Of a stretch of 64,000 nt of DNA, positions 1 to 64,000 are shown in pieces (position 1 is the stretch's first letter; every line of letters begins with the position of its first letter). The position numbers were made by a program, and so were the translations under genes. Source of the DNA: Xanthomonas bromi (GTDB taxonomy: Bacteria > Pseudomonadota > Gammaproteobacteria > Xanthomonadales > Xanthomonadaceae); assembly GCF_900092025.1 (NCBI RefSeq), contig NZ_FLTX01000041.1, positions 1-64,000 on the forward strand, in the 5' to 3' direction. The notes beneath the pieces are model-generated. The model did no database searches and had not been told where the DNA came from. It was given only the letters and a program-made list of their open reading frames with translations.

Positions 1-168
1 AGAAACAGTTATCTCGGCGCACGCTCCAGAAACTGTCATGAAACCCGGGCAGCCTAAGCTCCGCCTCTCGACCATTCCCGATCGAGCACACGCGGTCGCT
101 TTAAGGATTCCCTAAAGCGGATTGCATGATCCATGTGCACCGCACCGAACATGCATTCCCACAAACGC

Positions 169-194
169 AAACAGCCGCCCGAAGGCGGCTGTTT
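169..194 (-). terminator. Rho-independent terminator of the rpsP-rimM-trmD-rplS operon
   Basis: An 11-bp perfect inverted repeat (169-179 with 184-194) encloses a four-base loop. Read on the minus strand the loop is TTCG and the 3' arm ends in GTTT, about 30 bases after the rplS stop. The U tract is short, but stem strength and position support termination. Positions 1-168 show no convincing gene. Confidence 0.8.
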
Positions 195-225
195 GGCAGT
201 GGCGGAACAAGCCCGCCAGTGTGAC

Positions 226-633
226 TTACTCGGCCTTGGCAGCAGCCTGGCGAGCGGCCTTGGCCTGTGCAGCGGCGGCCAGATCTTCCTTGATGCGGGC
301 AGCCTTGCCTTCCAGGCCACGTAGGTAGTACAGCTTGCCGGCGCGGACCTTACCGCGGCGCTTCACTTCGACCGAGTCGATGACGGCGCTGTGGGTCTGG
401 AACACGCGCTCGACGCCGAAGCCGTGCGAAATCTTGCGCACGGTGAAAGCGGAGTTCAGGCCGGCATTCTTGGTACCGATCACGACGCCCTCATAGGCCT
501 GCACGCGCTCGCGGTTGCCTTCCTTCACCTTGACGTTCACCACAACGGTGTCGCCCTGGTTGAATTCCGGCAGCTTGCGCTGAATCTGGGCGGCTTCGAA
601 GTCAGCCAGGATGGTCTTGTTGAGTTTGCTCAT
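226..633 (-). CDS. rplS: 50S ribosomal protein L19
   Basis: Encodes a 135-residue L19, which sits at the 30S-50S interface of the ribosome. The start [16 protein letters not shown] and the internal segment [14 protein letters not shown] are typical of the family. The frame continues open upstream, but the ATG at 633 gives the family length and N terminus. The Ala/Lys-rich C-terminal tail after about residue 115 is longer than the compact family core. It is the last gene of the S16-RimM-TrmD-L19 operon, about 145 bases after trmD and followed by a hairpin terminator. Confidence 0.97.
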
Positions 634-778
634 GATGGGCACCGCGTGTCTGGTGATATTGGACCGGCAGTCGCCGCACGGCGATTGCTCGAGATTCGTA
701 AGAGGGCCAGACGCAAGGCTGGCCAGCAAGCCGCATATTGTACCCCAATCAATCTTGCAAGAGCTAGGGGGAAGCCCT

Positions 779-1552
779 CTATTTCTTGTCGCCGGGTTTA
801 TCGTCGCCAGGGTCGAGTTCGCGGCGAAACTCGTCCAACAGACGGCGATCGTTCTTGTCCAACCCGGCCTCGTCCAGCAGGTCCGGGCGACGCAGCCAGG
901 TCCGGCCCAGCGACTGCTGCCGGCGCCAGCGCGCGATGGCGGCGTGATTACCCGACCGCAGCACATCCGGCACATCGCCCCAGGCATGGGTCGACGGATG
1001 GCTGTAGTGCGGGCAATCCAGCAGGCCCTGCGGCCCTTCGAAACTGTCCTGCGCTGCAGATTCGGCGTCGTTCAACACCCCGTCCTGCAAGCGCGTCACC
1101 ACATCCACCACCACTGCGGCGCCCAACTCGCCACCGGACAACACGTAGTCGCCGATGGAGATTTCCATATCCACCGCCTGCGCCAGAAACCGCTCGTCCA
1201 CCCCTTCATAGCGCCCGCACAGCAAGACCATGCGCGGCAACTGCGCCAGCTCGCGTGCGAGCGATTGCGTGAGCGGCAGCCCCTGCGGGCTGAGGTAGAT
1301 CACCGGTGCCGGCCGCCGATCGGCGGCTTGCACCGCGTCCAGACAGGCCCGCAACGGCTCGATCAACATCACCATGCCGGGCCCGCCACCGAACGGACGA
1401 TCGTCAACCCGGCGGTAATTGCCCTGCGCATGGTCACGCGCATTCCAGCCCTGCAGCTCCAGCAACCCGCGCTCCTGCGCCCGCCCGACCACGCCGAACG
1501 CCGCGCATTGCGCGATGAACTCGGGGAACAGGCTGATGACGTCGATGCGCAC
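779..1552 (-). CDS. trmD: tRNA (guanine-N1-)-methyltransferase TrmD
   Basis: Methylates G37 next to the anticodon of tRNAs that read CNN codons, using S-adenosylmethionine; it prevents +1 frameshifting. The 257-residue product carries the SPOUT knot signatures [13 protein letters not shown] and [11 protein letters not shown] and the N terminus [11 protein letters not shown]. The start is a GTG at 1552, chosen because the family begins directly at (M/V)RIDV; no ATG is near. A GGGAATC-type repeat lies only a few bases upstream, so the ribosome-binding site is poor and translation may depend on coupling. Third gene of the ribosomal operon. Confidence 0.96.
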
Positions 1553-1556
1553 GTAA

Positions 1557-1584
1557 GAATCGGGAATCGGGATTGGGGAATGGG
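1557..1584. repeat. Intergenic GGGAATC/GGGATT repeat, copy 1
   Basis: Three tandem variants of a GGGAAT/GGGATT unit lie between rimM and trmD, ending five bases before the trmD GTG. Related tracts occur at 6449-6471, 28886-28918, 55701-55727 and 55801-55830, always in intergenic spacers. Confidence 0.6.
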
Positions 1585-1617
1585 TAGAGCAAGAGCGAAG
1601 CCGACGCACCGCTTCGA

Positions 1618-2130
1618 TCAGAAATCCGGATCCCAGTCGACCACGATCAGATTGGCCTCGAAATCCACCGATTTGACGAACTCCGGCAACACGAACGGGA
1701 TCATCCGTTCGCGATCGCCGCGCACGACGACCACATCGTTGGACCCGGTGGAAAACAGATGCGACACCGTGCCGAGCTTGACGCCCTCGACGGTTTCCAC
1801 CTGCAGCTCTTCCAGATCCACCCAGTAGTACTCGTCGGGCTTGGGTGGCGGCAACGCGCTGCGCGCGACGTAGATCTCGGTCCCGTGCATCGCCTCGACC
1901 GTATCGCGGTCGGTCACGTCCGGGAACACCGCAATCAGGTTCTTGCCCTGGTCGCGCCCACGCACGCCGCTCACGACCGTTTCCTGCCCCGATGGCGCGC
2001 GCACGATCCACGGTTGATACCGGAAGATCGCACTACGCGGCTCGGTCCAGGATTCGAGCTTGAGCTCGCCCTTGACACCAAAAGCGCCAACTATCCTGCC
2101 TAACAGGATGCGGCGCTCGGTCGGCTTCAT
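1618..2130 (-). CDS. rimM: Ribosome maturation factor RimM
   Basis: A 170-residue 16S rRNA processing factor that binds S19 during 30S assembly. The N-terminal RimM barrel begins [16 protein letters not shown] and the C-terminal PRC barrel contains the [11 protein letters not shown] segment at about residues 95-110. The ATG at 2130 gives the usual N terminus; the open frame continues upstream without support. It lies 43 bases after rpsP and 65 bases before trmD, the classic gene order. Confidence 0.96.
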
Positions 2131-2173
2131 CTGTGTCGACTCTGGGCCAGGCGGCGACGCCCGGCCCGCAAGA

Positions 2174-2431
2174 TCAGGCCGCAGCGGCCTGTGACTTGGC
2201 TTCGCGGTACAGGTTGCGCACCTTGTCGGTGAGTTGTGCACCGTTGCCGACCCAATGGTCGACACGGGCGGTATCGAGCACGATGCGCGGTTCGGCGCCC
2301 TGCGCAACCGGGTTGTAGTAACCCACGCGCTCGATGTTGCGGCCGTCGCGCGCGCTGCGCACGTCGGTCACGATGATGTGGTAGAACGGACGCTTCTTGG
2401 CGCCGCCGCGGGTCAGTCGAATCTTGACCAT
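2174..2431 (-). CDS. rpsP: 30S ribosomal protein S16
   Basis: An 85-residue S16, a primary binder of 16S rRNA. The start [17 protein letters not shown] and the [13 protein letters not shown] segment are diagnostic. A ribosome-binding sequence (AGGAAAA) lies about nine bases before the ATG. First gene of the operon, with a promoter at 2484-2512 giving a leader of roughly 45 bases. Confidence 0.97.
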
Positions 2432-2483
2432 GGTGTGGTTTTCCTGAGTTGCCCAGTCGCCAGAGTGGCGCGGTAAGCCGGCG

Positions 2484-2512
2484 ATTATAGCGGCCCCCGA
2501 TGCCGAAGCCAA
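2484..2512 (-). promoter_or_regulatory. Sigma-70 type promoter of the rpsP operon
   Basis: On the minus strand, TTGGCT (2507-2512), a 17-base spacer and a perfect TATAAT (2484-2489) stand about 50 bases upstream of rpsP. Spacing and -10 match the consensus; the -35 deviates at two positions. Confidence 0.75.
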
Positions 2513-2540
2513 GCCGCCCAGCGCCACGCCGCCAAATCGC

Positions 2541-3338
2541 TCAGATCGCTTGCCAGGCATGGGTTTGCAGGGCCCGCTCCAGCAGCGGCAGTTGCGCGGC
2601 GTGCGGCCCCCAACGTGCCGACCCCAGCGCCACGATGGCCTGCTGCCCGCGCGCATTGCAGGCGAACGCGCCATCGAAACGGTCCAGCTCGCTTAGCTCC
2701 ACCGGGCGGCTGATCTGGGCGATGCCCAGCGTCTTCAGCCCGGACTGCAACAGCTGCTGCCGGGTCCCCAGCAGCGCCGGACCTTGCGGCCACACCACCC
2801 CGCCGCGCTCCCACAATCCCAGATTCCAGAACGCGCCCTCCAGCACCCTCCCCTGCCGATCCTGCAGCACCACATCGTCATGGTCGGCCTGCATGGCCAG
2901 CCGGCGCAGGTGCAGCAGCGGAAACGTGCCGACATGCTTGAGTTCCGGCCGCTCGCGTACGTAATCGGTCACCTGCACGCGCAGCCCGGTCTCGGGCATG
3001 TCCGCCGGCGGCGAGATGGCAACCAGCACATCCAGCGCGAGCTCGCGCAAGGGGTCGCGCAAATCGTAATCGGGCGCGAACACGGTGACGCGCAGGCTGG
3101 CATCGGCCATGGCCGATGCCACCAGCGCAGCGTGCAATTGCAGCCGCAGCTGGTCTGTTTCCAGTTCCTGGCCGAACAGCGCGCGGCTGCCTTCCTGCAG
3201 CCGCTGCAGATGCAGGTCCAGCCCCAGCGTGGCACCGCCACGCACCTGCAGCGTGGTGAAATGGCCGTAGTTGATCAGCGCCGCAGCACCCAGCTGTTGC
3301 GCGCTCGCCGGTGCGCCGTTGCAGAAGATCATCGACAT
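2541..3338 (-). CDS. pabC: Aminodeoxychorismate lyase (PLP fold-type IV)
   Basis: Converts 4-amino-4-deoxychorismate to p-aminobenzoate and pyruvate for folate synthesis. The product of about 265 residues shows the family N terminus, the [11 protein letters not shown] segment, the PLP-lysine region [14 protein letters not shown] and the later VLEGAFWNL segment. Two starts fit: ATG at 3338 (used) or ATG at 3332. The second would overlap the upstream stop as ATGA, so translation is probably coupled to the nitronate-monooxygenase-like gene. A branched-chain aminotransferase or D-amino acid aminotransferase relative cannot be excluded, but the length and lysine context favour PabC. Confidence 0.85.
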
Positions 3339-4408
3339 AACAGTGCGTGCGCCTGCGTCCACCACTGCGTGACCAGTTCGCCGGCCGGCTGCGCGGGCGC
3401 CATCCACGCCGATTGGCCGGCCCAGGCCTGCATCGCGTCCAGGCAATTGTCGCGGGCGGCGGCCTGGCGCATCGGCGCAGTCAGCGCGCGCTGCACCGGA
3501 TACGGTGCCGGCGGCGGGGCATCCGCAGCGTTGGCGGCCTGCACATAAGGCGTTGCCAACGCACGGCCGAGTCGCCCTGAAAATGCGCGGGTGAGCTGGG
3601 TCTGTTCCGGTTCGGCCTGGGCCAGAGCGTCGGCCCAGGCACTCGGTAGCGCGGCCTCGGGCGTGCGCAGCAGGCCGGTGCCGATCTGCACCGCGCTTGC
3701 GCCCAGCGACATCGCGGCAGCGATGCCGCGCGCATCGGCGATGCCGCCAGCGGCAATGACCGGGATGTCCAGGTGGTCGACCAGGCGCGGCACCAGCGCG
3801 AACAAACCGGTCATCTGGCGCTCGGCCTGGCCGGCATCGAACGCGCCGCGATGGCCGCCGGCTTCCGCGCCCTGCGCAACCACCGCATCGGCGCCGGCGT
3901 CCTGTGCCGCGCGCGCCTCCTGCAAGGTCGTGGCGCAGGCGAACCAGGCGATGCCAGCGGCCTTCAATCGCGCCACCTGGTCAGGACGAAATACGCCCAT
4001 GATCGAGGACGCCACCGCCGGGCGCGCAGCGAGCACAGCCTCGACCTGTGCATCGAAGTCGGCCGGCGCCGCGTCGCCTGCCGACTCGGGAACTAGTGGG
4101 CCCCATTGCGCGAGAAACGCACGCACACGCGCCTCCGCTTCCGCACTGCGCGCGGGCGCCGGGTCAGGAATCCAGAGATTGATCTGTGCAGGGCCCGCAC
4201 TCACCTCACGAAAGGCGGCCATCCACGTCACGATGTCCTGCGGCTGCGACAACACCGCGCCCATCGCGCCCATGCCACCGGCATTGGCGACCGCCGCCGA
4301 CAACGGCACCGGGCAGGCACCGGCCATGGGACTGAGCAGGATCGGCAGGCGCAGCCCGAAGCGCTGCTGGAAGACATCCATGTTCGAAGATCTGCTCATC
4401 AACACCAT
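3329..4408 (-). CDS. Nitronate monooxygenase-like FMN enzyme
   Basis: A TIM-barrel flavoprotein of the 2-nitropropane dioxygenase family, which oxidises nitronates to carbonyl compounds and nitrite. The N terminus LRLPILLSPMAGA, the AQGAEAGGHRG segment bearing the catalytic histidine, and the phosphate-binding IPVIAAGGIADARG and VQIGTGLL stretches are all present. Alternative starts lie at 4408 (used), 4399 and 4381 (MDVFQQRFGL); none has a convincing ribosome-binding site, so the first 9 codons are uncertain. The stop overlaps the start of pabC. The natural substrate is unknown. Confidence 0.85.
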   Translation of the reverse strand: MVLMSRSSNMDVFQQRFGLRLPILLSPMAGACPVPLSAAVANAGGMGAMGAVLSQPQDIVTWMAAFREVSAGPAQINLWIPDPAPARSAEAEARVRAFLAQWGPLVPESAGDAAPADFDAQVEAVLAARPAVASSIMGVFRPDQVARLKAAGIAWFACATTLQEARAAQDAGADAVVAQGAEAGGHRGAFDAGQAERQMTGLFALVPRLVDHLDIPVIAAGGIADARGIAAAMSLGASAVQIGTGLLRTPEAALPSAWADALAQAEPEQTQLTRAFSGRLGRALATPYVQAANAADAPPPAPYPVQRALTAPMRQAAARDNCLDAMQAWAGQSAWMAPAQPAGELVTQWWTQAHALLCR

Positions 4409-4691
4409 CGGCAGCTATGGGATGGCTCATGGTACCTGCGATGTTCGATGGCGATGCAGGCGCTTGCTACAAGTCTGGTGCTGCCGGGCCCGCCGTGGCG
4501 CAGAGGTCAGCGCGTCGAGAGCGGCGGCGATGGCCGCCCTCTACATCTGAACAGGAAGGCCTACATCTCATTCAGCTCTCAAGCGCGACGACCGGCTGTC
4601 GGGCGTCGCAATCAAGCGAATAAGCAGACGAGGTGAATGCAGGCCACGCGCGCCTGCAAAATTGCGCACCTGACGCAGTGGCGATGCGATC

Positions 4692-6068
4692 TCAGCGGAA
4701 CGGCATGCCGCCGCGGCCGCCCATGGCGCCCATCATGCCCTTCATGTTGCGCATCAGGCCCTTCATGCCGCCGCCGGCCAGCTTGCCCATCATCTTTTCC
4801 ATCTGCTGGTACTGCTTCATCAGCTTGTTGACGTCGGCCGGCTGCATGCCCGAGCCGCGCGCGATGCGGGCGCGACGCGAGCCGTTGAGCAGGGCCGGGT
4901 TGCGGCGCTCCTTCTTGGTCATCGAATTGATGATGGCGATCATGCGCGGCACTTCCTTGCCGGTGACCTGCTGCTTGACGTTGTCCGGGATCTGGCCCAT
5001 GCCGGGCAGCTTGTCCATCAGCCCATGGATGCCGCCCATGTTCTGCATCTGCTCCAGCTGCTCCTTCATGTCGTTGAGGTCGAACTTCTTGCCCTTGGCG
5101 ACCTTGGCGGCCAGCTTGGCGGCCTTTTCCTGATCGACGCTGTGCTCGACCTGCTCCACCAGCGACAGCACATCGCCCATGTCCAGGATGCGGCTGGCGA
5201 CGCGGTCCGGATGGAACACATCCAGCCCATCGGTCTTTTCGCCAGTACCGACGAACTTGATCGGCTTGCCGGTGATGTAGCGCACGCTCAGCGCGGCACC
5301 GCCGCGGGCGTCGCCGTCGGTCTTGGTCAGCACCACGCCGGTCAGCGGTAGCGCCTCGCCGAAGGCCTTGGCGGTGTTGGCGGCATCCTGGCCGGTCATC
5401 GCATCGACTACGAACAGGGTTTCGGTAGGGTTGACCGCGGCATGCAGCGCCTTGATCTCGTCCATCATCGCCTGATCGATCGCCAGGCGGCCGGCGGTAT
5501 CGACCAGCAGCACGTCGGCGAAGGACTTGCGCGCATCGCTGATGGCGGCGCGCACGATGTCGACCGGCTTCTGCGACGCATCGGAGGCGAAGAACAACAC
5601 GCCGACCTGTTCGGCCAGGGTCTTGAGCTGCTCGATCGCGGCCGGGCGGTAGACGTCGGCCGAGACCACCATGACTTTTTTCTTTCGCTTTTCCTTCAGG
5701 TGCTTGGCGAGCTTGCCGACCGTGGTGGTCTTGCCCGCACCCTGCAGGCCGGCCATCAGGATGATGGCTGGCGCCGGTACATTGAGGTTGAGGTCGGCCG
5801 CGGCGGCGCCCATGACGGCGGTCAGCTCGTCGCGGACGATCTTGATCAGCGCCTGACCCGGCGTCAGCGACTTCAGCACTTCCTGGCCCACGGCGCGCAC
5901 CTTGATGCGCTCGATCAGCGCCTGCACAACCGGCAATGCGACGTCGGCTTCGAGCAGCGCAATGCGGACCTCACGGGTGGCTTCGCGGATGTTCTCCTCG
6001 GTCAGGCGGCCGCGGCCGCGCAGGCGCTCCATGGTGCCGGAAAGACGTTGGGTAAGGGACTCGAACAT
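4692..6068 (-). CDS. ffh: Signal recognition particle protein Ffh (SRP54)
   Basis: The GTPase subunit of the signal recognition particle, which binds 4.5S RNA and signal sequences of inner-membrane proteins and docks with FtsY. The 458 residues show the N domain (MFESLTQRLSGTMERL), the G domain with GLQGAGKTTTVGKLA, DTAGR and TKTDGDARGG, and the methionine-rich M domain ending in a Gly/Met tail. ATG at 6068 is preferred to an upstream TTG at 6074. Divergently transcribed from the ypjD-like gene, a widespread arrangement. No gene is seen in 4409-4691. Confidence 0.97.
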   Translation of the reverse strand: MFESLTQRLSGTMERLRGRGRLTEENIREATREVRIALLEADVALPVVQALIERIKVRAVGQEVLKSLTPGQALIKIVRDELTAVMGAAAADLNLNVPAPAIILMAGLQGAGKTTTVGKLAKHLKEKRKKKVMVVSADVYRPAAIEQLKTLAEQVGVLFFASDASQKPVDIVRAAISDARKSFADVLLVDTAGRLAIDQAMMDEIKALHAAVNPTETLFVVDAMTGQDAANTAKAFGEALPLTGVVLTKTDGDARGGAALSVRYITGKPIKFVGTGEKTDGLDVFHPDRVASRILDMGDVLSLVEQVEHSVDQEKAAKLAAKVAKGKKFDLNDMKEQLEQMQNMGGIHGLMDKLPGMGQIPDNVKQQVTGKEVPRMIAIINSMTKKERRNPALLNGSRRARIARGSGMQPADVNKLMKQYQQMEKMMGKLAGGGMKGLMRNMKGMMGAMGGRGGMPFR

Positions 6069-6102
6069 GCGCAAAGGACCGCGTAAGGGGAAACGGGTGC
6101 CG

Positions 6103-6108
6103 ATTATA
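6103..6108 (-). promoter_or_regulatory. Possible -10 element of ffh
   Basis: A perfect TATAAT on the minus strand stands about 35 bases before the ffh ATG. It lies inside a six-base inverted repeat (GGTGCC/GGCACC). No good -35 hexamer is found 16-18 bases upstream, so the assignment is tentative. Confidence 0.45.
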
Positions 6109-6448
6109 GCGGCACCGGCTGGCGGCCTGCCCCGGCCTGGCCGGCCCGGGCCACTTCCCTACCCGGCCTGATCGTGCCCGAGCCGGCCAGGCTGCGCAGC
6201 CACCAGCACAACACGGTTAAGAGCGTTTAACAAAACACCTGCGCGGCCGCCAGGCAGGCGCGATCGGTGCTCGGAATTGGTGTGTGCCACTTGCACACTC
6301 CGGATCCTATGCGCCAACCGCACGAACCTGACGACCGCGCGCGACGTTTTGTTAGCCGCGCTAAAGGTCACACCCAGCCCACGGTCGCTCCGCTGACAGT
6401 CGCCACCTCACCTCTGGCGACCCACGGCTTCTGCTTTCCGAATAGCGC

Positions 6449-6471
6449 TTCCCCAATCCCCAATCCTCGCC
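6449..6471. repeat. Intergenic AATCCCC repeat, copy 2
   Basis: Two CCCCAATC units lie in the ffh/ypjD spacer, about 25 bases upstream of the ypjD-like ATG. The rest of the 427-base spacer holds the possible ffh -10 element and a 9-bp inverted repeat (6228-6236 with 6346-6354), but no gene. Confidence 0.5.
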
Positions 6472-6495
6472 CCGCCAATATGCGAAACTTCCACG

Positions 6496-7287
6496 ATGAC
6501 ACTCGTTCTCATTGCGTTCGCCCTGTATCTGTTGGCCACGGCGCTGCTCACCCGGGCAGTGTTGCGCGATGGCAACCAGGCACCTGCGCGCTGGCTGGCG
6601 CCTGCGTTGGCCGCAGTGGCGCTGCACACCGGTTACCACGTGCTGGTGGCCGTGCGCACCGCCGGCGGGCCGGACATGCATTTCTTTGCGGCGCTGTCAT
6701 TGTGCGGGCTTGGCATGGCGGCGCTGACGGCAGTGTTCGGCGGCCGCGGGCGGATGGCGGCGGTGGGCGTGGTGGTGTTTCCGCTCTCGGCGATCCTGCT
6801 GGCCAGTTATCACGCCTACGGCCACGAGCCCAGCTCGGATCTGGGCTGGCGGCTCGAATTGCATGCGTGGCTGGCCTTGCTGGCCTATGCCACGCTGGGC
6901 ATCGCGGCGCTGCTGGCGATCATGCTGTGGCTGCAGGAACGCGCGTTGCGTCGCCGCGATTTCCACACCTGGCTGCGCGCACTGCCACCGTTGACCGAGC
7001 TGGAAACGCTGCTGTTCCGCACGATCACGGTGGGCTTCGTATTGCTGAGCCTGACCCTGCTGACCGGCCTGTTGTTCGTGCAGGATTTCCTGGCGCAACG
7101 GCTGCTGCAGAAGACCGTGCTCAGCATCCTGTCGTGGATCGTGTTCGGGGCGCTGCTGATTGGCCGCTGGCGCAATGGCTGGCGCGGCAGCAAGGCGGTG
7201 CACTGGACGCTGACCGCGATGGCGTTGCTGGTGCTGTCGTTCTTCGGCAGCAAGTTCGTCATCGAACTGGTGCTGGAGACGCGCTGA
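6496..7287 (+). CDS. ypjD: CcsA/YpjD-like cytochrome c assembly family membrane protein
   Basis: A 263-residue integral membrane protein with about eight hydrophobic segments, starting at residues 2-20 and ending at about 235-258. It belongs to the CcsA/HemX/YpjD group: the heme-handling domain of the family contains conserved histidines in extracytoplasmic loops, here in the ASYHAYGHEP and LELHAWLALLAY segments. The family's first members act in cytochrome c maturation; the YpjD branch has been linked to membrane and magnesium homeostasis in enterobacteria, so no exact role is assigned. It sits divergently beside ffh, as in many Gammaproteobacteria. Confidence 0.8.
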   Translation: MTLVLIAFALYLLATALLTRAVLRDGNQAPARWLAPALAAVALHTGYHVLVAVRTAGGPDMHFFAALSLCGLGMAALTAVFGGRGRMAAVGVVVFPLSAILLASYHAYGHEPSSDLGWRLELHAWLALLAYATLGIAALLAIMLWLQERALRRRDFHTWLRALPPLTELETLLFRTITVGFVLLSLTLLTGLLFVQDFLAQRLLQKTVLSILSWIVFGALLIGRWRNGWRGSKAVHWTLTAMALLVLSFFGSKFVIELVLETR

Positions 7288-7636
7288 TGACAGTGGGCGT
7301 GGAGCGATCCCGCCTGTCATCGCCGTGGGACGGCACGCCGGAGTGTGACGCCCCTGGATCACTGCACGTCGATGTCACTGAAATAAAAAATAGGGCATCC
7401 CTGCGACGATGCGGACGATGCGCGTCAGAGCGCATGCCTGGACTCGCGTTGCCATTGCGGCGTCTATCGACAGTCAGGCTGACCTGACGGCTATGTGGAT
7501 CGGCGTGCGATGCGCGCATGCCGATTTCGCCCCAGCTAACAAGTGCACACCATGCCTACGCGGTTACAGAACGCAGCAATGCCTGTTTCAAGCAGTAGCT
7601 GCGTAGCTCAATCGCATTCCATCCTCGACGCCCTAC
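7288..7636. other. Intergenic, no gene recognised
   Basis: This 349-base spacer between the convergent ypjD-like gene and galM has short frames only, none with family features or a ribosome-binding site. An A-rich run at about 7378-7392 is its only compositional oddity. Confidence 0.6.
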
Positions 7637-8686
7637 TCAGGTATCCAGCGCGGCACTGACCACGCCCCACGACTGATCCGGGCCGGGGCTGGCGAAGCGA
7701 TAAACGATACGACGGCGGTAGGTCTCGCCGGGGCGCAGGATGGTGGAGGGGAAGTTGGCGTGATTGGGCGCGTCCGGGTAGCCCTGCGGCTCCAGGCACA
7801 CGCCGCGCCCGAGTCCGGGGTGATGGGCGTCCAGATGTTGGCCTTCGTACACCTGCACCGCCGGGGCATCGCTGCGGATGCGTAGCGCCACGCCACTGTG
7901 CGGCGAATACAACTCTGCAACACAGTCCGCGTCGGCGGACAGCACCAGGCAATGATCGTAGCCCTTGCCGAGGACGATCTGTGGATGCGCCCGGTCGGTG
8001 TTGTCGGCGAGCGCAGCAGCCTGGCGGAAATCGAATGGCGTACCGGCCACCGACGCGATCTGGCCAGTGGGAATCGACTCGGCATCCACCGGCAGATAGC
8101 GATCGGCCGGCACGCGAAGCACCTGCGCTGCGGCGGGCAGCTGCGGGTCGCCGGACAGGTTGAAATAGGGGTGATGGGTGAGATTCAACGCAGTCGCAGC
8201 ATCGCACTGCGCTTCGAAGTCCAACTGCAGGCTGAGTCCGTGAAGCTGCAGCCGCGCACGCACGTGTAGATTGCCGGGATAGCCCTCTTCGCCATCGGGC
8301 GAGTCGTAGCCCAGCAGCACGTGGTCCGGCGCCTGCTCCAGCACGCTCCACACGCGTCGCCCGAAACCGTGCAGACCACCGTGCAACTGGTTGCGCCCTT
8401 CATTAGCTGCCAGCACATGGGTGACGCCATCCAGCGTGTAACGCGCACCAGCGATGCGGTTGCCGAAGCGGCCCACCAGGATATTGAGACTGTCGCCATC
8501 GGCAGCGTAGGCGGGTAGATCCGGCAGGTTCAGCACCAACGGCACCACACCCTGGGCGGTGGTCAACCGCAACGTATGCAGAATGCCGCCATAGGTGAGC
8601 ACTTCCGCTTCGAGATCGGCCTCGCTGCGTAACGTGAGCGCGTGGACCTCGACACCGCCTGGCAACTGCCCGAACACTCGCTGCAT
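7637..8686 (-). CDS. galM: Aldose 1-epimerase (galactose mutarotase)
   Basis: Interconverts alpha and beta anomers of aldoses such as galactose and, plausibly here, arabinose. The 349-residue beta-sandwich protein has the substrate-binding NQLHGGLHGFGRRVW, the catalytic His segment LNLTHHPYFNLSG, and the C-terminal CLEPQGYPDAPNHANFPST in which the acidic residue acts as base. The ATG at 8686 (MQRVFGQLPGG) is chosen; the open frame continues upstream without family features. Divergent from the arabinofuranosidase gene across 237 bases, suggesting joint control of arabinan use. Confidence 0.93.
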   Translation of the reverse strand: MQRVFGQLPGGVEVHALTLRSEADLEAEVLTYGGILHTLRLTTAQGVVPLVLNLPDLPAYAADGDSLNILVGRFGNRIAGARYTLDGVTHVLAANEGRNQLHGGLHGFGRRVWSVLEQAPDHVLLGYDSPDGEEGYPGNLHVRARLQLHGLSLQLDFEAQCDAATALNLTHHPYFNLSGDPQLPAAAQVLRVPADRYLPVDAESIPTGQIASVAGTPFDFRQAAALADNTDRAHPQIVLGKGYDHCLVLSADADCVAELYSPHSGVALRIRSDAPAVQVYEGQHLDAHHPGLGRGVCLEPQGYPDAPNHANFPSTILRPGETYRRRIVYRFASPGPDQSWGVVSAALDT

Positions 8687-8923
8687 GGATCGTCCTGCCG
8701 ATGAGGGGAGCCTGCGAGCATAGCCGCACGATGCGGCTGCCGACCATGCTGCTGTGCACATCCTTTGCCTGCGAAGCGATGACGGCGGTCGAGCGACTGC
8801 CGCGCTCGCCGGCACTGGTCGCGCTGCAGCAATACAAAGTGCCGCCACCCGCACTAGGCTGACGGCGCGCCCCCTCGCAGCAGCACCCGACCGACCACCG
8901 ACCAGCACAGGAGCACCAACCCG

Positions 8924-10507
8924 ATGCAATGGATTTCCCTCGCGTTGCGGACATCGCGCAGGCAGCTGTTGAACGCCGTTTTCGTCGCCGTGTCGATTGC
9001 CAGCATGCCGCCCGCCTTCGCTGCCGACGTCAAGGTAAGCGGCACCTTACGCGTGAACCAACCCGGTGCGCAGGTGTCGCGTCAACTGTTCGGCCAGTTC
9101 GCCGAGCATCTGGGTACCGGCATCTATGGCGGCGTATGGGTGGGCGAGGATTCGTCGATTCCCAACACAGGTGGCTACCGCAACGACGTGGTCGCCGCAT
9201 TGAAAGCCATCGCCGTGCCCAATATTCGCTGGCCCGGCGGCTGCTTCGCCGACGAATACCACTGGCGCGATGGCGTGGGCACGCCGGCCAAGCGCCCGAT
9301 CAGGGTCAACACGCACTGGGGCGGTGTGGAAGAATCCAATCGTTTTGGCACGCACGAGTTCATGGATTTCACCGAACTGCTCGGGACCCAGGCCTATATC
9401 GCCGGCAATGTGGGCGATGCCGCGCCGGACGAGATCGCGCAGTGGGCCGAATACATCACCGCGCCGACACGCTCGAGCCTGGCCAACGAGCGCCGCGCCA
9501 ATGGCCGCGACGCGCCCTGGCAGGTCCCGTATTTCGGCGTGGGCAACGAGGTGTGGGGCTGCGGCGGCAATATGCGCGTGGAATACGCGGCCGATGTGTT
9601 CCGCCGCTACCAGACCTTCGTCAAGTCGCCGGCCAACCAGAAGATCCTCAAGATCGCGCCTGGCCCCAGCGACGACGATTACCACTGGACCGAGGTGATG
9701 ATGCGCGAGGCCACCAAGTACATGGATGGGCTGAGCCTGCATTACTACACCATCCCGGGTGGATGGCCGCCGCGCGCCTCTTCGACCACGTTCGACGAAG
9801 CCGCGTGGATCCAGACGCTGTCGCGCACGCTGCTGATGGACGAGCTGATCACCAAGCACAGCGCGATCATGGACAAATACGACCCGGCCAAGAAAGTGGC
9901 CCTGGTCGTCGACGAATGGGGCACCTGGTATGCCCCACTGCCCGGCACCAATCCCGGCTTCCTGCAGCAGCAAAACAGCCTGCGCGACGCGCTGGTGGCC
10001 TCTCTTAACCTCGACATCTTCAGCCAGCATGCCGAACGTGTGCGCATGGCCAACATCGCGCAGATGGTCAACGTGCTACAGGCGATGATCCTCACCGATG
10101 GCGACAAAATGGTGCTGACGCCGACCTACCACGTGTTTGCGCTCTACAAGCCCTACCAAGACGCCACGCACCTGCCACTGCAATTGCAGACACCGGAATA
10201 CCGTCATGGCGACACGCATGTGCCGGCGGTGCATGGTTCGGCAGTCAGGGCAAAGGACGGGCATGTGTATGTCGCGCTGACCAACCTGGACGCGATAGCG
10301 CCAGCGAGCGTCAGCGTACAGGTGGACGGGCTACCACTGCGTGCGGTGGAGGGACAGATACTGACGGCACCGGCGATCACCACGTACAACACCTATGCGC
10401 AGCCGCGTGCCGTAGCGCCGGCTGTCTTCAAGGGCGCTCGCGTGCAAGGCAAGGCATTGCAGGTGGCACTGCCGGCGCATTCGATCGTGATGCTCAAGCT
10501 GCAGTGA
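8924..10507 (+). CDS. abfA: Secreted GH51 alpha-L-arabinofuranosidase
   Basis: Releases terminal arabinose from arabinans and arabinoxylans of plant walls. The 527-residue precursor has a Sec signal peptide (charged residues 9-13, hydrophobic core 15-28, cleavage near AFA at 33-34). Family GH51 catalytic residues are visible: acid/base Glu209 in GVGNEVWGC and nucleophile Glu331 in VVDEWGTWY. The IRWPGGCFADEYHWRDG motif is also typical. The C-terminal beta domain (about 430-527) ends VALPAHSIVMLKL. Secretion into the periplasm or beyond fits a plant pathogen. The next 400 bases contain a long palindrome and a gene remnant. Confidence 0.95.
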   Translation: MQWISLALRTSRRQLLNAVFVAVSIASMPPAFAADVKVSGTLRVNQPGAQVSRQLFGQFAEHLGTGIYGGVWVGEDSSIPNTGGYRNDVVAALKAIAVPNIRWPGGCFADEYHWRDGVGTPAKRPIRVNTHWGGVEESNRFGTHEFMDFTELLGTQAYIAGNVGDAAPDEIAQWAEYITAPTRSSLANERRANGRDAPWQVPYFGVGNEVWGCGGNMRVEYAADVFRRYQTFVKSPANQKILKIAPGPSDDDYHWTEVMMREATKYMDGLSLHYYTIPGGWPPRASSTTFDEAAWIQTLSRTLLMDELITKHSAIMDKYDPAKKVALVVDEWGTWYAPLPGTNPGFLQQQNSLRDALVASLNLDIFSQHAERVRMANIAQMVNVLQAMILTDGDKMVLTPTYHVFALYKPYQDATHLPLQLQTPEYRHGDTHVPAVHGSAVRAKDGHVYVALTNLDAIAPASVSVQVDGLPLRAVEGQILTAPAITTYNTYAQPRAVAPAVFKGARVQGKALQVALPAHSIVMLKLQ

Positions 10508-10690
10508 GCGATCGCCTGCGGTGGCTGCGCACGGCCTGCTCAGGCGCGCGGCGTAGTGGGCACAGCCAGCGGTGTTGTGACCGTGCTGCCTAGTTCAGAC
10601 GCATGCTCTATCTGGCCGCGATCATGGCGTTACTGATCTGCTTGGTAAGCACGCTGCCATGATGCCGCACTTATCCAAACCGCGCACTTG

Positions 10691-10720
10691 CTGCGTACCG
10701 CATTGCAATGCGGCACGCAG
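10691..10720. repeat. 30-bp near-perfect palindrome downstream of abfA
   Basis: Two 15-base arms with no spacer and a single mismatched pair are centred between 10705 and 10706. No T run follows on either strand, so it is not a standard terminator. It could be a cruciform, a bidirectional transcription barrier or a protein site. The remainder of 10508-10917 holds no recognisable gene. Confidence 0.7.
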
Positions 10721-10925
10721 CTTCTGGCAATGACGGCGCGGCCGTTGATGCTCCAGCTATTGGTGCTGACCGCGCTTGGACTGCACTGAGCGCTGTGAGC
10801 AAGCAGATACAGGATCATCCTCAGCAGAGCGGCGCTGTAATGCAGCGCGGTCGGCAATGCGCACTGCGCTTAAGCACACCAGCTACGGGCGCAGAGTCCA
10901 TGTAATCGCGTGTAAGCGAGTTCGG

Positions 10926-11159
10926 CTAAAACAGATCGGCATCAAAACCAGTTTCGGCAATAGCTGGAGGGATTTTGTCGCTGGCGGCAACCAGTACAGC
11001 TTGGTGCGCGATAGCGCCTGGCACAAGGTCAGGATCCCATTCAGTGCGTTCGACGATCTGGATCTGCAGGCAGTCAAACAATCCTTCATGCTGGTGGCCG
11101 ATCCGCCGGCTGCACCGATGGAGGTCGCCATCGACAAGGTGCGTTACCAGAGCCGCTAA
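10926..11159 (+). pseudogene. Remnant of a carbohydrate-binding C-terminal domain
   Basis: About 77 in-frame codons ending at a stop look like the end of a beta-sandwich carbohydrate-binding module: IGIKTSFGNSW, a run with NQYSLVRDSAWHKVRIPFSA, then LVADPPAAPMEVAIDKV. The pattern of hydrophobic strands and WHKVRIPFSAF matches modules attached to secreted glycoside hydrolases. The upstream part of the same frame (from 10776) is Cys/Arg-rich and unlike any domain, there is no signal peptide, and no catalytic domain is in any frame nearby. I infer a 5'-deleted gene. The exact parent family is not identified. Confidence 0.55.
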
Positions 11160-11181
11160 ACGCAATACACGCATCCAGCGT

Positions 11182-11550
11182 TTATACGCTGGATGCGGTG
11201 CTCTTGAGCATGTCGATGAGTTGGCGCAGGCGATACGGCTTGGGCAGGAAATCGACCTGAGCCGGCAACGGCGGCAACTGCGCCTTGGCAAGGCCCGAGG
11301 CCAGGATGACGCGCGCCTGCGGCAACAGTTGCGCCACCTGCTCGCTCAATTCGATGCCCGACATGCCGTTGGGCATGCGGATATCGCTAAACACCACATC
11401 GTACGGGCCGCTGTCGCGCAACATGCGCAATGCGCTGTGGCCATCGTTGGCGGTGTCGACACTGATGCCGACATCGCGCAGCGCTTCGCCGATCAATTCG
11501 CGCAGTTCTACTTGGTCTTCCACCATCAGTAGGCGAAGGGATTCAGTCAT
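11182..11550 (-). CDS. Single-domain response regulator
   Basis: A 122-residue receiver domain without output domain. The acidic pair Glu11-Asp12, phosphoacceptor Asp56 (FSDIRMPNG) and the conserved lysine in FLPKPY are present. A strong ribosome-binding site AAGGAGG precedes the ATG at 11550, which overlaps the end of the upstream histidine kinase gene by 8 bases; the two are certainly co-translated. Acting alone, it must pass the signal by protein contact or phosphotransfer. Confidence 0.9.
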   Translation of the reverse strand: MTESLRLLMVEDQVELRELIGEALRDVGISVDTANDGHSALRMLRDSGPYDVVFSDIRMPNGMSGIELSEQVAQLLPQARVILASGLAKAQLPPLPAQVDFLPKPYRLRQLIDMLKSTASSV

Positions 11551-12706
11551 GCTCGGCCTCCTTGATGGCCGGGAGAAACATAGTGACAGTGGTGCCGCAT
11601 CCAGGTGCGGTCTCAAGCGCGACGAAGCCGCCGGATTGGGATGCCAAGCCATACACCTGGCTCAGCCCCAGGCCAGAGCCCTTGCCGACATCCTTGGTAG
11701 TGAAAAACGGTTCGCTGGCGCGTTGCGCCACGTGCGCGGACATGCCCGGCCCGTCATCGCGCACCGCAATGGCGACGTACTGTCGCTGCACGCCTTGCGG
11801 GTCGGACGGCGCGGTTCGCTGAGCGGCAGAAATGATCAACACAATGGCGCCGCCCGCGGGCATCGCGTCGCAACTATTGAAGACCAGATTGAGCAACGCA
11901 GCTTCCAGTTGGCCAGGGTCTACACGCACATCCGGCACTACGTCGGCACACTGCACCGACAAGCCCACAGCCGAAGGGCAGGCACGCCGCAACAGTTCCA
12001 ACGAACGCGTCACGATGTCTTTGACGGCATGGCGCTCAGGGTTCAACCGTTGCCCGCGCGCAAAGGCGAGCAATTGCCGCGTCAACAAGGTGCCGCGGTC
12101 CACCGCGGTTTGCGCCGCTTCGATCAGCATGCGGGTGCGTGCATCTTCGCCTGTGCGCAGCGCGATCAGATCCAGGCTGGTCACCATCACCGTAAGCAGG
12201 TTGTTGAAATCGTGGGCTATGCCTAGCGTCAGCCGACCCAACGCGTCGACTTTTTGCGACTGCGACAATGCCTGCTGCGCCTGTTGCAGCAAATGCTGCG
12301 CTTCATGCCGCTCGGTCAGATCGCGGGTGACCTTGGCAAACCCCAACAGCACGCCGAATTCCAGCACCGGTTCGATCACCACGCTGGCCCAGAACCGGCT
12401 GCCATCCTTGCGCAGGCGCCAACCTTCAGCAGCGAAGCGCCCTTCGTGCCTGGCGATCTCAAGATTGCGGCTAGGCTCGTCGCGTTGCGCATCCTCCGGC
12501 AGATAAAACCGCGAGAAATGCGTACCGATTACTTCGTTTGCGCTGTAGCCCTTGATCCGCTCGCCACCGGGGTTCCAGCTGCGGATATGGCCACCGATAT
12601 CGAGCATGTAGATCGCGCAATCGGACACGCTCTGTACCAACAGCTGACACTGCCGGCTTGCGTAAGAGAGCGGCCCTGCACTGTCGACGGCCGTTTCCGC
12701 ATCCAT
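11543..12706 (-). CDS. PAS-domain soluble histidine kinase
   Basis: A 387-residue cytoplasmic sensor kinase with no membrane segment. A PAS domain (about residues 20-135, with NPGGERIKGYSANEVIGTHF) is followed by a dimerisation/His domain with His165 in LGIAHDFNNLL and an ATPase domain with DDGPGMS and KGSGLGLSQVYG. The ATG at 12706 is chosen over a TTG seven codons upstream. Its gene overlaps the receiver gene downstream, and it is divergent from the large hybrid kinase operon across 157 bases, so the two units may share regulation. Confidence 0.9.
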   Translation of the reverse strand: MDAETAVDSAGPLSYASRQCQLLVQSVSDCAIYMLDIGGHIRSWNPGGERIKGYSANEVIGTHFSRFYLPEDAQRDEPSRNLEIARHEGRFAAEGWRLRKDGSRFWASVVIEPVLEFGVLLGFAKVTRDLTERHEAQHLLQQAQQALSQSQKVDALGRLTLGIAHDFNNLLTVMVTSLDLIALRTGEDARTRMLIEAAQTAVDRGTLLTRQLLAFARGQRLNPERHAVKDIVTRSLELLRRACPSAVGLSVQCADVVPDVRVDPGQLEAALLNLVFNSCDAMPAGGAIVLIISAAQRTAPSDPQGVQRQYVAIAVRDDGPGMSAHVAQRASEPFFTTKDVGKGSGLGLSQVYGLASQSGGFVALETAPGCGTTVTMFLPAIKEAEHD

Positions 12707-12863
12707 CGCGCGATGTTTCCCCTTCAAAAGCGCGCGACCTTAGTGATGGGCGCGTGAAGGTTGCGTGCAAGCCAACCCGGCCGCAAAAACGTCAGATTTG
12801 CGGCGATTTGTGCGTGAACGTATCGGCTACCATGACCGCCCTCTCCGTTGGTCCGCGCGCCTT

Positions 12864-15800
12864 ATGCACACCATCTCGACCACACGCGATCGCTGGATCT
12901 GGGTCATCGCGGGGGCCTTGATGGCTGGCACGCTGGGCATGGAGTTGGTCACCCCGCTCGGGTATGCGGTGTGGCTGACCTACTTCGTGGCGGTAGGCGT
13001 CACGGTGTTTCAGAACCGCATGCAGGTGCCGCTCATCGTGGGCGTGTTGTCGTGCGTTTTACTGGCGATCGGCTTTGAGCTGGCACCACCGAGCACCAAT
13101 TCGAGTTTTTCATCGGTCAACCGCAGCATTGGCGGCGTGTCGTTTCTGGCGATGGCGCTGGTGGTGATGCAGGCGATCCGCGCACGCCGGCAGTCCGAAT
13201 TCGCGCTGTGGCTGCAGCAGGCAGAAAATACCGTCGAGGCCAGTTTGCGCGGCGACCAGGCGCCGCAGGAATTGGCCGACGCGGCGGTGCGCGCACTGTG
13301 CCAGACGCTGGATGCGCAAATCGGCGCGCTGTATCGCATCGAAGGCGAACGCCTGCGACTCACCGGCGGTGCGGCGCTGCCGCCCGATCTACCGCAGACG
13401 CTGCCAACCACTGCCGGCCAACTTGGCGAAGTGCTGCACGGTGCCACGGTGCGGCGCATCCGCGGCGTGGAAGCCGGGCATCTGCAGATCGCCTCCGGAC
13501 TGGGCCAGAGCGGCTGCCAGGAGCTGCTGCTGGCGCCGGTCACCGCCGATGGCTTGGTGATCGGCATCATCGAGCTCGGTCGCGTGACCGACCCACGCAC
13601 CGCTGACTCGCGCGAGCAGGAACTGTTGGCACGTTGCGGCGAAAATATCGGACTGGCCCTGCGCACCGCATTGCTGCGCACGCAGTTGGTGGCGTTGCTG
13701 GAACAAACGCAGCGACAGAGCGAAGAACTGCAAACCCAGCAGGAAGAGCTGCGCGTTGCCAACGAGGAGTTGGAAGAACAGAGCCGCAGCCTGCAGCAAT
13801 CGCAAAGCGATCTGGAAGTGCAGCAGGCAGAACTGGAACAGACCAACGTGCAGCTGGAAGAGCGCACCCAAGCACTGGAAGCGCAGAAGCAGACGCTGCT
13901 GATTGCGCAAGGTCAGCTGGTGCGCAATGGTAACGAGCTGGCCACCGCCTCGCGCTACAAGTCCGAATTCCTGGCCAACATGTCACACGAGCTGCGCACC
14001 CCGCTCAACAGCGCGTTGATCCTGGCCAAGCTGCTGGCCGACAACAAGGACGGCACGCTTAGCGCCGATCAGGTGAAGTACGCACAGGCGATCCTGTCGT
14101 CCAACAACGACCTGCTAACGCTGATCAACGACATCCTGGACCTATCCAAGATCGAAGCCGGGCACGTGGAACTGGCAGACGACACTGTCGACACCAGTTC
14201 GGTGCTGCAACGCCTGCGCGAAACCTTCGAACCGCTGGCGCGGCAGAAGGGCCTGGCACTGGAGATCGCAGCCGATACCGGTGCGCCGGTGCAGCTGGTT
14301 GTCGATCACCAGCGCCTGCAACAGATCCTCAAGAATTTGCTGGCCAACGCAATCAAGTTCACCGAACACGGCAAGGTCAGCCTGTCGGTCCAGGCGCATG
14401 CGCAGGGCCGGGTGCGCTTTGCAGTGACCGATACCGGCATCGGCATCGCGCGCGAACAGAACGAAGTGATCTTCGAAGCGTTCCGTCAGGCCGATGGCAG
14501 CACGCGCCGCCGCTACGGCGGCACCGGGCTGGGTTTGTCGATTTCGCGCGACCTGGCGCAACGCATGGGCGGCAGCATCACGGTGGACAGCGAGACGGGC
14601 CGCGGTAGTTGCTTTACGCTGGAATTGCCCACCACGGGCGCACCTGCGGAAGCGATCGGCGCTGCCGCTGCAGCTGCGCACGCCGCCGCATCGGCAGCGC
14701 ATTCGGCAACAGGCGGCTCCGTGCTGCAGCGCGGCGGCATGTCGACGGCTGCGCACTCCGGCGCGCATTCTCTTGCGGCGGCCCACATCGCCCCGCTGCC
14801 GATCGCATCGTCCAACGCGTCACCGATCCAGCGCGCCGACGATGATCGCGACCAACGTCGTCGTCCTGGCCGCCTGATCCTGGCGGTGGAAGACGACACC
14901 CGCTTTGCGCAGGCGCTGGTGGACCTGGCCCACGAACTCGATTTCGATTGCGTGGTAGCTCCCAATGCAGAAGAAGCCCTGCGTCTTGCCGCCGAACTAC
15001 GCCCCAGCGGCATCCTGCTCGACATCGGCCTGCCCGACGCATCCGGTCTGAGCGTGCTCGAACGTCTCAAGCGCGACCCGGCGACGCGCCACATTCCGGT
15101 GCACGTGGTGTCCGCGCTGGAACGCAGCCAGATTGCGCTGGAGCTTGGCGCGGTGGGCTATCTGATCAAGCCGGCCACCCGCGAGTTGCTGGCCGATGCG
15201 ATTCGCCAGCTGGAAGACACCAATGCGCGCGCGGTGCGCCGTCTGTTGATCGTCGAAGACGACAGCGCATTGCGTGCGAATTTGCAATTGCTGCTGGCGC
15301 GCGACCAGCTGGACATCGTCGCGGTCGGCAGCATTGCCGAGGCGATGGAGCAGTTGGCAGGCTCCACCTTCGATTGCATGGTCACCGATCTCACCTTGCC
15401 CGACGGCAGTGGCTACGACTTGCTCGAACGCATGGCCTGCAACGATGCGGTCGCCTTTCCACCCGTGATCGTCTACACCGGGCGTGCGCTCACCCGCGAT
15501 GAAGAACAACGCCTGCGTCGGTATTCCAAGAGCATCATCATCAAGGGCGTGCGCTCGCCGGAGCGCCTGCTCGATGAGGTAACGCTGTTCCTGCACAGCG
15601 TGGAAGCCTCGTTGCCCAGCGATCAGCAACGCCTGCTGCGCGAAGCGCGCCGCCGCGATGCGGTGCTGGACGGCGCCACCGTGCTGCTGGCCGAAGACGA
15701 CGTACGTAATATCTTCGCGCTGTCCAGCGTGCTCGAACCGCTGGGCGTCACCTTGCAGATCGCACGCAATGGCCGCGAGGCGCTAGAGCACCTGGCCAAA

Positions 15801-16040
15801 CACGAGGTGGACCTGGTGCTGATGGACATCATGATGCCGGAGATGGATGGCATCACCGCGATGCAGCAGATCCGTGCGAACCGTCAATGGCAGGACCTGC
15901 CCATCATCGCGCTGACCGCCAAGGCCATGGCCGACGACCGCGAACGCTGCCTGGAAGCCGGTGCCAACGACTACATCGCCAAGCCCATCGATGTGGACAA
16001 GCTGGTGTCGCTGTGCCGTGTGTGGTGTTCGCGGCAATGA
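12864..16040 (+). CDS. Membrane GAF hybrid histidine kinase with three receiver domains
   Basis: A 1058-residue sensor kinase. Four membrane segments (about 11-29, 32-49, 55-73, 90-105) lead to a GAF domain (about 130-280), a long Gln/Glu-rich coiled coil (about 285-375), the phosphorylated His375 in NMSHELRTPLNS, an ATPase domain, an Ala/His-rich linker, then three receivers with Asp720 (LDIGLPD), Asp842 (TDLTLPD) and Asp988 (MDIMMPEMDG). The second receiver has a lysine region KSIIIKG that departs from the usual KP. The ATG at 12864 precedes the first membrane segment directly; a GTG at 12765 is possible. The stop overlaps cheR as ATGA. The coiled coil is a candidate target for the CheR/CheB pair. 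Confidence 0.92.
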   Translation: MHTISTTRDRWIWVIAGALMAGTLGMELVTPLGYAVWLTYFVAVGVTVFQNRMQVPLIVGVLSCVLLAIGFELAPPSTNSSFSSVNRSIGGVSFLAMALVVMQAIRARRQSEFALWLQQAENTVEASLRGDQAPQELADAAVRALCQTLDAQIGALYRIEGERLRLTGGAALPPDLPQTLPTTAGQLGEVLHGATVRRIRGVEAGHLQIASGLGQSGCQELLLAPVTADGLVIGIIELGRVTDPRTADSREQELLARCGENIGLALRTALLRTQLVALLEQTQRQSEELQTQQEELRVANEELEEQSRSLQQSQSDLEVQQAELEQTNVQLEERTQALEAQKQTLLIAQGQLVRNGNELATASRYKSEFLANMSHELRTPLNSALILAKLLADNKDGTLSADQVKYAQAILSSNNDLLTLINDILDLSKIEAGHVELADDTVDTSSVLQRLRETFEPLARQKGLALEIAADTGAPVQLVVDHQRLQQILKNLLANAIKFTEHGKVSLSVQAHAQGRVRFAVTDTGIGIAREQNEVIFEAFRQADGSTRRRYGGTGLGLSISRDLAQRMGGSITVDSETGRGSCFTLELPTTGAPAEAIGAAAAAAHAAASAAHSATGGSVLQRGGMSTAAHSGAHSLAAAHIAPLPIASSNASPIQRADDDRDQRRRPGRLILAVEDDTRFAQALVDLAHELDFDCVVAPNAEEALRLAAELRPSGILLDIGLPDASGLSVLERLKRDPATRHIPVHVVSALERSQIALELGAVGYLIKPATRELLADAIRQLEDTNARAVRRLLIVEDDSALRANLQLLLARDQLDIVAVGSIAEAMEQLAGSTFDCMVTDLTLPDGSGYDLLERMACNDAVAFPPVIVYTGRALTRDEEQRLRRYSKSIIIKGVRSPERLLDEVTLFLHSVEASLPSDQQRLLREARRRDAVLDGATVLLAEDDVRNIFALSSVLEPLGVTLQIARNGREALEHLAKHEVDLVLMDIMMPEMDGITAMQQIRANRQWQDLPIIALTAKAMADDRERCLEAGANDYIAKPIDVDKLVSLCRVWCSRQ

Positions 16041-16861
16041 CTCCGGTGGAGCTGTTCGATCTGGAACTGCGCGTGCTGCTGGAAGCGGTGTACCAGCGCT
16101 ATCACTACGATTTCCGCGACTATGCGGTGTCATCGTTGCGGCGGCGCATGCGCCACGCCATGGCGCGTTTCGAGTGCGCACGCGTGGCCGATCTGCAACA
16201 CCGGCTTCTGCACGAGCCGGACACCTTTGCGCAGGCGATGCAGTTCTTCACCGTGCAGGTGTCGGAGATGTTCCGCGACCCGGCATATTTCCGCGTGCTG
16301 CGCGAGCATGCGGTGCCGGTGTTGCGGACCTATCCCTCGATCAAACTCTGGGTAGCCGGCTGCAGTACCGGTGAAGAAGTCTGGTCGCTGGCCATCCTGC
16401 TGCACGAAGAAGGCCTGCTGGAAAAGTCGGTGATCTATGCCACCGACATCAACCCCGAGGCGCTGAGCCTGGCCGAAGCCGGTGCCTACGGCATCGATCG
16501 TATTGCGCAGTTCAGTCGCAATTATCTGGACGCCGGCGGCCGCACATCGCTGTCGGACTACTACACCACCGCGTACAACGGTGCCGTGCTCGACAGGCGC
16601 TTGAAGCGCAATATCGTGTTCGCCGATCACAGCCTGGCCACCGACACGGTGTTTTCCGAAGTGCACCTGGTGTCGTGCCGCAACGTGCTGATCTATTTCA
16701 ACCGCACGTTGCAGGACCGTGCGGTGGGATTGTTCTACGATGCGCTGGTGCATCGCGGTTTTCTCGGACTGGGTAGCAAGGAATCGCTGCAATTCGGCGC
16801 GCATGCGCAGGCCTTCGAACCCTGCGCACGCGAGCAACGCCTGTATCGGAAGGCCGCATGA
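16037..16861 (+). CDS. cheR: CheR-type protein-glutamate methyltransferase
   Basis: A 274-residue S-adenosylmethionine-dependent methyltransferase of the CheR family, which forms glutamyl methyl esters on chemoreceptor-like helices. The helical N domain is followed by the conserved FFTVQVSEMFRDP segment, the cofactor loop LWVAGCSTGEEVWS (about residues 110-122), YATDINPEAL and the VSCRNVLIYF motif. No chemoreceptor, CheA or CheW is encoded nearby, so the substrate is probably the coiled coil of the adjacent kinase. The start overlaps the preceding stop and the stop overlaps the next start, both as ATGA. Confidence 0.92.
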   Translation: MTPVELFDLELRVLLEAVYQRYHYDFRDYAVSSLRRRMRHAMARFECARVADLQHRLLHEPDTFAQAMQFFTVQVSEMFRDPAYFRVLREHAVPVLRTYPSIKLWVAGCSTGEEVWSLAILLHEEGLLEKSVIYATDINPEALSLAEAGAYGIDRIAQFSRNYLDAGGRTSLSDYYTTAYNGAVLDRRLKRNIVFADHSLATDTVFSEVHLVSCRNVLIYFNRTLQDRAVGLFYDALVHRGFLGLGSKESLQFGAHAQAFEPCAREQRLYRKAA

Positions 16862-17442
16862 ACCGCTTGTCTGCAGCGCAGGATTTCGACGCGATCGTGA
16901 TCGGTGCATCCGCTGGTGGCGTGATGGCCTTGCAGGCGTTGTTGTCCGGTCTGGCAGCGGGTTTGCCGGTGCCGATGCTGGTCGTGCTGCATCTGCCGCG
17001 CGACCGTCCCAGCCATATCGCCGAGCTGCTGGATGCGCGCTGCGCGCTGCCGGTGCGCGAGGCCGAGGACAAACAACCGCTGCTGGCCGGCACCGTCACT
17101 GTCGCCCCGCCCGACTACCACTTACTGGTGGAAACCCGCGACAGCCTGGCGTTGTCGATGGATGCGCCCGTGTTGTTTTCTCGCCCGGCGATCGACCCCT
17201 TGTTCGAGTCGGCTGCCGACGTGTTCGGCGCGCGCCTGCTGGCGATCCTGCTCACCGGTGCCAGCACCGATGGTAGCGCCGGTGTGGCGGCGGTGCGCGC
17301 TGTCGGCGGTACCGCCTGGATCCAGCGCCCCGATGACGCCGTCGCGTCGCTGATGCCCGCCGCCGCCCTCGCCCACGCCGGCGCCGATGCGGTACTCACC
17401 TTGCAGGCCATCTGCACCCGACTGGAAGCCTTTCACGCATGA
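16858..17442 (+). CDS. CheB-type methylesterase without receiver domain
   Basis: A 194-residue stand-alone glutamate methylesterase/deamidase domain. The catalytic triad is visible: Ser18 in IGASAGGV, His45 in VVLHLP and Asp138 in LTGASTDGSAG. Canonical CheB has an N-terminal receiver that controls the esterase; here it is absent, and a separate receiver is fused to the next gene product. It presumably reverses the methylation made by the upstream CheR. Overlaps both neighbours by four bases. Confidence 0.9.
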   Translation: MNRLSAAQDFDAIVIGASAGGVMALQALLSGLAAGLPVPMLVVLHLPRDRPSHIAELLDARCALPVREAEDKQPLLAGTVTVAPPDYHLLVETRDSLALSMDAPVLFSRPAIDPLFESAADVFGARLLAILLTGASTDGSAGVAAVRAVGGTAWIQRPDDAVASLMPAAALAHAGADAVLTLQAICTRLEAFHA

Positions 17443-18569
17443 ACATCACCGCGACCGGCCTGGCTGCAAGCAGCGACGACACCGAACAGGCCAAGGTCCT
17501 GATCGTGGACGATGTGCCGCAGAATCTGGTGGCGATGGAAGCGCTGCTGCAACGCGACGGCATCCGCGTGCTGTCTGCCGCATCCGGTGCGCAAGCACTG
17601 GAACTGTTGCTCGAACACGATGTGGCATTGGCGCTGCTGGATGTCCACATGCCGGAAATGGACGGTTTTTCGCTGGCGGAGTTGATGCGTGGGTCGCAGC
17701 GCACCCGGCATGTGCCGATCATTTTCTTGACCGCCTCACCGAACGATCCGATGCGTGCCTTCCAGGGCTACGAAACCGGCGCGGTAGATTTTCTGCACAA
17801 GCCGATCGAGCCGCACGTGATCCTGAGCAAGGTCAACGTGTTCATCGAGTTGTACCAGCAGCGACGACTGCTCAAGGCACGCAATGCCTCGCTGGAACGC
17901 GCGCTGACGCTCAACGAAACGATGATGGCGGTGCTCACCCACGACTTGCGCACGCCGCTGTCGGTGATCCTGCTGTGCGCGGACAAGCTCGGCCTGGACG
18001 TCGATGCGGCCAGTTCGGCTGCGCGCACGCTGGAGCATCTGGAACACAGTGCGCACCGCATGTCGCGCATGGTCGGGCAACTGCTGGATTTCTCGCGCCT
18101 GCGTACCGATGGCCTGCCGATGCAGTTCGGCCCGTGCAACCTCGGCGAGGTGGTGCACAGTGTCGTGGGCGAAGTGGCGCAGGCCAATCCGCACACCACC
18201 ATCGACCTACGCACCGAAGGCGACCTGGATGGCGAAGGCGATGGCGACCGGCTGGCGCAGGTCGTGTCCAATCTGGTCGGCAACGCGGTGTTGCACGGCG
18301 GCCGCCACCCGGTGCAGGTACACCTGGATGGACGCGAACACGACACGATGCGCCTATCGGTACGCAACGCCGGCAACATTCCCGACAGCCTGATGCCGCG
18401 CCTGTTCGAACCGTTCAAGGCCAGCTTCCATGCCAGCCAGGGGCTGGGACTGGGCCTGTTCATCGCCGACCAATTCGTCAAGGCACACGGCGGCACGCTG
18501 CAGGCGCGCAACGAGGACGGCGCCGTGGTGTTCGAAGCCAGACTGCGCCGCCACAATCTGGCGGCCTGA
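17439..18569 (+). CDS. Receiver-histidine kinase (REC-HisKA-HATPase)
   Basis: A 376-residue soluble protein with an N-terminal receiver (Asp68 in LLDVHMPEMDG, lysine in FLHKPIEP), a short coiled linker, a His domain with His168 in LTHDLRTPLSV, and an ATPase domain ending with GLGLGLFIADQF. The order receiver-then-kinase suggests it is switched by phosphotransfer from another kinase, such as the hybrid kinase three genes upstream. It closes the four-gene operon; no DNA-binding domain is encoded in the unit. Confidence 0.92.
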   Translation: MNITATGLAASSDDTEQAKVLIVDDVPQNLVAMEALLQRDGIRVLSAASGAQALELLLEHDVALALLDVHMPEMDGFSLAELMRGSQRTRHVPIIFLTASPNDPMRAFQGYETGAVDFLHKPIEPHVILSKVNVFIELYQQRRLLKARNASLERALTLNETMMAVLTHDLRTPLSVILLCADKLGLDVDAASSAARTLEHLEHSAHRMSRMVGQLLDFSRLRTDGLPMQFGPCNLGEVVHSVVGEVAQANPHTTIDLRTEGDLDGEGDGDRLAQVVSNLVGNAVLHGGRHPVQVHLDGREHDTMRLSVRNAGNIPDSLMPRLFEPFKASFHASQGLGLGLFIADQFVKAHGGTLQARNEDGAVVFEARLRRHNLAA

Positions 18570-18905
18570 CCGCCACGCCTCTCCTCGCCGGGCAATGCGA
18601 GCGGGCGCGAAGGTGCGTGACCAGCACGCGTTGGTTGTTGCATTGGCGCTTCCTCGAAAACGTTGGCGAGGTGGCGCCACCATCCATCACCTCAGCTGCC
18701 GTCGCGCCGGCGAACTCCGCAGCAGCGCGTCTGGCGGCCCACGTGACAGCCGACTCAAGCAGTGCTGTCGCGTTGCAGGCACCGTATGCTCAGGCCGCCA
18801 GTGGCTGGATGCACGCTCCTGCCCCACCGCTCTCCAGTTCTTGGTCGCACCAACATCCTTGGTCATCTCAGGTGCACGCCGTGTGCCCTGTCTGCGGAGG
18901 TGGTT
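18570..18905. other. Intergenic, no gene recognised
   Basis: This 336-base spacer has open frames on the plus strand but only low-complexity Ala/Ser/Arg translations. A ribosome-binding GGAGG at 18896-18900 belongs to the next gene. Confidence 0.55.
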
Positions 18906-19271
18906 ATGTCGTATGTCGATGGTTTTGTGCTTGCCGTACCGACGGCCAACAAGGGCGCATTTATCGCGCATGCCCGTATGGGCGATGCGGTCATCATGGA
19001 GTACGGTGCGCTGCGCGTGGTGGAGTGTTGGGGCGGCGACGTCCAGCGGGGGCAATGGACCGACTTCTATCGCGCCGTCGATGCCAGCGCCGAAGAGACA
19101 GTGGTGTTTTCCTGGATCGAATGGCCAGACAAGGCCACCCGCGATGAGGGCATGCGCAAGATGATGGACGACCCGCGCATGGACCCGTCCGTCAACCCGA
19201 TGCCGTTCGACGGCAAGCGCATGATCTACGGTGGTTTCGTGCCGGTCGTGACGCTCGGCCAATCGGTCTGA
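18906..19271 (+). CDS. YbaA-like DUF1428 protein
   Basis: A 121-residue small cytoplasmic protein of the DUF1428 family (E. coli YbaA type), recognised by MSYVDGFVLAVPTANK at the start, the central VVECWGGDV and the C-terminal MPFDGKRMIYGGF. The fold is a ferredoxin-like dimeric alpha/beta barrel; the function is unknown. The ATG at 18906 has a good ribosome-binding GGAGG six bases upstream, so the longer open frame from 18762 is not used. It stands alone between the kinase operon and trxC. Confidence 0.9.
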   Translation: MSYVDGFVLAVPTANKGAFIAHARMGDAVIMEYGALRVVECWGGDVQRGQWTDFYRAVDASAEETVVFSWIEWPDKATRDEGMRKMMDDPRMDPSVNPMPFDGKRMIYGGFVPVVTLGQSV

Positions 19272-19455
19272 GCGATGCAGCGTGCGGCTGCGGGCATGCG
19301 GGCATGCGGCTTGCCACGCACCCGCATGTTGATGCGACCGCTGGCGTTCGGCATGGAATCTCCTGGGTTGATTGCTAAACTGGCGGCATGCATCATGCGC
19401 GCCGCCAGCAATGGCCGGAGACAGCGCACGCGGCGACGCCCCACTGGAGACCCAC

Positions 19456-19902
19456 ATGACCGACGCACCGCTTCTGCTCGCCTGCCCCAGTTGCGCCGCG
19501 ATGAACCGCATCGTCCCCACGCGCCTGCACGATGCGCCCAACTGCGGCAGCTGCCATAAGCCGCTGTTTCTGGGCACGCCGGTGGCACTGTCGGCGGCCG
19601 ATTTCGACAAACATGCGGTGCGCAGTGCACTGCCGCTGGTGGCGGATTTCTGGGCGCCGTGGTGCGGGCCGTGCCTGAGCATGGCCCCGCAATTCGCGGC
19701 AGCCGCCGCAGCACTGGAACCGCAGGTGCGCTTGGCCAAGGTGGACACCGACCTGCATCCGGCGCTGGGGACGCGCTTTGGCATCCGTAGCATTCCCACG
19801 TTGCTGGTCATCCAGGGTGGGCAGGAGATCGGCCGTCATTCCGGCGCGGTGAGCAGCGCACAGATCGTCAACTGGGTGCGTTCGGTAGTGAGCAATCGAT
19901 GA
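19456..19902 (+). CDS. trxC: Thioredoxin 2 (zinc-binding)
   Basis: A 148-residue thioredoxin with the extra N-terminal zinc module (CPSC at about residues 10-13 and CGSC at 30-33) and the active site FWAPWCGPC at about 66-74. The conserved cis-proline lies in IRSIPTLL. It reduces protein disulfides and, in enterobacteria, is induced by peroxide. The ATG at 19456 is chosen by family N terminus (MTDAPLLLACPSC). The following hairpin serves the converging TonB receptor gene and may also end this transcript. Confidence 0.95.
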   Translation: MTDAPLLLACPSCAAMNRIVPTRLHDAPNCGSCHKPLFLGTPVALSAADFDKHAVRSALPLVADFWAPWCGPCLSMAPQFAAAAAALEPQVRLAKVDTDLHPALGTRFGIRSIPTLLVIQGGQEIGRHSGAVSSAQIVNWVRSVVSNR

Positions 19903-19904
19903 CG

Positions 19905-19941
19905 CAATAAAAAGGCCAGCTGCGCATGCACGCAGCTGGCC
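19905..19941 (-). terminator. Rho-independent terminator of the TonB receptor gene
   Basis: An 11-bp perfect inverted repeat (19914-19924 with 19931-19941) with a six-base loop is followed, on the minus strand, by TTTTTATT. It lies 67 bases after the receptor stop and just past the converging trxC stop. Confidence 0.85.
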
Positions 19942-20008
19942 TGTATCCACACCGGAGACAGCACTGCAGCGCATACACCGCAGTGACTGCAGTCAACCGA
20001 TCACCCCA

Positions 20009-22378
20009 TTACTGCCAGTTGACATTGACCGACACGCCCACGATGCGCGGCTCGTTATAGACGGCCGCCATGTAGTTTTCGATCACGCCCTTGACGTTCT
20101 TTTCGTTGGTGATGTTGCGTGCGAATGCCGCCACTTCCCACGCACCGTAGCCACCGGTATAGCCCAGCTTGAGCCCACCTTCGAAATTGCCGTCGGCGCG
20201 AAACTCGGTGGAGTCGTACAGCACGAAGCTGGTCTGCCCCTGCTTGTTCCAGTCGGTGGACACGAAGAACGCACCGTCGTTACCCATCGGGATGTCGTAA
20301 CGCGCGGCCAGGTTGAGGTTGTACTTGGGCGCATTGGGCAACGGGTTGCCGTCGATCTGCGCGAAGGTGTTGGCACCCACGCGGATGCTCGGGTCGTTGA
20401 CCGTGCACACCACCACACCATTGAGCGCGCAAGCCTGCGCGTAGACGCGCTTGTCGTTGATTTCGCTATGCAGCAGGCTCAGCCCGGCGGTGAGCGACAG
20501 GTTGGAGATCGGGCGCCAGTCCAGATCCGCTTCCATCCCGTAAGCCTTGGCCTTGTCGGCGTTGAACAACACGCCGTTGCCGTCCGAATCGTTGCCGTTG
20601 AGCTGGATGTCATCGACCGTGTAGGTGAAGCCGCTGACATTCAGACGCAGACGATTGTCGAACAGGCTGCTCTTGATGCCTGCTTCCCAAGACAGGATGG
20701 TTTCCGAATCGGCAGTGGTGAAATCCGAATTGAACACCGCGCTGCGGCCCTGGATGGTGGGGCCGCGGAAGCCGCGCGCCACGCGTGCATACACGCTCAG
20801 CTGTGGGTCGATTTCATACATCGCGCTCAGATCCCAGCTGGGCTGGGTGTCGGACAGGCGCACGTCGCGCCGGCCGCGATACGTCACCACACCGGCGGCA
20901 GTATCGGCGGTCTTGAGCAGACGGGTTTCCTTGGTGTCCTTGGTCTGGCGGAGACCGGCGGTCAGCGTCAGCGCGTCGGTGGCCTTGTAGCTGAGCTGAC
21001 CGAAGCCGGCCCACGAGGTATTGGTATTGCGCAGCCGCACCCAGTTGTTGGGATTGCGCGCGGCGGTGCGCAGGAAATACGCACGCTGATAGAAATCGGT
21101 GGTGTCGCGGCCATCGAAATAGAACGCGCCCACCTGCCATTGCAGCGCGTCGTCGCCTTCGCTGGCCAGACGCAGTTCCTGGGTGTACTGGTCCAGGTCG
21201 CGAATCTGCCCCATCGACTGGCCGAACCCGTTCGGCACGCCATTGACAGGGTAGTTGGCCGCGGCGCCGCCATCAGTGTCGCCACGGCTGTAGCCGGAGG
21301 TGGTTTCGTAGGCGGTGATCGAGGTCAGCGACACGCCGCCGAAGTCGTAGATCGCCTTGATCGAGCCGCCATCGGTCTGATACGCCTGCGGGTTGTCGTG
21401 CGCTTCGTCGTAGGCCACGCGATCGCGCGGCACGTCCACCTTGTCGCTGCCGCGGGTCACTGCATTGCGCAGGAACAACGTGGACGTGCCGTCGTAGTCG
21501 CGTGTATGCACCGAGCCCAGCAGCGAGAAGGCGTCATTGGGCTTGAGCAGCACCTGCAGGCGCGCATTGCGGTCGTTGTAGCCACCCATCGCGTCCTTGC
21601 GCGGCGTTCGCGTGCCATCGGCGCTGCTGCCGGCGAAGGTGTTGTCCACCCAGTCGTCGCGGTGCTGGTACAACGCCGAGACGCGGAACGACAGCACATC
21701 GTTGATCGGGCCGCCGAAGCCGCCATCCAGCGAGATGGTGTTGTAACTGCCGTAGCTGGCATCGAGACGGCCGGTGTAGGTATCGCCGGGCTTGACGGTG
21801 TCGAACTTGACGATGCCGGCAGTGGTGTTACGCCCGAACAGCGTGCCCTGCGGGCCGCGCAACACTTCGACCTGATCCACATCGTAGACCGGGTTGGATT
21901 TGAGCACCACATGCTCCAGCACCACATCGTCCTGGATGATGGACACCGGCTGCGAGGCGCCGAGATAGAAGTCGATGTTGCCCAGGCCGCGGATGTAGAA
22001 GCGCGGAAAGATGCGCCCGGTGGTGGTTTCGGCATAGAAGCCCGGCACGCGGCCGGACAGCGCCAGCAAGGTGTCGTCGCCACCGGCGGTATACTGGCGC
22101 ATTGCCGCGCCCTGCACTACGCCTACCGACACCGGCACGTCCTGCAGGTTCTGCTCGCGGTGCTCGGCGGTGACGGTGACCGTATCCAGCGCGGTCGGGC
22201 TGCCTTCGCCCTGCGTCGTCGGCGCCTGCTGCGCGGACGTGGTTGCCGCCAGCGAGGCAAGCAACAGGCCGGCGCAGGCACGTGCCAGCGGCGTCCGCTG
22301 CAAGGCGGTGCGACGGCGCGTAGCGACCTCTGCAATCGCGGACACCGACGACGGAAAGACAGGCGAGTACAACGACAT
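20009..22378 (-). CDS. TonB-dependent outer membrane receptor
   Basis: A 789-residue receptor. An extended, arginine-rich signal peptide ends near TTSAQ (about residue 50). A TonB box DTVTVTA lies at 65-71, the plug domain contains VEVLRGPQGTLFGRNTTAG, and about twenty beta strands follow to a C terminus in VNVNWQ. It imports a scarce substrate across the outer membrane using TonB energy. The sequence resembles the siderophore/plant-compound class with the RIFPRFYIRGLGNIDFYLG plug, but the ligand cannot be read from sequence. It is monocistronic, with its own terminator. Confidence 0.93.
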   Translation of the reverse strand: MSLYSPVFPSSVSAIAEVATRRRTALQRTPLARACAGLLLASLAATTSAQQAPTTQGEGSPTALDTVTVTAEHREQNLQDVPVSVGVVQGAAMRQYTAGGDDTLLALSGRVPGFYAETTTGRIFPRFYIRGLGNIDFYLGASQPVSIIQDDVVLEHVVLKSNPVYDVDQVEVLRGPQGTLFGRNTTAGIVKFDTVKPGDTYTGRLDASYGSYNTISLDGGFGGPINDVLSFRVSALYQHRDDWVDNTFAGSSADGTRTPRKDAMGGYNDRNARLQVLLKPNDAFSLLGSVHTRDYDGTSTLFLRNAVTRGSDKVDVPRDRVAYDEAHDNPQAYQTDGGSIKAIYDFGGVSLTSITAYETTSGYSRGDTDGGAAANYPVNGVPNGFGQSMGQIRDLDQYTQELRLASEGDDALQWQVGAFYFDGRDTTDFYQRAYFLRTAARNPNNWVRLRNTNTSWAGFGQLSYKATDALTLTAGLRQTKDTKETRLLKTADTAAGVVTYRGRRDVRLSDTQPSWDLSAMYEIDPQLSVYARVARGFRGPTIQGRSAVFNSDFTTADSETILSWEAGIKSSLFDNRLRLNVSGFTYTVDDIQLNGNDSDGNGVLFNADKAKAYGMEADLDWRPISNLSLTAGLSLLHSEINDKRVYAQACALNGVVVCTVNDPSIRVGANTFAQIDGNPLPNAPKYNLNLAARYDIPMGNDGAFFVSTDWNKQGQTSFVLYDSTEFRADGNFEGGLKLGYTGGYGAWEVAAFARNITNEKNVKGVIENYMAAVYNEPRIVGVSVNVNWQ

Positions 22379-22868
22379 GCGGGTTGATCCTAGGTAGTGA
22401 TGCGAGGTGATGACACAGGGTCCAGGCCGTTCGGCATGGCGCGCCCTTCGGCGGCGCAGCGTGGCGCCGCGCGCACGATATGTCAGCGATGTTGCAGCGG
22501 AGTGGCAGCCACTTCGATCCACGTCATCGCCACCGGCATGCAGGCATGCGACCACGCAGCGCTGGCAGCGCAACACGTCATGCCGCGCCACCGTGCATGC
22601 TGTCCTGCTGGTGTCGTACCGGCATTGCGCCGGAGCATGCCATGCGGGATCTCTTGAAACGACTCGGATGGATGGCCTGCCTGCTGGATGCACGTGTGCT
22701 CAGCACCGCGTCGGCCGGCGGTTTTCCAGGCGCCACATTCGGGCCGTACGCTTATACGCGGTGAGCGGCGCGCACGCATCGGCATGCAGATGTGGCGCAT
22801 GCCGTTTTCGAGCAACGGCCGCGCACGCGCTTCAGCTGCGCATGAATTTTATCGACCGCTTCAACGTG
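22379..22868. other. Intergenic, no gene recognised
   Basis: This 490-base spacer lies between the hybrid kinase stop and the TonB receptor start. It should hold the receptor promoter, but no clear -35/-10 pair was found. Short frames on both strands look like noise (His/Arg/Cys-rich). Confidence 0.5.
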
Positions 22869-24830
22869 CTACGCCCGCGCCAGCACGCTGCTGTCGAGCA
22901 TCTGTCCCACCGTGTTGAGCAGATCGTTGAGGCTGAAGGGCTTGGGCAGCAGGGCCATGCCTTCGGCCAGGAATTCCTGCCGCGTGGCCGCGTTCTCGGC
23001 GTAGCCGGTAATGAACAAAATCGGCAGACCCGGACGTAGCATGCGCGCCACATCCGCCATGTCGCGCCCGTTCATGCCGGGCAGGCCGACATCGGAAACC
23101 ACCAGATCGATATGCACCTCGGTGCGCAATTGTTCCAGCGCGCCGTTGGCATCTTCGGCTTCGATCACCTGGTAGCCGGCATCGCTGAGCACTTCGCTCA
23201 CCATCATGCGCACCACATCGGTGTCGTCGACCAGCAGGATGCGCTCGTTACGCGTGCGCGGTGCGCTTGGCGCCGGTGCCGGCAGCACCTCGTTGGCCGA
23301 GAGCCCACGCGGCAACAGCAGCGCCACCGTGGTGCCACGCCCCACATGACTGGTGATGCGCGCGGTTCCGCCGGATTGACGTGCGAACCCGTAAGTCATC
23401 GACAAGCCCAGGCCGGTGCCTTCGCCAATCGGTTTGGTGGTGAAAAACGGTTCGAACACCTGGTCAAGAATGGCCGGCTCGATGCCGCTGCCGTTGTCGA
23501 TCACATTCACTGCGACGTAGTCGCCGTCGTCCAGTTCCGGGTCGTTGTGCGCGGTGTAGGCTTCGCTCTGGATGCGGATGGTGCCCTGCCCTTTCAATGC
23601 ATCGCGCGCATTGATCACCAGGTTGAGCACCACGTTTTCGAGCTGATTGGCATCGGCGATCGCCACCAGCGGCGTGGACGCAAGCTCCAGTTCCAACTCG
23701 ATGTTTTCGCCGATCGACCGCTGCAGCATGTCTTCCAGCGAACGCACACGAATGTTGACGTCGAACGGTTGCGCATCCAGCGATTGCTTGCGTGCGAACG
23801 CCAGCATGCGCTGGGTCAGCGCGGCAGCACGGTGCGCCGAGCCGGTGGCGATCTCGGCCAGGCGGGGTACGCGCTCGATGCGGTTGGATTCCACCGCCAG
23901 CTGGATCATGTCCAACCCGGAAATGATGCTGGTCAGCAGGTTGTTGAAGTCGTGCGCGATGCCGCCGGTGAGCTTGCCCAGCGCTTCCATCTTCTGCGCC
24001 TGCAGCAGCTGGATTTCGGTGTGCTGACGCTGCGCGATCTGATGTGCGAGCTCGCTGGTGGCGGTATCCAGTTCCTGGCGCTGTTCGCGCTCGCGCAGGC
24101 GCTGCTCGGTGACGTCTTCCACCAACAACAGACCCAGATCCGGCTCGCGGTACGGAGACACCCGCCATTCGGTCTCGCACAGCTTGCCATCGCGCAGCAA
24201 CGACATCGCTCCGCTCCAACGCTCACGTTGCGCCAGCGCGGTGGTCAGGGCGTGCACGGCGGCCGCCTGATCCAGCCCGGCGGCGTGGATCGCCTCGCCG
24301 GGCGTAGCGCTGCCGATCAGGCGCTGAAACGCGGCATTGGCGTCGTGCGTGTGCAGGTTGGCATCCACCACCGCAATCGGCGCGCTGATATGTTCGAAGA
24401 TTTCGCGGAAGCGCGCTTCGCTGATGCGCAATGCCTCTTCTGCCCGACGGGCGCGCAGCAGCGTGCGCAGCGTGGCTACCAGCACGTTGGGGTCGACCGG
24501 ATGGATCAGGTAGGCGTCGGCACCGGCATCCAGCCCGGTAATCATGTCGCCGGTGGCAATCGAGGCCGCCGAGACATGCACCACCGGCAGCAGCGCGGTG
24601 CGCGGCTCCGCGCGCAGTATCCGCACGATGTCGAAGCCGCTCATGTCCGGCAGATTGACGTCCAGCACGACCGCGGCAAACGTCTGTGCGGCCAGTGTGG
24701 CCAGACCTTCGGTGCCGGTGCCGGCTTCTTCGACCACGAACTGGTGATGTTCGAGCACGCGCCGCACCGAATAACGCGTCACCGCATTATCGTCGACGAC
24801 CAGGATGTGCTGCTTACTGCCCACGTGCAT
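22869..24830 (-). CDS. Hybrid kinase REC-PAS-HisKA-HATPase-REC
   Basis: A 653-residue soluble protein. The N-terminal receiver has VVLDVNLPDMSG, the PAS domain covers about residues 140-250, His in GGIAHDFNNLLTS marks the kinase domain, an ATPase domain carries DNGSGIEP and GTGLGLSMTYGFA, and a C-terminal receiver has VVSDVGLPGMNG and LLPKPFSL. The first receiver's lysine region reads LIHPVDP instead of the usual K-P, so its switching may be altered. Last gene of the stressosome operon, overlapping the preceding kinase gene by 17 bases. It likely integrates the output. Confidence 0.9.
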   Translation of the reverse strand: MHVGSKQHILVVDDNAVTRYSVRRVLEHHQFVVEEAGTGTEGLATLAAQTFAAVVLDVNLPDMSGFDIVRILRAEPRTALLPVVHVSAASIATGDMITGLDAGADAYLIHPVDPNVLVATLRTLLRARRAEEALRISEARFREIFEHISAPIAVVDANLHTHDANAAFQRLIGSATPGEAIHAAGLDQAAAVHALTTALAQRERWSGAMSLLRDGKLCETEWRVSPYREPDLGLLLVEDVTEQRLREREQRQELDTATSELAHQIAQRQHTEIQLLQAQKMEALGKLTGGIAHDFNNLLTSIISGLDMIQLAVESNRIERVPRLAEIATGSAHRAAALTQRMLAFARKQSLDAQPFDVNIRVRSLEDMLQRSIGENIELELELASTPLVAIADANQLENVVLNLVINARDALKGQGTIRIQSEAYTAHNDPELDDGDYVAVNVIDNGSGIEPAILDQVFEPFFTTKPIGEGTGLGLSMTYGFARQSGGTARITSHVGRGTTVALLLPRGLSANEVLPAPAPSAPRTRNERILLVDDTDVVRMMVSEVLSDAGYQVIEAEDANGALEQLRTEVHIDLVVSDVGLPGMNGRDMADVARMLRPGLPILFITGYAENAATRQEFLAEGMALLPKPFSLNDLLNTVGQMLDSSVLARA

Positions 24831-25689
24831 CCTCCGCTGCCAACGTCACCGGCAGCACCACGTAAAATTCCGAGCCCTGCCCGACCACGCTGTTGATTCC
24901 GACCCGGCCGCCCAGCAATTCGGCGAACCGCTTGCAGATCGACAACCCCAGGCCGGTACCGGTGAGGCGTTTTTGCAGCGGCGAATCCACCTGTACGAAA
25001 TCTTCGAACAAGGCCCCGTGAAGCTCGGCCGGAATGCCGATGCCGGTGTCCTGCACGCCAAAGCGGACGTGGGCATCGCCTTCCAGCTGCGCAAACACGC
25101 GCACATGCCCGTGCGGGGTGAATTTGAGCGCGTTGGAAATGAAATTGCGCAGGATCTGCGCCAGCTTCTTGTCGTCGGTGTAGAGCATCGGCAACACCGG
25201 CGGATCATCGAATATCAGCGTGGTCGTGCCCGTATCGGTGAGCGGACGGAACATGCCGCGCAAGGCCGCGAACAAGTCCATCAGGTCGAACCAGCCCGGC
25301 GAGATGGTGATGCGCCCGGCCTCGATCTTGGCCAGATCCAGCAGGTCGTCCACCATCTCGGTGAGCTCGCGCGCCGAACCGCTGACGAAGCGCACCTGCT
25401 TGAGCTGCTCATCGTTGAGCGGTCCGTCCATGCCGTCTTCCAGCAAGCGGGTGATGCTCAGGATCGAACCCAACGGCGTACGGAACTCGTGGCTCATGTA
25501 CGACAGGAACCGACTTTTGAGTTCGGAGACATCGCGCAGCTGTTCGGCCTGCTGGTCGAGCTCGGCATACAGCGCCAGCACGCCCTGGTTGGTTTCTTCC
25601 AGCTCTTCGCGCAAGGCCTGATTCTGCTGCCGCAAGCTTTCGAGTTCGGCCGTCGTAGCGAGAGCCGATACATCGGTAGTCGAATTCAT
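24814..25689 (-). CDS. Soluble histidine kinase of the stressosome operon
   Basis: A 291-residue kinase without sensory domain. An N-terminal coiled coil (about residues 10-55) is followed by the His domain (YMSHEFRTPLGS) and the ATPase domain (DTGIGIPAEL, GTGLGLSICKRFAELLGG). The ATG at 25689 overlaps the upstream stop as ATGA. Lacking a sensor, it is probably controlled by protein partners, either RsbT or the PP2C fusion encoded just upstream, and would phosphorylate a receiver of the downstream hybrid kinase. Confidence 0.9.
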   Translation of the reverse strand: MNSTTDVSALATTAELESLRQQNQALREELEETNQGVLALYAELDQQAEQLRDVSELKSRFLSYMSHEFRTPLGSILSITRLLEDGMDGPLNDEQLKQVRFVSGSARELTEMVDDLLDLAKIEAGRITISPGWFDLMDLFAALRGMFRPLTDTGTTTLIFDDPPVLPMLYTDDKKLAQILRNFISNALKFTPHGHVRVFAQLEGDAHVRFGVQDTGIGIPAELHGALFEDFVQVDSPLQKRLTGTGLGLSICKRFAELLGGRVGINSVVGQGSEFYVVLPVTLAAEDARGQ

Positions 25690-26699
25690 TGCATGCCTCC
25701 TAAGCGCATGACGAACACACAGCAATCGTCACGTCCACGCGTGTAATCGCGTAGCAGCAGCGCAGCCACGATGCGTGGGTGGCGCGAAAGCAGCCCGGGG
25801 TGGTCGCGCAGATTCCAGCGCGATTGCAGGCCATCGCTGTGCATCACCAACAGCTTGCCAGCCGCCTGCGGGAAGTCGAACGGTTGCGCCTTGCGAACCT
25901 GTGCGCCGACGATGCCCGGATGCGATGGCATGCCGCGCACGCCATCGCCGTCGCACAGCGATGCGACGATATTACCCACCCCGGCAAAGCGCACTTTGCC
26001 GCTGCTCGCATCGAACTGCATGACCGCCGCCGCGCCGCCGCGCGTACCGCTCATGCCGGCATGCAGCCGCGCGATGCGCTCGCCGGGCTCGCCATTGGCC
26101 AGCGCCGCAGCGCGCGTGCCGGCATCTGCCGCATCGGCCGCACCTGGCCCGTGGCCCAGACCGTCGATCACGCTGACAGTCACACGCTGCGCGTCGATCG
26201 CAAAGTGCCAACCATCGCCGCACACCACTTCGCTGTGTAGCGGCACGCGCAGCGCGCCGTAGGGCATATCCAATTCCGCACGTGGCTGGGCGAACACGCG
26301 CGCCAGCACAATCGCGCCCTTGGCATCGGAATAGGCATCCAGCAGCTGCGCCTGGCGCTTGATCGCACCCAGGCCGGTGCCCGGCGTGCCGGCGGTGGAA
26401 TAGCCATCGCGCAGGCCATCTGCAAGCGTGAAGCCCGGGCCGTCATCGACAGCGCACAGCTCCACGCCCAAGCCGCCGTCGCGTGCAGCCACCGTAGACA
26501 GCTGCAGGAAACCGCCACGCCCATGTTTGACCATATTGGTGGCAAGTTCGGTGGCGACCAGCGCAACCCGCCCACAGCCGGCTTCGTCGAAGCCGAGTGC
26601 CTGTGCCAACGCGGTTGCTTCGCGGCGCGCCTGCCCGACTTGACTCGTTTCCTCGACACGAAACGAGCGGGTCACCGCGCCGGCGACATTCACTTCCAT
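25686..26699 (-). CDS. Fusion of RsbT/RsbW-like ATPase and RsbX-like PP2C phosphatase
   Basis: A 337-residue two-domain protein. Residues about 10-135 form a GHKL ATPase of the anti-sigma kinase type (N box VATELATNMVKHG, G boxes DDGPGF and GTGLGAIKR). Residues about 150-335 form a SpoIIE/RsbX-like phosphatase with SVIDGLGHGPGAADAA, GKVRFAGVGN, LLVMHSDGLQSRW and GRDDCCVFVM, keeping the metal-binding aspartates. RsbX resets stressosomes by dephosphorylating RsbR and RsbS; here the same chain also carries a kinase-like domain. The stop overlaps the histidine kinase start as ATGA, and its start overlaps rsbT by 10 bases. Confidence 0.88.
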   Translation of the reverse strand: MEVNVAGAVTRSFRVEETSQVGQARREATALAQALGFDEAGCGRVALVATELATNMVKHGRGGFLQLSTVAARDGGLGVELCAVDDGPGFTLADGLRDGYSTAGTPGTGLGAIKRQAQLLDAYSDAKGAIVLARVFAQPRAELDMPYGALRVPLHSEVVCGDGWHFAIDAQRVTVSVIDGLGHGPGAADAADAGTRAAALANGEPGERIARLHAGMSGTRGGAAAVMQFDASSGKVRFAGVGNIVASLCDGDGVRGMPSHPGIVGAQVRKAQPFDFPQAAGKLLVMHSDGLQSRWNLRDHPGLLSRHPRIVAALLLRDYTRGRDDCCVFVMRLGGMQ

Positions 26700-27085
26700 T
26701 TGGTGATGGTGATGCGCGTGCCCTCGCCCGGCGCTGTGTCGAGGACGAAGTCATCCACCAGCCGGCGGCTGCCGGACAGGCCCAGGCCGAGTCCGCCGCC
26801 GGAGGTCCAGCCATCGGTCAGCGCCAGGTCCAGATCGGGAATGCCGGGCCCCTGGTCGCGAAAGGTCAGCCGCACGCCCTTGCGGATGCCGCTTTCCACC
26901 AGCGCCCAATCCATGTCGCCGCCACCGCCGTAGATCACGGTGTTGCGCGCCAGCTCGCTGGCCGCGGTGACCAGCTTGGTCTGGTCGACCAGCCGCAGGC
27001 CGCATTGCACCACCAGCTTGCGCACGGTCTGCCGCGCGAGCACCACATCCTGTTCGGTGCGCACCGGTTGGGAACCCGTCGTCAT
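26690..27085 (-). CDS. rsbT: Stressosome serine/threonine kinase RsbT
   Basis: A 131-residue GHKL kinase of the RsbT family. The N box ASELARNTVIYGGGG and the G boxes RDQGPGIPD and GGGLGLGLSGSRRLVDDF are intact. In known stressosomes RsbT phosphorylates RsbR and RsbS, is released on stress and then activates a downstream partner. No RsbU phosphatase is encoded here, so the released kinase must act on another target, possibly the fusion phosphatase or the histidine kinases. Overlaps rsbS by ATGA and the next gene by 10 bases. Confidence 0.92.
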   Translation of the reverse strand: MTTGSQPVRTEQDVVLARQTVRKLVVQCGLRLVDQTKLVTAASELARNTVIYGGGGDMDWALVESGIRKGVRLTFRDQGPGIPDLDLALTDGWTSGGGLGLGLSGSRRLVDDFVLDTAPGEGTRITITKWK

Positions 27086-27444
27086 GCAGTCTCGTCGGGT
27101 TGCTGCAACAGGCGCATGCCGCGTTCGACATTGAGCGCGGTGCGTACCGAGGGCAAGGTCAGGCCCAGCTCGACCAGCGTGATCGCCACGGCTGGCTGCA
27201 TGCCCACCACCACGGTTTGCGCGTCCATGATTGCGGCCAGCCCGGAGATGGTGCTGATCATGCGACCGATGAACGAATCGACGATATCCAGCGCGGAAAT
27301 GTCGATCAGCACGCCACGCGCGGAGGTGCTGCTGATCTTTTCCGACAGATCTTCCTGCAACTGCAGCGCGAGCTGATCGTGCATGTCCACCTGGATGGTG
27401 ACCAGCAGTAGATCGCCCATCCGCAGGATCGGGATACGCTCCAT
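27082..27444 (-). CDS. rsbS: Stressosome scaffold RsbS (STAS domain)
   Basis: A single STAS domain of 120 residues. The segment IDISALDIVDSFIGRMIS closely matches RsbS, with the phosphorylated serine at position 57 conserved. RsbS co-assembles with RsbR into the icosahedral stressosome and sequesters RsbT. Start ATG at 27444, one base after the rsbR stop; the stop overlaps the rsbT start by four bases. Confidence 0.93.
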   Translation of the reverse strand: MERIPILRMGDLLLVTIQVDMHDQLALQLQEDLSEKISSTSARGVLIDISALDIVDSFIGRMISTISGLAAIMDAQTVVVGMQPAVAITLVELGLTLPSVRTALNVERGMRLLQQPDETA

Positions 27445-27445
27445 G

Positions 27446-28288
27446 TCAGCTCGCCTTGCTGACGGTCACGCCGGTGCGCTTGAGCGCCAGCGCCAGCGCA
27501 TCGGCCAGGTTGGCTTTGGTGACGATGCCTTGCAGATCCAGGCCCAGATGCACGATGGTCTGCGCAATCTGCGGGCGCACGCCGCTGATGATGGCATCGG
27601 CCCCCATCAGCCGGATCGCGGTGACGGTCTTGAGCAAGTGCTGCGCCACCAGCGTGTCCACGGTGGGCACGCCGGTGATGTCGATGATGGCGATTTCCGA
27701 GCCGGTATCGACAATGCGCTGCAACAGCGACTCCATCACCACCTGTGTACGCTGCGAATCCAGCGTGCCGATCATCGGCAAGGCCAGCACGCCGTCCCAC
27801 AGTTTCACCACCGGAGTGGAGAGCTCCAGCATCTCTTCCTGCTGACGCACGATGATGTCTTCGCGGGTCTTCTGGAACGCCTTGACGGTGTACAGGCCCA
27901 GGCGGTCGAGCAATTCCGATAGCGCCCACAGCTGCTGGCCGAGCTCTTCCGGGGTACTGACGTATTCGCGCTGCACCAGCGCAAACAACACACGCTTGAG
28001 CGAAAAGATGAAGTTGGCGGTCTCCTGCGAATCGAAGCCGCGCGTGGCGCGGTCCCGCGAGAGATTTTCCAGAAAGCGCCGCACCTCGCTCCACTCGGCG
28101 CTGTCCAGGCTGCTGCCGTCGTCCTTCAACGAGGTCACCAGCAGGCGCAGGAATTCGCCCGCCTGCGCTTCGAACTCCTGCCGCGACAGACGCGCATCAT
28201 TGCCCGGTGTGGAACCCAGCCATGCGGCCAGCAACGCACTTTCCTGGCCACGAATCGCATCGATGGAGCGCTGTTGCAATGCCACCAT
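27446..28288 (-). CDS. rsbR: Stressosome sensor-scaffold RsbR
   Basis: A 280-residue protein with an all-helical N-terminal sensory region (about 1-155) and a C-terminal STAS domain. The STAS sequence keeps the RsbR motif VPTVDTLVAQHLL with a phosphorylatable Thr, and a Ser in TLDSQRTQ at the position of the second RsbR phosphosite. The N-terminal domain has no haem-binding signature that I can identify, so the signal is unknown. The ATG at 28288 is chosen over upstream in-frame codons because family similarity begins there; the ribosome-binding site is weak. First gene of the operon. Confidence 0.9.
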   Translation of the reverse strand: MVALQQRSIDAIRGQESALLAAWLGSTPGNDARLSRQEFEAQAGEFLRLLVTSLKDDGSSLDSAEWSEVRRFLENLSRDRATRGFDSQETANFIFSLKRVLFALVQREYVSTPEELGQQLWALSELLDRLGLYTVKAFQKTREDIIVRQQEEMLELSTPVVKLWDGVLALPMIGTLDSQRTQVVMESLLQRIVDTGSEIAIIDITGVPTVDTLVAQHLLKTVTAIRLMGADAIISGVRPQIAQTIVHLGLDLQGIVTKANLADALALALKRTGVTVSKAS

Positions 28289-28962
28289 GAGATCACCCAC
28301 CAAAAGAAGAAAAGGTTGGGCATGCGGGCTGGACTGCGCCCAAACCGACGCGGCGCCCCCACGCCGATGTATTGCACAATAAAGCAATTCAGGTTGGGCA
28401 ACCAGCGGCCCAACCCGTAGCAGTCATCCGGTCCCTACCGAACGCAGTGTGGCATTGCAGCGTACGCGCCGAACGTACGCCGGTCCACGCCTGCGGATCT
28501 GCGCTGTGCCAGCGCTCATGCATGGCAGGGCGGCGCAAGAAACACCCGCACTCAGCGTGGACCCTAGCGACGGCCGATGGGAAGGCACGTCACTGCGCCT
28601 CGATCACCGGGCGTTTGGCTCTCGATCGGCAGTGACATCACTCAGGTCGGCAACGACCATCGAGTCCAGATTGGCTACTTGCGCGTAAGAGGCCGCAGAG
28701 CCATAGCGCTGCACGTGCGCTTGAAGGCAAGGCGTGCAGTTGAGCCATCGTCCTGTCGGCAACGCGGCACCGCATCCAACCCGAGGCGGTAGGCCGGCAT
28801 CAGTGCGGCCAGCCGATCTTCATGGACGGATTGACGACACCAGATGTGGCGACGCGCATCGAGAGCCGCGCCAGTAAGCGCACCACGAATCCCGAATGCC
28901 CGATTCCCACTCCCGGCGGCGACCGAATGACCGGCCGCAACAGGACCATTCCGATCGCGTCC
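28289..28962. other. Intergenic upstream of the stressosome operon
   Basis: A 674-base spacer between the TPR gene stop and rsbR. It must contain the promoter of the stressosome operon, but no clear hexamer pair was found. It carries an AATCCC repeat at 28886-28918. No coding frame is convincing. Confidence 0.55.
28886..28918. repeat. Intergenic AATCCCGAAT repeat, copy 3
   Basis: Two AATCCC/ATTCCC units followed by CACTCCCGGC. It shares the CACTCCCGGC end with the copy at 55801-55832. It lies 45 bases past the TPR gene stop. Confidence 0.55.
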
Positions 28963-31287
28963 TTACAACCCGTAACGCTCCACCGCAGCCAGATGCCGCT
29001 GCGGATCCTGGCCGCAGGCTTCGGCAAGTCGCAACCAGCACATCGGATGCGGCCACTGCGCTGTGGCTGCAAGCAAGGCGCGATGCAATTCGAGCGGCGC
29101 AACCGCTTCCGGCAAGGCCACGGTGAACAGCACGCCCGGCAAACCCGAACCCGCCCCTTCCGGATCGAAGCCATCCGGATCGTCCGGGTCGATCAACCGA
29201 TAGTCGTCGCGACTATGCAGCCACAGCTTCCAACCGCGCGCGTCGATATCATTGCGCAACGCATCGATGGCTGCTTCGCCAGGATGCACGCCGTCTACCA
29301 GCCAGCTGTTCGCATAGCCTCCCGCCTGCAGCACATGCACCTGCGCGTAAGTCGGCACAAAATGCTCGCGTTCGGCCTCGTCTTCCGGCAGCGGATACAG
29401 CAGTTCAGCGTCGAACACCACCCAGTCGCCGACATGCTGGCGCCGATGCGCGGGCGCGTTCTCGACGATGCGTGCAGTCACCGGGCCGGTCCGGCGCGCG
29501 TAATACTCGGCTAGCTCGCCATCGTCGATGCACCGCACGATCACCCAGCCCAAGGTCTCTTCGACCACGCCGCTGGTGCTGCTCAGCTCCATGCCGATCG
29601 CCTGCGCAGAGGCACGTACAGCGTCCCAATCCTGCGCCGCACTGGCCGCCGTCATGTGGTCCCAATACGCAGAACGCGGCTCTTCCAGCAGCTCGGTGAG
29701 TTGCCGGTAGACAGCGGCAGCCTCCGCAAACCGGTGGGTGTTGAGATACATGCGCGCCAACAGCCCACGCGCACCGTGCGAGCCGGGCGACAGCTCCACT
29801 AGTGCGGTGCAGGCGCGCTCCAACGCCGGCCAATCGGCCAACCGCTGCGCCAGCTGCGCCTCGCACCACAAGGCCGCCACCGGCACCTGCGGGCGATACA
29901 ACTGCGCCAACCGACGCACACCGGCGTCATCGCCGCGGCCCAGCAACAGATTCATCAGACGAAACGTCGGGCTGGTCTCGCGATCGGCATGCCGCTGCAC
30001 GAATGACCACAGCAAGGTGATCGCGTCCTCGTCGGCCGCGCAGGCGCTCAAGGCCGACGCAGTGGTGTCCACAAGCTCGGCATCGTCCGGACATTGCGCA
30101 ACCGCCTGCAGCAGCCACTGCGCTTCGCGCTCGGGATTACGCGCGGCATCGTCGCCTCGCGCGTTCAACCATTCCAGTAATTGTGCGGCCGGGACCGGCG
30201 CGACTTCTCCCGCAGGCGCCGCATCGATGCGTGCGGCCAAATCATCCAGCACCTGCGTTGCCCCGCGGTCCTGGCGCAGCTTGGGCAGATGCGCACGCGC
30301 AAGCGCCAGATGCCGGCGTGCGGTCCATATCGCGCCACGCTGCAGTGCCAGGTCGATCGCAAGCTCGGCCGCCTCGATCAGCATGCGATATGCACCGACC
30401 TGCACGTAGTGATCGAGCATCAGCTGCAAGCGGCTGCCCAGGTCCCAGCTATTACGCTCGGGCGCAAGCGACACCAGCACTGCCACTGCACGCAACCAAT
30501 GCAGGCGGTAACGCGGGGCAACCTTGCGCCATGGCAGCAGCGCTTCCATTGCTTCGTCGTCGCGATGCAACAAGGCCAGCGCGCGCGCTTTCTGCAGGCG
30601 CCGCGGCTGGCTGCAATTGGCCCACTCGGCGCCTTCGCGTGCTGCTTCGCGTTCGCGTTGCTCGATCAATGCCAGAGCGTCTTTCGCGCGCCCTAACGCG
30701 AGCAGGATCGAGATACGCATATCCGGCACGCCGTCATAGATCTCGCCACCGTGGGCCACGATGGTCTGCGTCTGCCGGTCCAGATACGCCAATGCCGCCT
30801 CGCCGCGCCCGTCGTCGAGCAAGGCATCGGCTTTTTCGCAACTCAGGCACTGATAGCACGACCAGTTCGGGTCGATGCGGCCCAGCGTTTCCTCGCAGAC
30901 CTCGATACGCTCCTGCACCCAGCCCGGACCATCGATGTTGGCGTAGCACGCGGCAAGATCCTGGGTGACGCAGACCGACTGCGGGCAGTCCACCGCATCG
31001 GCACGGTGCGCCCGCTCGAACAGTGCCACCGCATCGCCCAGCGCGCGTTCGCCCTCGCACAGGTTGCCGACCCGGTTGCGCATTTCCCAATGACCGACAA
31101 AGACTTCCAGCCAGGGGTTGGCCAGGGTTTTGCCCAGCGCACGCGCCTCGGGCAGCAACGCTTCGGCACGTTCGATCTGCAGATCGCAGATATGGTCGGT
31201 CAGGCGGGTGAGCAGTTGCGCGTTCTGCGGCTGCCCGGCTTCGCCCAGATCGTCCTGCAGCTTCTCCACCCAGTTCCAGATTTCCAT
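28963..31287 (-). CDS. Large TPR-repeat protein paired with an HSP90-like ATPase
   Basis: A 774-residue protein without signal peptide or membrane segment. The first 560 residues are helical pairs with TPR character (for example residues about 150-260 and 420-540, with ALALLHRDDEAMEALLPW and YLNTHRFAEAAAVYRQL). The last 180 residues form a different alpha/beta region containing VGDWVVFDAELLYPLP and a DDYRLIDPDDPDGFDPEG acidic stretch; I do not recognise its family. It starts 22 bases after the HSP90-like gene, so the two are co-transcribed. In eukaryotes TPR proteins are HSP90 co-chaperones, and the pairing suggests a similar physical link, but no function is known to me. Confidence 0.8.
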   Translation of the reverse strand: MEIWNWVEKLQDDLGEAGQPQNAQLLTRLTDHICDLQIERAEALLPEARALGKTLANPWLEVFVGHWEMRNRVGNLCEGERALGDAVALFERAHRADAVDCPQSVCVTQDLAACYANIDGPGWVQERIEVCEETLGRIDPNWSCYQCLSCEKADALLDDGRGEAALAYLDRQTQTIVAHGGEIYDGVPDMRISILLALGRAKDALALIEQREREAAREGAEWANCSQPRRLQKARALALLHRDDEAMEALLPWRKVAPRYRLHWLRAVAVLVSLAPERNSWDLGSRLQLMLDHYVQVGAYRMLIEAAELAIDLALQRGAIWTARRHLALARAHLPKLRQDRGATQVLDDLAARIDAAPAGEVAPVPAAQLLEWLNARGDDAARNPEREAQWLLQAVAQCPDDAELVDTTASALSACAADEDAITLLWSFVQRHADRETSPTFRLMNLLLGRGDDAGVRRLAQLYRPQVPVAALWCEAQLAQRLADWPALERACTALVELSPGSHGARGLLARMYLNTHRFAEAAAVYRQLTELLEEPRSAYWDHMTAASAAQDWDAVRASAQAIGMELSSTSGVVEETLGWVIVRCIDDGELAEYYARRTGPVTARIVENAPAHRRQHVGDWVVFDAELLYPLPEDEAEREHFVPTYAQVHVLQAGGYANSWLVDGVHPGEAAIDALRNDIDARGWKLWLHSRDDYRLIDPDDPDGFDPEGAGSGLPGVLFTVALPEAVAPLELHRALLAATAQWPHPMCWLRLAEACGQDPQRHLAAVERYGL

Positions 31288-31309
31288 CGCACGTCCTTCG
31301 ATGCGGCGC

Positions 31310-33175
31310 TCAGCGCGCCAGCAGTTGACTCACCGCCTCGGCAAGATCGCCGAAGGCCTTGTTCAGATCGCCACCACCCGCCTCGACACCGCCGGGCGGC
31401 GCGGTGCGGCCTTGCGCAGACACGATCACCTTCAGCGAGCGCAGCAACCGCGCCGCGACCACCGCCTGCGGATTGCCGGCACGCTGCGCGGCCAGCAAGG
31501 CCTGCAGCGCCGGATTATCGAGATTCAGATACAGCCGCTGAGTCTGCCGCGCTTCGATGCGCGCGGTGAATTGCCGCGCCAGCCGCAACGCCGCAGTGGA
31601 CACCCGCTTGTCGTTCTCGTCCTGCTCCAGCCGACGTTTGAGCTCGGCCTCGCGATCAGGCACCACCACCAGCGGCAATTCCTGCGGACTGAAACGCGCC
31701 GGCACCAGCGCTTCGCCATCGCCCAGATGCTGTTCCAGCCAGGCCAGTTCATCGGCCGGCAGCGTGTCCAGATGGAACAACTGGCGGTTGCCCTGCTCGG
31801 TGCCCAGCTCGACCAGGCGTACCCCTTTGGCCTGTGCCCAACGCCGCAGAAACGGCACCACCGCATACCGATTTCCATAGGCCACCGGCACGCCCATCGC
31901 GCGGAACAGCGTTTCTTCGAAACCGCTGTCGCTGTCCAGGATCACATGCACCGCACCGCGCGACGGCAATTGCTGCGCCGGCAGATCGCCTTGCGACGTC
32001 GGCACCCGTACGTGTTCCAGCAGCAAGTCGAACAGGCGCTCATCGCACAGCGCCGCGCCCAGCAGGGCTTCGTTGTGACGTATCAGAATGCGTCGCCACG
32101 CTTCCGGCTGCTGGCGTGCGACATCGGCCAGGCCTTGCACCAGAGCCTCGGACAAGGCGTGCTGCACCGAGCTATAGACCGTATCGCGCTGCAAATCCTC
32201 GCGGCTTGCGGTAGGCGTCAACCGATTGGATTCGATCACCCCACCGATGAAGCCCGCCCACGGCGGCAGCAGCTCGCGCGCATTGTCGTCCAACAACATG
32301 CCACGCAGGAACACGGACAGATTGCGGTTGTCGCTGGTGCCATAGGTGGCGCCGTCCTGCACCCACAACAGGCCGACCGCATCGCTGCCCTCTTCCGCAC
32401 GCACCGGCATGCAGCACAACGGCTCGAAATTGTGCTCGAAGCGCGCGGCGAACTCGCGTTGACGGCGCCAGGCCTGCACCGGATGCAGCGGCACGGCGTC
32501 CTGCATGCGCCACGGCGGCGGCTCGGGATTGATCGGCTGCGGATCGGCACCGATACAGATCGGCTCACGTAAGAGCGCGCAGTAACGCGACAGAATCTCG
32601 CGCAACCGTCCTTCCTGTGCCAACGACAGATAATCGTCGTGCAGTTCCAGCACCACCTCGGTGCCCACCTGCGCACGCGCCGGCATCGGGCTGACCGTGT
32701 ACTGCTCAGCATTACTGGAGATGTAGCAATGACCCAGCGTGGGAGACTGGTACGAGGTCGTGCGTACGGTCACCCGCCGCGCCAGCACGAAGGCGGACAA
32801 AAAGCCCAGGCCGAACATGCCGATCAGGCCGCTGTCCTCGTGGCCGCCCTGGCGTAGCCCACGTGTGTAACCCACCCCCACGGTGGCCAGGTAATCGTGG
32901 ATTTCCTGCTGGGTCAGTCCGGCACCGGTATCGACGATGCGCACGCTGCCTTGCGCGGCATCGGCATGCACTTCGATGCGCGATTCGCCTTGCCAATCGG
33001 GTTGTTCCAGACGGCGACGCAGGATGGAGTCGTGCGCGTTCTGTACCAGCTCGCGCAGCGCCACCACCGGAGTGGAATACAGGTGCTTGCTGAGGACCGA
33101 CATCAGTCCATTGAGATCGACGCCTGCCCGCCGGATCTGCGAGGCGTCGTCCGCCTCGGAAGTGTGGTCTTGCAT
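31310..33175 (-). CDS. HSP90-family ATPase, divergent from HtpG
   Basis: A 621-residue HSP90-like protein. The N-terminal GHKL ATPase domain has LRELVQNAHDSI (catalytic Glu and Mg-binding Asn), DTGAGLTQQEI and GMFGLGFLSAFVLARRV, and the middle domain includes LFLRG-type VFLRGMLLDDN and PTASREDLQRD. It differs from HtpG in the lid (VGVGYTRGL in place of the IAKSGT motif) and in a divergent C-terminal region, so it is a separate lineage. Start ATG at 33175; 34 extra upstream codons are open but Arg/Trp-rich. It lies 211 bases downstream of hrpX on the same strand. Confidence 0.88.
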   Translation of the reverse strand: MQDHTSEADDASQIRRAGVDLNGLMSVLSKHLYSTPVVALRELVQNAHDSILRRRLEQPDWQGESRIEVHADAAQGSVRIVDTGAGLTQQEIHDYLATVGVGYTRGLRQGGHEDSGLIGMFGLGFLSAFVLARRVTVRTTSYQSPTLGHCYISSNAEQYTVSPMPARAQVGTEVVLELHDDYLSLAQEGRLREILSRYCALLREPICIGADPQPINPEPPPWRMQDAVPLHPVQAWRRQREFAARFEHNFEPLCCMPVRAEEGSDAVGLLWVQDGATYGTSDNRNLSVFLRGMLLDDNARELLPPWAGFIGGVIESNRLTPTASREDLQRDTVYSSVQHALSEALVQGLADVARQQPEAWRRILIRHNEALLGAALCDERLFDLLLEHVRVPTSQGDLPAQQLPSRGAVHVILDSDSGFEETLFRAMGVPVAYGNRYAVVPFLRRWAQAKGVRLVELGTEQGNRQLFHLDTLPADELAWLEQHLGDGEALVPARFSPQELPLVVVPDREAELKRRLEQDENDKRVSTAALRLARQFTARIEARQTQRLYLNLDNPALQALLAAQRAGNPQAVVAARLLRSLKVIVSAQGRTAPPGGVEAGGGDLNKAFGDLAEAVSQLLAR

Positions 33176-33344
33176 GATCGGTCGTCGTTTCCTCGGCGAC
33201 GACGCCCATCCTCGGACGCGCCCCCCTGGGTGCCAGTGCCAGCCGGAAAGGATAGCCGCAAGCCACCTAGCACGCACGTCTCAGTTCAGCCCCTGCCCTA
33301 CGTTGCGCACCGCGACGACCGCTGCATCCCCCGACAAAACGACC

Positions 33345-33378
33345 CGCCACGGCCCGATAGCGCTACCGAGCCGTGGCG
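33345..33378 (-). terminator. Probable terminator of hrpX
   Basis: A 9-bp perfect inverted repeat (33345-33353 with 33370-33378) begins 9 bases after the hrpX stop. On the minus strand it is followed by GGTCGTTTTG, a weak U tract, so termination may be partial. Confidence 0.55.
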
Positions 33379-33386
33379 TGCAGAGA

Positions 33387-34817
33387 TTACCGCTGCAAGG
33401 TCTCCATCGGCGCCTCGTTGAAGTGCTGGCGATAGCCCTTGGCCAAGGCCGAACGGCTGCCCACGCCCCAGCGACTGGCCGCTTGCAACACGCTACCGCA
33501 GCCGCCTTCGGCCAGCAGTTCGTCGCGGATGCTCTGCATGCGGTAACGGCGCAGCACCTGGGTCGGCGACAGCCCGGTGGCGGACTTGAATGCCTGCTGC
33601 AGTGCGCGCCCGGTGACGCCGATTTGTGCGGCCACTTCATTGATCGACAGATCAGAGCGGTGCGCGTTGGTGATCATGTAGCTGTAGGCACGCCGATACT
33701 TGGCCGGCAAGCGGGCGGAAATATCGTCGCTGACGTTTGCCGGGATGCCGCTTTCCAGCAAGCGCGGCGCCTGCACCTCGCTGCGCAGGCATTGCACCGC
33801 GTCCAGCGCATAACGGTTGTAGAGCAACAACGCTTGTTCGGTGCGCCCGAGCGCCTGGCTGATCTTGGCCTGGCAATATTCAAATTCCAGGTTCCAGCGC
33901 GGCGCATGATGCCGGCCGGCACCGGCCAGCGCACGCTCGGCCAGATCGGCACGCCCTACCGCCAACGCAGCCAACGCCAGTTCCACCTGCGCGTCCTGAC
34001 GCGCGCATGGCGGGCATCCGCTGGCCGCAGCGGGCAATGCATCGATCTGCGCATCGAAGCCGAAGGTATCGCCGCCGGCGATCCGCAGCAGGTTGCGCAC
34101 ATGCCGCATGCGCTGCGCCAGCACCGGCATGCTCTCGGCCAGATCGGCGATACAGGCGCGCAGATCGCTGGGCTCGAACGCATGCGCGGCATCTTCCTGG
34201 CGCAGTGTGGCCTGCCAGAACACATGATCCCCCATGCGATCGGAGCGGCGGATACGCAGCTGCGCAATCATGTCCAAGCGCAGCGCAGTGGCGACACGCA
34301 GCCAATCCGGTGCGCTGCTCTCCAGGTCGGCCAGCACCTCGTTGGCACGCTCCAACGTCTGCAAGGCCAGCGTGCTCTGTCCCAGGTGGAAGTGGGTCAG
34401 CGCCTTGCCCAGCAGGCTTTCGACGCACAGGCTGGATGGTGTTTCGCGATCCATCGCCAACTGCGCGAAGCAGTTCAACGCCGCGCTCAGGCGCCGCTGG
34501 CTCAGCATCAACCAGGCGGTGTTGCGGCACGACAGCAGGCGCAATTGGCGCTGCTGTCCGCGCATCGCCTTCAACGCCTGCCGATACGCATCTTCGGCCT
34601 CTTCTTGATATTCCAGGATCAGCAGCGCATCGCCGCTGGCACCGAACAGGCTGACCTCATCGTCGGCCCCATCGGTTGCGCCCTGTCCGTCGCGTCGCTG
34701 TTGTAGGTGCTGCAGTCCCTGCGGCCAAGCACCAACCAGCATCCTGCTCGTATAGGTAGGAAGACGTTCTGCGTAAGACAACGCAGAAATCGCTGCAAAG
34801 TAGGTGGAAAGGATCAT
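33387..34817 (-). CDS. hrpX: HrpX, AraC-type master activator of the hrp regulon
   Basis: A 476-residue transcription factor, the exact length of Xanthomonas HrpX, with the known N terminus MILSTYFAAISALSYAERLP. HrpX activates type III secretion, effector and secreted enzyme genes through PIP boxes. The first 370 residues are helical and TPR-like; the C-terminal AraC domain (about 391-476) has the helix-turn-helix SINEVAAQIGVTGRALQQAF. It is transcribed divergently from hrpG, which controls it. The open frame extends 43 codons upstream, but ATG at 34817 with AAGAGAGAG upstream is the established start. Confidence 0.97.
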   Translation of the reverse strand: MILSTYFAAISALSYAERLPTYTSRMLVGAWPQGLQHLQQRRDGQGATDGADDEVSLFGASGDALLILEYQEEAEDAYRQALKAMRGQQRQLRLLSCRNTAWLMLSQRRLSAALNCFAQLAMDRETPSSLCVESLLGKALTHFHLGQSTLALQTLERANEVLADLESSAPDWLRVATALRLDMIAQLRIRRSDRMGDHVFWQATLRQEDAAHAFEPSDLRACIADLAESMPVLAQRMRHVRNLLRIAGGDTFGFDAQIDALPAAASGCPPCARQDAQVELALAALAVGRADLAERALAGAGRHHAPRWNLEFEYCQAKISQALGRTEQALLLYNRYALDAVQCLRSEVQAPRLLESGIPANVSDDISARLPAKYRRAYSYMITNAHRSDLSINEVAAQIGVTGRALQQAFKSATGLSPTQVLRRYRMQSIRDELLAEGGCGSVLQAASRWGVGSRSALAKGYRQHFNEAPMETLQR

Positions 34818-35639
34818 GCCGGTCTCTCTCTTGAGGGGGCGAAGCAAAAGACAACAAACGCCGAACTCGCTGGCGCAAACGATTGTATGCAGCGGATCCA
34901 ATAGATTTTCTAACTCGAAGACACTGAAAAAATCAAAAAACCTCACTCTGTCCTCGGATGTGCACGTCGTGCGTTTCGCGAGGCACGGTGAGTTTTTAGA
35001 TACCGATTGCGTCGTCTTGTGTCGGACATTTCATGCCATGCGGTCGGGTATTGATGCAGTCGAGGTGCACCAATGCTCCCGCGTCGCCGGAGAACGTCTG
35101 CGAACACGCTGCTTCCACGCACATTGACCGTTGTCAGCCGCAGTCATGGCGATGTCACATTGCTGCGCGTGCCCGCATACCGAAGCTGACTCGATGGCTG
35201 GCAGCAGGGCGGATCGCGCAGGCAGATTGCAGTCGACGTATTCCAGATCCGAGCGATCGCACTACAAATCGCAATAGCTTGGTCTAGACCTTGGCCGCCC
35301 GATGCACCTGGTCTCGCATCTCGGTACGTCACTGCGCCGCGGCGGCATGCGCAATAAGCGCATTCGGCCCAGACATGCCCGACATGTCAGAACTCCGTTA
35401 CGCCTAGATGAGCGCGAGTTAAAGCTACCCGCTGCAAACCCGAAGAATCGTACGCAACCATGAAACTTTTGGTCCTTGCAATGGTACATACCATTGGTCC
35501 GGTTCTGCCGGGCTTCCCCGGCAACCACTGGTCCGACGATGCATCGATTTCTCTATCTGGGTTCTGTCTTGACGTCGGCCGACCGGCATCGGCATCCGAC
35601 CGACGACTGGCTTATGCGCCGCCCCCGGCAGGTCGGCTG
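34818..35639. other. hrpX-hrpG divergent intergenic region
   Basis: An 822-base control region. It is poorer in GC than its surroundings, notably at about 34900-34950, with A runs. On the minus strand TACAAT (34882-34887) could be the hrpX -10, with no good -35, as expected for an activated promoter. No PIP box (TTCGC-N15-TTCGC) was found by eye. The plus frame open from 35460 could extend hrpG by 60 codons, but the extension has no domain features. Confidence 0.6.
34882..34887 (-). promoter_or_regulatory. Candidate -10 element of hrpX
   Basis: TACAAT on the minus strand about 65 bases upstream of the hrpX ATG. The hexamer 17 bases further upstream (GAAAAT) is far from consensus, so transcription would need an activator such as HrpG. 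Position is only a candidate. Confidence 0.35.
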
Positions 35640-36431
35640 ATGCACGACCAGTGCCCCCACACACACGGATCGGCGTTCCTGTTGACGCAGGACGCGCGCC
35701 TGGCCTCGCAGGTCCATGCCAGCCTCGCAACGCTCTCGCACAATTTTTCGGTGTTTTCCGATGAATTGGAGCTACTGCGTTCACTGCGGCATTCGCCTTG
35801 CGAGCTACTGGTGTTCGATGCCAGCTGCGTCGCTGCCGACGACAGCTCGCTGCTGGCCTGGCAGCGCTGCCACAGTGGTCACCCCACGCCGTTGATCGTG
35901 CTTGGACGTTTCGATTGCGCCGACGAGATTCTGGGCTGGTATCGCGCAGGCGCGCAGGAGGTGCTGTCCATTCCCTTCAATTCGCACGAATTGCAAGTGC
36001 GCGCGGCCCTGGCGATGTCGCCGGTGGCGCATGCCTGCCCGGAGGCGCAGCAACTCAGCGTTGGCCCCTACCAGTTGATCCGCGACGAAAATACCGTGTA
36101 TCTGCATGGCAAGCCGATCGTGTTGACCGCACGCGAGTTCTCGATTGCCTGGCTGCTATTTTCAAGCCCCGGCGTGTGCTTCCGGCGTTGCCAGCTGGCC
36201 AAGGCGGTCTGGGGCAGCCACACCGAATTCACCGACCGCACCATGGAGCAGCACATCTACAAGCTGCGCAAGAAACTGCAGTTGAGCAATCACAGCAGTG
36301 CGGTGCGCATCAGAACCGTGTACTCGCACGGCTACAAATTGGAGCTGGCGCTGCACGACAAGGAGGCAACGACGATGAGCAAGACCGTCAGCCCGAGTCT
36401 CAGCCCGGCACATCGCGCAGCCGCCTGCTGA
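35640..36431 (+). CDS. hrpG: HrpG, OmpR-type response regulator
   Basis: A 263-residue regulator matching Xanthomonas HrpG from the start MHDQCPHTHGSAFLLTQDA. An atypical receiver (about 1-120) contains Asp60 in LLVFDASC and Glu44, the residue whose change to Lys gives the constitutive hrpG* allele in X. euvesicatoria; here it is wild type. The winged-helix output domain (about 140-240) has TAREFSIAWLLFSSPG and RTVYSHGYKLEL. HrpG is phosphorylation-controlled by HpaS-type kinases and activates hrpX and hrpA. The ATG at 35640 gives the known length; the ribosome-binding site is weak. Confidence 0.97.
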   Translation: MHDQCPHTHGSAFLLTQDARLASQVHASLATLSHNFSVFSDELELLRSLRHSPCELLVFDASCVAADDSSLLAWQRCHSGHPTPLIVLGRFDCADEILGWYRAGAQEVLSIPFNSHELQVRAALAMSPVAHACPEAQQLSVGPYQLIRDENTVYLHGKPIVLTAREFSIAWLLFSSPGVCFRRCQLAKAVWGSHTEFTDRTMEQHIYKLRKKLQLSNHSSAVRIRTVYSHGYKLELALHDKEATTMSKTVSPSLSPAHRAAAC

Positions 36432-37069
36432 GCAAGCGCGCTGCTGCAGATATGCGATCCGCGTTGCGCAGGTCCCGCTCGCACTGTAGCGACAGGTTAC
36501 GGTGACATTGCGTGCATTGGCGCGCTATCGACAACAGCGCGGGTTACAGCGACATTTCACCCGCATCGTGCGATGTGAATTCGCGTTCTGCATGTATCGG
36601 GCCACGTCATTGCGTCGGCATTGCACAACGCGGTGCGCATGCTGACCCGTGTTGAGCTGCATCGTTATATCGCTGATGCGACATGGCGGCGACCACTGAC
36701 GTCATGCCTGCTGCATCGACACTCGCGCTCCAGCGATGCACCAAGCACGCAACTGCGTGCCGCGTGCCATCCCGGTAGTCCGATGCGGACGTACCGGCTT
36801 GCAGGCGTCCGATAGCAGCCAGATGCACGCAATCCACTGCCTTTGGTGCACGCCGACGGGGCGCGTGATGTGTTTCGCGCCCACCGCTTTCAAGGGTCGG
36901 CACAGCCGCCCCGATGATCAGCAAGCCAACCGATCATCGATGGTCGGCCGGCAGCCGGCCAGCGCGATGGCAGCGCGCCGCTTCCCCAGATTGCCCAGGC
37001 GGTGCCTTCGCCGCGTTCGCAGGTTGCTGAGTCCACAGACCGCAAGAGCCACGTGGCACGGCGCGGACC
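36432..37069. other. Intergenic, no gene recognised
   Basis: A 638-base spacer between the converging hrpG and radA genes. Frames present are Arg/His/Cys-rich and without family features. No U-tailed hairpin was found for either gene. Confidence 0.55.
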
Positions 37070-38461
37070 TCAGTCGGCCGCCGCTTCCAGTGCCTGGCTC
37101 AATCGCTCGACCGCAATGATTTCCATGCCCTTGATGCTGGTCGTCTTGGGCGCATTGGCGCGAGGCACGATGGCGCGCTTGAAACCATGTGTCGCCGCTT
37201 CCTTCAGGCGGTCCTCGCCGTTGGGCACCGGGCGGATTTCGCCGGACAGCCCCACCTCGCCGAACGCAATGGTCTTTTCGGACAACGGCCGGTCGCGTAA
37301 TGACGACAGCACCGCCAGCAGCACTGGCAGATCGGCCGCAGTTTCCTGCACGCGAATGCCGCCCACCACATTGACGAACACGTCCTGATCGCCCACCACG
37401 ATGCCACCATGGCGATGCAGCACTGCCAGCAACATCGCCAGCCGGTTCTGCTCCAACCCCACTGCAACCCGACGCGGGTTGGACAACGGCGAGGCGTCCA
37501 CCAGCGCTTGCACTTCCACCATCAGCGGGCGTGTGCCTTCGCGGGTGACCATCACGCAACTACCCGGCTGCTGGGTGCTGCCGCCGGACAGGAAGATCGC
37601 CGACGGGTTGGAGACCTCCTTGAGTCCCTTCTCGCCCATCGCGAACACGCCCAGCTCGTTGACCGCACCGAAGCGGTTCTTGAACGCGCGTAACAGGCGG
37701 AATCGGCTGCCGCTCTCGCCTTCGAAGTACAGCACCGCATCGACCATGTGCTCGAGCACGCGCGGGCCAGCGATGCCGCCTTCCTTGGTGACATGGCCGA
37801 CCAGAAACACGGCCGTGCCGGTTTCTTTGGCGTAACGCACCAGCCGCGCGGCGCTCTCGCGCACTTGGCTTACCGAGCCTGGCGCCGCAGTGAGCGATTC
37901 GGTCCATAGCGTCTGCACCGAATCGGCCACGATCAGCTTCGGCCGTGCCACGCTGGCGTGTTGCAGGATATTTTCGATACCGGTTTCAGCCAGGGCGTTC
38001 AGGCCTTTCAGTGGCAGATCCAGGCGCACCGCGCGCCCTGCCACCTGGGCAAGCGATTCTTCGCCGGTCACATACAACACCGGCAGCGTGGAGGCCATGC
38101 TCGCCAATGCCTGCAGCAGCAGCGTCGACTTGCCGATGCCGGGGTCGCCGCCGATCAACACCACCGCACCTTCCACCAGCCCGCCACCCAGTACCCGATC
38201 GAACTCGCCGATGCCGGTGGACACACGCGCCTGCTCGGACTGCTGCACGTCCTTGAGCGCAGTGATCTTGGGCGCCTCGGCCTTACCGGCCCAGCCGCTA
38301 CGCCGCGATGCCGCTGGCGACGCCTTGCCACCCGGCGTCGCGCTTTCGAGCACGATTTCGCTCAGCGTATTCCAGACACCGCATTCGGTGCACTGACCCT
38401 GCCATTTGGTGTACTCGGCACCGCACTCGCCGCAGACATAGGCCGTTTTCGCCTTCGCCAT
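37070..38461 (-). CDS. radA: DNA repair protein RadA
   Basis: A 463-residue RecA-like ATPase that promotes branch migration in recombination. The zinc finger at the N terminus (CGECGAEYTKWQGQCTEC), Walker A GGDPGIGKST, the RadA-specific KNRFG motif (in RAFKNRFGAVNELG) and the C-terminal Lon-protease-like domain (VNVVGGIRVQETAADLP, EVGLSGEIRPV) are all intact. The ATG at 38461 lies inside the read-through tail of the frameshifted gene upstream, on the same strand. Confidence 0.97.
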   Translation of the reverse strand: MAKAKTAYVCGECGAEYTKWQGQCTECGVWNTLSEIVLESATPGGKASPAASRRSGWAGKAEAPKITALKDVQQSEQARVSTGIGEFDRVLGGGLVEGAVVLIGGDPGIGKSTLLLQALASMASTLPVLYVTGEESLAQVAGRAVRLDLPLKGLNALAETGIENILQHASVARPKLIVADSVQTLWTESLTAAPGSVSQVRESAARLVRYAKETGTAVFLVGHVTKEGGIAGPRVLEHMVDAVLYFEGESGSRFRLLRAFKNRFGAVNELGVFAMGEKGLKEVSNPSAIFLSGGSTQQPGSCVMVTREGTRPLMVEVQALVDASPLSNPRRVAVGLEQNRLAMLLAVLHRHGGIVVGDQDVFVNVVGGIRVQETAADLPVLLAVLSSLRDRPLSEKTIAFGEVGLSGEIRPVPNGEDRLKEAATHGFKRAIVPRANAPKTTSIKGMEIIAVERLSQALEAAAD

Positions 38462-38592
38462 GGGTGTCTACTCGTTCGACAATGCGGCAGCATAATCTGC
38501 CGCTGTCGCATCCGGCGAGACATGGAAAGATCAGCGCGACAGAATCCGCAGCGCGCCGTCGGGCGACACACATCGACGGCGCACTGCACTCA

Positions 38593-39915
38593 TCAATACA
38601 AACCTCGCGGAAGCGGCCGGCATCGTACTGCCGCCAGAGACCATCGATGCCATCGGCCAGGCGATCGATATCATCGCGCGTATGCGTGCCCATCAGGCTG
38701 ATGCGCAGGCGTGCCTGGCCATGCGGCACCGCCGGATAATTCACAGGATTCACGAAAAGTCCCTGCGTCTGCAGATAAATGCACCCGGCATTGACATCCA
38801 TCTGCGCCGGCGCCGGCGCCGGCACGATCAGGATCGCCGACTCGGTATGCAAGGCGAACCCCCACGGCAAGGCGTTGAGTGCTGCCACCTCGTAGGCGAC
38901 GTTGTCGTGCAACGCCTGTATGCGCTCAGGCTCGCTCTCGATGACATCAAGCGCACCATGCACCGCCGCGATGGTGGGCGGCGGCAGGGCCGCAGAGAAC
39001 ATGTACGAGCGCGACATATAGCGCAGATATTGGATCAATGGCCGCGATGCACAGACGAAGCCGCCGCTGACCGCCAGCGTCTTGCTGAAGGTACCCATCA
39101 GTACGTCGATCTGCGAGGCCACGCCGAAGTGCTCGCCTGCACCGCAGCCATGCGCGCCGACAACGCCGGTGCCGTGCGCATCGTCGACCACCAGCAGCGC
39201 ACCATCACGACGGCACAGCGGCGCGATGCGTACCAACGGTGCCAGATCGCCATCCATCGAATAAACGCCCTCCACCGCCACAAACACCTCCTGTCGGTTC
39301 GGGCGGGCCTTTGCCAGCATGACCTCAAGACGCGACACATCAGTTATGCGCAAAGCGCTTGGCGGGAATGCCGCCAAGCCGCAGGCCGTCGAACAACGAG
39401 GCATGCGAATATTCATCGTAGTACACGCAATCGGTACGCCGCGCCAGCCCGCCCGGCAAGGCGAGATTGGCGCTGAAGCCGCTGGAAAAAATCATCGCAT
39501 CTTCCTGCTGCTTGTGCGCAGCCAGGCGTTCTTCCAACTCTTGGGTAATGCGTAGATATCCATTGAGAAATGGTGGGCCGCCAATGCCGGTGCCGTATTG
39601 GTCGATGGCGCGCATCACCCGCTCGCGCACCTTGGGATGGTTGGCCAATCCCAGATAGTTGTTGGAGCCGAACATCAATAACCGCTGCACGCTCGTGCCA
39701 TCGGGATCAAGTGCCAGCACTTCCCGGTCTGCCGCCGAGCAGATGATGCGGTAATACGCCATCCGCAAATCGGCGCGATCATTTCGCGCCATCGCACCGA
39801 TATACGTGGCGCGTTGCACCAGCGTTAAATCACGCCCGCCAAACATCGCCGCAGGGTCGAAGTTCTCGCCGCTATGCGGCATTTCAAACTCCGAGCAATC
39901 TAATTCAGAGCTCAT
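38593..39915 (-). pseudogene. Frameshifted PLP enzyme of the AONS/KBL (alpha-oxoamine synthase) family
   Basis: Two frames encode one enzyme. The first (39915 to 39340) gives MFGSNNYLGLANHP, TGIGGPPFLNGYLRITQ and YDEYSHASLFDG and stops after KRFAHN. The second resumes in the next frame with DVSRLEVMLAKARPN, VVDDAHGTGVVGAHG and the PLP lysine in GTFSKTLAVSGGFV. Deleting one base near 39342 restores a continuous reading. The second frame then runs past the expected C terminus into radA (to 38298); a stop in another frame at 38593-38595 would end it at the usual length, so a second indel is possible. The family condenses amino acids with acyl-CoA; the product is unknown. A sequencing error is possible. 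Confidence 0.75.
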
Positions 39916-40035
39916 TGAACACACTCACTCGCCGTATCGTCGGCAATCGGACTGCATACAGTTGCAGCCGAATTAGGCTGCTCGCCCCACGCGTAAAGAT
40001 GCAATCCATGCCAGCGCAAACAGTGCGTAATTCAA

Positions 40036-40083
40036 AGCCGACGAAGTGAATGTATTTAGATTATCTCTGAATATTATACTATG
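40036..40083. other. AT-rich segment upstream of the AONS-like pseudogene
   Basis: Unlike the rest of the window, this stretch is dominated by A and T (for example 40051-40080). It lies upstream of the frameshifted gene and past the M61 peptidase stop. It may be its promoter or a mark of foreign DNA. Confidence 0.5.
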
Positions 40084-40177
40084 GAATCAGTGGACCACAG
40101 CGCGGCAAAACCGCATGCAATAATGGGCGCCTCGACGCAAGCGCCGACTTCGACATGTGGAAGCCGGCGCCTTGCCA

Positions 40178-42058
40178 TCAGCGTGCCTTGTACAACTCGC
40201 TCAACCGATCCGGCTTGCCGGCAATCCGCTCCAGATGCGGATACAGCAGGCCACCGTGGTAGTCGATGCGGACGGTCTCGTAACGGTCACCGCGCTTGAC
40301 CAGCAGTTCTATCGGCGCAGTGGTGCCCTTGGCCGCCTTGATCGCATCCTTGATCACTTCCGCGCTGAAGGCGCGGCCGTTGACAGCAACGATGGTGTTG
40401 CCGTTGATGATGCCGGCATTGAACGCAGGGCTATCCCACAGCACCTCGCTCACCTCGCCCGAGCTCTCCAGCGACAGGCCCAGGGAATAGGCCAGGCTCA
40501 CGTCGTTTTCGTTGCTCTCGTAGGTCTTGGTGACCAGGTTCGGTTGGTCGGTGTAGACCAGCTTCCAGCCATTGGCCTCGATGCCGCCGTTCAACGAGCC
40601 ATGACCGTCCATGCGCTCGCGTAGCAGGCTGGCCCAGTCGTAGGCGGCCACCCCGTTGAGCGTACTCACGATGTCGTCGAAGGTGTACGGATTGACATCC
40701 CAAGCCCCATTCTTCATGCCGAAAAACGCCTTGGCAAAATCGTCGATGGAGCGCTTGTTGTTGGTCAGCGCGCGCAACGTGCTGTCCACCTCCAGCCACA
40801 TCATCTGGCCGCCGGAGTAATAGTCCTCGGCCATCTGATAGCTGCGGTAGGCCTTGGGCCGGCGCATCGACATGGTGGGGTCGTTGGTGGTGTCCTGCAC
40901 CGTGCGCCAGGCCATGCCCGGGCGACCACGCTCGTAGGTGGCCGCAACGCCGGCCAGCATGTCGCGCGCCTGGTCCTGCGTCCACAGACCCGAGCGTGCC
41001 GCCATCACCTCACCCCAGAACTGGGTCTGGCCTTCGTACAACCACAACAGGCTGTCGCCCATCGGCACATTGAAATTGGGCGTGGCCAGGTCGGCGCCGC
41101 GGCGGTACTTGCCGTTCCAGGAGTGATTGAACTCATGCGCCAGCAGATCGCGCATGGTCCAGCTCTTGTCCCACTCGGTGAAGTAATTGGTCGGGCCGCT
41201 GTTCTCGCTGGAGCGGTGATGCTCCAGGCCGATGCCGCCGAGTTTCTTGGTCAGTGCCAGCAGGAATTCGTAATGATCGAAATGTCGTGCGCCGTAGAGC
41301 TTGTCCATCTGCTGCACCAACGCCGCATGCGCCTTGATCTGCTCGGGCTTGGCCTCCAGCGCCTTGGCCTCGTCGGCAAACACATTGAGATAGACCGGCT
41401 GCTTGCCGCCGCTCAACTCCACGCGCTTGTAGTACTTGCCGGCGAACATCGGCGAGTCGACCAGGTCGTCGAAATCGATCGGCTTGAAGGTCACCGTGTC
41501 GCCGACGCGACGATCGGTTTCCAGCGCGGTGGCATAACTCCACCCGGCCGGCAACGTCACGCTGGCCTGCGCCTTGATGTTGCGCGCATAGGTGCCGGCC
41601 GGATACAGCGCGGTGGTATTCCACTGCAGGTTGAGCATTTCCGGGGTCATCATCACCCGACCCTGGCTGGGCGCCTGCGGCGAGAGGAACTTGAACTCGG
41701 CCACGAGTTCGGCAGCGCCCTGCGGCACATCCACAGTGAAGGCGTAGACGTCGAATTGGTCGCGCTTCCAGGGCACTACCTTGCCATCGACCTTGATCAC
41801 CAAGCCGGCCAGTTTATCGATCGGGCCGGTTGGCGAGTGATTGCCGGGAATCCATTGCGGATACAGCAGCGTCATCGGGCCCGGCTTGGCCGGCATGGTG
41901 GTCTTCACCTTGAAGATGCGATGGGCAAGATCGGTGGCGTCGACGTCGATCTTCAAGGTGCCGTCGAACGGCACGTCCTGCGGCGGCGCGGTTTGCGCGG
42001 CGGCGGGCAACGACAGCGCTGCCAGCAGCGACACGGACAACAGGGTGGGCATTTTCAT
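40178..42058 (-). CDS. Secreted M61 family metallopeptidase with PDZ domain
   Basis: A 626-residue glycyl-aminopeptidase-like enzyme. A signal peptide (MKMPTLLSVSLLAALSLPAA, cleavage near AAAQT) directs export. The N-terminal beta domain (about 30-210) precedes the gluzincin domain with LLAHEFNHSWNGK (HExxH zinc ligands) and the third ligand in LYEGQTQFWGE. A PDZ domain near the end contains SPAFNAGIINGNTIVAVNG. M61 enzymes cleave acidic N-terminal residues or glycine; the substrate is unknown. The ATG at 42058 is chosen because the signal peptide starts there. A longer open frame has no support. Confidence 0.93.
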   Translation of the reverse strand: MKMPTLLSVSLLAALSLPAAAQTAPPQDVPFDGTLKIDVDATDLAHRIFKVKTTMPAKPGPMTLLYPQWIPGNHSPTGPIDKLAGLVIKVDGKVVPWKRDQFDVYAFTVDVPQGAAELVAEFKFLSPQAPSQGRVMMTPEMLNLQWNTTALYPAGTYARNIKAQASVTLPAGWSYATALETDRRVGDTVTFKPIDFDDLVDSPMFAGKYYKRVELSGGKQPVYLNVFADEAKALEAKPEQIKAHAALVQQMDKLYGARHFDHYEFLLALTKKLGGIGLEHHRSSENSGPTNYFTEWDKSWTMRDLLAHEFNHSWNGKYRRGADLATPNFNVPMGDSLLWLYEGQTQFWGEVMAARSGLWTQDQARDMLAGVAATYERGRPGMAWRTVQDTTNDPTMSMRRPKAYRSYQMAEDYYSGGQMMWLEVDSTLRALTNNKRSIDDFAKAFFGMKNGAWDVNPYTFDDIVSTLNGVAAYDWASLLRERMDGHGSLNGGIEANGWKLVYTDQPNLVTKTYESNENDVSLAYSLGLSLESSGEVSEVLWDSPAFNAGIINGNTIVAVNGRAFSAEVIKDAIKAAKGTTAPIELLVKRGDRYETVRIDYHGGLLYPHLERIAGKPDRLSELYKAR

Positions 42059-42160
42059 CGCAACTCCGCAGGTGACCTGGAACAGGCAAGCCCACGATGC
42101 TAAGCGCCCACCACGGCTTCCCCGTATGCCATTGGTCATGCCGCAGGCAAATTCATGCGC

Positions 42161-42187
42161 AAAAAAAGCCGCCAATCGTGGGCGGCT
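42161..42187 (-). terminator. Rho-independent terminator of the cyo operon
   Basis: A 7-bp stem (42167-42173 with 42181-42187) with a 7-base loop is followed on the minus strand by a run of seven T. It lies 39 bases after the cyoD stop. Confidence 0.85.
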
Positions 42188-42225
42188 TCTTCTTCAACGG
42201 TGCGTCGATCCGGCGTGGCGCCGTC

Positions 42226-42561
42226 TCAATGCATCATGTTGACGTTCATGTTGTGCAGCACCCACAGCGAGCCGACGATCACGATGCCGATGATCAGCAA
42301 CGAGAACAGGCCCACCTGCACGTTGGAACGCTGCTCGGGCGTGCGATCCATGTGCAGGAAGTACACCATGTGCACCAGCATCTGCACGGCGGCCATGACC
42401 GAAATCACGACGATGGTGACGCCCTTGGAGAACGCCCCGCTCATCACCATCGCAAACGGGATGACGGTGAGAACGACGGCCATGACAAAGCCGATCAGGT
42501 AGGACTTCAAATCGCCGGCATGCGCATCGGCCGCGGTTTCGGTGTGGTGGTGATTGGCCAT
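42226..42561 (-). CDS. cyoD: Cytochrome bo3 ubiquinol oxidase subunit IV
   Basis: A 111-residue membrane subunit with three hydrophobic helices (about 24-45, 50-72, 84-105). The family signature lies in LKSYLIGFVMAVVLTVIPF and VHMVYFLHMD. It stabilises the CuB site during assembly of the oxidase. A His-rich N terminus ([14 protein letters not shown]) is a local oddity. The start overlaps the cyoC stop by one base (TAATG). Last gene of the operon. Confidence 0.95.
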   Translation of the reverse strand: MANHHHTETAADAHAGDLKSYLIGFVMAVVLTVIPFAMVMSGAFSKGVTIVVISVMAAVQMLVHMVYFLHMDRTPEQRSNVQVGLFSLLIIGIVIVGSLWVLHNMNVNMMH

Positions 42562-43187
42562 TACAGCGCTCCCAGCAGATAGACGACGGTGAACACACCG
42601 ATCCAGATGATGTCCAGGAAGTGCCAGAACAGGCTCAGGCACGCCAGACGTGTGCTGTTGCGCGCAGTCAGCCCGTTCTTAGAGATCTGGATCACCAGCA
42701 CCGCCATCCACAACAGGCCCGACGCCACGTGCAAACCGTGGGTCCCGACCAGGGTGAAGAACGCGGACAGGAACGCACTGCGGCCCGGGCCGGCACCTTC
42801 ATGAATCAGGTGATTGAACTCCCACACTTCCATGCACAAAAAGCCGATACCCAGCAGCGCGGTGACGGCCAGCCAGCCGTACAGGCCGCCCATCTTGCGC
42901 TTGTGCGCAGCGATCATTGCGAAGCCAAAGCTCAAGCTGCTGAACAGCAGCAGGAAGGTTTCCACCAGCACGAACTTCAGGTCGAACAGCTCCTTGGCGG
43001 TCGGCCCGTCCACCGTGGCGCCGGAGAGCACCGCATAGGTGGCGAACAGACCGGCAAACAGCAGGCAGTCGCTCATCAGGTAGACCCAGAACCCGAAGAC
43101 GGTGTTGCCACCGCCGTCGTGATGCTCGTGATCGTGGCCGCCCGCGTGGGCGGCGTGGTCAAGCGTGGTCGAGGAAGCCATGGTCAT
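42561..43187 (-). CDS. cyoC: Cytochrome bo3 ubiquinol oxidase subunit III
   Basis: A 208-residue subunit with five hydrophobic helices. Conserved segments include [20 protein letters not shown] and [18 protein letters not shown]. It does not bind redox centres but supports proton-pumping stability. A His-rich stretch ([10 protein letters not shown]) lies near the N terminus. ATG at 43187 overlaps the cyoB stop (ATGA); ATG at 43181 is an alternative. Confidence 0.95.
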
Positions 43188-45184
43188 ACCACCTTCGCGG
43201 CCTGCGCCGCCTGTTGCTGTTCGAGCAGGGCGAAACGTGCGTTTTCGATGCGCTCCACTTCGTCGGCAGGCACCCAGTAATCGATGTCGTCATCGAAGGT
43301 GCGCGCGATGAAGCTGCCGATCATGCCCACCAGGCCAAGGATGGCCAGCCACCAGATGTGCCAGATCAGACCGAAGCCCAACAGCACACTGAAGGCACCG
43401 ATGTAGACGCCTGCACCGGTGTTACGCGGCATGTGGATCGCTTCGTACTTGGACGGACGCACCCAGCCTTTGCCGTTCTGCTTGTCGGCCCAGAACTGAT
43501 CGCGGTCCTCGATGTGCGGCAGCACGGCGAAGTTATAGAACGGCGGCGGCGAGGAGGTTGCCCATTCCAGCGTGCGGCCATCCCACGGATCGCCCGTGTA
43601 GTCCATATGCTCCTTGCGCTTCCACACGCTGTAACCGATCTGCACCAGGTTCAAGAAGATACCCATGCCGATGATTGCAGCACCCACCGCAGCCACGTAC
43701 AGCCACGGCGCCCACTCGGGGTGGTTGTAGGTGTTCATGCGACGGGTCATGCCCATGAAGCCAAGCACGTACAGCGGCATGAACGCCACGAAGAAGCCGA
43801 TGATCCAGCACCAGAACGAGGCCTTGCCGATCTTCTCGTTGAGCTTGAAGCCGAACGCCTTCGGGAACCAGTAGGTCAAGCCCGCCAGGTAACCGAACAC
43901 CACGCCGCCGATGATGACGTTATGGAAGTGGGCGATCAGGAACAGGCTGTTGTGCAGCACGAAATCCACGGCCGGAATCGCCAGCATCACGCCGGTCATG
44001 CCGCCGATGCTGAAGGTGATGATGAAGCCGATCGTCCACAGCACCGGCGCGGTCAGGTGCACACGACCGCGGAACATGGTGAACAGCCAGTTGAAGATCT
44101 TCACGCCGGTCGGGATCGAGATGATCATCGTCGTGATGCCGAAGAAGGCATTGACGTTGGCACCCGAACCCATGGTGAAGAAGTGGTGCAACCACACCAC
44201 GAACGACAGCACGCCGATACACGAGGTGGCGTAAACCATCGAGGTGTAGCCGAACAAACGCTTGCGGCTGTAGGTCGCAATCAACTCGGAGAAGATGCCG
44301 AACGCCGGCAGGATCAGGATGTAGACCTCCGGGTGACCCCAGATCCAGATCAGGTTGACGTACATCATGGCGTTGCCGCCACCATCATTGGTGAAGAAGT
44401 GCGTGCCCAGGTAACGGTCGGCACCCAGCAGCGCCAGCGCCACGGTCAGGATCGGGAACGCGGCGATGATCAGGATGTTGGTGATCAACGCGGTCCAGGT
44501 GAAGATCGGCATGCGCATCAGGGTCATGCCCGGCGCGCGCATCCGCATGATCGTCACGAAGAAGTTGATGCCGGTCAACAACGTGCCAAGACCGGAGACC
44601 TGCAACGCCCAGATGTAGTAATCGACACCGACCCCGGGACTGTATTCCAGCCCCGACAACGGCGGGTACGCCAGCCAACCGGTCTGCGCGAACTCACCAA
44701 CGCCCAGCGAGATGTTGATCAGCGCCGCACCGGCCACGAACAGCCAGAAGCTCAGCGAGTTCAGAAACGGGAACGCCACGTCGCGTGCGCCGATCTGCAG
44801 CGGCACGATCAGGTTCAACAAGCCGGTCATGAACGGCATGGCCATGAAGAAGATCATGATCACGCCATGCGCGGTGAAGATCTGGTCGTAGTGATGCGGG
44901 GGAAACACGCCCTCGCCACCGCCGCCGGCCAGTGCCTGCTGGGTACGCATCATCGCCGCGTCGGCAAAGCCGCGCAGCAGCATGACCAGCGCCACGATGA
45001 TGTACATCACACCAATGCGCTTGTGATCCACCGAAGTGAACCACTCCTTCCACAGATAACCCCACAGCTTGTACTTGGTGATGGCGCCCGCGATGAGCAG
45101 GCCGAGCAGGCCGGCACCACCCAGCGCGACCATGATGATCGGCTCGTGGTACGGGACTGCCTCAATGGTGAGTTTGCCTAGCAT
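43184..45184 (-). CDS. cyoB: Cytochrome bo3 ubiquinol oxidase subunit I
   Basis: A 666-residue heme-copper oxidase subunit with about 15 membrane helices. It reduces O2 to water and pumps protons, carrying low-spin haem, haem o3 and CuB. The CuB His/Tyr segment [17 protein letters not shown], the VWLHHFF pair and the [14 protein letters not shown] segment are intact. The haem ligand in the first part is in [14 protein letters not shown]. The start ATG at 45184 overlaps the cyoA stop by one base. Confidence 0.97.
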
Positions 45185-46119
45185 CACTTGTCTCCAGAAG
45201 TGCACATGGCGACCGGCTCCATCGCCGATGCCTGATGGTCGCCGTGGCCTTTGTTATGGCCCGGACCATTCATGTATTTGTCGACCAGCGAGCGGAACAT
45301 GCCGTCCTGCACAGACGAGTAGTAGGTGACCGGATACTGTTCCTTGTCGTTGCGGTTGGCAGCCAGCACCTGGTACTCGGCAGCATTCAACGCGGTCGGC
45401 GACGCCTTGACCTTGGCAACCCATGCATCGAAACCGGCTTGATCGGTGGCGTGCGCCTTGAAGCTCATCTTCGAAAACCCGTGACCGCTGTAGTTGGTCG
45501 ACAGGCCGAAGTATTCGCCCGGCTCGTTGGCCACCAGGTGCAGCTTGGTTTCCATGCCCGCCATCGCGTAGATCATGGTGCCCAGGTGCGGAATGAAGAA
45601 CGAGTTCATCACCGTGTCGGAGGTGATCTTGAAGTTCAGCGGCGTGTGCACCGGGAACGCAATCTCATTGACGGTGGCGATGTTCTGATCGGGATAGATG
45701 AACATCCACTTCCAGTCCAGCGACACCGCTTCGATGGTGATCGGCTTGACGTTCGAATCCAGCGGCCGGTAAGGATCCAGCGCATGCGACGAGCGCCAGG
45801 TCAGCACCGCCAGCACCAGGATGATCACGCACGGGATCGACCACACCACCACTTCGATCGCGGTGGAGTGCGACCAATCCGGCTCGTAGCGGGCCTTGGT
45901 GTTGGATGCGCGATATTTCCACGCGAACGCAATCGTCATCACGATCACCGGGATGACCACGATCAGCATCAGCACCACCGAGGTGATCAGCAGTTGCTTC
46001 TCGTCGTGGCCGATCTGGCCTTTCGGATTGAGGATGGCCGAGTTGCAGCCTGCCAGCAGCAGGAAGGACAACATCAGACCTGGACGAAGTAAACGTCCGA
46101 GCTGTTTCAGCGGAATCAT
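45184..46119 (-). CDS. cyoA: Cytochrome bo3 ubiquinol oxidase subunit II
   Basis: A 311-residue subunit with a lipoprotein signal (SFLLLAGC, lipid-modified Cys near residue 22), two membrane helices and a periplasmic cupredoxin domain. The CuA cysteines found in cytochrome c oxidases are missing, as expected for a quinol oxidase. The [13 protein letters not shown] and [13 protein letters not shown] motifs are characteristic. The ATG at 46119 is used; longer upstream codons have no support. First gene of the operon. Confidence 0.96.
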
Positions 46120-46244
46120 CGGTCGATCCAAGTGCGAAGGAACGCCAGCCTCGTTCGTCGTATCCGTCCTGGGATGTTCCCGACGCAGCGGCCTTCCCGA
46201 TAGGAGATGCGCTACGCAGACCGAAGACACGGGTTGGCGCAGTA

Positions 46245-46273
46245 ATTTTAAACTTTGCTGCACCTGCACGAAA
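46245..46273 (-). promoter_or_regulatory. Possible promoter of the cyo operon
   Basis: On the minus strand TTTCGT (46268-46273), a 17-base spacer and TAAAAT (46245-46250). The -35 is weak. It lies about 130 bases before cyoA in a 364-base spacer (46120-46483) that shows no gene. Confidence 0.4.
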
Positions 46274-46483
46274 CCCATTGGCAATAATCGAACGCGATAA
46301 ATCCGCGTCAATTTGTGCGACATGTTGTCGCAGCGCAGCGCAACGCAACGTTTCCTGCGTCGCGGCCACCGATTGCGAGATATCTGCAGCAGCTCTTCAG
46401 CGTGCGCGATGGCTACGTGAAACGCGGTACTCGGCGCTTCAAGACGCAACTAGGCCGGCGCAGGCCGACCCAGTCTTGGAGCG

Positions 46484-46559
46484 TGGTGCCGGAAATAGGA
46501 ATCGAACCTACGACCTACGCATTACGAATGCGCCGCTCTACCAACTGAGCTATTCCGGC
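46484..46559 (-). tRNA. thrT: tRNA-Thr (anticodon CGT)
   Basis: Read on the minus strand, a 76-base cloverleaf with 7-bp acceptor stem GCCGGAA/TTCCGGC, D arm AGCTCAGTTGGTAGAGC, anticodon loop TTCGTAA with anticodon CGT at 46524-46526, T arm with GTTCGATTC, and a genomically encoded ACCA end. CGT reads ACG threonine codons. It lies about 75 bases after ispH on the same strand and may be processed from its transcript. Confidence 0.96.
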
Positions 46560-46634
46560 GAGCCGTGAATTGTAGGAGCGCAGCCGCCCCCGGTCAATCG
46601 CTGCAAGCGCCGCGTGATGCCAGCAGCCGTCGCG

Positions 46635-47585
46635 TCAGCTGACCAGACGCAGCCGTAGTTCCTTGGGCAACGCGAACACCATCGATTCCGGCTCGCCTTC
46701 CAGCTCGGACACGCCGTTGGCGCCCAGCTCACACAGGCGCGCCAGCACGCCATCGACCAATACCTGCGGCGCAGAGGCACCGGCGGTCAGACCGATATGC
46801 TGCTTGCCGACGATCCAGGCCGGGTCGATCTCGCTGGCATTGTCGATCAGGTACGACTCCACCCCGTCGCGCCGGGCCAGCTCGCTCAAGCGATTGGAGT
46901 TGGAGCTGTTCGGCGAACCCACCACCAGCACCAGATCGCATTGGCGCGCCAGATCGCGCACCGCGTCCTGGCGGTTCTGGGTCGCGTAGCAGATGTCGTC
47001 GTGACGCGGCCCCTGCATCGCCGGGTAGCGCGCACGCAAGGCCTCGATGATGCCCATGGTGTCGTCCACCGACAGCGTGGTCTGGGTGGTGTAGGCAAGA
47101 TTTTCCGGCTGGCGGACGTCGAGCGTGGCGACCTGCTCGATGTCTTCGACCAGGTAGATCGTGCCCGGGCCGCGCTCGCGGCTCCACTGCCCCATCGTGC
47201 CTTCCACTTCCGGGTGCCCGGCGTGGCCGATCAGCACCACGTCGCGGCCGGCACGACAGTGCCGCGCAACCTCGAAATGCACCTTGGTCACCAGCGGACA
47301 GGTGGCGTCGAACACTTTCAGCCCCCGACGCTCGGCTTCCAGACGCACCGCCTGCGAGACGCCGTGCGCGCTGAAGATCACCGTGGCATCGTCGGGCACC
47401 TCGTCGAGTTCTTCGACGAAGATCGCGCCGCGCTGCTTGAGGTCGTCGACCACGAAGCGGTTGTGTACGACCTCGTGCCGTACATAGATCGGCGCGCCCA
47501 GCGTCTCGATTGCGCGCTTGACGATCTCGATCGCGCGGTCGACACCGGCGCAAAAACCACGGGGATTGGCAAGCAGGACATCCAT
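46635..47585 (-). CDS. ispH: 4-hydroxy-3-methylbut-2-enyl diphosphate reductase
   Basis: A 316-residue iron-sulfur enzyme and the last step of the MEP isoprenoid pathway, producing IPP and DMAPP. The first cluster cysteine is Cys12 in [12 protein letters not shown], another lies in FDATCPLV and a third in [18 protein letters not shown] and [13 protein letters not shown] line the active site. ATG at 47585 gives the family N terminus [10 protein letters not shown]; an ATG three codons earlier is possible. It follows lspA by 66 bases. Confidence 0.96.
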
Positions 47586-47651
47586 GGCGGGCATTCTACG
47601 GGAATGGAGGATGGGCAGTCTGACCGGGCCGCACGCGCCTGCAGGCAGGCT

Positions 47652-48170
47652 TCAGCGCAGATTCCCGGTTCCCGCCTCCTGCTTGCCGGATTTGTCGAAT
47701 AGGCCGAACACCGCGATCCCGATCGCGCCGCCCACGATCGCCGAATCGGCGATGTTGAAGGACGGCCAGGTGTGGCTGCCGATGTACCACTGGATGAAAT
47801 CCACCACGTGGCCGTGCATCAACCGGTCGATCACGTTGCCGATGGCCCCGCCGATCACCAGCGCATACGGCAGCGCGCTACGCCATTGCCCGCGCGCGGT
47901 CCGTGAGAGCCAGAACGCCAACAGGCCGCTGATGCCCACCGCCAACGCGGTGAAGAACCATAACTGCCAACCGCCGGCATCGCTCAGAAAACTGAAGGCT
48001 GCGCCGGTGTTGTACGTGCGGTACCAGTTCCAGAAGCCATCGATCACCGGCACCGGGGTGTACTCAGGCAGGCTGGACAGCACCCAGGCCTTGCTCCACT
48101 GGTCCAGGCCGACCACGACGGCCGACAGCACGAGCCAGATCAAGGCGGAGGGTTTGGGGCGTTGACTCAT
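47652..48170 (-). CDS. lspA: Lipoprotein signal peptidase (SPase II)
   Basis: A 172-residue inner membrane aspartyl protease that removes signal peptides from lipoproteins. Four hydrophobic helices are present, with the catalytic aspartates in [18 protein letters not shown] and SFNIADSAI. The N-terminal [12 protein letters not shown] motif is family-typical. It follows ileS after 315 bases, the common order ileS-lspA-ispH. Confidence 0.96.
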
Positions 48171-48485
48171 GTCGAAAGATCGCAGTTGGTGGCCGCTTCT
48201 CCGATGCCGGAGAAGATGCCTGGGTGGCAGTGGTGACTGAAATGACAGAACACAACGACAAACACTGGGTTGCAGACGCGCAAGGATGGCATGAACGGTT
48301 CAGTGACCAGCCCTATCCCGCCCCGCTGCGTGCCCCAAGCTTCAGAAACGCAAGGCAGCTGCGCTGGGCCGGCCGCGTCCGCCTGGTAGCGACCAAGGCC
48401 CCCGGCGGCTGACGCAGACTGCGCTGGCGCGCGACAACGGCAGTGCGCGGCGAGATCGCTGCCGCGCACTGCCGCCGAACCGGCG
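48171..48485. other. Intergenic ileS-lspA with a 12-bp perfect inverted repeat
   Basis: The 315-base spacer contains an inverted repeat (48439-48450 with 48462-48473, 11-base loop) starting 12 bases after the ileS stop. There is no T run, so it may be an RNA-stabilising hairpin or Rho-related site rather than a classical terminator. No gene is seen. Confidence 0.65.
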
Positions 48486-51317
48486 TCAGAACCAGCGACG
48501 CTGCTCGCCGGGGCCTTCGATGTTGCTGACACAGCGGCTGCACAGCTCCGGATGCCGCGCATCGCTGCCCACGCTGGCCTGGTGGTGCCAGCAGCGCACA
48601 CACTTGGCCTTGGTGGTCGGCTGGGCGCTGACGAAAATGTCGTCGGTGCTGGCCGCGGTCACGGTGACATCGCCACTGATGAACAGGAAACGCAGTTCCT
48701 CGGCCAGCGGCTTCCAGCGCGCGGCGGTCTGCGCATCGGCGGCCACGGTGATTTCCGCTTCCAGCGCCGCACCGATCGCGCCATTGGCCCGCATCGGCTC
48801 CAGCACCTTGGCCACCTGTTCGCGTAGCACCAGTAACTTGTCAAACTCGGCGCTGGTCAACGCGGCATCGGCCGGCAACGGCGCCAGGCCGTCGTACCAG
48901 GTCGCGAACAGCACGTTGCCGATATGCTCGCCCGGCAGATACGCCCATAGCTCTTCGGCAGTGAAGCTCAGCACCGGCGCCACCCAGCGCACGAACGCCT
49001 CGGCCACGTGATACATCGCGCTCTGCGCCGAACGCCGGCCGCGCGCGTCTTCGGCCATCGTATACAGACGGTCCTTGGTGACGTCCAGGTACAGCGAGCC
49101 CAGGTCCACGCTGCAGAAATTCAGCAACGCTTGCACGATCTCGGCAAAGTCGTAGCGCGCGTAGGCGGCGACGATCTTCTCCTGCAGCTCATGCGCGCGA
49201 TGCACGATCCAGCGGTCCAGCAGCACCATGTCGTCCAGCGCCACCAGATGCTGCAGCGGGTCGAAGCCATGCAGGTTGCCGAGCAAAAAGCGCGCGGTGT
49301 TGCGCAGGCGGCGGTAGGCGTCGGCATTACGCTTGAGGATTTCCTGCGACAGCGACATTTCGTTGCTGTAGTCGGCCGAGGCGATCCACAGGCGCAGGAT
49401 GTCCGCGCCCAGGGTCTTCATGATCTCCTGCGGCTCAATGCCGTTGCCGGACGACTTGGACATCTTGCGGCCGTGCTCGTCCACGGTGAAACCATGGGTG
49501 AGGCACTGCTTGTAGGGCGCCGCCTTGTCCATCGCCACGCCACTCAGCAGCGAAGACTGGAACCAGCCGCGGTGCTGATCGGAGCCTTCCAGATACAGGT
49601 CGGCCGGCTTGGGCAGCCCACGGTCGACCAGCACCGCTTCGTGCGTCACACCGGAGTCGAACCACACATCAAGGATGTCGGTGATCTTGTCGTAGTCGGC
49701 TGCTTCATCGCCCAGCAGTTCGGCCGCGTCCAGCGTGTACCAGACATCGACGCCCCCCTGCTCCACCCGGTCGGCCACCTGGCGCAGCAACTCGGTGCTG
49801 CGCGGATGCGGCTCGCCGGTTTCGCGATGCACGAACAAGGCGATCGGCACACCCCAGGTGCGCTGGCGCGAGATGGTCCAGTCCGGCCGACCTTCGATCA
49901 TGCCGGCGATGCGCGCCTGACCCCAGGACGGATACCAACGCACGTCTTCGATCACCTTCAACGCATCGGCGCGCAGATTGGCCTGCTCCATCGAGATGAA
50001 CCACTGCGGCGTGGCGCGGAACGCGATTGGCGTCTTGTGACGCCAGCAATGCGGGTAGCTGTGCTCCATCTTGCTGGCGGCGAGCACCACCCCGGTAGGG
50101 CGCAATGCCTCGATGATGATCTCGTTGGCCTTCCAGATATGCAGCCCGGCCAGCACGGTGTCGCCCAGCGGCGGGGTCGACGGCAGATACACGCCACGTC
50201 CGTCCACCGGATTGATCTGCGCGGCGGTGTAGCGCTCCAACAGGCCGTACTGCTTGGAAACCTGATAGTCCTCCTGACCGTGACCGGGCGCGGTATGCAC
50301 GGCGCCGGTGCCTTCTTCGGCAGAGACATGCTCGCCCAGCAGCAGCGGGATCTCGCGCTCGGCGTAGAACGGGTGATCGAGCAGCATCTGGTCCAGCACG
50401 GCGCCCTTGGCATGGCCATGCGCGACCACGTCATCCACGCCGTAGCGTGCCAGCACCTTCGCTGCCAGGGCCTCGGCCACGACCAGCCAACGCGGCTGGC
50501 CGCGATCGGTCGGCCCTTCGACCAATACGTAATCGAGCTCCGCACCCACGCTCACCGCCAGCGATGCCGGCAGCGTCCACGGCGTGGTGGTCCAGATCGG
50601 CACCGCCACGCTGGTGCCTGCCGGCAGGCTGGCGCCGAATGCGGCAGCGACTGCGCCTGGATCGCGCGCCGGATAAGCGATATCTACCGTGGGCGACACC
50701 TTGTCGGCGTATTCGATCTCGGCCTCGGCCAGTGCCGAACCGCAATCGAAACACCAATGCACCGGCTTGACGCCGCGCGTCAGATGGCCGTTATCGACCA
50801 CCTTGGCCAGCGCACGCATTTCGTTGGCTTCGAAGCGGAAATCCAGCGTCTTGTACGGGTTGTCCCAATCGCCGATCACGCCCAGCCGCTTGAAGTCGCG
50901 CCGCTGCAGATCGATCTGCTCGGTCGCGTATTCGCGGCACTTCTGGCGGAACTCGGCGGCGTCGAGCTTGACGCCGACCTTGCCGTATTTCTTTTCGATC
51001 GCGATCTCGATCGGCAGGCCGTGGCAATCCCAGCCCGGGATGTAGGGCGCATCGAAGCCAGCCAGATACTTGGACTTGACGATGATGTCCTTGAGGATCT
51101 TGTTGACCGCATGGCCCAGGTGGATCTGGCCGTTGGCATACGGCGGGCCGTCGTGCAGCACGAACAACGGCCGGCCGGCGGCATTGGCGCGCAGTTGCGC
51201 GTAGAAGCCCTCGCGCTCCCAGCGCTCCAGCATCGCCGGCTCGCGCTTGGGCAGGTCGCCGCGCATCGGAAATTCCGTCGCAGGCAGATGGAGAGTGGCT
51301 TTGTAATCTTGGGTCAC
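48486..51317 (-). CDS. ileS: Isoleucyl-tRNA synthetase
   Basis: A 943-residue class I synthetase. The HIGH-type motif lies in [15 protein letters not shown], the editing domain contains [11 protein letters not shown], and the second signature is KMSKSSGN. The C-terminal zinc domain has CVRCWHHQ and CSRCVSNI. It charges tRNA-Ile and edits valine. The start is a GTG at 51317, supported by the family N terminus (M)[19 protein letters not shown], six bases after the ribF stop. Confidence 0.98.
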
Positions 51318-51323
51318 AGGAAT

Positions 51324-52364
51324 CTACCGTTGCGCTGGATTTTTTAACAAGTCCGCACATGGATGTGCGGGCTCTTGCGAGGGACTCGCATTATCTTCGG
51401 GCGTTTGCGAGCGATTCGCATCTTGGGGAGAACTCGCATGTGTCGCTAACACCGCACGCGCCTGCGCGGCGTCGCGATGCATCTGCACGGTCAGCGCCTC
51501 CAGGCCATCGAACTTTTCTTCGTCGCGCAGCTTGGCGACGAATTCGACTTCGAGATGCCGGCCATACAGATCGCCCTGGAAATCGAACAGGTGCGCTTCC
51601 AGCAACGGCTCCACACCTGCCACGGTCGGGCGGGTACCGAAACTCGACACCGACGGCCATGGCGTCTGGGCCACACCATGCACCCAGGTCGCATAGATCC
51701 CCGACAAGGCCGGCGTGCGCGCAAAGCGCAAGTTGACCGTGGGATAGCCCAAGGTGCGACCGAGTTGCTTGCCGCGCACTACCCGCCCACCGATGGCGTA
51801 CGGGCGACCGAGCAAGTCGCCGGCGTGGGCGAATTCGCCGGCCCCAAGCAGTTCGCGAATGCGTGTTGCCGAAATCCGCTCGCCATGCAGATGCACCGGA
51901 GCGATCTCGCCGGCCACAAAGCCATGCTGTTCGCCGAGCGTCTGCAACAAGCCGATGTCGCCACCGCGCCGATGACCAAAACGGAACTCCGGTCCGATCC
52001 AGACCTCGCGCGCGCGCAGCCGACCAACCAGCGCCAGCCGCACGAAATCTTCCGCGCTCATCTTCGAAAGGCGGCCATCGAAACGGATCATGCCCACACT
52101 GTCGACACCGAACCCATACAGGCCTTCGATCTTGGCGCGGGCCAGCGTCAGACGCGGCGGCGGCGCGGCTGACGCAAAGAACTCACGCGGCAGCGGCTCG
52201 AAGCTCACCGCCACTGCCGGCACACCGAGTGCGCGCGCACGCGCCACGGCGTGTTGCACCAGCGTCCGATGTCCCAGGTGCAGGCCATCAAAGGCGCCGA
52301 TGCAGACCACGCTTCCGCGCGGGAACAGCGTCCCGCCCTCGACGTCTCTAAACAGCGTACTCAT
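51324..52364 (-). CDS. ribF: Bifunctional riboflavin kinase/FMN adenylyltransferase
   Basis: A 346-residue enzyme that makes FMN and FAD. The N-terminal adenylyltransferase has IGAFDGLHLGHR and ISATRIRELL; the C-terminal kinase has GYPTVNLRF and SSFGTRPTVAG. The last 35 residues (after about 310) form a Ser/Pro/Gln-rich tail not typical of the family. It is followed by ileS with only six bases between. Confidence 0.96.
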   Translation of the reverse strand: MSTLFRDVEGGTLFPRGSVVCIGAFDGLHLGHRTLVQHAVARARALGVPAVAVSFEPLPREFFASAAPPPRLTLARAKIEGLYGFGVDSVGMIRFDGRLSKMSAEDFVRLALVGRLRAREVWIGPEFRFGHRRGGDIGLLQTLGEQHGFVAGEIAPVHLHGERISATRIRELLGAGEFAHAGDLLGRPYAIGGRVVRGKQLGRTLGYPTVNLRFARTPALSGIYATWVHGVAQTPWPSVSSFGTRPTVAGVEPLLEAHLFDFQGDLYGRHLEVEFVAKLRDEEKFDGLEALTVQMHRDAAQARAVLATHASSPQDANRSQTPEDNASPSQEPAHPCADLLKNPAQR

Positions 52365-52559
52365 TCCTCGATCCAAACAGATGCCGGCCAACCAGCCGAC
52401 CCTCGTTGATACATAACCTGCAAGTATAGCCGTGCCTGTCAAGCCGCATGGGCGCAGTCCGGCGCGGCAGCGCCCGATTGATCGCCGTGCAATGGGCTGC
52501 ACGAAACGCTGGACAGCGCAGTCGGCCTTGCAGCGCGCCCACCCTCGTTCGCAGTCGCT

Positions 52560-54179
52560 CTAGCTTTCGCGCAGATGCCGCGGCCGCAGCCCCAATGCCA
52601 GCTGCGCGACCAAGTAGGTTACCCCCCCGCTGCCGACGAGCACGGCCAGCCAGCCGATGCGACTCCACTTATCCATCTGCGTAAACGATGGCAGCCACCA
52701 CAGCAGGCCCAACAGCACCACCGCCATCGCCGCACACGCCAGCAGCAGACGCAGCGCATAGCCGCCCCAGCCCGGCCGGCGCTGATACACCCCGGACTTG
52801 CCCAGCCAGTACCACAGCAATCCCAGATTGAGATAACTCGACAGCGCACTGGCGATACCCAGCGCCAGATGCAGGCCCGGCTGCTTGCCCAACGCCTGCA
52901 TCACGCCCTGCGCCTTGAGCTCCGGCGGCACCATGATCTGGTAGACCACAGCCAGCAACGCGAAATTGAACACCATGTTGGCGACCAGCGCCGCCACGCC
53001 CGCACGCACCGGGGTGCGGGTGTCCTGGCGGGCATAGAACGCCGGCAGCACCACCTTGAGCATGGCGTAGGCCGGCAGGCCGAAGCTCAACCCGTAGACC
53101 GACATCGCGGTCATGCGGGTGTCGAACGCGCTGAACTTGTGATACTGGAACAACGTTGCCACCAGCGGCTCGGCCAGCAGTAGCAAGCCCAGCATCGCAG
53201 GCATCGCGATCAACAAGGTGGTGCGGAAACCCCAGTCCAGCGCGCTGGAAAACGCTGCGCGGTCGGTCTTGACGTGATGGCGCGCCAGCGCCGGCAGGAT
53301 CACCGTGCCCAGCGCCACACCGAACACACCCAACGGCAGTTCCAGAAAGCGATCAGCCAGCGACAACCACGACTGCGAGCCATCGGCCAGCCGCGCGGCG
53401 ATCACCGTGTCCAGCAGCAGGTTGATCTGCGCGATCGAGGAGCCGAACAAGGTCGGGATCATCAGGGTCAGCACCTTGCGCACGCCCGGATGGCCCCAGC
53501 CCCAGCGCGGCAGGGTCAGCAGGTTGATGCCTTTCAGCGAAGGCAACTGGAACAGCAACTGCAGCATGCCCGCCACCAGCACCGCCCAGCCCAGCGCGAT
53601 GATCTGTTTCTCCGGCGTCCCGCCCAACCGCGGCGCCAGCCACACTGCCCCGCCGATCATGCACAGGTTGAGGATCACCGGGGTCAGCGCCGGCATGGCG
53701 AAATTCTGGAAACTGTTCAGCGCCCCGCCGGCCAGCGCGGTCAGCGAGACGAACAGCAGGAACGGGAAGGTCAGACGGAACAGGTCCACCAGCAGGCCAT
53801 GCTTGGCCGGATCGGTGTCCACGCCGCTGGAGAACAGCGTGGCCAGTTGCGGCGCGAAGATCAGCGCCAGCGCGGTGACCAGCAGCAACACGCCTCCGAG
53901 GGTACCGGCCACGCGCGACATCAGTTCGCGCAGATCGGCATGCGGCCGGGTTTCCTTGACCTCGGTGAACACCGGCACGAAGGCGGTGGCGAAAGAGCCT
54001 TCGGCAAACAGCCGACGCAGGAAGTTGGGGACCCGGAAGGCCACCCAGAACGCATCGGTCACCGCATTGGTGCCGAAGGTGGTGGTGATGACCTGGTCGC
54101 GCACCAGCCCCAACACCCGCGACACCATGGTCATGCTGCTAAATGAGAGCAGGCCTCTCAACATGCCGGGCTTGCTCAC
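52560..54179 (-). CDS. murJ: Lipid II flippase MurJ
   Basis: A 539-residue MOP-superfamily flippase with about 14 membrane helices. It moves lipid II to the periplasm for peptidoglycan synthesis. The N terminus SSMTMVSRVLGLVRDQVI and the segment AFRVPNFLRRLFAEGSFATAFVPVF are characteristic. The start is GTG at 54179, with AGAGGGA upstream; ATG at 54164 is a less likely alternative. It is divergent from rpsT and upstream of ribF by 195 bases. Confidence 0.96.
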   Translation of the reverse strand: MSKPGMLRGLLSFSSMTMVSRVLGLVRDQVITTTFGTNAVTDAFWVAFRVPNFLRRLFAEGSFATAFVPVFTEVKETRPHADLRELMSRVAGTLGGVLLLVTALALIFAPQLATLFSSGVDTDPAKHGLLVDLFRLTFPFLLFVSLTALAGGALNSFQNFAMPALTPVILNLCMIGGAVWLAPRLGGTPEKQIIALGWAVLVAGMLQLLFQLPSLKGINLLTLPRWGWGHPGVRKVLTLMIPTLFGSSIAQINLLLDTVIAARLADGSQSWLSLADRFLELPLGVFGVALGTVILPALARHHVKTDRAAFSSALDWGFRTTLLIAMPAMLGLLLLAEPLVATLFQYHKFSAFDTRMTAMSVYGLSFGLPAYAMLKVVLPAFYARQDTRTPVRAGVAALVANMVFNFALLAVVYQIMVPPELKAQGVMQALGKQPGLHLALGIASALSSYLNLGLLWYWLGKSGVYQRRPGWGGYALRLLLACAAMAVVLLGLLWWLPSFTQMDKWSRIGWLAVLVGSGGVTYLVAQLALGLRPRHLRES

Positions 54180-54203
54180 GCTGCATCCCTCTTGACAACT
54201 GAC

Positions 54204-54232
54204 TTGACGTACATATCTGGGTCCATCATACT
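54204..54232 (+). promoter_or_regulatory. Sigma-70 type promoter of rpsT
   Basis: TTGACG (54204-54209), 17-base spacer, CATACT (54227-54232) about 50 bases before the rpsT start. Another TTGACA at 54192 lies too far upstream of this -10. Confidence 0.6.
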
Positions 54233-54280
54233 TTCGCGCTTGCTTTTTCCACCATACCGATTTTTCAGGAACCCACCACC

Positions 54281-54550
54281 GTGGCCAATATCAAGTCCGC
54301 CAAGAAGCGCGCCAAGCAGACCGTTGTGCGCAACGAGCGCAACACCGGCCAGCGTTCGATGCTGCGCACCGCCGTCAAGAAGGTGATCAAGGCCCTTGAC
54401 GCCAACGATGCTGCAGGCGCCGAAGCCGCTTTCGCCGTTGCTCAGCCCATCCTCGACCGTTTCAGCGCCCGTGGCCTGATTCACAAGAACAAGGCTGCGC
54501 GTCACAAGAGTCGCCTGACCGCTCGCATCAAGGCCATCAAGGCCGCGTAA
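54281..54550 (+). CDS. rpsT: 30S ribosomal protein S20
   Basis: An 89-residue S20, recognised by (M)[12 protein letters not shown] at the N terminus and the basic three-helix composition. The start is a GTG at 54281; no ATG is nearby, and poor-start initiation is known for S20, where synthesis is autoregulated in E. coli via a rare start codon (UUG). The nearest upstream Shine-Dalgarno like TCAGGAACC lies about 10 bases before. Confidence 0.97.
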
Positions 54551-54596
54551 GCGACCAGTTGCAGTATTGCCGGGAGCCTGGCTTCCGGCAGTACAG

Positions 54597-54623
54597 AAAA
54601 ACCCGGCCTTGGCCGGGTTTTTT
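54597..54623 (+). terminator. Bidirectional terminator between rpsT and obgE
   Basis: The stem AAAACCCGG/CCGGGTTTT with T runs on both strands lies 50 bases after rpsT and 19 bases after the converging obgE stop. It should serve both genes. Confidence 0.9.
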
Positions 54624-54641
54624 GTGCGCCTGTGCATGCGC

Positions 54642-55830
<1,189 letters not shown>

Positions 55831-55841
55831 GGCCGTCAAAC

Positions 55842-55865
55842 GAAAAACCCCGCCGAAGCGGGGCC
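55842..55865 (-). terminator. Rho-independent terminator of rplU-rpmA
   Basis: The stem CCCCGC/GCGGGG (55848-55853 with 55858-55863), loop TTCG on the minus strand, is followed by TTTTTCG. It lies 63 bases after the rpmA stop and separates it from obgE. Confidence 0.85.
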
Positions 55866-55925
55866 CTCCGTGTCGTTCGCAGCCGCGCTGGCGCGGCTGC
55901 GAACTGGCCTGCATGGAGCGGGCGA

Positions 55926-56186
55926 TTACGCCTCGGCAACCACGCTGACGGTACGACGCTTCTTCGCACCCTTGACCGAGAACTCGACCTTGCCGTCGAC
56001 CAGCGCAAACAGCGTGTGGTCGCGGCCCAGGCCGACGCCGGCGCCCGGATGGAACTGGGTACCGCGCTGACGCACGATGATGTTGCCGGCGTCGATGGCC
56101 TGGCCACCGAAGATCTTGACGCCGAGGTACTTCGGGTTCGAATCGCGACCGTTGCGCGAGGAACCTACGCCCTTTTTATGTGCCAT
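55926..56186 (-). CDS. rpmA: 50S ribosomal protein L27
   Basis: An 86-residue L27, starting [19 protein letters not shown] with the N-terminal tail that reaches the peptidyl transferase centre. The [16 protein letters not shown] segment is conserved. It follows rplU after 12 bases. Confidence 0.98.
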
Positions 56187-56198
56187 GACTGGTTCTCC

Positions 56199-56519
56199 TT
56201 ACTTCTTGTCGCCACCGGCGATGCCGGTGATCTCGATTTCGGTGTAGTACTGACGGTGTCCCTGACGCTTCATGTGATGCTTGCGGCGACGGAACTTGAT
56301 GATGCGCACCTTGTCGGCGCGGCCATGGGCCACGACCTTGGCGGTGACCGAGGCGCCCTTCAGCGCATCGCCCAGCTTGATGCCGTCGCTATCGCCCAGC
56401 ATCAGGATGGTGTCGAACTTGATCTCGTTGCCTGCTTCGACTTCGAGCTTTTCCACGCGGAGCGTTTCGCCCTGCGCGACGCGGTATTGCTTACCGCCAG
56501 TTACCAGAACTGCGTACAT
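56199..56519 (-). CDS. rplU: 50S ribosomal protein L21
   Basis: A 106-residue L21 starting [14 protein letters not shown] and ending with [21 protein letters not shown] ribosome-binding AGAGGA lies upstream of the ATG. Its leader of roughly 60 bases begins at the promoter at 56584-56613. Confidence 0.98.
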
Positions 56520-56583
56520 GACCAGGTGTTCCTCTGTAGTTATTATGGTCGCCTGACTTACCCATGGGGCAGACAGAAGCGGG

Positions 56584-56613
56584 ATTGTACTGACCTAGCG
56601 GGTTTCGGGTCAA
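56584..56613 (-). promoter_or_regulatory. Sigma-70 type promoter of rplU-rpmA
   Basis: On the minus strand TTGACC (56608-56613), an 18-base spacer and TACAAT (56584-56589), about 65 bases before rplU. Confidence 0.7.
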
Positions 56614-56809
56614 CCCGCAAGCGGGAGTTGGTTGGCCGGGCGAATCCAGCCGTGGAACGCATCATCCGGCCGCCACAACGGCCCCGGCAGACTGGCATTT
56701 GGGGCAATTGCCCTCACCTAGGTCGGCGGGTAGGCTGATCGACTGCCACTCATTCCTGCTGAGCACGCTCGCACCACCGCCGGTTCGCCGGCCCGACATC
56801 GGATCCCCC

Positions 56810-59776
56810 ATGGCGATGGATTTCATCCGCATCCGCGGCGCGCGGACGCACAACCTCAAGAACATCGACCTCGACCTGCCTCGCGACAAACTGATCGTGA
56901 TCACCGGCCTGTCCGGCTCGGGCAAGTCATCGTTGGCGTTCGACACCATCTATGCAGAAGGCCAGCGTCGCTACGTCGAGTCGCTGTCGGCATATGCGCG
57001 CCAGTTCCTCAGCGTGATGGAAAAGCCGGACCTGGATCATATCGAAGGCCTGTCGCCTGCGATTTCGATCGAACAGAAGTCCACCTCGCACAACCCACGC
57101 TCCACGGTCGGCACGATCACCGAAATCTACGACTACCTGCGCCTGCTGTACGCACGCGTGGGCCAACCGCGTTGCCCGGATCACGGCTTCCCGCTGGAAG
57201 CGCAGACCGTCAGCCAGATGGTCGACCACATGCTCGCCCAGGATCAGGAGCAGCGCTACATGCTGCTGGCCCCGGTGATCCGCGACCGCAAGGGGGAGCA
57301 TGCGCAGGTATTCGAACAGCTGCGTGCGCAGGGCTTCGTGCGCGTGCGCGTGGACGGCGAGCTGTACGAAATCGATGCGGTGCCGGCATTGGCACTGCGT
57401 CAGAAGCACACCATCGAAGCGGTGATCGACCGCTTCCGCCCGCGCGAGGACATCAAGCAGCGGTTGGCGGAAAGTTTCGAAACCGCGCTCAAGCTGGGCG
57501 AAGGCATGGTGGCGGTGCAGTCGCTGGACGACCCGGCCGCAGCCCCGCATCTGTTCTCGTCCAAGTACAGCTGCCCGGTGTGCGATTACTCGTTGCCGGA
57601 GCTGGAACCGCGGCTGTTTTCGTTCAACGCACCGGTGGGCGCCTGCCCGAGTTGCGACGGCCTGGGCGTGGCCGAATTCTTCGACCCGGACCGGGTGGTC
57701 GTGCATCCGGAACTGTCGCTCTCGGCCGGCGCCGTGCGCGGCTGGGACCGGCGCAATGCCTATTATTTCCAGCTGATCGCCTCGCTGGCCAAGCACTACA
57801 AGTTCGACGTGGATGCGGTGTGGAACACGTTGCCGGCCAAGGTGCGCCAGGCGGTGCTGTTCGGCAGTGGCGATGAGGTGATCAACTTCACCTACTTCAC
57901 CGATGCGGGCGGGCGCACCACGCGCAAGCACCGCTTCGAAGGCATCCTGCCGAACCTGGAACGGCGCTACCGCGAAACCGAATCGCCGGCCGTGCGCGAA
58001 GAGCTGACCAAGTACGTCAGCCAGCAGCCCTGCCCGGCCTGCAACGGCACGCGCTTGAACCGCGCTGCACGCAATGTGTTCGTGGCCGATCGCCCGCTGC
58101 CGGAACTGGTGGTGTTGCCGGTCAACGAGGCGCTGAACTTTTTCCGCGGATTGTCGCTGCCGGGCTGGCGTGGCGAGATCGCGGCCAAGATCGTCAAGGA
58201 GATCGGTGAGCGGCTGGGCTTCCTGGTCGATGTGGGCCTGGATTACCTCACCCTGGAGCGCAAGGCCGACACGCTGTCTGGCGGCGAGGCGCAGCGCATC
58301 CGCCTGGCCAGTCAGATCGGTGCCGGCCTGGTCGGGGTGATGTACGTGCTGGACGAACCGTCGATCGGCCTGCACCAGCGTGACAACGAGCGCCTGCTCG
58401 GCACCCTGACGCGGCTGCGCGATCTGGGCAATACGGTGATCGTGGTCGAGCACGACGAAGACGCCATTCGCCTGGCCGATCACGTGCTGGACATCGGTCC
58501 CGGCGCCGGCGTGCATGGCGGCGAAATCTGCGCACAAGGCACGCTGCAGGACATTTTAAAATCGCCACGTTCCTTGACCGGCCAATACCTGTCGGGCAAG
58601 CGTCGCATCGAGATCCCCAAGCAGCGCCACAAGCCCAACCCGAAGATGATGTTGCATCTGCGTGGGGCGACAGGCAACAACCTCAAGAATGTCGACCTGG
58701 ATATTCCAGCCGGCCTGTTGACCTGCATCACCGGCGTGTCCGGGTCGGGTAAATCGACGTTGATCAACGATACGCTGTTCACGCTGGCGGCCAACGAAAT
58801 CAACGGCGCCTCACATACGGTGGCACCGCATCGCGAAGTCGAAAATCTGGACCTGTTCGACAAGGTGGTGGACATCGACCAGTCACCGATCGGGCGCACA
58901 CCGCGCTCCAACCCGGCGACCTATACCGGCATGTTCACGCCGCTACGCGAGCTGTTCGCGCAGGTGCCGGAATCGCGTGCACGTGGCTATTCGCCGGGCC
59001 GTTTCAGCTTCAATGTGCGCGGCGGCCGCTGCGAGGCCTGCCAGGGCGACGGCATGATCAAGGTGGAGATGCACTTCCTGCCCGACGTCTATGTGCCCTG
59101 CGATGTCTGTCATGGCAAACGCTATAACCGCGAGACGCTGGAGATCCGTTACAAGGGCTTCAACATCAGCGACGTGTTGCAGATGACCGTGGAAGATGCG
59201 CTGCGTCTGTTCGAGCCGGTGCCGTCGATCGCGCGCAAGCTGGAAACGCTGGTCGATGTCGGCCTGAGCTACATCAAGCTGGGCCAGAGCGCGACCACGC
59301 TGTCCGGCGGTGAGGCGCAGCGCGTCAAACTGTCCAAGGAACTGTCGCGTCGCGATACCGGGCGCACGCTGTACATCCTCGACGAACCGACCACCGGCCT
59401 GCACTTCCACGATATCGAAGCGCTGCTCGGCGTGCTGCACAAGCTGCGCGACGAGGGCAACACGGTGGTGGTGATCGAACACAATCTGGACGTGATCAAG
59501 ACCGCCGACTGGATCGTGGATCTTGGGCCGGAAGGTGGCCATCGTGGCGGCACCATCCTGGTGTCCGGCACACCGGAAGACGTGGCTGCCCACAAGGCGT
59601 CCTACACCGGGCAGTTCCTGGCCAAGATGCTGCCGTCGGTGAAAGCGCGCGAGACGCGTCCGGCGGCGATGGCCAACAAGCCCGATGCGCGCCCGCCGCG
59701 CAAGGTCAAACCGGAGAAGGTGGCCAAGGTCGCCAAATCCGCCACCAAGAAGACTGCAAAGAAGAAGACAAGCTGA
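56810..59776 (+). CDS. uvrA: Excinuclease ABC subunit A
   Basis: A 988-residue DNA damage sensor of nucleotide excision repair. Two ABC ATPase modules show GLSGSGKSS near the start and GVSGSGKST near residue 645, two LSGGEAQR signatures (about 490 and 840) and zinc fingers CPVC..CPSC and CEAC..CDVC. The end carries a Lys/Ala-rich tail of about 40 residues beyond the family core. ATG at 56810 ([18 protein letters not shown]) or 56816 is the start. No LexA-type box was recognised upstream. The stop overlaps the next start (TGATG). Confidence 0.97.
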
Positions 59777-60180
59777 TGAGCGAACACAGGATCCTGGCAC
59801 GCATCCCGATCAGCGTGCGCTGGCGCGACATGGACAGCATGGGCCACGTCAACAACGCCAAATACATTTCGTATCTGGAAGAGGCGCGCGTGCGCTGGAT
59901 GCTGGGCGTGCAAGGCGTGGCGATGACCGACCGCATTGCGCCGGTGGTTGCTGCCACCAACGTCAACTACAAGCAGCCGTTGATCTGGCCCAACGACATC
60001 ACCGTGGAGTTGTTCGTGGAACGTCTGGGCACCAGCAGCGTGACCATCGGCCACCGCATCTTCGACCAGAAGGACGACAGCAAGCTGTACTCCGATGGCA
60101 ACGTGGTGGTGGTGTGGATCGATACGCAGACCGGCAAGAGCGCCTTACTTCCAGATGCGGTGCGTGCGGCCAGCAGCTGA
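59776..60180 (+). CDS. Acyl-CoA thioesterase, hotdog fold (4HBT type)
   Basis: A 134-residue single-hotdog protein. The motif VRWRDMDSMGHVNNAKYISY carries the catalytic Asp of the 4-hydroxybenzoyl-CoA thioesterase (YbgC/FcbC) family. It hydrolyses acyl-CoA; the chain specificity is unknown. It is translationally coupled to uvrA by a one-base stop-start overlap, although it has no known DNA repair role. A terminator follows. Confidence 0.9.
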   Translation: MSEHRILARIPISVRWRDMDSMGHVNNAKYISYLEEARVRWMLGVQGVAMTDRIAPVVAATNVNYKQPLIWPNDITVELFVERLGTSSVTIGHRIFDQKDDSKLYSDGNVVVVWIDTQTGKSALLPDAVRAASS

Positions 60181-60224
60181 GTTCTCATCGGCGCTGTCGC
60201 TGACCAAGTCAGCGTGAACGATCG

Positions 60225-60254
60225 GCGGCGGCTCCGCGAGGGGCCGCCGCTTTT
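60225..60254 (+). terminator. Rho-independent terminator after the thioesterase gene
   Basis: The 8-bp stem GCGGCGGC/GCCGCCGC (60225-60232 with 60243-60250) is followed by TTTT. It lies 45 bases after the stop and just before the converging PCu(A)C gene end. Confidence 0.8.
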
Positions 60255-60296
60255 CGATTTAAATGCTTGCACGCCTGCGCGGCAGCAGGCGAACCC

Positions 60297-60767
60297 TCAA
60301 GACCCCGGCGCGCGCTTGCGCACTTCCAACGTAGCCTTGATTTCACGACCGTCCTGCAAGGTGAAGCTCACCGGCACCTGCGCGCCTTCCTGCAGCGGCG
60401 CATTGGCGTCCATCAGCATCAGGTGCAGGCCACCCGGCGCGAGCGGCACCGATTTGCCCGCGGGCAACGCCAGTTCGGGCACTGCCCGCATGCGGCTGAC
60501 GCCATTGGCCTGGGTGGTCTCGTGCAAGGAGACATCGGCAAACACGCTGCTTTTGGCAGCAGTGACCTTCAGCGGCTGCGCACAGCCGTTATGAAATTGC
60601 CCGAAACCGGCCGCCATTCCCATGCCGCCGGGTGGCGGCATGCGGACCCAGCCATTCTTGAATTCAGGCAGGCACTGCGCCGACACGCCCGCACTGGCCA
60701 ACACCGCCAACGCCACGAGCACCACACCGGCATACCTACCCTGCCTGCTTCGACTGCCGTCTATCAT
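60297..60767 (-). CDS. PCu(A)C-type periplasmic copper chaperone
   Basis: A 156-residue secreted protein. The signal peptide covers residues about 12-30 (VVLVALAVLASAGVSAQ). The copper-binding pattern of the family is present: His in VSLHETTQ, Met in SRMRAVPEL and the HLMLMD pair. Such proteins deliver Cu(I) to the cytochrome oxidase CuA site or CuB. The family is linked to oxidase assembly, but the cyo operon here is 14 kb away. Converges with the thioesterase gene. Confidence 0.9.
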   Translation of the reverse strand: MIDGSRSRQGRYAGVVLVALAVLASAGVSAQCLPEFKNGWVRMPPPGGMGMAAGFGQFHNGCAQPLKVTAAKSSVFADVSLHETTQANGVSRMRAVPELALPAGKSVPLAPGGLHLMLMDANAPLQEGAQVPVSFTLQDGREIKATLEVRKRAPGS

Positions 60768-60790
60768 GACCCGACCTCCAGGAGCCCCGA

Positions 60791-61561
60791 ATGAGCATCC
60801 AGATCTTAGACCATGGCCGTCTTCGCGAAATCCGTCTGGCGCGTCCGCCGGTCAATGCGCTGGACAGCGCGGTGTGCCAGGCGTTGAGCGCTGCGGTGCA
60901 GCAGGCGGCCGAGGAGGTCGATGGCATCGTGCTGTCGGGCAGCGAGCGGATTTTTTCCGGCGGCATGGATGTGCCGCATCTGCTGGCACACGGCAACAAC
61001 CGCGCCGCGCTGCTGGCCAGCTGGACCGCGTTCTTCGACGCGGCGCAGGCGCTGGCCAACAGCTGCGTCCCGGTGGTGGCAGCCATCGGTGGGCATGCGC
61101 CGGCCGGCGGCTGCGTGCTGGCGCTGTGCTGCGACTACCGGGTAATGGCGCGCAGTGCCGAGACCGCAAAACCCTATGCGATCGGCCTCAACGAAGTGCA
61201 GGTTGGCCTTGCCGCGCCAGAGGGCATCCAGCGTCTGTTGCGCCGCGTGGTTGGTGCGCACCGCGCAGAACGCCTGCTGATCTCCGGGCAACTCCTACCA
61301 GCCGAACAGGCGGCCAAGATCGGCCTGGTGGACGAGTTGGTCGATGGCGAGCTGGTCACCGCGCGCGCTGTGGCGTGGCTGCAGGAACTGCAGCAGCTGC
61401 CGCGCCAACCGATGCTGACCACACGTGCGATCGCGCGCGCGGACCTGCGCGCGGCATTGGCGCCCGAGTTGATCCAGCTGGAGCGCTTCATCGATGGCTG
61501 GTACGCACCCGATGCGCAAAGCGCGCTGCACGCCTTGGTCGCGCGCCTGCAGAAGGCCTGA
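60791..61561 (+). CDS. Enoyl-CoA hydratase/isomerase family protein
   Basis: A 256-residue crotonase-fold enzyme. The oxyanion-hole motifs are in FSGGMDVPHLL and AIGGHAPAGGCVLALCCDYRVM. The position of the second catalytic Glu of hydratases falls in LNEVQVGLAAPEG, which matches isomerase-like members better. The substrate is unknown. The ribosome-binding AGGAG lies six bases before the ATG. Upstream of tesB on the same strand. Confidence 0.88.
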   Translation: MSIQILDHGRLREIRLARPPVNALDSAVCQALSAAVQQAAEEVDGIVLSGSERIFSGGMDVPHLLAHGNNRAALLASWTAFFDAAQALANSCVPVVAAIGGHAPAGGCVLALCCDYRVMARSAETAKPYAIGLNEVQVGLAAPEGIQRLLRRVVGAHRAERLLISGQLLPAEQAAKIGLVDELVDGELVTARAVAWLQELQQLPRQPMLTTRAIARADLRAALAPELIQLERFIDGWYAPDAQSALHALVARLQKA

Positions 61562-61597
61562 GCACGCCATCGGGACGGTGACCCGCGGGCCGCCCGG

Positions 61598-61603
61598 TAT
61601 AAT
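61598..61603 (+). promoter_or_regulatory. -10 element of tesB
   Basis: A perfect TATAAT lies 31 bases upstream of the tesB TTG start. GGACGG, 19 bases upstream, is the only -35 candidate and is weak. The position limits the leader to roughly 24 bases and supports the TTG as start. Confidence 0.5.
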
Positions 61604-61633
61604 CGCGGTCCGTCGCACGTCCAGGTCAGCCCC

Positions 61634-62539
61634 TTGTCCGCCACCGCCGAACCCGTTGTCTCCGAACTGATCAGCCTGCTGTCGCTGGAGCGTCTGGAGG
61701 ACAACCTGTTTCGCGGCCAGAGCCGCGACATCGGCACCAAGTACGTGTTCGGCGGCCAGGTATTGGGCCAGGCGCTGTCGGCAGCACAGGCCACGGTCGA
61801 AAACGGCCGCCAGGCGCATTCGCTGCACGCGTATTTCCTGCGTGCCGGCAATATCGACCACCCGATCGTCTACGACGTCGACCGCACCCGCGATGGCGGC
61901 AGCTTCTCGGTGCGCCGGGTTACGGCGATCCAGCACGGCAAGGTGATCTTTTTCTGCGCGGCCTCGTTTCAGGAGCACGAAGACGGCGCCGAGCATCAGT
62001 CGGCGATGCCGGTCGTGCCACCACCGGAAGACATCGAACCTACCCAGCCACTGGCACAGCAGGTGCTTGAGAAGCTGCCGGCCAAGGTGCAGCGCTGGCT
62101 GTCGCGCGGCGGCCCATTCGAGTTTCGCCATGTGTTCCCACGCGACGAACTCAAACCGCCCAAGCGCCCTCCGTTCCAGCAGATGTGGCTGCGCTTGAAT
62201 GACCCGATCGGCGACGATGTAGCACTGCATCAGGTATTGCTGGCCTATGCATCGGATTTTCAGTTGCTGGGCACATCCACGTTTCCGCATGGCATCAGCT
62301 ATTACACGCCGAACGTGCAGATGGCCTCGCTCGACCATGCGCTGTGGTTCCATCGCCCGTTCCGCACCGACGACTGGCTGCTGTACTCGCTGGACAGCCC
62401 CACCGCGCAGGGCTCGCGTGGCCTGGCGCGCGGGCAGTTCTTCACCCGCGACGGCGTACTGGTCGCCAGCACCACCCAGGAAGGCTTGATCCGTGTCGTA
62501 CCCGACGGCAGTGCGATTGCCGTGCCTGCCAACGAGTAG
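61634..62539 (+). CDS. tesB: Acyl-CoA thioesterase II
   Basis: A 301-residue double-hotdog thioesterase of broad acyl-chain range. The N-terminal VFGGQVLGQALSAAQATV and the catalytic segment in ASLDHALWFHRPFRTDDWLLY are TesB-typical (Asp of SLDHAxWFH). The translation starts at TTG (61634), supported by the TATAAT 31 bases upstream and the lack of an early ATG. It is separated from the hydratase gene by 72 bases. Confidence 0.94.
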   Translation: MSATAEPVVSELISLLSLERLEDNLFRGQSRDIGTKYVFGGQVLGQALSAAQATVENGRQAHSLHAYFLRAGNIDHPIVYDVDRTRDGGSFSVRRVTAIQHGKVIFFCAASFQEHEDGAEHQSAMPVVPPPEDIEPTQPLAQQVLEKLPAKVQRWLSRGGPFEFRHVFPRDELKPPKRPPFQQMWLRLNDPIGDDVALHQVLLAYASDFQLLGTSTFPHGISYYTPNVQMASLDHALWFHRPFRTDDWLLYSLDSPTAQGSRGLARGQFFTRDGVLVASTTQEGLIRVVPDGSAIAVPANE

Positions 62540-62769
62540 GCCTCGACGCGCCACAGCGCCGCACGCTGGTTGATTGCCGGTTCGCACACGCTGGCGGTGT
62601 TGAAGGCAGCTGAGCAGCTCTCCCACGCGCGCCGTAAAAGCCCCAAGCTGGCATGCTTGTCCGCCTTGCGTACACGGCCACCTGACCGCCCACCCGCATC
62701 AACGATGTGTCATCTTGAACCGGCGTCTCAATGGCGCCATCTGTTCCGGACCCAACGGCGTTTTCCACC

Positions 62770-63282
62770 ATGCGCAAGATCTTCAGCAGTCAACGTATCG
62801 AAACCGCCGAAGGCGTGGCCACTCTTTTGCGCGATGCGGGCATCGAAATCCGCCTCAGCAATGGCCGCTCCTATCAGAGCAAGCGCGGCGGCCAGTTCAG
62901 CTATCTGGAACAGAGCAATGCCCAGGCGCAGCCCACCGTGTGGATCGTGCATGCCAACGACCAGCCGCGTGCGCGCGAACTGCTGCGTGACGCCCGCCTG
63001 CTGGACACCACCCGCCGCGATTTGCCGAATGTCGAATACACCTTCCGCGAAGGCGAGAACGGTTCCAGTGCCAGCGCGCGTAGCTGGGCCTGGCGTATCC
63101 GCCTGGTGTTGCTGCTGGTGATCGGTGCCGTGGCCATGGTGGTGGTGGTGCGCCATCGCAGCGCGCCGGCACCGCTGGCACCAACGGCACAACCGGCATC
63201 GCAACAGGCGCCGGCGCCAGAGGCGGCACAGCCGGCCGCAGAAGACGAAGAAATGCGCGTGCGGATCCAGCCGGCGCGCTGA
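62770..63282 (+). CDS. DUF2007-like protein with one membrane anchor
   Basis: A 170-residue protein. The first 85 residues resemble the DUF2007 putative signal-transducing domain (MRKIFSSQRIETAEGVATLLRD.., with AGIEIRLSN). A basic linker is followed by one membrane helix (about 112-130, RLVLLLVIGAVAMVVVV) and a Pro/Ala-rich tail. Related Xanthomonas proteins are often called pathogenicity-like, with no experiment known to me. The ATG at 62770 is chosen over 62731. It precedes the ECF sigma factor by 113 bases. Confidence 0.75.
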   Translation: MRKIFSSQRIETAEGVATLLRDAGIEIRLSNGRSYQSKRGGQFSYLEQSNAQAQPTVWIVHANDQPRARELLRDARLLDTTRRDLPNVEYTFREGENGSSASARSWAWRIRLVLLLVIGAVAMVVVVRHRSAPAPLAPTAQPASQQAPAPEAAQPAAEDEEMRVRIQPAR

Positions 63283-63395
63283 GCGCGCCGCCCCACCCGC
63301 GACCAGCCGGCGGCGCGGCAGGTGCCCTCATCGTCAACGCGGTCACATCCACTGCCAACATGCGTCATGCTGGCGACAGGACATGGATTGCGCCG

Positions 63396-64000
63396 ATGAA
63401 CGCCGACACGCTGGATCTGATGTTGCAACGCGAACTGCCCAATGCAGCAGCTGGCTGCCAGCAGGCTTACGGGCGCATCGTCCGCGCCCGCCAGAACACG
63501 GTGACCGCCATCGCGCTGGCGATCACCCGCGATATCGCAGCGAGCGAAGACATCGCCCAGGAAGCCTTCCTGCGTGCCTGGCAGCGGCTGGCGCAACTGC
63601 ATCAGCCGGCCAGTTTCCTGCCCTGGCTTCGGCAGATCACCCGCAACCTGGCGCGCGACTGGCTACGCGCCAACCGCCATCGTGCGCTCAGCGGCGAGGC
63701 GGCCGACCTTGCGATCGCGATGGCAGCCGACCCGGCGCCCTCGCCCGCCGACCAACTGCTGCAGGTGGAAGAAGAGATCGCCGCGCTCGACATCATTTCT
63801 GCACTGCCGGAAGAAAGCCGCGAAACGCTGCTGCTGTACTACCGCGAAGGCCAGAGCTCGCAGCAGGTTGCGTCGCTGCTCGGCCTCAACGACGCGGCGG
63901 TGCGTAAGCGCCTGTCACGCGCTCGCGCCAGCGTGCGCAGCGAACTGCTGCGCCGCTTCGGCGACTTCGCACGCGGCAGCGCGCCCAGCGTGGCCTTCGC
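63396..64000 (+). CDS. ECF-family RNA polymerase sigma factor (partial, runs off the window)
   Basis: An open frame from ATG at 63396 continues to the last base of the window without stop (201 codons visible). Region 2 contains ITRDIAASEDIAQEAFLRAW and ITRNLARDWLRANRHR; region 4 has LPEESRETLLLYYREG, SSQQVASLLGLNDAAVRKRL and SRARASVRSELL. This matches sigma-70 regions 2 and 4 of extracytoplasmic-function factors. The frame goes on past region 4 (FARGSAPSVAF), suggesting a C-terminal extension that may include a fused regulatory or membrane domain. The regulated genes are unknown. Confidence 0.9.
   Translation, partial: MNADTLDLMLQRELPNAAAGCQQAYGRIVRARQNTVTAIALAITRDIAASEDIAQEAFLRAWQRLAQLHQPASFLPWLRQITRNLARDWLRANRHRALSGEAADLAIAMAADPAPSPADQLLQVEEEIAALDIISALPEESRETLLLYYREGQSSQQVASLLGLNDAAVRKRLSRARASVRSELLRRFGDFARGSAPSVAF

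What the first reader, a model, noticed from the sequence alone, without database searches (positions are those of the whole stretch)
22869..28288. Stressosome operon wired to histidine kinases, without sigma factor or DNA-binding output
Six overlapping genes encode RsbR, RsbS, RsbT, a kinase-PP2C fusion, a sensorless histidine kinase and a REC-PAS-HK-REC hybrid. Phosphosites of RsbR (Thr in VPTVDT) and RsbS (Ser57) are intact, and RsbU and sigma-B are absent. In Firmicutes the RsbT signal ends in sigma-B; here it must go through two-component proteins, as in the Vibrio-type stressosome modules. The unit lies 5 kb from hrpX, so a link to virulence control is worth testing, but that link is inference.
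Basis: partly seen in the sequence, partly recalled or inferred. Interest (0 to 1): 0.75.

Follow-up and report, generated by a model that had tools for sequence, protein, structure and literature searches.

The report
Stressosome operon feeding histidine kinases
This is a six-gene bacterial stress-sensing operon of a known kind, and comparing it with relatives points to a conserved helical segment on its histidine kinase as the likely place where the stress signal enters the kinase.

Summary
On the minus strand, 22869-28288, six tightly packed genes encode RsbR, RsbS, RsbT, an RsbT-like-kinase/PP2C fusion (TX here), a short histidine kinase (HK) and a REC-PAS-HK-REC hybrid. Phosphosites and catalytic residues are intact. 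No RsbU_N domain and no SigB-family sigma factor was found in the genome. The module is a known kind: stressosomes without sigma-B are published for Proteobacteria (PMC9237108, passages).

What adds to it is the coupling step. Just before its catalytic helix the HK carries ELEETNxGVxALYAELD, about as conserved as the phospho-His box. In 299 genomes of the phylum its profile matched 13 times, each 1.05-1.58 kb downstream of rsbT. In Deinococcus, Alphaproteobacteria and Actinomycetota the segment follows a fused, sometimes decayed, RsbT-like domain and precedes a histidine kinase or a PP2C phosphatase. A tree suggests that the Xanthomonas-type HK lost this domain. Best reading, inferred: RsbT released from the stressosome acts on this coiled coil, as RsbT does on the RsbU linker.

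The hrpX neighbourhood is genus-wide but separable; a functional link is not supported.

The parts
27446..28288 (-). RsbR: all-helical N-terminal domain (RsbRD_N) + helix + STAS; phosphosites Ser211 and Thr245 (numbering of the 313-aa longest ORF)
   Evidence: Pfam RsbRD_N 76 bits, STAS 49 bits; sites invariant in 80 of 80 relatives; model pLDDT 84, best PDB match Listeria stressosome 7b0u, TM-score 0.48
27082..27444 (-). RsbS: single STAS domain, phosphosite Ser57
   Evidence: Pfam STAS 31 bits; Ser57 in 80 of 80
26690..27085 (-). RsbT: kinase of the HATPase (Bergerat) fold
   Evidence: Pfam HATPase_c/HATPase_c_2; PDB sequence relatives anti-sigma F factor; in the tree of kinase domains it lies in a group of 19 RsbT rows (96/96); RsbT rows as a whole (26) are not one clade
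25686..26699 (-). TX: RsbT/RsbW-like kinase domain fused to an RsbX-like PP2C phosphatase; both active sites intact
   Evidence: Pfam HATPase_c_2 + SpoIIE; PDB sequence hits 3zt9 (SpoIIE) and RsbX 3w40 over residues 155-330; active-site residues in 80 of 80
24814..25689 (-). Short histidine kinase without a recognised sensor domain: coiled-coil linker + HisKA + HATPase_c
   Evidence: Pfam; phospho-His in 77 of 77 aligned relatives; model of the 291-aa protein shows one helix over residues 5-84 running through linker and HisKA
25525..25620 (-). Linker signature QALREELEETNQGVLALYAELDQQAEQLRDVS, proposed docking/coupling site for RsbT (or TX)
   Evidence: Mean entropy 0.43 bits for residues 40-58 (303-aa ORF numbering) against 2.13 for 13-39 and 0.36 for 59-90, the phospho-His region; profile found only downstream of RsbT in 299 genomes
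22869..24830 (-). Hybrid kinase REC-PAS-HisKA-HATPase-REC; proposed acceptor of phosphate from the short HK; REC1 Asp57, His110 in place of the usual Lys; REC2 Asp580
   Evidence: Pfam; REC1 Asp57 77 of 77 aligned, His110 74 of 77, REC2 Asp580 74 of 77 with 3 gaps

Best explanation
A complete minimal stressosome (RsbR, RsbS, RsbT) with a feedback enzyme (TX) whose output is a two-component phosphorelay. Proposed working: under stress RsbT phosphorylates RsbS and RsbR, leaves the complex and binds the coiled-coil linker of the short HK. This orders the kinase dimer and changes its activity, as RsbT orders the linker of the RsbU phosphatase. The HK then phosphorylates the first REC of the hybrid kinase encoded next to it, and the hybrid passes phosphate through its second REC to a partner outside the operon. 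TX resets RsbR/RsbS with its PP2C domain; its kinase domain may compete for STAS proteins or for the linker. Shown by sequence: gene content, intact active sites, no RsbU_N or SigB-family match in the genome, conservation of the linker, its restriction to RsbT neighbourhoods in the genomes searched, and natural fusions of an RsbT-like domain to the same linker. Inferred: RsbT binding to the linker, direction of the switch, phosphotransfer between the two kinases, and final target.
For: (1) RsbR-RsbS-RsbT-TX in order in 80 of 80 loci; signature downstream of RsbT in 78 of 80, the 2 without it (L111, L112) having no ORF after TX that matches the HK or hybrid models. (2) The linker is about as conserved as the phospho-His region while the 27 residues before it vary. 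(3) In 299 genomes of the phylum the linker profile matched once in each of 13 genomes, each RsbT-positive, 1054-1576 bases downstream of rsbT; none in the 265 genomes without an RsbT match (Fisher 5e-14). (4) In 13 loci the effector after TX carries an RsbT-like domain before its coil (10 of the 13 with the signature); these domains lie on one side of a branch (100/97) apart from RsbT and TX. (5) A decayed RsbT-like domain plus the signature precedes kinases and also PP2C phosphatases in actinomycetes. (6) On the HK tree the signature kinases form one clade (39 rows, 100/99) and the short ones (28 rows, 96/90) nest inside the fused ones. (7) Gene 6 of relatives holds a receiver domain in 6 of 6 scanned (L060, L107, L145, L146, L149, L151). 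(8) Precedent: RsbT activates RsbU by binding and ordering its coiled-coil linker (PMC12143880, abstract and passages).
Against: No binding or kinase data. The linker co-occurs with TX as well as with RsbT, so TX could be the partner. Heinz et al. failed to show an interaction of V. vulnificus RsbT with its downstream kinase (PMC9237108), although that kinase is of another class. Three loci with RsbT-like/HK fusions (L153, L177, L180) lack the signature, so it is not universal. A conserved coil next to HisKA could serve dimerisation alone. In 21 of 34 RsbT-positive genomes, all with more distant RsbT, the signature was not found. Six of the 16 profile rows come from genomes in which it was then found, so mainly its absence elsewhere is independent evidence. 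The hybrid kinase is less constant than the rest: in Burkholderiales loci it scores about 170-250 bits against 660 and more in Pseudomonas with a full-length copy.
Confidence: 0.6

Rival explanations
1. TX, not RsbT, is the partner of the HK linker: its kinase domain docks on the coil (or phosphorylates it), and RsbT acts only inside the stressosome.
For: TX is encoded immediately upstream of the HK (4-base overlap). The signature loci examined have the fused form of RsbX (in L145 split over two frames); plain-RsbX loci L152, L154, L158, L165 show no signature.
Against: The domain fused to the HK in relatives scores nearer to the RsbT model (59-118 bits) than to TX (28-59 bits) in the 10 loci where both scores were printed; L149 printed RsbT 106 only, the decayed L150 and L172 RsbT 28 and 32 only. 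TX with its kinase domain also occurs without the signature (L153, L155, L166, L177, L179, L180).
Confidence: 0.25
2. RsbT activates the HK by phosphorylating it on Ser/Thr in a transient encounter (the proposal of Heinz et al. for stressosomes without RsbU_N).
For: RsbT has an intact ATP site; the linker has an invariant Thr (Thr45 in the 303-aa ORF). Proposal in PMC9237108 section 10.
Against: Bacillus RsbT activates RsbU by binding (PMC12143880 passages). Decayed RsbT-like domains without the ATP-site Asn (L150, L172) are kept next to the coil, which suggests that contact, not catalysis, matters.
Confidence: 0.15
3. The stressosome here controls hrpX and virulence, and its place beside hrpX reflects that.
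For: Same contig in 32 of 32 Xanthomonas genomes with RsbT, 2.1-8.3 kb apart.
Against: No relative of the AraC gene was found in the flanks of 75 of 75 non-Xanthomonas loci; 2 complete Xanthomonas genomes keep it without an RsbT match; in the window two further genes lie between (TPR-like and HSP90-like).
Confidence: 0.07
4. The linker conservation reflects only HK dimerisation; HK and stressosome are co-inherited neighbours with another coupling.
For: Coils next to HisKA commonly dimerise (general knowledge); the helix is continuous with HisKA in the model.
Against: The same signature precedes PP2C phosphatases and kinases resembling the window's hybrid next to RsbT, so it follows the stressosome rather than the effector; 6 of 6 HK homologues away from RsbT lack it.
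Confidence: 0.2

Closest known systems
Vibrio vulnificus / V. brasiliensis stressosome with D1-D2 two-component module (PMC9237108 passages and section 10; PMC10014275 passages; PMC4976288 abstract)
   Same: RsbR, RsbS, RsbT and an RsbX-type phosphatase followed by two-component genes, no sigma-B, no RsbU_N detected
   Different: Vibrio RsbR is a haem globin sensor, RsbX is a single domain, and output is predicted to be c-di-GMP. Here RsbX is fused to a kinase domain, the HK is short with a signature coil, and gene 6 is REC-PAS-HK-REC
Bacillus subtilis RsbT-RsbU switch (PMC12143880 abstract and passages)
   Same: RsbT leaves the stressosome; a coiled-coil linker in front of the output enzyme is the relay there and the proposed one here
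   Different: RsbU has a RsbU_N domain and a PP2C output leading to sigma-B; here no RsbU_N was found, the output is a histidine kinase with its own coil signature
Moorella thermoacetica stressosome with GGDEF output (as cited in PMC12143880)
   Same: Stressosome with non-sigma output
   Different: RsbU_N-type receiver and diguanylate cyclase
Xanthomonas campestris RsbR, reported as expressed and phosphorylated towards stationary phase (as cited in PMC9237108)
   Same: Probably the orthologue of this RsbR (same genus; not compared by sequence here)

Membership tests
Stressosome (RsbRST module) | RsbR with N-terminal sensor domain and C-terminal STAS domain with phosphorylatable residues | tested here: met
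   Pfam; Ser211/Thr245 in 80 of 80
Stressosome (RsbRST module) | RsbS, single STAS with conserved Ser | tested here: met
Stressosome (RsbRST module) | RsbT kinase with intact ATP site, encoded next to rsbS | tested here: met
Stressosome (RsbRST module) | Assembly into a large complex and RsbT-dependent phosphorylation | not testable with these tools
   needs purified proteins; only fold similarity of RsbR to 7b0u shown
Vibrio-type (RSTX) stressosome | Single-domain RsbX | tested here: not met
   TX carries an extra kinase domain, as in 80 of 80 relatives
Vibrio-type (RSTX) stressosome | Globin-coupled haem-binding RsbR | tested here: inconclusive
   Pfam finds RsbRD_N, no globin family; V. vulnificus RsbR aligns by sequence only from query residue 115 on; haem binding not testable
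Vibrio-type (RSTX) stressosome | Downstream c-di-GMP enzyme | tested here: not met
   no GGDEF/EAL/HD domain in the six genes
SigB-type stressosome pathway | RsbU (RsbU_N + PP2C), RsbV/W and sigma-B | tested here: not met
   RsbU_N 0 matches in the window's genome; 10 of 11 sigma-domain hits scanned, none SigBFG over cut-off
RsbT-coupled effectors with RsbU_N | RsbU_N domain on the effector | tested here: not met
   no RsbU_N match in the genome
Effectors with the signature coil (described here) | ELxxTNxGVxALYAEL helix directly before the catalytic part, encoded just downstream of RsbT and TX | tested here: met

The most novel reading that the evidence does not exclude
A portable stressosome receiver: an RsbT-like domain (intact, decayed or lost) plus a near-invariant coiled-coil signature, fused in front of histidine kinases of two kinds and PP2C phosphatases in three phyla (Pseudomonadota, Deinococcota, Actinomycetota), through which one kind of stressosome drives different outputs without RsbU_N. 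The Xanthomonas HK would be the stripped form, in which free RsbT supplies in trans the domain that relatives carry in cis.
Probability: 0.5. Interest if true: 0.65.

Novelty: new variant of a known kind. Interest (0 to 1): 0.5.

Why it matters
How stressosomes signal to outputs that lack RsbU_N is left open in the Vibrio work (PMC9237108 section 10). The signature coil and the natural RsbT-like fusions name one short segment to test, in harmless laboratory organisms that carry either form, and offer a mark by which uncharacterised effectors beside RsbT can be sorted.

Tried and rejected
Chance or misannotation of the operon: rejected (80 of 80 related loci).
hrpX control as the meaning of the neighbourhood: not supported.
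A hidden sigma-B or RsbU target in the genome: not found. The one sigma-domain hit below cut-off (L033) was not scanned, and L027 matched no family at E <= 1e-25.
A phosphotransfer protein for REC2 was not sought in the genome.
Paper searches that led nowhere: the text of the motif (3 papers, unrelated by title, none opened); Xanthomonas campestris phosphoproteome with RsbR (none). PMC9108719 (Xanthomonas citri; one occurrence of 'stressosome') was seen only in the listing.
That the signature and its RsbT-like fusions are unpublished rests only (listings) and on the parts of four papers seen in the held library; reviews on stressosomes that these papers cite were not available.
The HK tree has long branches that meet (actinomycete kinases with L151/L157, reported), so the deepest joins and the single loss of the fused domain are uncertain. 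The outgroup of 6 rows was not one side of any branch (1 row on the wrong side).
The E-values of the decayed domains are for a set of only ten sequences picked for the purpose and look better than they would in a database search; the bit scores are 22-52 for the kinases and 41-42 for two phosphatases, and the third phosphatase (L176, 7.8 bits) is not convincing.
Full report
WHAT IS THERE. The six genes lie on the minus strand at 22869-28288 in the order rsbR, rsbS, rsbT, TX, HK, hybrid HK. rsbR starts with ATG at 28288. Junctions: rsbR/rsbS one base apart, rsbS/rsbT 4 bases overlap, rsbT/TX 10, TX/HK 4, HK/hybrid 17, as translationally coupled genes would have. Domains: RsbRD_N+STAS; STAS; HATPase; HATPase_c_2+SpoIIE (PP2C); HisKA+HATPase_c; REC-PAS-HisKA-HATPase-REC. 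The consensus promoter scan found nothing, and terminator-like sites were at shuffle level, so transcription limits are unknown.

CONSERVATION. RsbR, RsbS, RsbT and TX lie in this order on one strand in 80 of 80 (L072 with about 1.3 kb between RsbR and RsbS), all six genes in order in 75 of 80. Residue counts over the 80: RsbR Ser211 80, Thr245 80; RsbS Ser57 80; RsbT E44, N48, D77 80; TX E51, N55, D85, G89 80 and PP2C D179, D289, D324, D325 80; HK phospho-His 77 of 77 aligned; hybrid REC1 Asp57 77 of 77 aligned. REC1 has His110 where receivers usually have Lys (74 of 77; the usual Lys is recalled). The first RsbR site is Ser here, Thr in Listeria RsbR, Ser in the V. vulnificus chain (alignments). 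I take it as the B. subtilis T171 position from recall.

DISTRIBUTION. RsbT relatives: 32 of 35 genomes of the genus (E <= 1e-30; one of the three misses, G326, is 81% complete), 19 of 149 of the family (6 of them of the genus itself), and 34 of 299 of the phylum (E <= 1e-8). So the module is nearly fixed in the genus but patchy outside it.

NO SIGMA-B ROUTE FOUND IN THIS GENOME. RsbU_N: 0 matches. SpoIIE: 3 matches, the other two being a PP2C protein beside its own HATPase and STAS genes and a PP2C-type phosphatase (labels are mine). Sigma70 region 2: 11 matches, 10 scanned: RpoD, RpoH, FliA and RpoE over their cut-offs, one ECF-type model over its cut-off (L028), the superfamily model on L031, weaker ECF-like matches on three (L029, L030, L032), and no family at E <= 1e-25 on L027. 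The SigB/F/G model appears only under its cut-off, on RpoD and FliA.

THE COUPLING SEGMENT. Pfam sees no sensor domain in the HK. After 27 variable residues (13-39 of the 303-aa ORF, mean entropy 2.13 bits) comes ELEETNQGVLALYAELD and its edges (40-58, 0.43 bits), then the phospho-His region (59-90, 0.36 bits); the rest of the kinase has 0.76 bits. An AlphaFold2 model (pLDDT 79.7, 16 sequences; 291-aa protein, numbering 12 lower) shows one helix over residues 5-84 that runs through segment and HisKA; a single chain cannot show the dimer. By regular-expression match the segment lies within 4.5 kb downstream of RsbT in 78 of 80 loci and nowhere else in their six-frame ORFs (1.85 million residues). 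The two without it (L111, L112) have no ORF after TX that matches the HK or hybrid models. A profile of 32 positions searched in 299 genomes (E <= 1e-4) matched once in each of 13, each RsbT-positive, 1054-1576 bases downstream of rsbT; 0 of 265 genomes without an RsbT match had it. Those 13 are the genomes with the closest RsbT (54-100% identity); the other 21 RsbT-positive genomes have none. Six of the 16 profile rows come from these 13 genomes, so presence there is partly built in; absence elsewhere is not. The distance falls into two sets, 1054-1211 bases for short kinases (7 genomes) and 1531-1576 for fused ones (6), as an added domain would give.

FUSIONS. In the stretches read from other genomes and plasmids (20; 23, of which 6 were HK homologues away from RsbT), the effector after TX often carries an extra RsbT-like domain before its coil. 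There are 13 such domains (L145 and L175 Deinococcus, L147-L151, L153, L157, L170 Sphingomonas, L172 Caballeronia, L177 Paraburkholderia, L180 Alloyangia), 11 of 13 with the E..N pair of the ATP site. They lie on one side of a branch (100/97), apart from RsbT and from the TX kinase domains (99/91); RsbT rows themselves are not one clade. In actinomycete effectors a decayed version is detectable: the N-terminal match covers only about the first 50-75 of 129 model positions, 51.5 bits in Embleya (L169), 37.1 in Nonomuraea (L173), 22.4 and 21.9 in two Streptomyces kinases (L113, L107), 42.1 and 41.4 in two Streptomyces PP2C phosphatases (L168, L167), and an unconvincing 7.8 in a third (L176). The window's HK shows only its own ATPase domain (4.5 bits). 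In those four kinases the signature is doubled. Effectors behind the signature are classical HisKA kinases, kinases resembling the window's hybrid (L147, L148, L170; CckA-like) and PP2C phosphatases (L167, L168, L176). Six of six HK homologues from loci without RsbT lack it (L181-L186). Against the pattern: L153, L177 and L180 have the fused domain without the signature; in the plain-RsbX loci L152, L154, L158, L165 and L178, and in L155, L164, L166 and L179, neither was detected on the effector, or no effector was recognised; L171 and L174 show no effector in the stretch read.

TREE. On HK cores (49 rows) the signature kinases form one clade (39 rows, 100/99). The short kinases of Xanthomonas, Pseudomonas and Burkholderiales (28 rows, 96/90) lie inside the fused ones, with the Deinococcus fusions next to them (97/89). 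The simplest reading is loss of the RsbT-like domain with retention of the coil. Long branches and an imperfect outgroup limit this.

MECHANISM. Bacillus RsbT switches on RsbU by binding RsbU_N and the adjoining linker and ordering a coiled coil (PMC12143880: abstract and passages). The authors suggest that such linkers let histidine kinases be driven likewise. For stressosomes without RsbU_N the Vibrio authors leave the route open and propose transient phosphorylation (PMC9237108 section 10). The pattern above fits another route: RsbT, or a cis-fused relative, acts on a signature coil. Which of RsbT and TX binds, and what REC2 controls, is not decided here. A receiver is present in gene 6 of six of six relatives scanned, which fits it as the acceptor, though the hybrid is less conserved in Burkholderiales. 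In Streptomyces L107 gene 6 holds REC and SpoIIE, so there the relay may return to partner switching.

hrpX. No relative was found near RsbT in 75 of 75 non-Xanthomonas loci, and G316 and G317 have it without an RsbT match. This argues for stable gene order, not for shared function.

NOVELTY. The module is a known kind. PMC9237108 and PMC10014275 (passages) describe rsbRSTX modules without sigB in Proteobacteria, and the first cites phosphorylated RsbR of X. campestris. The signature coil with its RsbT-like fusions I did not find in print (held library only).

Noticed in passing
L144 (NZ_CP034650.1, Xanthomonas vasicola NCPPB 1060 'plasmid' pXVH29, 29 kb): The block from a helix-turn-helix regulator gene through an ATP-binding protein (HSP90-like position), TPR and the whole stressosome operon is annotated on a 29-kb circular 'plasmid'; since the block is chromosomal in other Xanthomonas (L034, L035) this may be an assembly product or an excised segment.
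   Followed up: no
window 28963-33277: HSP90-family protein (31310-33277) followed by a 774-aa protein with no Pfam family that is annotated as tetratricopeptide repeat protein in X. vasicola; among L034-L113 found beside the stressosome only in the 5 Xanthomonas loci.
   Followed up: partly
window 12765-18569: GAF-HK with three REC domains, CheR, CheB and REC-HK in a row; a like arrangement occurs on plasmids of Sphingomonas (L181) and Allorhizobium (L183).
   Followed up: no
window 22869-24830, residue His110: The first receiver of the hybrid kinase has His where Lys is usual, in 74 of 77 aligned relatives; its chemistry may be atypical.
   Followed up: no
L107, L113, L169, L173: Actinomycete kinases beside RsbT carry the signature twice in tandem.
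   Followed up: partly
window 20009-22693: A TonB-dependent receptor gene follows the operon on the same strand, in the 5 Xanthomonas loci too; the V. [quoted passage not shown]
   Followed up: no
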